Below, in pieces: positions 1 through 23,185 of a stretch of 23,185 nt of DNA. How positions within the stretch are numbered: the first letter of the stretch is position 1; every line of letters begins with the position of its first letter. Origin of the DNA: a virus. The stretch is from positions 1-23,185 of IMG/VR virus record IMGVR_UViG_3300047546_000447, one strand, 5' to 3'. The position numbers were made by a program, and so were the translations under genes. The notes below the pieces were generated by a model, which saw nothing but the letters and a program-made list of their open reading frames with translations, made no database searches and was not told where the DNA came from.

Positions 1-2
1 AT

Positions 3-413
3 AATGCTTTAATTACAGGTACATTGGTTACCGGTAACGGTGTAGTAGATACAGTTAGACTTTATAATTCAGGCAAAGGTTATAACACTCAAGGTGAAGA
101 ATTAGTCTTTATTAATGATGCTAATAATCAGCTTTCTGCTAATCTTATTATTAACATAGGTGCAGTAGGAGCAGAAGAAGGTGAATGGATTGATACTACT
201 GGTTTCTTAAACTCTGATCAATATCTCACTGATAGTTTCTATTATCAGAATTTCTCATATGAAATTCTAATTGAGAAATCTCTTGATAAATATATTAGTG
301 TTCTAAAACAAGTAATGCATCCAGTAGGAAACGAGGTTTTTGGTCGTCCTGTTATTATAGACAGCACAATTGTAAAACCAACCATAATATATGATAATGT
401 AACAACTTCATAA
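3..413 (+). CDS. C-terminal part of a baseplate wedge-type structural protein (5' partial)
   Basis: The reading frame is open through the left edge of the window (in frame from base 3), so this is the 3' end of a larger gene, not a short protein starting at the TTG at base 24. The visible 136 residues contain a glycine-rich beta segment (NSGKGY) and then a C-terminal element (YYQNFSYEI, then a Tyr-rich helix and MHPVGNEVFG). That kind of ending is familiar to me from large structural proteins encoded next to gp8 in marine T4-like phages; a gp7-like wedge role is the best guess from position. It ends with TAA 10 bases before gp8, which fits the T4 order of wedge genes. The gp7 identity is inference; that it is a virion structural protein is fairly safe. 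Confidence 0.7.
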   Translation, partial: NALITGTLVTGNGVVDTVRLYNSGKGYNTQGEELVFINDANNQLSANLIINIGAVGAEEGEWIDTTGFLNSDQYLTDSFYYQNFSYEILIEKSLDKYISVLKQVMHPVGNEVFGRPVIIDSTIVKPTIIYDNVTTS

Positions 414-423
414 CGGCCATCTG

Positions 424-1932
424 ATGACAGGTATTTTCAATCAAAATATTAAAAATAAATTTATAGAAGAATTAATTACTGACGCAGCTAGTAATGATTC
501 TAACTATTACATTACGTTTGGCAAGTTTTTTGAATGGCCTGATGATAATAATCCTCCAATTCCTAACACGTCTATCAAAGAATCATATTATGATGTAAAC
601 CGTGAAATGCTATTTGGTAAGAGATTGGATGCTACTACAAATTTTGCTTACATCTTTAAAAAGAAAACCTGGACATCAGGTACAGTTTATGACTACTATT
701 CACATTTAGATAAAGATCTTTTTACAAAAGATTTCTATGTGGTTACAAGTAAGAATAGAGTTTATAAATGTCTGTTTAATAACTACGGTGCTCCTTCTAC
801 AGTTGAGCCTGACCTTACTGTTAATAACGGTGACTTTGATACTGCTGATGGTTATAAATGGAAATTTATGTTTACTATTAACAGTGTAAACAATACAAGA
901 TTTACAACAGACACATACGTACCAGTAGTTGAAAGTCAATCTGTTAGACAGTTTGCAGAACCAGGTGCACTACATGTTGCAATAGTAAATAATGGTGGTA
1001 ATAATTATACCTCATCTAACGGTTCGTTTGTTTCAATTTTAAGCAATAACGAATTTATTATTGCAAACAATACATCATTAAATATATCTGGTGCTTATAC
1101 TAATTCAGCTATTTACATTTATTCAGGTAACGGTGCTGGAAGTTATTCACTAATTACAAGTTATGTTGCTAACAGTTTTGGAAGATACATTACTACTGAT
1201 AAGAGCATTCCATTCTTAGATTCTACCTCACTATATTATATTGGACCATACGTAAGATTTAATGGTGATGGTATTAATGCAAAAGCAATCGCTCATGTTA
1301 ATGCAGCATCAAGTAAGATTACTTCTATAGAAATTATCGATAGAGGTTTAAACTACTCTTATGCCGACATTTCTATAGAATCAAATACTTATTTTGGTGG
1401 TAATGCTACTGCTTATGCAATTATTTCACCTCCTGGTGGACATGGTTCAGACCAGGCATCTGAATTAGGAAGCGATACGTTAGGTATATCAGTTAAAACT
1501 TCTGGTTTAGATAATTTCCCACAATGGGCAAAATATAGACAGGTTGCATTACTTTATAATCCTAAAGCATCAGCTAATCTTACACCGTTTCAAGAATCTA
1601 CTTTCAATCAGATGACAAACTTTGTTATCGCTACAGGAAGTAAAACTGGTGATATAAATGCTGGAGACTCTCTATTAGGATTAGGAAGATTAGGTACTGC
1701 TACAGCTCTTTATTCTAATGATACACATCTTTATATTAAAGATCAACTAGGCACATTTATACCTGGTGAAACTGTTCAATCTATCGATACAGGTAAAACT
1801 GCTGTAATTTCCTCTATAAATAATAAAGATTTAGTTTCTTTTACTGGCGAAATATTCTATTACAACAATATAGAGCCGATTAATAGAGATGGTATTGCAA
1901 CAGAAGAAGTAAAATTATATTTTAGATTTTAA
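424..1932 (+). CDS. 8: Baseplate wedge subunit, T4 gp8 family
   Basis: 502 residues. In T4, gp8 is a dimeric component of the baseplate wedge and bridges gp7, gp10 and gp6. Family signatures seen here are YYITFGKFFEWPDDNNPP near residues 28-45, SGTVYDYYSHLD near 85-95, FYVVTSKNRVYKCLFNN near 104-120, STVEP near 125-129 and DGYKWKFMFTI near 142-152. The end, from about residue 480 (FYYNNIEPINRD and then KLYFRF), also matches the gp8 C-terminus. It is longer than T4 gp8 (334 residues). The extra material lies roughly between residues 175 and 400 and includes a beta-rich repeat (SSKITSIEIIDRGLNYSYAD) and a GGHGSDQASEL motif, as I recall from longer marine gp8 homologues. The ATG follows the previous stop by 10 bases with no clear Shine-Dalgarno sequence, so translation may be coupled. 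Confidence 0.88.
   Translation: MTGIFNQNIKNKFIEELITDAASNDSNYYITFGKFFEWPDDNNPPIPNTSIKESYYDVNREMLFGKRLDATTNFAYIFKKKTWTSGTVYDYYSHLDKDLFTKDFYVVTSKNRVYKCLFNNYGAPSTVEPDLTVNNGDFDTADGYKWKFMFTINSVNNTRFTTDTYVPVVESQSVRQFAEPGALHVAIVNNGGNNYTSSNGSFVSILSNNEFIIANNTSLNISGAYTNSAIYIYSGNGAGSYSLITSYVANSFGRYITTDKSIPFLDSTSLYYIGPYVRFNGDGINAKAIAHVNAASSKITSIEIIDRGLNYSYADISIESNTYFGGNATAYAIISPPGGHGSDQASELGSDTLGISVKTSGLDNFPQWAKYRQVALLYNPKASANLTPFQESTFNQMTNFVIATGSKTGDINAGDSLLGLGRLGTATALYSNDTHLYIKDQLGTFIPGETVQSIDTGKTAVISSINNKDLVSFTGEIFYYNNIEPINRDGIATEEVKLYFRF
1815..1822 (+). promoter_or_regulatory. Possible T4-type late promoter box inside the 3' end of gp8
   Basis: An exact TATAAATA, the T4 late promoter -10 element recognised by the gp55 sigma factor, lies about 120 bp upstream of the DUF4815 gene. 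It sits within coding sequence (Ser-Ile-Asn-Asn) in AT-rich DNA, so a chance match is quite possible. Confidence 0.3.
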
Positions 1933-1941
1933 GGTAATTCT

Positions 1942-4900
1942 ATGGTTGAACTGCAAACTAATTTCAACGTATCTCCTTACTATGATGACTATAGTGAGGC
2001 TAAACAGTACTATCGTATTCTCTTTCGTCCAGCTACCGCTGTACAAGCAAGAGAATTAACACAATTACAAACTATTTTACAAAAGCAAATTTCTCGCTTT
2101 GGTAACAGTGTTTATAAAGATGGTACTATTATTGAAGGTTGCGGGTTTGTAAGATATCCTAATATAGATCAAATAAAATTTAAAGATAGTAATACATCTA
2201 CGTTGGATTTTGGTATTTTAACTGTAGGTAGTGAAGATCTTGCAAACACTGCTACTGCAAGAAGCAATAACTATCTTTTCGTTTCTAATACCACAGGTGT
2301 AAGAGCTGTTCTTTTCCAAGCTGTTTCTGGAGCAGAGTCAGTAGTTGATTTAGGAAGTCAAGATACTAATAGAGCATATGTAAGATATATCACTTCAGGT
2401 AATACTGGTGGTGTGCAGTATGATAAGTTTAGATCTAATGAACAAGTAGATGTTTATAGTTATCAACAAGATAAACTAGGTAATCTAAGTTCTACTTATA
2501 GACTAGGTTATATTCAGACTATCACTTCTAATAGCACTGTAAACGCTCTTGGTGTTGGATACGGTATTCATATTAACCCAGGTATTATCTACCAAAAAGG
2601 TTTCTTCTTAAATACAACAGAAGCTAACTTTATTATCAAAGAACATTCATCTAATGCTGCAGGTATTAAGGTAGGGTTTAATACTAAAGAATTTATTGTT
2701 AAGCCAGAAGAAGATGAATCACTCTATGATAATTCTATAGGAGCTCCTAACTTTAGTGCACCAGGTGCCCATAGATTAAAGTTAGTTCCAGAACCAATTT
2801 ATTACGATTCAGCAAATACACAGATTACAGTACCTGATAGTTTCTTACCAGTTTTGACTTTTGATAATGACAAGGGTCAAACAGTAGAAAATCTAGCTTT
2901 ACCAGAGTATAGTGATCAAATTACTAAACTACTTGCTGATAGAACTTTTGAAGAATCTGGTAATTATGTTTTTAAGCCTTTTAACATTGATGTGACTACT
3001 CACGATTCAAACACACAACAGATGTACTATACTATCTCATCTGGTGCTGCTTATATCGATGGATATAGAGTGCCTAGACAAGGTGGTAGTATGAATCGTA
3101 AAATGGCTGCTGATAGAGGCATTACTACAGAATCTGCTAATTCACAAGCAGTAACTTTTAACTATGGTAATTACTTTGCAGTAAGAAATTTCTCTGGTAT
3201 TATTGATATTGCTAATACTGTAGAAGCTACTATTTACAGTGCTAACCTAAATTCACTTTCTAATAATCAAAGTTATGCAGGTGCACCTACTTCAGGTGTA
3301 GCTATTGCTAACGTTAATATTAGAGCAGTAATGTATAATACAGGCTCAGGTAGTGGTAATCCTGGCACTCCTAATGCAGAATATAGAGTATACTTCTTTA
3401 ACTACCGTCCAAAAGCTGGTGTAGTATCAAATATGAGTGTTAATGCTAAGAGCATTTACATTGATGGTGTATACGGTAAGGTGTATGGCGATATAGTAGC
3501 TAACGGTCAAAATCAAATTACACCTCAAGATGTATACAATAAAAAATTAGTTTATTATACTGGGTATGATGGTGTAAAGAGATTAACTAATAATACCGGT
3601 GTAAATTCTACTACTTTCACTTACAGAACTACACAAACACAGGCTATAACAAGATCAGGCGGTCAAGGTATTGCAGCATTTACACTACCAGGACCAGACA
3701 AATATTACTACGGTACTGGAACTCTTTCAAGTGCAAACGAATTAATACCTACTGTATACTTTGCATCTAATACTTGGACAAATGAAATTGCACAGGGTGG
3801 AAGATTAATAGAAGGTGTTACTAGCTATTCAAATGCTACACATAGTAACGTAACATTCAGTAGTGCTGCTGTTTCTCTAGATACAAAACTTAGAGTAGGT
3901 TCTGGTGTATTCATTCAATATCCAGGTGGTTCTTCTTATAACACGGTTACTGCTGTTAATAGTGCTAACAGCATAACTGTTACACCTAATACACAGGCAA
4001 TTTCTCCTGCAGCTGGTGCAGTTGCTAATATTTCTCTATTCTATAAGAGAGGTACACCAGTTGACTTTACTGGTTCAGGTAATACTATTACAATTTCGGC
4101 TGACAGATTAACTGCAACAGTTACACTTTCTATAGATCCGAATACTGCAGCTACTTACTCACTTGCAGCTCAAATACCAATAACCAGAACACCTTCTAAT
4201 CCTATAGAAAAGTCAGTTAAAAAAGAAGTTTATGTTGCTATAAATTGCGCATCCCATTCAGCTGGTTCAGCAGGCCCATGGGGATTAGGTATACCTGACG
4301 TCTATAAAATCAATAAAGTATATGTTGGTTCTCTATGGAGTACAACTGCTGGTGGTGCACAAGATAGAACATCCTGGTTTACTCTTGATTCAGGACAGAG
4401 AGATAGTGCTTATCAACATGGTCAACTTTATGTTAAACCTGCGTTTAAAAGCTATCTAAGTTCATCTTCTAGATTGTTTGTAAGTCTTAACGCATTCCAA
4501 GCAAATATAACATCATCTAAAGCAGGCTTCTTCTCAAGAGACTCGTATAATATAGACGATGCTAATCCTACTACAAATGCTAATGCAATAGCTACTGCTG
4601 AAATTCCAATATACTACGGTGAAACTGGTGAAACTTACGATCTTAGAAACTGTATAGATCTAAGACCTGTGTTTGCAAATACTGCATTGATGAATCCAGG
4701 TAACAGTACTTTTGGTTACTTCACAGTTAATCCTGCTAACAACTTTAGTACAATTTATTATGGTAATCCAGCGGTAGGTGGTTTATCAATAGAACCTGAT
4801 TCACAATTTACATACAATGTAGAAAATTATCTTCCAAGAATCGATTCTATTATTATTACAAAAGACGATGTGGCGGTAGTAAAACAAGGTATACCATCTA

Positions 4901-4998
4901 ATAGTCCTAAACCACCTTCAATAAATAATTCAGGAATTAAGATTGCGGATATTGTTGTTCCACCTTATCCTTCACTAACATTTTCAGAAGCGGAATAA
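1942..4998 (+). CDS. DUF4815-type phage structural protein, N-terminal half
   Basis: 1018 residues. The N-terminus (ELQTNFNVSPYYDDY, then YYRILFRPATAVQAREL, LTQLQTILQKQISRFGN and VYKDGTIIEG, residues 3 to about 66) is the hallmark of the DUF4815 family, a large virion protein of marine T4-like and other tailed phages placed after gp8 and thought to be part of the baseplate periphery or fibre attachment. The middle is beta-rich and low-complexity, with many Ser, Thr, Asn and Gly residues. It ends with YLPRIDSIIITKDD and VVPPYPSLTFSEAE. In relatives I recall, these run straight on into the sequence of the next frame, so this is probably the first half of a usually single protein. An AAGGT ribosome site lies 6-7 bases before the ATG. 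The exact role is not established. Confidence 0.8.
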   Translation: MVELQTNFNVSPYYDDYSEAKQYYRILFRPATAVQARELTQLQTILQKQISRFGNSVYKDGTIIEGCGFVRYPNIDQIKFKDSNTSTLDFGILTVGSEDLANTATARSNNYLFVSNTTGVRAVLFQAVSGAESVVDLGSQDTNRAYVRYITSGNTGGVQYDKFRSNEQVDVYSYQQDKLGNLSSTYRLGYIQTITSNSTVNALGVGYGIHINPGIIYQKGFFLNTTEANFIIKEHSSNAAGIKVGFNTKEFIVKPEEDESLYDNSIGAPNFSAPGAHRLKLVPEPIYYDSANTQITVPDSFLPVLTFDNDKGQTVENLALPEYSDQITKLLADRTFEESGNYVFKPFNIDVTTHDSNTQQMYYTISSGAAYIDGYRVPRQGGSMNRKMAADRGITTESANSQAVTFNYGNYFAVRNFSGIIDIANTVEATIYSANLNSLSNNQSYAGAPTSGVAIANVNIRAVMYNTGSGSGNPGTPNAEYRVYFFNYRPKAGVVSNMSVNAKSIYIDGVYGKVYGDIVANGQNQITPQDVYNKKLVYYTGYDGVKRLTNNTGVNSTTFTYRTTQTQAITRSGGQGIAAFTLPGPDKYYYGTGTLSSANELIPTVYFASNTWTNEIAQGGRLIEGVTSYSNATHSNVTFSSAAVSLDTKLRVGSGVFIQYPGGSSYNTVTAVNSANSITVTPNTQAISPAAGAVANISLFYKRGTPVDFTGSGNTITISADRLTATVTLSIDPNTAATYSLAAQIPITRTPSNPIEKSVKKEVYVAINCASHSAGSAGPWGLGIPDVYKINKVYVGSLWSTTAGGAQDRTSWFTLDSGQRDSAYQHGQLYVKPAFKSYLSSSSRLFVSLNAFQANITSSKAGFFSRDSYNIDDANPTTNANAIATAEIPIYYGETGETYDLRNCIDLRPVFANTALMNPGNSTFGYFTVNPANNFSTIYYGNPAVGGLSIEPDSQFTYNVENYLPRIDSIIITKDDVAVVKQGIPSNSPKPPSINNSGIKIADIVVPPYPSLTFSEAE

Positions 4999-5004
4999 TA
5001 AATG
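4996..5004 (+). other. Tandem in-frame stop codons abutting a start codon (TAATAAATG)
   Basis: The upstream frame ends GAA-TAA-TAA and the downstream ATG follows immediately in the same frame, so the two long frames are separated only by two stop codons. The only ribosome site upstream is a weak purine stretch (AGAAGCGGA) about 10 bases before the ATG, which suggests termination-reinitiation. This is the boundary of the split DUF4815-type gene. Confidence 0.85.
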
Positions 5005-7989
5005 GGTTATAATAGAAAAGATTTAGCAGTAAAAGTAAATCTAGCTAAGAGCACTAAAGGGTACACTATGAAAGACATAGGTGCTCTTGAAGATAGAATT
5101 TCTAAGATTGAATACTATACTGTATTGAATGCTCTTGCTTTAGATGCAAAGACTCTTTCTATTAGAGACTCTACAGGTCAAATAGAACGTTTTAAAGATG
5201 GTATTTTTGCTGACCCTCTAAATGACGATTCTATTGCTAGATCAAATGATATTGAATTTAATCTTGCAGTTGATTCTTCTAAATCAATTGCACGCCCTAA
5301 TTTTGATGAATTGTATCATAAGTTTGACATAGAAACTAATAACAGCAGCAAAATTAAAATTGCTGGTAGATTGTTAATGTTAGATTTTGATAATGAAAAG
5401 GTTGTTTGCAACCCATACGCTACTACATATAGAAATTGCACAGAAAGCTTTTACACATTTAAAGGTAATCTAATTTTATTTCCTGAGTATGATAGCGGAA
5501 ATGATACTACATACTCTTCACCGCAAGTAATTACTATAGACTTAGCTAGTTCTTTTAATGAACTTCAAGCATTAGGTAAATTTAAAGATATTTCTACTAT
5601 TCAAGGTAACCCAGAAGAAATTGATAAAAGTAGAAGTTCTAGTACCAATAATGGTTTAAGAAAAACAACTACTACTACCACATATGCTACTAAGGTAGAT
5701 ACTACTGTATCAGATATTAAAGTACAAACTAATACTCTTAAACAAAATTTAGGTGAATTTGTTAAAGACGTTTCTTCTCTACCATATCTAAGAGCAAGAA
5801 CAGTAGCGGTATGGGCAACAGGATTAAGACCAAATTGTAGAGTTTATCCATGGTTTGATACTAAGAGTGTTAGCAGTTATTGCAGACCAGCTACGGTTAA
5901 AGCACAATATGCTACTAATGGTTACTTAGATCCTTCTAAAATAACATCTGTTGCTGCAGGTAATGAAGCAAATATTTTTGATTTTAACGGTGCTTTAGGT
6001 TCTCCATTAGTAACCGATAGTCTAGGTAATATTGCAGTATTATTCTATATACCTGCTAATACTTTTAGAAGCGGTGAAAGAACATTTTTATTAACTAATA
6101 TAGATGATCTTGCAGCTACTAGCGCAGTTATTACATCAGCTGAAGCTACCTACACAGGTAGTTCACTTTCAGTTTCAAAACAAAATCTTTCCTTCAATAT
6201 ATTAGAACCTACATTCACTCCTACTTCAGTTACAACAACTACTACAGTTATAACAAAAGAAACTAACACTAGCTATGCTGTTGTACCTCCACCACCAGAG
6301 CCGCGTGGTAATGACAGACCTAGTACTGATCCTGTAGGACAGACATTTAATATACCAAATACATCACAAGATGGTATTGGTGGTATTTACCTTTCACAGC
6401 TTGGTGTTCATTTTAAAAAGAAACATGGTACATTAGGTGTATGGTGTAAGGTTTGTGAAACTACAGCAGGTGTTCCTGATATTAGTAAAACTTTAGGTTC
6501 AACTTTCCTACTTTCATCACAAGTATCTGTTAGTGAAGATTCTAGTAGTGAAACTATATTTGAATTTAAAGAACCAATTCTTCTACAATCTGAAAAAACA
6601 TACTTCTTCTGGTTAGTTCCAGAAGGTAACAATCCTGATTATGAAATCTGGTTGTCAGAAGTAGGTGGTAAAGATAAAATTACCAATCTAAGTATTACTA
6701 AACAACCATTCTCTGGTATTGTATATGCATCATCTGATGGTACATCTTGGACACCATATCAATCTCAAGATCTTAAATTTAACATGTATAGAGCTAAGTT
6801 TAAGTATACTTCAGGTACTGCTGTGTTTAGAAATGCTAAAGAAGAGTATCTATCTTTAACTAACCTTTATAGAATTAATTCTGGTGTTCCTATTCAACCT
6901 GGTGATGTAGTTTATACTGCAAATGCTACTAATTTAACTCAATTTTTAACTGACAGTTCTCAATTTCCTAAAGCTACAGTTAAGACAGTTGATGAAGTTA
7001 CTGGTGTGTTTTTCTTAGAAGATTCTAACGGTCTATTTAACACCACTACACGTAAGAATTTAAGATTCTTTAGACCACCTAATACTGCAGTTACTAATAT
7101 AACAACAACATATTTAATTGCTAATGCTGAAATCTTAACTATAGATAATCCTACCTATCACGGTTTTGTTCCTAAATTTTCATTATTTGAACCTGCAGGT
7201 ACAGAGATTACACAGCGTTTCTTTGGCACATCTAACAGCGTATATTCTTTTGCTAAAGATGGTACTCCAGTAGAAACTGTTAATGAAAGACTTTTAGATT
7301 ATACAGATTATGAAAGAGTTATTAGAAGCTATTCTAATGAAGTTGCTGGAGGTTCATATGGAGCCAACGGAACTGCTACATTTGAAGTTAATCTGATTAC
7401 TAGCTCACAGTATCTCTCACCTGTTATTGACTTAGGTACAAGAACATTTAATTTTATTAAAAATAAAGTTAATAACGATGAAACAAATGAGCATACTAGA
7501 TATGGTAGTGCACAAACTAGATATATTTCAAAAATTGTAGCACTTAATAATGAATCTGAAGATATAAGAGTGTATGTAACTGGTTATCGTCCAGTAGGTA
7601 CAGATATATCAGTTTATGGTAAATTCTTAAATGATATTACTGATTCAGAGCCATTTGATAATAAGCAATGGACAAAACTAAGCTTTGATAATTCTAAAGG
7701 TATCAGCTTAGGTTCTACATACAGTGCACCTGCAAAGAATGAAGCAGATAAAGACTACAGAGAATATGTTTATGTTCTTCCTACTTCAAATGCTTATCCT
7801 CAGACAGCATTTGCAAATAATAATACTAATATTGCTTTTGATCCTTACGGTACAATTACTTACAGTGATTCTCTAGGTAATCAGCATCTTCGTTATACAA
7901 AGTTTGCTCTTAAAGTAGTTTTAACAACTAATAACCCAGTTGTTATTCCAACTATGCGTGATATTAGAGCAGTAGCATTGCAGATGTAA
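5002..7989 (+). CDS. DUF4815-type phage structural protein, C-terminal half
   Basis: 995 residues. The start (GYNRKDLAVKVNLAKSTKG, then YTMKDIGALEDRISKIEYYT at residues 21-40, then an ERFKDGIF element) corresponds to the middle of full-length DUF4815 proteins, where the segment YTMRDIG..E.RI.NLEYYT is internal. Downstream, residues of about 450-600 (GIGGIYLSQLGVHFKKKHG, then KTYFFWLVPEG) look like a carbohydrate-binding-type beta-sandwich. The end (TKFALKVVLTTNN, PTMRDIRAVALQM) matches the usual C-terminus of the family. A Thr-rich linker followed by a PPPPEP run lies near residues 410-435. The two halves together give about 2013 residues. No catalytic motif is seen. It probably assembles with the upstream half in the baseplate or tail tip; this is inference. 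Confidence 0.78.
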   Translation: MGYNRKDLAVKVNLAKSTKGYTMKDIGALEDRISKIEYYTVLNALALDAKTLSIRDSTGQIERFKDGIFADPLNDDSIARSNDIEFNLAVDSSKSIARPNFDELYHKFDIETNNSSKIKIAGRLLMLDFDNEKVVCNPYATTYRNCTESFYTFKGNLILFPEYDSGNDTTYSSPQVITIDLASSFNELQALGKFKDISTIQGNPEEIDKSRSSSTNNGLRKTTTTTTYATKVDTTVSDIKVQTNTLKQNLGEFVKDVSSLPYLRARTVAVWATGLRPNCRVYPWFDTKSVSSYCRPATVKAQYATNGYLDPSKITSVAAGNEANIFDFNGALGSPLVTDSLGNIAVLFYIPANTFRSGERTFLLTNIDDLAATSAVITSAEATYTGSSLSVSKQNLSFNILEPTFTPTSVTTTTTVITKETNTSYAVVPPPPEPRGNDRPSTDPVGQTFNIPNTSQDGIGGIYLSQLGVHFKKKHGTLGVWCKVCETTAGVPDISKTLGSTFLLSSQVSVSEDSSSETIFEFKEPILLQSEKTYFFWLVPEGNNPDYEIWLSEVGGKDKITNLSITKQPFSGIVYASSDGTSWTPYQSQDLKFNMYRAKFKYTSGTAVFRNAKEEYLSLTNLYRINSGVPIQPGDVVYTANATNLTQFLTDSSQFPKATVKTVDEVTGVFFLEDSNGLFNTTTRKNLRFFRPPNTAVTNITTTYLIANAEILTIDNPTYHGFVPKFSLFEPAGTEITQRFFGTSNSVYSFAKDGTPVETVNERLLDYTDYERVIRSYSNEVAGGSYGANGTATFEVNLITSSQYLSPVIDLGTRTFNFIKNKVNNDETNEHTRYGSAQTRYISKIVALNNESEDIRVYVTGYRPVGTDISVYGKFLNDITDSEPFDNKQWTKLSFDNSKGISLGSTYSAPAKNEADKDYREYVYVLPTSNAYPQTAFANNNTNIAFDPYGTITYSDSLGNQHLRYTKFALKVVLTTNNPVVIPTMRDIRAVALQM

Positions 7990-7990
7990 A

Positions 7991-8218
7991 ATGAATAATT
8001 TTGATACAGATAATTACAAAACACATCCAGGTAATCCAGGTGTTATAATTAACATAAATGATAAAGAGAGACAGGCTTACCGTGAAGCTAGAAACTTAAG
8101 ATTAGAGAATCAAAAAAAGATAGACGAAATAAATACTATAAAAGAAGACTTAAATAATTTAAAATCTGATATTAATGATATTAAATTATTATTGAAGGCA
8201 ATTGTAGAAAGAAAGTAA
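7991..8218 (+). CDS. Small coiled-coil virion-associated protein
   Basis: 75 residues starting one base after the preceding stop. Residues 1-25 are polar and probably flexible. From about residue 26 the sequence is a long charged helix with hydrophobic residues at heptad-like spacing (RLENQKKIDEINTIKEDLNNLKSDINDIKLLLKAI, written here as a description of residues 36-71), typical of a coiled coil. Small coiled-coil proteins occupy this place between the DUF4815 and fibre genes in marine T4-like phages, as I recall. A role as an assembly or trimerisation helper is inference. Its stop codon abuts the ATG of the next gene. Confidence 0.7.
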   Translation: MNNFDTDNYKTHPGNPGVIININDKERQAYREARNLRLENQKKIDEINTIKEDLNNLKSDINDIKLLLKAIVERK

Positions 8219-9700
8219 ATGACAGTTTTAGTATCAAACGTTAATACCACTACAGATTCTTTTGGCCAGTGGATAACTAAAACAAATATACTAGCTACTG
8301 CTATGTCAAATAGTGTAGTAACTGTTAACTCTAACACTTCTGTTGGAAGTGCTGCCATTACTGGTGATTTTACTTCAAATAATTTAATTACAAGTAACAG
8401 TGGTTCAGTATTCTTAGGAACTGATACATCTAATTCTTATATTAACGCTACGTCTCTAGTAATAAGAACTACCAGCTCTACTAATGCAGTACTAACATCT
8501 GCTGGCCTAGTATTGAGCGGTGTTGCTTCTTATACTTTAACATCTATGACAATAGGTGATTCAACTGTAACAGGTTCTAATGTACATACAAAAGATGTTT
8601 TTGTATCTAATAGTGTTACAATAACTGACGGTAATACACTCATTGATAAAGACTACATTTATACTGATCAGTCAAATGCATTAATGTCTTGGACAACAAA
8701 TACTCATGTTGTCGGTGATAATCAGGCTAATGTCTTTATAACTAGAAATGGTTTAGAAGTATATGATAACCCATCAGGCACTTTAGTACAGAATTCTAAA
8801 CTTACATCTACCACATTATATGTAAAGAACATTTACACTGACTTTTTAAGCGTAAGTGGACAAAGTACTAATACTGATTTTAACGGTAATGTCGCTTTCT
8901 ATGGTGCAAATAATTATTTTGATCTAGGCATCTGGGTAAAAGGTCCTGCTAAATTTACTGACAATACAGTAGTATTCTATTCAAACACAGATTTTGAAGG
9001 TGCTAATAACTATTTCTTAAACGGTCTCTATTCTGCAAATGTCATTTATACAGACGGTATAATTAATGCTCGTGCAGGTGCTAACAGTGTTGGCTTTATA
9101 AAAATAGTAGATCAAACTAATCCAAGTAGATATCAAATACTAAAAGCAAATAGCGGTGTATCTACTCTACAATTAACTTTACCAGCAGCAGATGGTGCTA
9201 ATGAAGATTATCTCAGTACTGATGGTAATGGTAATTTAAAATTCTTATCTCTCAACGGTAACACTTCTGTTAACTTCTCTACTAGAACACTTAAAGTAGG
9301 TTCTGGTGTTGCAGCTGGAACACCATCAGATGGTCAGATCTGGGCACAAGATAACGTTATTGCTTATAAGACATCAGATCAAAGATTAAAAGAAAATGTA
9401 GCTGTTATTACTGATGCACTATCTAAAGTTCAAGCTATCAACGGTGTAACGTTTGATTGGACTGACGATTATATTGCTGAACAAGGTGGTGAGGATGGTT
9501 ACTTTGTTCGCAAGCATGATGCTGGTGTAATTGCACAAGAAATTGAAAGTGTATTACCTGAAGCTGTAGGAACTAAAGTAACTGGTTATAAAGCAGTACA
9601 ATACGAAAAAATAGTACCTCTTTTAATTGAAGCAATTAAAGAACTTAAAGCTGAAATTGAAAGATTAAAGAACCCATATAAGGTCAACGAATGGCAATAA
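8219..9700 (+). CDS. Tail fibre protein with C-terminal peptidase_S74 intramolecular chaperone domain
   Basis: 493 residues. About the first 370 are beta-rich and Ser/Thr/Asn-rich with repeated elements (NVAFYGANNYF and NTDFEGANNYF near residues 223-262), as expected for a trimeric beta-helical fibre shaft. The C-terminus from Ser386 (SDQRLKENV, then ALSKVQAINGVTFDW, AGVIAQEIESVLPEAV, YEKIVPLLIEAIKELKAEIE) is a clear peptidase_S74 domain, the chaperone that trimerises fibres and endosialidases and then cuts itself off at the conserved serine. The terminal helix is the expected coiled-coil end. The ATG abuts the preceding stop and an AGAAAG purine run lies just upstream. It probably forms a host-recognition fibre; the ligand is unknown. 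Confidence 0.88.
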   Translation: MTVLVSNVNTTTDSFGQWITKTNILATAMSNSVVTVNSNTSVGSAAITGDFTSNNLITSNSGSVFLGTDTSNSYINATSLVIRTTSSTNAVLTSAGLVLSGVASYTLTSMTIGDSTVTGSNVHTKDVFVSNSVTITDGNTLIDKDYIYTDQSNALMSWTTNTHVVGDNQANVFITRNGLEVYDNPSGTLVQNSKLTSTTLYVKNIYTDFLSVSGQSTNTDFNGNVAFYGANNYFDLGIWVKGPAKFTDNTVVFYSNTDFEGANNYFLNGLYSANVIYTDGIINARAGANSVGFIKIVDQTNPSRYQILKANSGVSTLQLTLPAADGANEDYLSTDGNGNLKFLSLNGNTSVNFSTRTLKVGSGVAAGTPSDGQIWAQDNVIAYKTSDQRLKENVAVITDALSKVQAINGVTFDWTDDYIAEQGGEDGYFVRKHDAGVIAQEIESVLPEAVGTKVTGYKAVQYEKIVPLLIEAIKELKAEIERLKNPYKVNEWQ

Positions 9701-10017
9701 AAAGTAATCTAACTGTTGACCAGGGTGCCAATTTTCTTTATAATGTATACTTAATAGATGCTAACGGCACTGCTATCGATATTAGCGGTTATACTGGTAA
9801 TTGTCAAATTAGAAAAACATACACTTCTACAACATACAATACTATGAATGTTGCAATTACAGGTGCATCTGGCTTAGTATCATTGACTATGAATTCTACA
9901 GTAACTGCTAATCTAACATCAACAAGATATGTTTATGATCTAGAGTTATCTTCTAATAATGTTGTATCTAGAATATTAGAAGGTACTATTACTGTATCAC
10001 CTCAGGTTACTCGTTAA
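9691..10017 (+). CDS. Small Ig-like structural protein of marine T4-like phages
   Basis: 108 residues, overlapping the end of the S74 fibre gene by 10 bases, with an AAGGT ribosome site 6-7 bases before the ATG. The sequence KSNLTVDQGANF, then ISGYTGNCQIRKTY, then RYVYDLELSSNN and RILEGTITVSPQVTR is the pattern of a small beta-sandwich protein common beside fibre genes in cyanophages, and similar in outline to the N-terminal domain of phage baseplate upper proteins. It has no catalytic motif. It probably acts as a connector or decoration in the tail; that role is inferred. The stop codon overlaps the next start (TAATG). Confidence 0.7.
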   Translation: MAIKSNLTVDQGANFLYNVYLIDANGTAIDISGYTGNCQIRKTYTSTTYNTMNVAITGASGLVSLTMNSTVTANLTSTRYVYDLELSSNNVVSRILEGTITVSPQVTR

Positions 10018-10220
10018 TGCGTGATAGCACTATAGTAATAAGAAAATCCGGTGATTCACTTATTACAGTAGCAAGATCAGCTCCTGTAGAATCAACTATA
10101 ATAGTTAAATTAAAAGGTTATATTATAGAGACTGTTTCTGTTCTTAAAAATCAGGAAACAGATCTCCTAGGTACATCACCTACCACTCCTAGAGTAGCAC
10201 CTCCAGTAAATAATTACTGA
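10017..10220 (+). CDS. Small hypothetical protein
   Basis: 67 residues, starting inside the stop codon of the preceding gene (TAATG), which is typical of translational coupling and is the main argument that it is real. The predicted protein has alternating hydrophobic residues (STIVIRKSGDSLITVAR, then ESTIIVKLKGYIIETV), suggesting a small beta structure, followed by a Pro/Thr-rich tail (SPTTPRVAPPVNNY). It resembles no family I recognise. It ends with TGA, whereas its neighbours end with TAA, and overlaps the oppositely oriented glycosyltransferase gene by 7 bases at the stop codons. Confidence 0.6.
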   Translation: MRDSTIVIRKSGDSLITVARSAPVESTIIVKLKGYIIETVSVLKNQETDLLGTSPTTPRVAPPVNNY

Positions 10221-12952
10221 ACTCTAAACACATAAGATCCAGTATGGTCGCAGATAATAGATGTATCTGCATATAATTTAAATCCTTTTTGAGATGCCAT
10301 TTTAGCAAAGTATAGATCTTCTGAGAAAGTATCGTTATGGTTAATTGCAGATTTATATACAAACTGCGGGTAGCCAATCTCAGCAAACACTTCTCTCTTT
10401 ACTAATACACATCCAAACCCACATGCACCAATCTCTACTAAACCTTTACCTTTAATTTTATTCCATTCAATATGGGTATAACCACCTCTCTCATTACCTT
10501 CAAAAATCTCTAGTGTTTGTCTATCAGGTATCCTCTGTCTATAAATTCCTGTGACAACATCTTTATCATGAGAAAGAAGTTTCTTAAGAGTATCGGGTGC
10601 AAAAGAAATATCATAATCTACTGAGAAAAGATAATCATAGGGTGTCTTAGTAACCCAATCGGCAATTAGATTGCGAACCTGATCTACATTATATCCATAA
10701 AAATATTGAAAGTCAACATCATACCCTTCTGGTATTTCTAGATCGTAGATAGATTTAAATGTTGATGGTTCAATGTTTTTTGCTGTTGGTATACCAATCA
10801 ATATTCTTTTTTTCATAACATTTCTCACTACTGTCTCTTTTGCTTTAACTAATGGAACTGGTATAGGAACCTCTGATATCTTTGTTTTATTACCTGCAAT
10901 TTTACTAGCATTTTGATTTTGCAATTCACCATTTACTTTATAATCGTTAATTGGATTTTTATCATTATAAACGTAAAATATTTCTTGAACTGCAACTACT
11001 TTGTTAGGATCAGCTTGTTCTAGAATATTGTAGAATGTTGCATTATCACCACCTGCTTTATACCAATTGCCTTTATCATCTGTAAACACACTATCAGGTA
11101 CATTATTAAGAAGCTTGCGTTTCCATACTCTCAAATGTAGATATGGCATTCCCCAATTAAATTTATGATCACGATAAGCCTTTGCTTCTCTTACTGCTTT
11201 AGGATATGGTTGAGCAATAAGAGGGATATCGTCTGCTTCTGACCAGCAAGAACCGTATGCATAATCTGTTTTGTTATCTGCAAATAGATTATTATAATAA
11301 TTAAAAATGTTAGGATTATTAAACAGTGCATCATCCCCATCCAATAACATAACAATAGTATCATCACCTTCTACGAACTGTTTAATAGTAGATATCTGAT
11401 TAAACGGTGCACCGTAATTTTCTTTATTATAAATTTTTACTATTTTAGATTTAATATCGTTAGGTAATGAATTAACATAGTTTTCAATAACTTCTACTGA
11501 GTTATCTGTGCTGCAATCGTCAATTAAATACATTGCCCAACTATCATAGTCCTGAGCAACTACTGATTCTATACAGCGCTTAATATAGTCTTTTGCATTA
11601 TAGAGAGGTGTTATAACTGCAATCGGTTGTTCTTCTGATCTCTTATAGCTTGACCATTCTACCTGATTACTAAAACGTCTACCGTAAACTCTATGAACTT
11701 TATTGTTAATATAAGTTACTTTACGGTATTCATCAACTGGCATATAAAGACCAAACATCTTTAAGAAGAATTGCTTCCATTGTAATGCAACTGTATCCCA
11801 TGTATGTATATCTTTAATAATATTGCAGTAGTATTGTTTTTGTTGATGTAAGTATGGATCTTTGTATGCTCTGATAACCTTCTCAACAAATTTTTCTACC
11901 TGTTGATCAATATTAATTTCTTGAAACAAACTATTAGGTTCAATTGCATAATCAATAAAGTATGATGCAAGATCAATTGCAGTTTCTTCTAATGCACCAA
12001 ATCGTGTTGCAACCAATGGTGTATTATAGGTAAGTGATTCTAGAGTAGAGATACCAAATGTTTCTGGGAATGCTCCAGGAAATAGAAACATATAAGCTTT
12101 AGAAAGTAATTCAGCTATTTCTTTTTGAGTAATAATACCCGTAAACTCAATATCAAGATCTTTATATTTTTGTTCTTTAACAAGCTTCATAAGAGTTTCA
12201 CCTTGAGCATCCAAAGGTGAATCATCTCTAAATTTATAGTAACCACCAACAATTTTTAATTTTGCCTGAGGAATATATTGTTTAATTCTTGGCCAGATTC
12301 TATCAATAAGTGGTAGCATACCCTTTGTTACTGATGCATTATAAACAAAAAGATCTCTATCTTTTTTAGAGATATCAACTTCATCAATATATTGAACAAC
12401 TGCATTTCTAGTTTGAAATACTTTATTCTTTAACACCTCAAAATTACGTCTTTTACCGTGATGGCAGTTTGTAACATAAGCGGTATGGAAATCAGAAAGA
12501 GTAAAAATATTATCAATATAACCATTCACAATGAGATCTTCTAAATTAAGATCTCCGTTTGCAAAAGTATCATGCATCCACATGATTTTAAGCTTTGCAT
12601 TATCTCTAATTGTTTTAAAAAGTGATGGATGATGTCTGGTTGCATTACTGTATGCATCATAGTAGTGATCAGGTACAAAAGGCACTACTGTTCTTGATGA
12701 TATAACAACGTCAAACTTATCGTTTTGATTGAGGCTGGTTATAGGCCTATAAGTTACACCATCATAAATACCTGGTATGCTATCATCTTCTTGACAAGCA
12801 TTGAATACTGTGACGTTGAACCCTAATTTTGCAAGTTCTTTAGAGATAAGGATTACCGCTGATTCAGAACCGCCAAGTCCTCTTTTTGATAGCGTAGTGC
12901 CATCATAGACAAGACCAATCAAATCAAGAAAAGCAATAGTTGGGTATTTCAT
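10214..12952 (-). CDS. Three-domain glycosyltransferase (GT4-like, GT2-like and a second GT-A-like domain)
   Basis: 912 residues from the ATG at 12952, chosen because GAGGT lies four bases upstream and the protein then opens with a normal GT-B strand (MKYPTIAFLD); the in-frame ATG at 12982 would add ten residues. Residues 1 to about 400 are a GT-B/GT4 domain, with KRGLGGSESA (24-33), YNASVTKG and the EX7E signature in PETFGISTLESL (E297, E305). Residues about 443-690 are a GT2 GT-A domain (PIAVITPLYNAKDYIKRCIE, LIDDCSTDNS, LLDGDD at 536-541). Residues about 715-905 are another GT-A-like domain (SVDYDIS with DYD at 779-781, ACGFGCVLVKREVF, SEDLYFA, CDHTG). It is expected to move sugars from nucleotide-sugar donors in the cytoplasm. 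The acceptor is unknown; virion fibre protein, host surface glycan or modified DNA are options. It is the only gene on this strand and sits inside the fibre cluster. Confidence 0.9.
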   Translation of the reverse strand: MKYPTIAFLDLIGLVYDGTTLSKRGLGGSESAVILISKELAKLGFNVTVFNACQEDDSIPGIYDGVTYRPITSLNQNDKFDVVISSRTVVPFVPDHYYDAYSNATRHHPSLFKTIRDNAKLKIMWMHDTFANGDLNLEDLIVNGYIDNIFTLSDFHTAYVTNCHHGKRRNFEVLKNKVFQTRNAVVQYIDEVDISKKDRDLFVYNASVTKGMLPLIDRIWPRIKQYIPQAKLKIVGGYYKFRDDSPLDAQGETLMKLVKEQKYKDLDIEFTGIITQKEIAELLSKAYMFLFPGAFPETFGISTLESLTYNTPLVATRFGALEETAIDLASYFIDYAIEPNSLFQEINIDQQVEKFVEKVIRAYKDPYLHQQKQYYCNIIKDIHTWDTVALQWKQFFLKMFGLYMPVDEYRKVTYINNKVHRVYGRRFSNQVEWSSYKRSEEQPIAVITPLYNAKDYIKRCIESVVAQDYDSWAMYLIDDCSTDNSVEVIENYVNSLPNDIKSKIVKIYNKENYGAPFNQISTIKQFVEGDDTIVMLLDGDDALFNNPNIFNYYNNLFADNKTDYAYGSCWSEADDIPLIAQPYPKAVREAKAYRDHKFNWGMPYLHLRVWKRKLLNNVPDSVFTDDKGNWYKAGGDNATFYNILEQADPNKVVAVQEIFYVYNDKNPINDYKVNGELQNQNASKIAGNKTKISEVPIPVPLVKAKETVVRNVMKKRILIGIPTAKNIEPSTFKSIYDLEIPEGYDVDFQYFYGYNVDQVRNLIADWVTKTPYDYLFSVDYDISFAPDTLKKLLSHDKDVVTGIYRQRIPDRQTLEIFEGNERGGYTHIEWNKIKGKGLVEIGACGFGCVLVKREVFAEIGYPQFVYKSAINHNDTFSEDLYFAKMASQKGFKLYADTSIICDHTGSYVFRVQ

Positions 12953-12956
12953 AATA

Positions 12957-12961
12957 ACCTC
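12957..12961 (-). promoter_or_regulatory. Ribosome binding site of the glycosyltransferase gene
   Basis: On the minus strand GAGGT ends four bases before the ATG at 12952. It decides the start in favour of this ATG over the in-frame ATG 30 bases upstream, which has no comparable site. Confidence 0.65.
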
Positions 12962-12970
12962 ATAACAAAA

Positions 12971-12978
12971 CATAAATA
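12971..12978 (+). promoter_or_regulatory. Candidate T4-type late promoter for the first collagen-like fibre gene
   Basis: CATAAATA differs by one base from the late consensus TATAAATA and lies 30 bp before the fibre start codon in the divergent gap, giving a predicted leader of about 20 bases that includes the AGGT ribosome site at 12999-13002. Placement is good; the match is not perfect. Confidence 0.5.
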
Positions 12979-12991
12979 TCAAGGATACTTT

Positions 12992-12999
12992 TATTTATA
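12992..12999 (-). promoter_or_regulatory. Candidate T4-type late promoter for the glycosyltransferase gene
   Basis: The minus strand reads TATAAATA exactly, 40 bp upstream of the glycosyltransferase ATG at 12952. Transcription would begin around 12980-12985 and cross the + strand late box, so the two divergent promoters overlap. If real, the enzyme is made late, together with the fibres. Confidence 0.55.
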
Positions 13000-13007
13000 G
13001 GTAATAG

Positions 13008-16000
13008 ATGGCACTTACTTTTTACAGTCAGACACTGTCTGCTAACGGTACTGCTAATAATTTTATATTAGATCGCGCAGTAAATCAAGCAAATAGTATA
13101 TTAGTTTCGATAAATGGTCTGGTTCAAGTGCCAGATGTGGATTATACTGTTAATTCCACTAATCTTAATCTTGTCATTACTCCTTATGCTAGTTCTGATA
13201 TTGAAGTTAGATATATTGAACTAGACAATGAAACTGGTTATCAAGGTTCTGCTGGTTTCCAAGGTTCAGCAGGTTCGACAGGTTATATAGGTTCTACTGG
13301 TTTCACAGGTTCTATTGGTTCAGCTGGTTATCAAGGTTCAGCAGGTGCACCTGGTGGATCACAAGGTTATGCAGGTAGTATAGGTTTCACAGGTTCTATC
13401 GGCTATTCTGGTTCTACTGGTGGTATAGGTAAGCCATCTAGAAATAGTGTATATACTGGTAATGGTAGTAACACTCAATTCACTCTTTCTGAAACTCCCG
13501 ACTCACCTATTCAAATATTAGTTATAGTCAACGGTCTTACTTTAATACCTACAAATGACTATACAGTTTCTGGTACTACACTTTCATTAGCAAATGCACC
13601 TGAAGTAGGTTCAGATATTGAAGTTAGATACTTTGATATTGCACAAGGTACAGTTGGTTTCCAAGGTTCAGCAGGCTTTCAAGGATCAGCTGGTTATAGA
13701 GGTTCTGAAGGTTATCAAGGCTCAGTAGGTTTTCAAGGTTCAGTAGGTGCTACTGGTTTACAGGGACCGTCTGGTGGGCAAGACGGCTATACAGGTTCAC
13801 AAGGTGACTTAGGCTATACTGGATCAATAGGTTTTACTGGATCAATAGGTGGTGCAGGCTTCCCATATAAAACTTCTAGATTTATAAGCAACGGAAGTAA
13901 CACTCAATATACCTTATCCGACTACACATCTAATGCATCACATATATTTGTGTTTGTTAATGGTATATTAGAAACACCGGAAGTAGATTACACCACATCT
14001 GCTTACACTTTAAATCTTTCATCTGCACCTCCTCTTAATGCAGAGATTGAAGTAAGATATTTTGGTATAGTATTAGCTCCTACTGGTTACGTTGGTTCTA
14101 CTGGTGATCAGGGTCCTTTAGGTTATCAAGGTTCTAGAGGTGCAACCGGTTATGAAGGCTCAATGGGCTATACCGGCTCTAAAGGTGATTTAGGTTATAC
14201 TGGTTCAATAGGTTATACTGGATCAAAAGGTGATACTGGTAACTTTGGTGGTGCATCGTTTAGTTATCATTATCTTACTGATACTGCAAATACTGATCCT
14301 GGTAATGGTAATTTTAAATTTAATAATACATCTTTCTCATCTATTACTACAATGTATATTAATGAGAATGATGAATTTTTTGATTCTGCATATGCATTTC
14401 TACAAACAATAGATGACTCGACATCAGCAATTAAAGGTCAGTTTACTATAACTGATGTTGCTAATACTGATATTTCTTCTATCTTTAATATTGTCGGTTA
14501 TCATAGCTTTACACCTAACTTCTTTACAGTACCAGTATCTTATGTTTCTGGTTCTAATAGTTTTACCAATAATGCAAATATTAATATCACTTTTGCAAGA
14601 ACTGGTGATAGAGGTGACACTGGTTTTACAGGATCAAAAGGTGATACCGGGTATGCTGGCTCAGTAGGATTTACTGGTTCAATCGGATACACTGGTTCAA
14701 TTGGATACACTGGTTCAATCGGTTATACCGGCTCAATAGGATTTACAGGATCTGTTGGTTTTACTGGCTCTGTTGGTTATACTGGTTCAATTGGCTTTAC
14801 TGGTTCTATTGGTTTTACTGGCTCAGTAGGGTTTACTGGTTCAATAGGTTTTACCGGCTCTAAGGGTGATATAGGGTTTACTGGTTCCATAGGATTTACT
14901 GGATCAAAAGGTGACACAGGGTTTGTAGGATCTAAAGGTGATACTGGATTTGTAGGATCTATAGGCTTTACCGGCTCTAAAGGCGATACAGGATTTGTAG
15001 GATCTAAAGGTGATATTGGGTTTGCTGGTTCAAGAGGTGATACTGGGTTTATAGGTTCGTTTGGTTTTACTGGATCACAGGGTAACCTAGGTCCATTAGG
15101 TTATACTGGTTCTATAGGCTATACTGGTTCAGAAGGTTATGCTGGTTCTATTGGTTTTACCGGTTCTATAGGTTTTACTGGATCGAAAGGTGATACTGGT
15201 TACGTTGGATCTAACGGTTATGATGGTTCACAAGGTAGTATTGGTTATACAGGTTCAACAGGTGCTGGTTATGATGGATCACAGGGTGATACAGGGTATG
15301 TTGGATCACAAGGTGATATAGGTTATACCGGGTCCCAAGGTATTGAAGGTTATACAGGATCATACGGTGATCTAGGTTATACCGGTTCAATAGGTTACAC
15401 AGGATCAAAAGGTGATACTGGTTATGATGGTTCACGTGGTGATATTGGCTACTCCGGATCATTAGGTTATACAGGTTCTATTGGTTATGTTGGATCGACT
15501 GGTGCAGGTTATGTTGGATCTAAAGGTGACCCTGGTAGCTTTGGTGGTACCAGTATGGTGTACCAATATGTTGCTAATACCGAGCTTGCAGATGTAGGAA
15601 CTTCTACTTTTAGATTCTCTAATACAGATCTTCAAGTAGCTGGCAATTTGTATATCTCTCATGTTGACGTTCTTGCAACATATCATTTAGCTACATTCCA
15701 GTTTGTTAACACATCTACATCTGGTATTAAAGGTTATATACAGTTAAAAGAAGGTGCTAACCTACAGAACTTTATTCTGTATGCTATAGTAAATCCTATA
15801 TCTGCAATTGGTAATACTAGTGTAATACCTGTAGGGTATCTTTCAGGTCCCGCTAACACCTTTGCAAATTCTACAATTACACAAATTGTTATTGCCAGAC
15901 AAGGTGATATAGGTGATACAGGTTATTCTGGTTCAACTGGTTCAACTGGTGGTGCAGGTTATACTGGTTCTGCTGGGTTTACCGGTTCTGTAGGTTATGA

Positions 16001-16994
16001 TGGTTCTTTAGGCTATACTGGATCTAAAGGTGATATAGGGTATACAGGTTCTCAAGGTGATATAGGATATACTGGTTCATTTGGTTATACTGGATCACAA
16101 GGTGACACTGGTTACGTTGGATCTCAAGGTTTTACTGGTGATACAGGCTTCACTGGTTCTATTGGTGATCTAGGTTATACTGGATCGTTAGGTTATTCTG
16201 GATCTATAGGTTATACTGGATCGATTGGCTACACAGGTTCTATTGGTGATCTTGGTTACTCAGGTTCTATTGGTTTCACTGGTTCTACTGGTGCAGGCTT
16301 TGTAGGATCTCAGGGTGATGTAGGTTACGTCGGTTCAAGAGGTAATATAGGTTTAACCGGTTTTACTGGATCAGGTGGTACACAAGGGTTCACTGGTTCA
16401 GTTGGTAATTTAGGTTTCACAGGTTCTAGAGGTGCTGGGTTTACTGGATCACAAGGTGGTTTTGGTGGTGCAGCATTTGAGTTTGTTTACTCAACTAATA
16501 CAGTTCATACTGAAACTACTAACGGATATTTCTCGTTTAGTAATACAGATTTAAGTTTAGCTAACACTCTTTATATTGATTATATCGATATTCTAGGAAC
16601 AAATACTTACAACTTCTTAGCTACTATTGATGATAGTACAAGTGGTATAAAAGGTCACTTCTCAGTAAGAGATAAGTTTGATAGTCAAAGATATTCACTA
16701 TTTGCTATCATGGGATCCCATACCACTCATAGCGATCATTTTGATGTACCAGTTTCCTGGTTAAGCGGTAATACAAGTTTAACTAATCTCTCTAATGTTA
16801 TTATTACTTTTGCAAGAACTGGTGATATTGGTGCAACTGGTTATACAGGATCTAAAGGTGATACAGCACTTGCAAATACAGTAGCACCGGTTAGTTCATT
16901 AACTGGTACTTTATGGATTGATACAGAAACAGGAATACTGAGTGTAAACATTGGAGATGAAAGCAATACAGTATGGATAGCGGTGTCATTTTAA
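13008..16994 (+). CDS. Large collagen-like tail fibre protein with A and B domain modules
   Basis: 1328 residues. Order: A1 (1-73), Gly-X-Y (77-143), A2 (145-213), Gly-X-Y (216-285), A3 (287-355), Gly-X-Y (359-413), B1 (414-532), a Gly-X-Y tract of about 104 triplets (533-845), B2 (846-965), Gly-X-Y (966-1152), B3 (1153-1271), a short Gly-X-Y stretch and a C-terminal cap (about 1290-1328; GTLWIDTETGILSV, TVWIAV). A modules carry ...VNGL..P..DYTV and EVRY motifs, common in phage fibres. The Gly-X-Y tracts are mostly GYT/GFT followed by GSI, GSK or GSQ and contain almost no proline. Such tracts form trimeric rods in phage and bacterial collagen-like proteins. It probably forms a long jointed host-contacting fibre. 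AGGT lies five bases before the ATG. Confidence 0.87.
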   Translation: MALTFYSQTLSANGTANNFILDRAVNQANSILVSINGLVQVPDVDYTVNSTNLNLVITPYASSDIEVRYIELDNETGYQGSAGFQGSAGSTGYIGSTGFTGSIGSAGYQGSAGAPGGSQGYAGSIGFTGSIGYSGSTGGIGKPSRNSVYTGNGSNTQFTLSETPDSPIQILVIVNGLTLIPTNDYTVSGTTLSLANAPEVGSDIEVRYFDIAQGTVGFQGSAGFQGSAGYRGSEGYQGSVGFQGSVGATGLQGPSGGQDGYTGSQGDLGYTGSIGFTGSIGGAGFPYKTSRFISNGSNTQYTLSDYTSNASHIFVFVNGILETPEVDYTTSAYTLNLSSAPPLNAEIEVRYFGIVLAPTGYVGSTGDQGPLGYQGSRGATGYEGSMGYTGSKGDLGYTGSIGYTGSKGDTGNFGGASFSYHYLTDTANTDPGNGNFKFNNTSFSSITTMYINENDEFFDSAYAFLQTIDDSTSAIKGQFTITDVANTDISSIFNIVGYHSFTPNFFTVPVSYVSGSNSFTNNANINITFARTGDRGDTGFTGSKGDTGYAGSVGFTGSIGYTGSIGYTGSIGYTGSIGFTGSVGFTGSVGYTGSIGFTGSIGFTGSVGFTGSIGFTGSKGDIGFTGSIGFTGSKGDTGFVGSKGDTGFVGSIGFTGSKGDTGFVGSKGDIGFAGSRGDTGFIGSFGFTGSQGNLGPLGYTGSIGYTGSEGYAGSIGFTGSIGFTGSKGDTGYVGSNGYDGSQGSIGYTGSTGAGYDGSQGDTGYVGSQGDIGYTGSQGIEGYTGSYGDLGYTGSIGYTGSKGDTGYDGSRGDIGYSGSLGYTGSIGYVGSTGAGYVGSKGDPGSFGGTSMVYQYVANTELADVGTSTFRFSNTDLQVAGNLYISHVDVLATYHLATFQFVNTSTSGIKGYIQLKEGANLQNFILYAIVNPISAIGNTSVIPVGYLSGPANTFANSTITQIVIARQGDIGDTGYSGSTGSTGGAGYTGSAGFTGSVGYDGSLGYTGSKGDIGYTGSQGDIGYTGSFGYTGSQGDTGYVGSQGFTGDTGFTGSIGDLGYTGSLGYSGSIGYTGSIGYTGSIGDLGYSGSIGFTGSTGAGFVGSQGDVGYVGSRGNIGLTGFTGSGGTQGFTGSVGNLGFTGSRGAGFTGSQGGFGGAAFEFVYSTNTVHTETTNGYFSFSNTDLSLANTLYIDYIDILGTNTYNFLATIDDSTSGIKGHFSVRDKFDSQRYSLFAIMGSHTTHSDHFDVPVSWLSGNTSLTNLSNVIITFARTGDIGATGYTGSKGDTALANTVAPVSSLTGTLWIDTETGILSVNIGDESNTVWIAVSF
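14247..14603 (+). repeat. B module copy 1 (fibre interruption domain)
   Basis: This encodes residues 414-532 of the first collagen-like fibre. It begins GGASFSYHY, contains FLQTIDDSTSAIKG and VPVSYVSGSNSF, and ends TFARTGD. It is closest to copy 5, with which it shares DPGNG, FLQTIDDSTS and SGSN elements. Confidence 0.85.
14604..15542 (+). repeat. Longest collagen-like Gly-X-Y tract
   Basis: About 104 Gly-X-Y triplets with a strong 18-bp, six-residue super-repeat (G-Y/F-T-G-S-x). Adjacent 18-bp units at 14685-14702 and 14703-14720 differ at one base, and a 22-bp stretch at 14922-14943 recurs exactly at 14994-15015, four units downstream. Elsewhere synonymous codons are mixed, so most units differ at the DNA level. 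Confidence 0.85.
15543..15902 (+). repeat. B module copy 2 (divergent)
   Basis: Residues 846-965 of the first collagen-like fibre. It begins GGTSMVYQY and ends VIARQGD. It keeps the layout (FRFSNTDL, TSTSGIKGYIQL, VPVGYLSG-like region) but has lost the IDDSTS core (VNTSTS) and the TFART ending, making it the most divergent copy. Confidence 0.75.
15903..16463 (+). repeat. Collagen-like Gly-X-Y tract between B2 and B3
   Basis: About 62 Gly-X-Y triplets, residues 966-1152, dominated by GYTGSx, GDIG and GDTG units, with short irregularities such as GSTGAG and GSGGTQG. Confidence 0.8.
16464..16820 (+). repeat. B module copy 3
   Basis: Residues 1153-1271 of the first collagen-like fibre. It begins GGAAFEFVYSTNT, contains NTLYIDYIDILG and IDDSTSGIKGHFSV, and ends TFARTGD. 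It is closest to copy 4 in the other collagen-like gene (shared YSTNT, LYIDYID, KGHFS and DHF). Confidence 0.85.
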
Positions 16995-17007
16995 TGTTTC
17001 TATATGT

Positions 17008-17015
17008 TATAAATA
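17008..17015 (+). promoter_or_regulatory. T4-type late promoter
   Basis: An exact TATAAATA lies in the 46-bp gap between fibre genes, 25 bp before the ATG at 17041. Of the late-box candidates here it is the only exact match placed in noncoding DNA just before a + strand gene. It would drive the short fibre-like gene and probably the abutting 602-residue fibre. Confidence 0.65.
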
Positions 17016-17040
17016 TTAGAAAAATGGTTTAATTTAAGAT

Positions 17041-17418
17041 ATGGCACTCAGTTTTCCATCTAACCCGTCTTTAAACGACATAGTAACTACCGGGGGTAGA
17101 CCTTGGAAATGGGACGGATCCAGATGGGTTCCCCAACAAATAACTGCCAACAATATTGTAATTACAGGACCTTTGACTGCTAATAGTTCTAACGGCAGTT
17201 CCGGTCAAATATTAACATCTAATGGTTCTGGAGTCTATTGGGCAAACAATAGGTTTGATGTTCTAGAAGATGTAGTAGAAGGTGATCTTTCTCTTAACCC
17301 TCCAGCAAACGGTCATGTTGTCACATACGTAGCCGGAGATGATAAATATTACGTTCTACCATTATCAGTTTCAGATACAACATTATCAAATACAGTTCTC
17401 GATGGAGGAGATTTCTAA
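17041..17418 (+). CDS. Short fibre-like or fibre-accessory protein
   Basis: 125 residues. The N-terminal motif FPSNPSLNDIVTTGG, then PWKWDGSRWV (residues 5-31), is a short beta element often found at the start of fibre proteins of marine phages. It is followed by TANSSNGSSGQILTSNG and VYWANN, the same kind of segment as SVGTAGQVLSSNG, VYWST in the 1090-residue fibre. The C-terminus is TVLDGGDF, close to the SLDGGSF end of the next protein. The ribosome site is weak, but a late promoter lies just upstream. The stop abuts the ATG of the next gene. It is probably a small fibre or fibre-tip adaptor; its function is unproven. Confidence 0.65.
   Translation: MALSFPSNPSLNDIVTTGGRPWKWDGSRWVPQQITANNIVITGPLTANSSNGSSGQILTSNGSGVYWANNRFDVLEDVVEGDLSLNPPANGHVVTYVAGDDKYYVLPLSVSDTTLSNTVLDGGDF
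17404..17410 (+). promoter_or_regulatory. Strong Shine-Dalgarno sequence of the 602-residue fibre gene
   Basis: GGAGGAG lies eight bases before the ATG at 17419, inside the last codons of the preceding gene. It shows that the TAA-ATG junction is a real independent start. Confidence 0.7.
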
Positions 17419-19227
17419 ATGGCTGCGTCACCAAATTTAATTCAGATTAAACGTTCGCAAACAGCCGGCGCACCAGGGTCATTAGCAAACGGTGAATTAG
17501 CATTTACCGCAGCCGGTAATGTAGTTTTCATAGGTAATTTCGGTCAAGTACTTCCAATTGCTGGTGAAAGAAACCCAGGTGTACTAACTGCAAATCAAGC
17601 ACTAGTTGCTAACAGTACAAGTTGGATTGATAAAATTAAAGTTGCAAATGCAACTATTACAAGCATTACAGCAAACGGAACAACAGGTTCAGCTGGTGCT
17701 GTTCTTGCTATTAACGGTGCAGGTGAGACATATTGGTCTACTACTGCTGCAGTTAACGACTCTTATGTACAGAATACAGACTCAAGAGTGCTTTCTGGTA
17801 ATCTGCATTTAACAGGTGCAAATACCACTATAGATAATCTCTATGTTACTACAATTAACCGTTCACCAAAACTTACTCTTTCTGGTGATGCAACTGGTAA
17901 CGTAACATTTAATAACTTAGGTGACGCGACACTTAACGTTACTATTACAAATGCTAACGGTGTAACACTTGGTGTTGATACTGAAGGCGATTATGTTGCA
18001 ACTATTACAGCTGGTAATGGTATTGATACGCTAACTGGTACAGGCGAAGGTTCAACTCCTACTATAACTGTTAAGGCATATGACGGTATTACAGTAGGTG
18101 CAAGCGGTGTATCTGCTAATGTAGATAATAGTACATTAGAACTTTCTGGTGGTGCAATACGTGTTAAGGATAACGGTATTGCTCTCGGTACAAAAACAAC
18201 TGGTGATTATGTAGCAAGCATCACATCCGGCAACGGTATTATGATGTCTACATCTTCTGGTGAAGGTTCTACACCTACAGTAGCTATTAAATTAGGTACT
18301 GGATCAGGACTTGTTTCTAACACTTCTGGTCTTTTTGTTGATGCAACAGCTGGTCAGACATTTGAATCTATTACAGTAAATGGTACATCTACTTTAAACG
18401 GTAACGTAGTACTTGGTAGTTCATCACAAGACAATACAACTTTAAACGGCACTTTGATAGGCTCATTACTTCCTACTACAACTAACACTTATGATGTTGG
18501 TGGTATAGGTGCAGTTTATAGTACTGGTTATTTTACTCAATTAAGATTAGGTTCATCAAGCGGTGCTTATGTTACTGCAACAGGTAATACTGTAGAAGTA
18601 CATAACTTAACTGTTAACAGTGACTTTATTGCTAATACCGGTACTGTTTACCACGACTTTTATATTGGTGGTGACTTACACATTACTGGTAATGCGGTCT
18701 ACTCAAACGTTGAATCTTATATTGTTAACGACCCGTTAATTCAACTTGCTGGTAACAATATCAATACAGATCTTCTTGATATTGGTTTCTTTGGTAATTA
18801 TAATAATAACGGTGGTGGTCATGAACATACCGGTCTATTCCGCGATGCATCAGATGGTGTATATAAGTTATTTGATGGATTAACAGTAACACCTACAACA
18901 TTCGTTGATACTGGTGATGGTTCATATCATCAAGCTACTCTTAAAGCATACCTTGATTCAGGCGCATTAACATCCAATGCAACTAACTTAAATATCACTG
19001 CAACTAATACTCTTGCAGTTGCACTAGCAGCTAATACATTGACTCTATCAACTGCACTCGCTGCAACTGAAGGTGGTACTGGTTATAAAACTTACACCAC
19101 TGGTGATATTCTGGTTGCAAGTTCTTCTTCTGCACTTTCTAAACTTGCTTTAGGTGCAGAGGGTTATGTTCTTCAATCAAATGGTTCCGCTCTAGTTTAT
19201 GGCTCATTAGACGGTGGCTCGTTCTAA
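17419..19227 (+). CDS. Tail fibre protein
   Basis: 602 residues. The N-terminus NLIQIKRSQTAGAPGSLANG, then ELAF (residues 5-28), is a fibre-attachment-like motif shared with the 1090-residue fibre (NLIQIKRT, PGELALN). It is followed by TANGTTGSAGAVLAINGAG, YWST. Two internal repeats share GDYVATITAGNGI / GDYVASITSGNGI and GEGSTPT. Around residues 405-490 a conserved fibre module is seen (DFYIGGDLHITGN, VNDPLIQLAGNN, LLDIGFFGNY, HTGLFRDASDGVYKLF). The C-terminal region (GGTGYKTYTTGDILVAS, ALSKLALGAEGYVLQSNG, YGSLDGGSF) is typical of phage fibre ends. There is no chaperone or catalytic domain. It is probably a beta-structured trimeric fibre. Confidence 0.82.
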   Translation: MAASPNLIQIKRSQTAGAPGSLANGELAFTAAGNVVFIGNFGQVLPIAGERNPGVLTANQALVANSTSWIDKIKVANATITSITANGTTGSAGAVLAINGAGETYWSTTAAVNDSYVQNTDSRVLSGNLHLTGANTTIDNLYVTTINRSPKLTLSGDATGNVTFNNLGDATLNVTITNANGVTLGVDTEGDYVATITAGNGIDTLTGTGEGSTPTITVKAYDGITVGASGVSANVDNSTLELSGGAIRVKDNGIALGTKTTGDYVASITSGNGIMMSTSSGEGSTPTVAIKLGTGSGLVSNTSGLFVDATAGQTFESITVNGTSTLNGNVVLGSSSQDNTTLNGTLIGSLLPTTTNTYDVGGIGAVYSTGYFTQLRLGSSSGAYVTATGNTVEVHNLTVNSDFIANTGTVYHDFYIGGDLHITGNAVYSNVESYIVNDPLIQLAGNNINTDLLDIGFFGNYNNNGGGHEHTGLFRDASDGVYKLFDGLTVTPTTFVDTGDGSYHQATLKAYLDSGALTSNATNLNITATNTLAVALAANTLTLSTALAATEGGTGYKTYTTGDILVASSSSALSKLALGAEGYVLQSNGSALVYGSLDGGSF

Positions 19228-19246
19228 AAAATAAAAAAGTTATATT

Positions 19247-19453
19247 ATGGGACCTGAATTTTTTAATATTTACGTGGATAAATTACTAAACGGTGTATCT
19301 GAGCTGACAAAAAACAACCTCATGTTGTCAGCTCAGATCACTTTTTATGAGAAGCAAATAGCTTCGCTAAATAGTAAAGTTGAAGAGTTGCAAAAAGCCT
19401 TAGATAAGGTTAACTCTAAGACTAAAAAAACTGTTGATGTCACTGATTTCTAA
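19247..19453 (+). CDS. Small coiled-coil protein between fibre genes
   Basis: 68 residues, starting 19 bases after the preceding fibre's stop, with only a weak ribosome site (AAAAAAG). Residues 3-60 form one predicted helix with heptad-like hydrophobic spacing (FFNIYVDKLLNGVSELTKNN, then LMLSAQITFYEKQIASLNSK, then VEELQKALDKV), ending in a short polar tail TVDVTDF. Proteins with a VDKLL...LTK.N..L.AQL pattern occur in marine T4-like phages, as I recall, without a known job. A chaperone or oligomerisation role for the fibres around it is a guess. Its coding sequence contains a perfect 14-bp inverted repeat. Confidence 0.65.
   Translation: MGPEFFNIYVDKLLNGVSELTKNNLMLSAQITFYEKQIASLNSKVEELQKALDKVNSKTKKTVDVTDF
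19297..19338 (+). repeat. Perfect 14-bp inverted repeat (hairpin) within a coding sequence
   Basis: The arm ATCTGAGCTGACAA at 19297-19310 is the exact reverse complement of TTGTCAGCTCAGAT at 19325-19338, with a 14-base loop. Four bases after the right arm comes TTTTT (19343-19347). The layout resembles a weak intrinsic terminator or an RNA regulatory stem, although it sits in the middle of the small coiled-coil gene. Confidence 0.7.
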
Positions 19454-19457
19454 TACG

Positions 19458-19469
19458 CAGTATATACTG
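19458..19469. promoter_or_regulatory. 12-bp perfect palindrome upstream of the second collagen-like fibre gene
   Basis: CAGTATATACTG reads the same on both strands and lies 15 bases before the start codon, in the 31-bp gap. It may be an operator or a degenerate promoter element, or chance in AT-rich DNA. No exact late box is present in this gap. Confidence 0.3.
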
Positions 19470-19473
19470 TTGT

Positions 19474-19480
19474 GAGAGGG
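19474..19480 (+). promoter_or_regulatory. Ribosome binding site of the second collagen-like fibre gene
   Basis: GAGAGGG lies four bases before the ATG at 19485 and supports that start. Confidence 0.6.
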
Positions 19481-19484
19481 CCAT

Positions 19485-22400
19485 ATGGCAAATAATCTTA
19501 TCCAGATTAAGCGTACAGCTGTATCTGGGCGTGCAGCAAATACAACAACTCTCCCAAATCCTGGCGAATTAGCCCTTAATATGACCGACGGAATCTTGTA
19601 TTCCGGTAACGGTTCTGTTGTGTTTGAAATCGGTGCAAACACTACTAATTCAAGAGTTTCTGGTAATCTTACTGTCAAATCTATTATTGCAAATAATTCA
19701 GTAGGTACTGCTGGACAAGTTTTATCTTCTAATGGTACTGCTGTATATTGGTCTACTACAGTTGGATATACAGGCTCGGTTGGTTATACAGGTTCAATAG
19801 GTGGTACTGGGTTTACAGGTTCTATTGGCTATGCTGGTTCTAAAGGTGATACTGGATTTGTAGGATCACAAGGCAGTACAGGCTTTACCGGATCTAAAGG
19901 AGATCTTGGTTATACAGGTAGTATTGGTCCTAGTGCAGGTTCTAATAATCAAATACTCTATAAAAATTCATCTAACACGCTTACCGGTAGCGACGGTTTA
20001 AGATATGATGGTGTAAGTATTAAGGTTAATGGTAATCTTGAATCAGTTTACAGTAATGGTGATGAAGGTGGTGAGATTTATCTCGAAAAACCTGTTACTA
20101 ATTCGACACTTGCAGCTGGTGTCACTATCGATGTCTATCAAAATAAATTAAGAATATTTGAAAATGCTGGTACTAATCGTGGTGCGTATATTGATCTTAC
20201 TGCTGCATCTACCGGTGTAGGATCTAATCTTCTTGCTGCAAGTACAGCAGGTTATACTGGTTCTAAAGGTGATCTAGGCTATACAGGATCAATAGGATTT
20301 ACAGGCTCATTTGGATATACTGGATCAAAAGGTGATGTAGGTTATACCGGATCTAAAGGTGATATAGGCTATACTGGATCTTCTGGTTACACTGGCTCTA
20401 AAGGTGATTTAGGTTATACAGGCTCACAGGGACCAGCTGGTACGTTTGGTGGAGCTGCCTTTAACTACAATTATAGCACTAACACTACACATACTTCCAC
20501 ACCTGACGGTTATTTAAACTTTAGTAATACAAATTTAAGTCAAGCTAATGCACTCTATATTGATTATATTGATGCATTAGGAGCTAATGCTTTTTCTTTC
20601 TTACAAACTATAGATGATTCTACATCAGCTATTAAAGGTCATTTCTCTATTAAAGAAGCAGCAAACAGCCTCAACTATGCAATGTTTGCTATTACCGGTT
20701 TACATATTCAAGAAACCGATCATTTTAATGTACCAATATCTTATTTAAACGGTGTTACATCGTTTACTAATGGTACTAATACTGTTATAACATTTGCTAG
20801 AACTGGGGATATCGGTGATACAGGTTATACTGGATCTATTGGTAGTGCAGGTTATGTTGGATCTTTTGGATATACCGGCTCTAAAGGTGATTTAGGTTAT
20901 ACTGGATCTATTGGTAGCACTGGTTATGTTGGTTCACAAGGTATACAAGGTACTACCGGGTACACAGGTTCGCAAGGTACAACAGGTTTTACAGGTTCAA
21001 AAGGTGATATTGGTTACACTGGTTCAATAGGATATTCTGGATCTCTAGGTTATACAGGTTCTGTTGGTATAGGTTATGATGGATCACAGGGTAGTTTAGG
21101 TTATACAGGGTCTGTTGGTTTTACTGGTTCTACTGGCGTATCAGCTAACGTAAATATTAATTCCTATACGTTTACTGGTAATGGTAGTAACACGGTTTAT
21201 ACTTTAGCCAATCAAGTTACCCAGAATACAGTATTAATAAGCATTAACGGTATAGTACAAGCTCCTGTAACTTCATATACCATTACCGATGCAAATACTA
21301 ATATTAACTTTGTCGATGCACCAGGCGCTAACTCTTTTATTGAGGTAAAAGTAGTTTCAGGTGGTATTGGTTATACTGGTTCACAAGGACCTGCAGGCGG
21401 GTATACCGGTTCACAAGGTACTACTGGTTATGCTGGTTCACTTGGTTATACTGGTTCAATCGGATTTACCGGTTCTACAGGTGCTGGTTATGTAGGATCA
21501 CAAGGTAATTTAGGTTATGCAGGATCAAAAGGTGATTTAGGATACACAGGTAGTGTAGGATCAACCGGATTTACCGGCTCTACTGGTTATGCAGGTTCAT
21601 TTGGTTATACTGGATCAAAAGGAGATGCTGGTTATACAGGTTCTCTAGGATTTACCGGTTCAGTAGGTTTTGTTGGTTCTAAAGGTGATCTCGGCTATAC
21701 TGGTTCACAAGGTCCTCAAGGTACATTCGGTGGTGCAGCATTTGATTATACATTTAATGCTAACACTGACAACTCTGATCCTGGTAATGGTGGATTAAAA
21801 TTTAGTAATACAAATGCATCACAAGCTAACACTTTATACATTAGTGAGAATGCAGATAACTTCCAATCAGTATATAACTTTTTACAGACAATTGATGATT
21901 CAACTTCATCAATTAAAGGTCACTTTACAGTAACAGAAAAAGCAAATACTGATCATTTTGCTTTATTTGCTATTACTGGTTATCATACACACTATACTAA
22001 TTATTTCGGTGTACCTACTTCGTTTATATCTGGATCAAATACATTTAGTAATGCTCTTGATATTATCATTACATTTGCAAGAACGGGTGATATCGGTGAC
22101 ACAGGTTACACTGGTTCACAAGGTAGTCTGGGCTACACTGGTTCTATTGGTTATTCAGGGTCTGCTGGGTATACAGGTTCTATAGGTTCTGTTGGCTATA
22201 CTGGCTCTACTGGTTCACAAGGAACTACAGGCTATACTGGATCAAAAGGTGATATCGGGTATACTGGATCAAAAGGTGATATCGGCTATACAGGTTCTGT
22301 AGGTTTTACTGGCTCAGTTGGTTCACAAGGTGCTACTGGTTATACCGGCTCTTTAGGTTATACAGGATCACAAGGTGTTGGTTACACAGGTTCTGTAGGT

Positions 22401-22757
22401 AGTATAGGTTATACTGGTTCAGCTGCAACCGGTAATACAACTATTACAAGTAACTCAGAACTATTTACTGCTGACGGCACCACTAATACATTTACTCTAA
22501 GCACGTCTACTTACAGTAACTCAACTGTTCTCGTAACACTTAACGGTCTTCTTCTCACACCTTCAGATCATTATGGTATAACAGGTTCAACACTTTCGTT
22601 TGTTGTTACACCAGCTAATAATGACTACATAGAAGTAAGACAACTTACCGGTTATGGTGCAGTAGGCTACACAGGTTCAGCTGGTGCTGGGGGCGGTGGT
22701 GGAGGTAGTAATACTTCAGTAATTTATACATACAATTTACTTTTCGGAAGAGGATAA
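19485..22757 (+). CDS. Second collagen-like tail fibre protein with A, B and C modules
   Basis: 1090 residues. Order: N-terminal attachment-like motif (NNLIQIKRT, PGELALN; 3-34) and SVGTAGQVLSSNG, VYWST; Gly-X-Y (94-148); a C module (about 150-255; GGEIYLEKPV, KLRIFENAGTNRGAYIDLTA); Gly-X-Y (256-321); B4 (322-440); Gly-X-Y (441-550); A4 (551-625; TGNGSNTVYTL, SINGIVQAP); Gly-X-Y (627-748); B5 (749-867); Gly-X-Y (868-980); A5 (985-1055; TLNGLLLTP, EVRQL); and a glycine-rich end (GAGGGGGGSNT, then IYTYNLLFGRG). The N-terminus matches the 602-residue fibre while the body matches the 1328-residue fibre, so it is a mosaic. It probably forms a trimeric, jointed adhesin. The exact ligand and place on the virion cannot be read from the sequence. 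Confidence 0.87.
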   Translation: MANNLIQIKRTAVSGRAANTTTLPNPGELALNMTDGILYSGNGSVVFEIGANTTNSRVSGNLTVKSIIANNSVGTAGQVLSSNGTAVYWSTTVGYTGSVGYTGSIGGTGFTGSIGYAGSKGDTGFVGSQGSTGFTGSKGDLGYTGSIGPSAGSNNQILYKNSSNTLTGSDGLRYDGVSIKVNGNLESVYSNGDEGGEIYLEKPVTNSTLAAGVTIDVYQNKLRIFENAGTNRGAYIDLTAASTGVGSNLLAASTAGYTGSKGDLGYTGSIGFTGSFGYTGSKGDVGYTGSKGDIGYTGSSGYTGSKGDLGYTGSQGPAGTFGGAAFNYNYSTNTTHTSTPDGYLNFSNTNLSQANALYIDYIDALGANAFSFLQTIDDSTSAIKGHFSIKEAANSLNYAMFAITGLHIQETDHFNVPISYLNGVTSFTNGTNTVITFARTGDIGDTGYTGSIGSAGYVGSFGYTGSKGDLGYTGSIGSTGYVGSQGIQGTTGYTGSQGTTGFTGSKGDIGYTGSIGYSGSLGYTGSVGIGYDGSQGSLGYTGSVGFTGSTGVSANVNINSYTFTGNGSNTVYTLANQVTQNTVLISINGIVQAPVTSYTITDANTNINFVDAPGANSFIEVKVVSGGIGYTGSQGPAGGYTGSQGTTGYAGSLGYTGSIGFTGSTGAGYVGSQGNLGYAGSKGDLGYTGSVGSTGFTGSTGYAGSFGYTGSKGDAGYTGSLGFTGSVGFVGSKGDLGYTGSQGPQGTFGGAAFDYTFNANTDNSDPGNGGLKFSNTNASQANTLYISENADNFQSVYNFLQTIDDSTSSIKGHFTVTEKANTDHFALFAITGYHTHYTNYFGVPTSFISGSNTFSNALDIIITFARTGDIGDTGYTGSQGSLGYTGSIGYSGSAGYTGSIGSVGYTGSTGSQGTTGYTGSKGDIGYTGSKGDIGYTGSVGFTGSVGSQGATGYTGSLGYTGSQGVGYTGSVGSIGYTGSAATGNTTITSNSELFTADGTTNTFTLSTSTYSNSTVLVTLNGLLLTPSDHYGITGSTLSFVVTPANNDYIEVRQLTGYGAVGYTGSAGAGGGGGGSNTSVIYTYNLLFGRG
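20448..20804 (+). repeat. B module copy 4
   Basis: Residues 322-440 of the second collagen-like fibre. It begins GGAAFNYNYSTNT, contains ALYIDYIDALG and FLQTIDDSTSAIKGHFSI, and ends TFARTGD. It is closest to copy 3. Confidence 0.85.
20805..21140 (+). repeat. Collagen-like Gly-X-Y tract between B4 and A4
   Basis: Residues about 441-552 of the second collagen-like fibre, with GYTGSx, GDIG, GDLG and GTTG units. The right boundary is approximate. Confidence 0.75.
21368..21728 (+). repeat. Collagen-like Gly-X-Y tract between A4 and B5
   Basis: Residues about 628-748, with GYTGSx units and short GSTGAG and GPAGG irregularities; it ends GPQGTF just before the GGAAF start of B5. Confidence 0.75.
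21729..22085 (+). repeat. B module copy 5
   Basis: Residues 749-867 of the second collagen-like fibre. It begins GGAAFDYTFNANT, contains DPGNGGLKFSNT and FLQTIDDSTSSIKGHFTV, and ends TFARTGD. It is closest to copy 1. Confidence 0.85.
22086..22425 (+). repeat. Collagen-like Gly-X-Y tract between B5 and A5
   Basis: Residues about 868-980, mostly GYTGSx with two consecutive GSKGDIGYT units that are almost identical at the DNA level (around 22240-22290). Confidence 0.75.
22746..22753 (+). promoter_or_regulatory. Ribosome binding site of the 119-residue structural protein
   Basis: GGAAGAGG lies five bases before the ATG at 22759, within the last codons of the preceding fibre gene, supporting this start and independent initiation. 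Confidence 0.6.
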
Positions 22758-22758
22758 G

Positions 22759-23118
22759 ATGGCAAATCCTAATTTATTAACTATAACAACAGTGACAGGA
22801 AAGACTGCAGTAGCAAACGTTAGCAATTTATCTTCTTCAAACGTTGTTACTAATGGATCAGGTAGCGGTACTATAGTTAAGATTAATAGTCTCGTTATTA
22901 CAAATACTGATACTGCAAACAATATCGGTATTACTGCAGGTGTATTGAGATCATCTATTAGATATAATGTTGCGTCTGGTATTTCAATTCCTGCTAACTC
23001 ATCACTTATAGCAATTTCTAAAGATGCAAATATTTACTTAGAAGAAGGTGATGCATTAAATGTTATTGCATCTGCAAATAACTTACAAGCTGTTTGTTCA
23101 TATGAAATAATTGGTTAA
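22759..23118 (+). CDS. Small conserved structural protein of marine T4-like phages
   Basis: 119 residues, beginning one base after the previous stop. The sequence (ANPNLLTITTVTGKTAVANV, then NGSGSGTIVKINSLVITNTD, then GVLRSSIRYNVASGISIPAN, then ISKDANIYLEEGDALNV and a LQAVCSYEIIG end) is a compact beta-rich protein that I recognise as recurring next to fibre genes in cyanophages and pelagiphages, where it is annotated only as a structural or hypothetical protein. The pattern (short beta strands, an IPAN.SL..IS turn, LEEGD) suggests a jelly-roll or Ig-like decoration domain. There is no catalytic motif. Membership in the late structural operon is clear from its packing. Confidence 0.72.
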   Translation: MANPNLLTITTVTGKTAVANVSNLSSSNVVTNGSGSGTIVKINSLVITNTDTANNIGITAGVLRSSIRYNVASGISIPANSSLIAISKDANIYLEEGDALNVIASANNLQAVCSYEIIG

Positions 23119-23121
23119 GAT

Positions 23122-23185
23122 ATGGCAGTTTACTATCCAGGTAATATTTTAAGTACTACAGAAAAGACCACAACCACAGCCTCTG
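23122..23185 (+). CDS. Start of a further late gene (3' partial)
   Basis: An ATG three bases after the preceding TAA opens a frame MAVYYPGNILSTTEKTTTTA that runs off the window edge. TAAGAT just before it gives at most a weak ribosome site. Start, packing and composition match the neighbouring virion genes, so it is probably another fibre or structural protein; too little is present to identify it. Confidence 0.55.
   Translation, partial: MAVYYPGNILSTTEKTTTTAS

Follow-up and report, generated by a model that had tools for sequence, protein, structure and literature searches.

The window, i.e. the complete stretch of 23,185 nucleotides of viral DNA analyzed here, contains two adjacent genes that together correspond to the single DUF4815/VrlC baseplate gene of related phages. 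We are highly confident that this arrangement represents an old and stably kept gene fission, accompanied by a probable coupled restart of translation and by a putative joint packing of the two products.

Organization of the split gene

An ATG at position 1942 opens a frame of 1018 residues on the plus strand, which ends with a TAA at 4996-4998. It is directly followed by a second TAA (4999-5001) and by the ATG at 5002. The frame that starts there has the same phase, comprises 995 residues, and is closed by a TAA whose last base is 7989. These coordinates (1942-4998 and 5002-7989) confirm the preliminary description of the locus, which had reported two long same-phase frames separated by TAA-TAA and ATG. 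Chance does not account for two abutting frames of about 1000 codons that match one 2000-residue family in register. The relevant features are as follows:

424..1932, plus strand: upstream neighbor, baseplate wedge gene (gp8-like; phrog_438, 249 bits; conserved order)
1942..4998, plus strand: first gene, N-terminal half of the DUF4815/VrlC baseplate protein, 1018 aa (PF16075, phrog_358, HMM 1-950)
4996..5001, plus strand: two consecutive TAA codons, comprising the first gene's stop and the window's version of a variable spacer (-1 to +5 nt and three phases in the relatives)
5002..7989, plus strand: second gene, C-terminal half, 995 aa, with its own ATG (phrog_358 from 955, HMM 953-1903)
6286..6333, plus strand: proline-rich linker PPPPEPRGNDRPSTDP within the second gene, equivalent to site C (alignment with relatives)
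8219..9700, plus strand: downstream neighbor, tail-fibre-like gene with a Peptidase_S74 chaperone (PF13884, 55.4 bits)

Against PF16075 (DUF4815), which has a cut-off of 30 bits, the first half scores 131.8 bits; the second half alone matches the later part of this profile with 22.2 bits, i.e. below the threshold. Both halves are matched in register by phrog_358, the first at positions 4-944 (458.9 bits) and the second from position 955 onwards (463.7 bits). An HMM of 1904 columns, which was built from five intact proteins and run on the stop-to-stop frames of all fetched loci, is covered by the window halves from 1 to 950 and from 953 to 1903. The profiles thus place the protein in the VrlC-type DUF4815/phrog_358 family, and its location after the gp8-like wedge gene corresponds to the gene order in L001, a relative of the window, and in phage records. 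Judged by the gene families, the region probably represents the baseplate cluster of a T4-like myovirus. The window furthermore harbors two long fibre-like proteins (13008-16994 and 19485-22757), which largely consist of collagen-like repeats of the GYTGSIGFTGS type, and a gene of about 920-940 residues on the opposite strand inside the tail cluster (10214-12982, minus strand) that looks glycosyltransferase-like by eye. The latter has a counterpart at the corresponding place of L001 (14485-17322, minus strand).

Rhizobium phage RHph_I1_18 (QIG70811.1), Pelagibacter phage HTVC008M, and Ochrobactrum phage vB_OspM_OC have full-length homologues at the same place after gp8, but they possess one DUF4815 gene whereas the window has two. 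The single protein of RHph_I1_18 comprises 1922 aa and shows 34% and 36% identity to the first and second window half, respectively; its two BLAST segments abut at the split point of the window. The alignment at the join is equally tight for the intact relative L027 (VPPYPSLTVKEAETYSRKDLSMRISVKTTKRYTMKDI), which corresponds to VPPYPSLTFSEAE, the two stops, and MGYNRKDLAVKVNLAKSTKGYTMKDI in the window. Accordingly, SLTVKEAE-TYSRKDL of L027 faces SLTFSEAE, the two stops, and MGYNRKDL. The match of both flanks to a continuous stretch of single-chain relatives, which the preliminary description had proposed, was right, since the residues of the join are contiguous with those of the intact proteins. 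Its assumption that little or no protein is absent at this position is borne out as well: both halves are collinear with the full-length DUF4815 proteins, and L027 aligns straight across the join with nothing missing.

The homologues of Listeria phage A511 (Gp106) and of Deep-Blue and Vp4 are labelled as tail fibre or VrlC. The VrlC-type protein Gp106 forms the pyramids of the two-layered baseplate, which reorient upon host contact (PMC11406892), and VrlC is counted among the components of two-layered baseplates (PMC7029224).

Distribution and phylogeny of the cut

The relatives were gathered by scans with alignment queries; searches with single sequences performed poorly and retrieved none or one locus from viral_contigs and none from genome_contigs. 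The same split was sought in related contigs and found in 26 of the 166 informative sequence clusters, the other 140 being unbroken at this position (site A). Identity to the window amounts to about 70-73% for the nearest relatives L099, L100, and L112 and to only 45-50% for many of the 26 clusters. The flanks of the cut follow the pattern YPSLTF.EA[EQ] before and M.Y.R.D.[AS]V after the break in nearly all clusters; L174 is the sole case with degenerate flanks and has a 16-nt spacer. The spacer of the site-A splits ranges from a one-base overlap (TAATG) to five bases, it occurs in all three phases and with TAA, TAG, or TGA as the stop, and its only conserved elements are the stop and the ATG that opens every second half. 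L001, for example, which is 45% identical, is cut at the same residue with the sequence GAA TAA T ATG and hence in a different phase. The in-frame TAA-TAA of the window is only its own form of this variable spacer. The close relatives were also checked for extra sequence between two separate genes, an outcome that the preliminary description had considered contrary to a fission. They contain two genes with no additional protein sequence in between, and a single gene is present in the next more distant lineages.

In a tree with 98 rows, the split rows known by then form one group that requires one change and is nested among unsplit rows (SH-aLRT 97). The split clade is supported by 100/100 in a tree of 28 split and 10 near unsplit rows, and the same clade is recovered with 100/100 from the second half alone (columns 953-1340). 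Pairwise identities of the two halves within the clade are correlated with r = 0.83, a value that partly reflects shared ancestry and compares with 0.75 for two parts of the first half. This agreement of half trees and distances indicates that the halves were inherited together, and no exchange of halves between viruses was seen. The dN/dS ratio of the window and L100 is about 0.14 for the first and 0.23 for the second half, with dS near saturation; for the three pieces of the less diverged pair L168-L183 it amounts to about 0.20, 0.26, and 0.13. Both halves are under purifying selection, and neither of them is decaying. A true fission, one of the options raised in the preliminary description, is supported in three respects: the unsplit homologue is continuous with nothing lost at a contiguous join, the break in the 26 clusters is derived and shared by descent within one clade, and selection maintains both parts.

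The alternatives have to account for the same distribution. Programmed stop-codon readthrough or frameshifting, adding some full-length chain, would be in line with the shared phase of the halves in the window and in a few relatives (L099, L103, L104, and L181), but the window has two consecutive TAA codons, and in most relatives the second gene lies in phase 1 or 2 (e.g. L001, L019, L102, L105, L106, L107, L108, and L115), so that readthrough is unable to join the halves there. A common phase together with a stop context conserved across the relatives was not found; the stop and the spacer vary, an ATG always opens the second half, and the RNA structure at the join does not exceed that of shuffled sequences (z -0.5). 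The readthrough option of the preliminary description thus fails, and an additional full-length product is highly improbable. We agree with its view that recoding is unlikely, because TAA is found at 12 of the 12 window gene ends checked and therefore represents a real stop rather than a sense codon elsewhere in the genome. Apart from the unusual look of the tandem stops, nothing speaks for an assembly error or for a recent mutation that destroyed the frame or created a nonsense codon. A recent nonsense change had also been considered beforehand, but the cut is common to 26 clusters and to independent contigs at 45-73% identity, with purifying selection on either side, which leaves this explanation a negligible probability. 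Taken together, the relatives, the phases, and the TAA usage rule out a general explanation by readthrough, recoding, a nonsense change, or an assembly error.

An unrooted tree by itself gives no direction, and the two genes might hence be ancestral and the single-chain relatives fusions. This polarity is very unlikely given the nested position of the split clade among unsplit lineages, the 140 of 166 informative clusters that are unbroken at site A, and the single chain of the far relative phi812; many fusions would be far costlier than one fission. The presence of Hint domains at another site of the DUF4815 protein brings to mind a rejoining of the halves after translation, e.g. by a split intein. 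However, none of the split rows contains a Hint sequence at site A, and the gene ends are ordinary protein sequence that is continuous with the intact relatives, which makes a post-translational rejoining extremely improbable.

Probable coupled translation and joint packing of the two chains

The first gene is preceded by a Shine-Dalgarno-like AAGG in nearly all members, and for the second gene only a GAAGC.GA-like stretch is present in the last codons of the first one; in the window this weak Shine-Dalgarno-like motif is GAAGCGGA. The median duplex energies are -5.3 kcal/mol for the first and -1.9 kcal/mol for the second gene (p ~1e-10; internal ATGs 0.1), on the assumption that the host possesses the usual 16S tail. 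Promoter-like sites between the halves occur at chance level, no terminator was found between them, and no Rfam match was obtained within the window. The tight spacer and the weak Shine-Dalgarno motif suggest that the second gene is translated by termination-reinitiation, i.e. in a coupled manner.

The structural context of the cut was assessed with an AlphaFold2 model of one relative, the intact L027, with a mean pLDDT of 71.6 (552 residues, 41 sequences). In this model the junction follows residue 352, where the prediction is confident (block means 89 and 86). A short helix (348-353) and the loop behind it are located here, flanked by strands at 333-340 and 362-365, and a long helix (373-401) comes next. 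The best PDB match of the model in Foldseek is the baseplate of Staphylococcus phage phi812 (9eui, E 5.5e-7), and a profile search retrieved the same molecule with an E-value of 2.7e-18. The DUF4815 protein of phi812 (ORF65, PDB 9euf/9eui) has detectable homology to both halves, but it is a single chain of about 1150 residues, and its loop at the position of the window's cut is shorter by about 11 residues. According to the model, the cut is placed at a loop of already variable length inside the conserved DUF4815 region and not between independent domains. Because the break lies inside this conserved region, the two chains very probably pack together in the baseplate.

The evidence supports a scenario in which the ancestral virus of one clade of uncultured myoviruses had a single gene of about 1950-2000 residues, and a loop of this protein came to be interrupted by a handful of bases that supply a stop and a start codon. 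The outcome is two adjacent genes whose products together represent the original chain. Ribosomes that finish the first gene would mainly restart at the ATG a few bases further on, presumably yielding roughly equal amounts of both products. Packed together in the baseplate, the two chains would replace the one chain of the relatives, as indicated by the homology, the uninterrupted core on both sides of the cut, and the matching histories of the halves.

Further breaks and Hint domains

The same baseplate protein is fissioned into adjacent pieces in Caulobacter phage Cr30 (two genes) and Stenotrophomonas phage DLP_6 (two ‘VlrC’ genes), but these cuts are located elsewhere (hmm ~1125-1225 and 1312-1372) and belong to tree lineages separate from that of the window. 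In the accessible parts of the literature on DUF4815, VrlC, and gene fission in phage tails, no account of the site-A split was found.

Breaks at site B (hmm ~1085-1260) are present in 16 clusters with at least five changes on the tree, and those at site C (hmm ~1290-1420) in 30 clusters with at least six changes; a few of these breaks are likely frame errors, as in L010, L021, and L112, and the raw site-C counts are accordingly slightly overestimated. A subclade of nine rows within the clade of the window (100/100) is cut at A and C, resulting in three genes. The second piece of several site-B loci restarts at hmm ~571, which was read as a repeated motif and not as an extra split. An apparent frame break in the second half of L001 (7380-7420), beside an AAA run and with pieces overlapping at hmm 1083, is possibly a sequencing error rather than the border of a third gene.

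In many lineages, site C harbors a Hint domain, which is either in frame or terminates the upstream piece; the window exhibits neither a Hint domain nor a split there, only the proline-rich linker. These Hint/intein-like domains recur at hmm ~1345-1373 (L001, L019, L050, L052, L086, L115, L126, L162, L168, L181, L183, L185, L188, L197, and others). A splicing intein would end with HN-C/S/T, but most of these domains end with HNK, which points to self-cleavage instead of splicing. In L050 (8273-13357), L083 (9599-13585), and L168 (13017-14840), the upstream piece stops exactly at the C-terminus of the Hint domain (AHNK or VHNK), and the next gene starts with the sequence that follows there in unsplit relatives. 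L233 (1140-7193, residues 1426-2015) has four Hint-like domains inserted head to tail at the hmm ~1345-1373 site; the first three end with HNK immediately before the next CF.(K/A)GT start, and the last one is interrupted close to the end of the contig, where the frame changes. The site-C fragments of L230 (5102-6940) are separated by about 1.8 kb with three unrelated small genes. The upstream fragment terminates in a Hint-like start that lacks the usual final HN, and L232 has a similar gap of 1.8 kb. Three adjacent small ORFs of L127 (16399-18558), each Hint-like (CFLDG.KVLM), are located outside the baseplate protein.

The cut at site A arose once, early in the clade of the window, and two further regions were broken repeatedly, one of them also carrying Hint domains. 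A recurrent pressure to divide the baseplate protein, at a small number of set positions, into two or three chains, with fission or Hint self-cleavage being adaptive instead of the result of neutral drift, is a tentative and rather unlikely reading of this pattern; if true, cutting would allow separate movement or assembly of individual parts of the baseplate arm.

What seems to be a defect is thus documented as an old fission affecting a conserved baseplate protein of phages. In annotation and structural work, the DUF4815 baseplate protein is to be expected as one, two, or three genes, and the cut sites mark positions at which a break is compatible with the fold. The two- and three-gene forms of the clade, in which one linker may or may not bear Hint domains, represent a natural series for studying the connection between gene splitting and self-cleaving domains.
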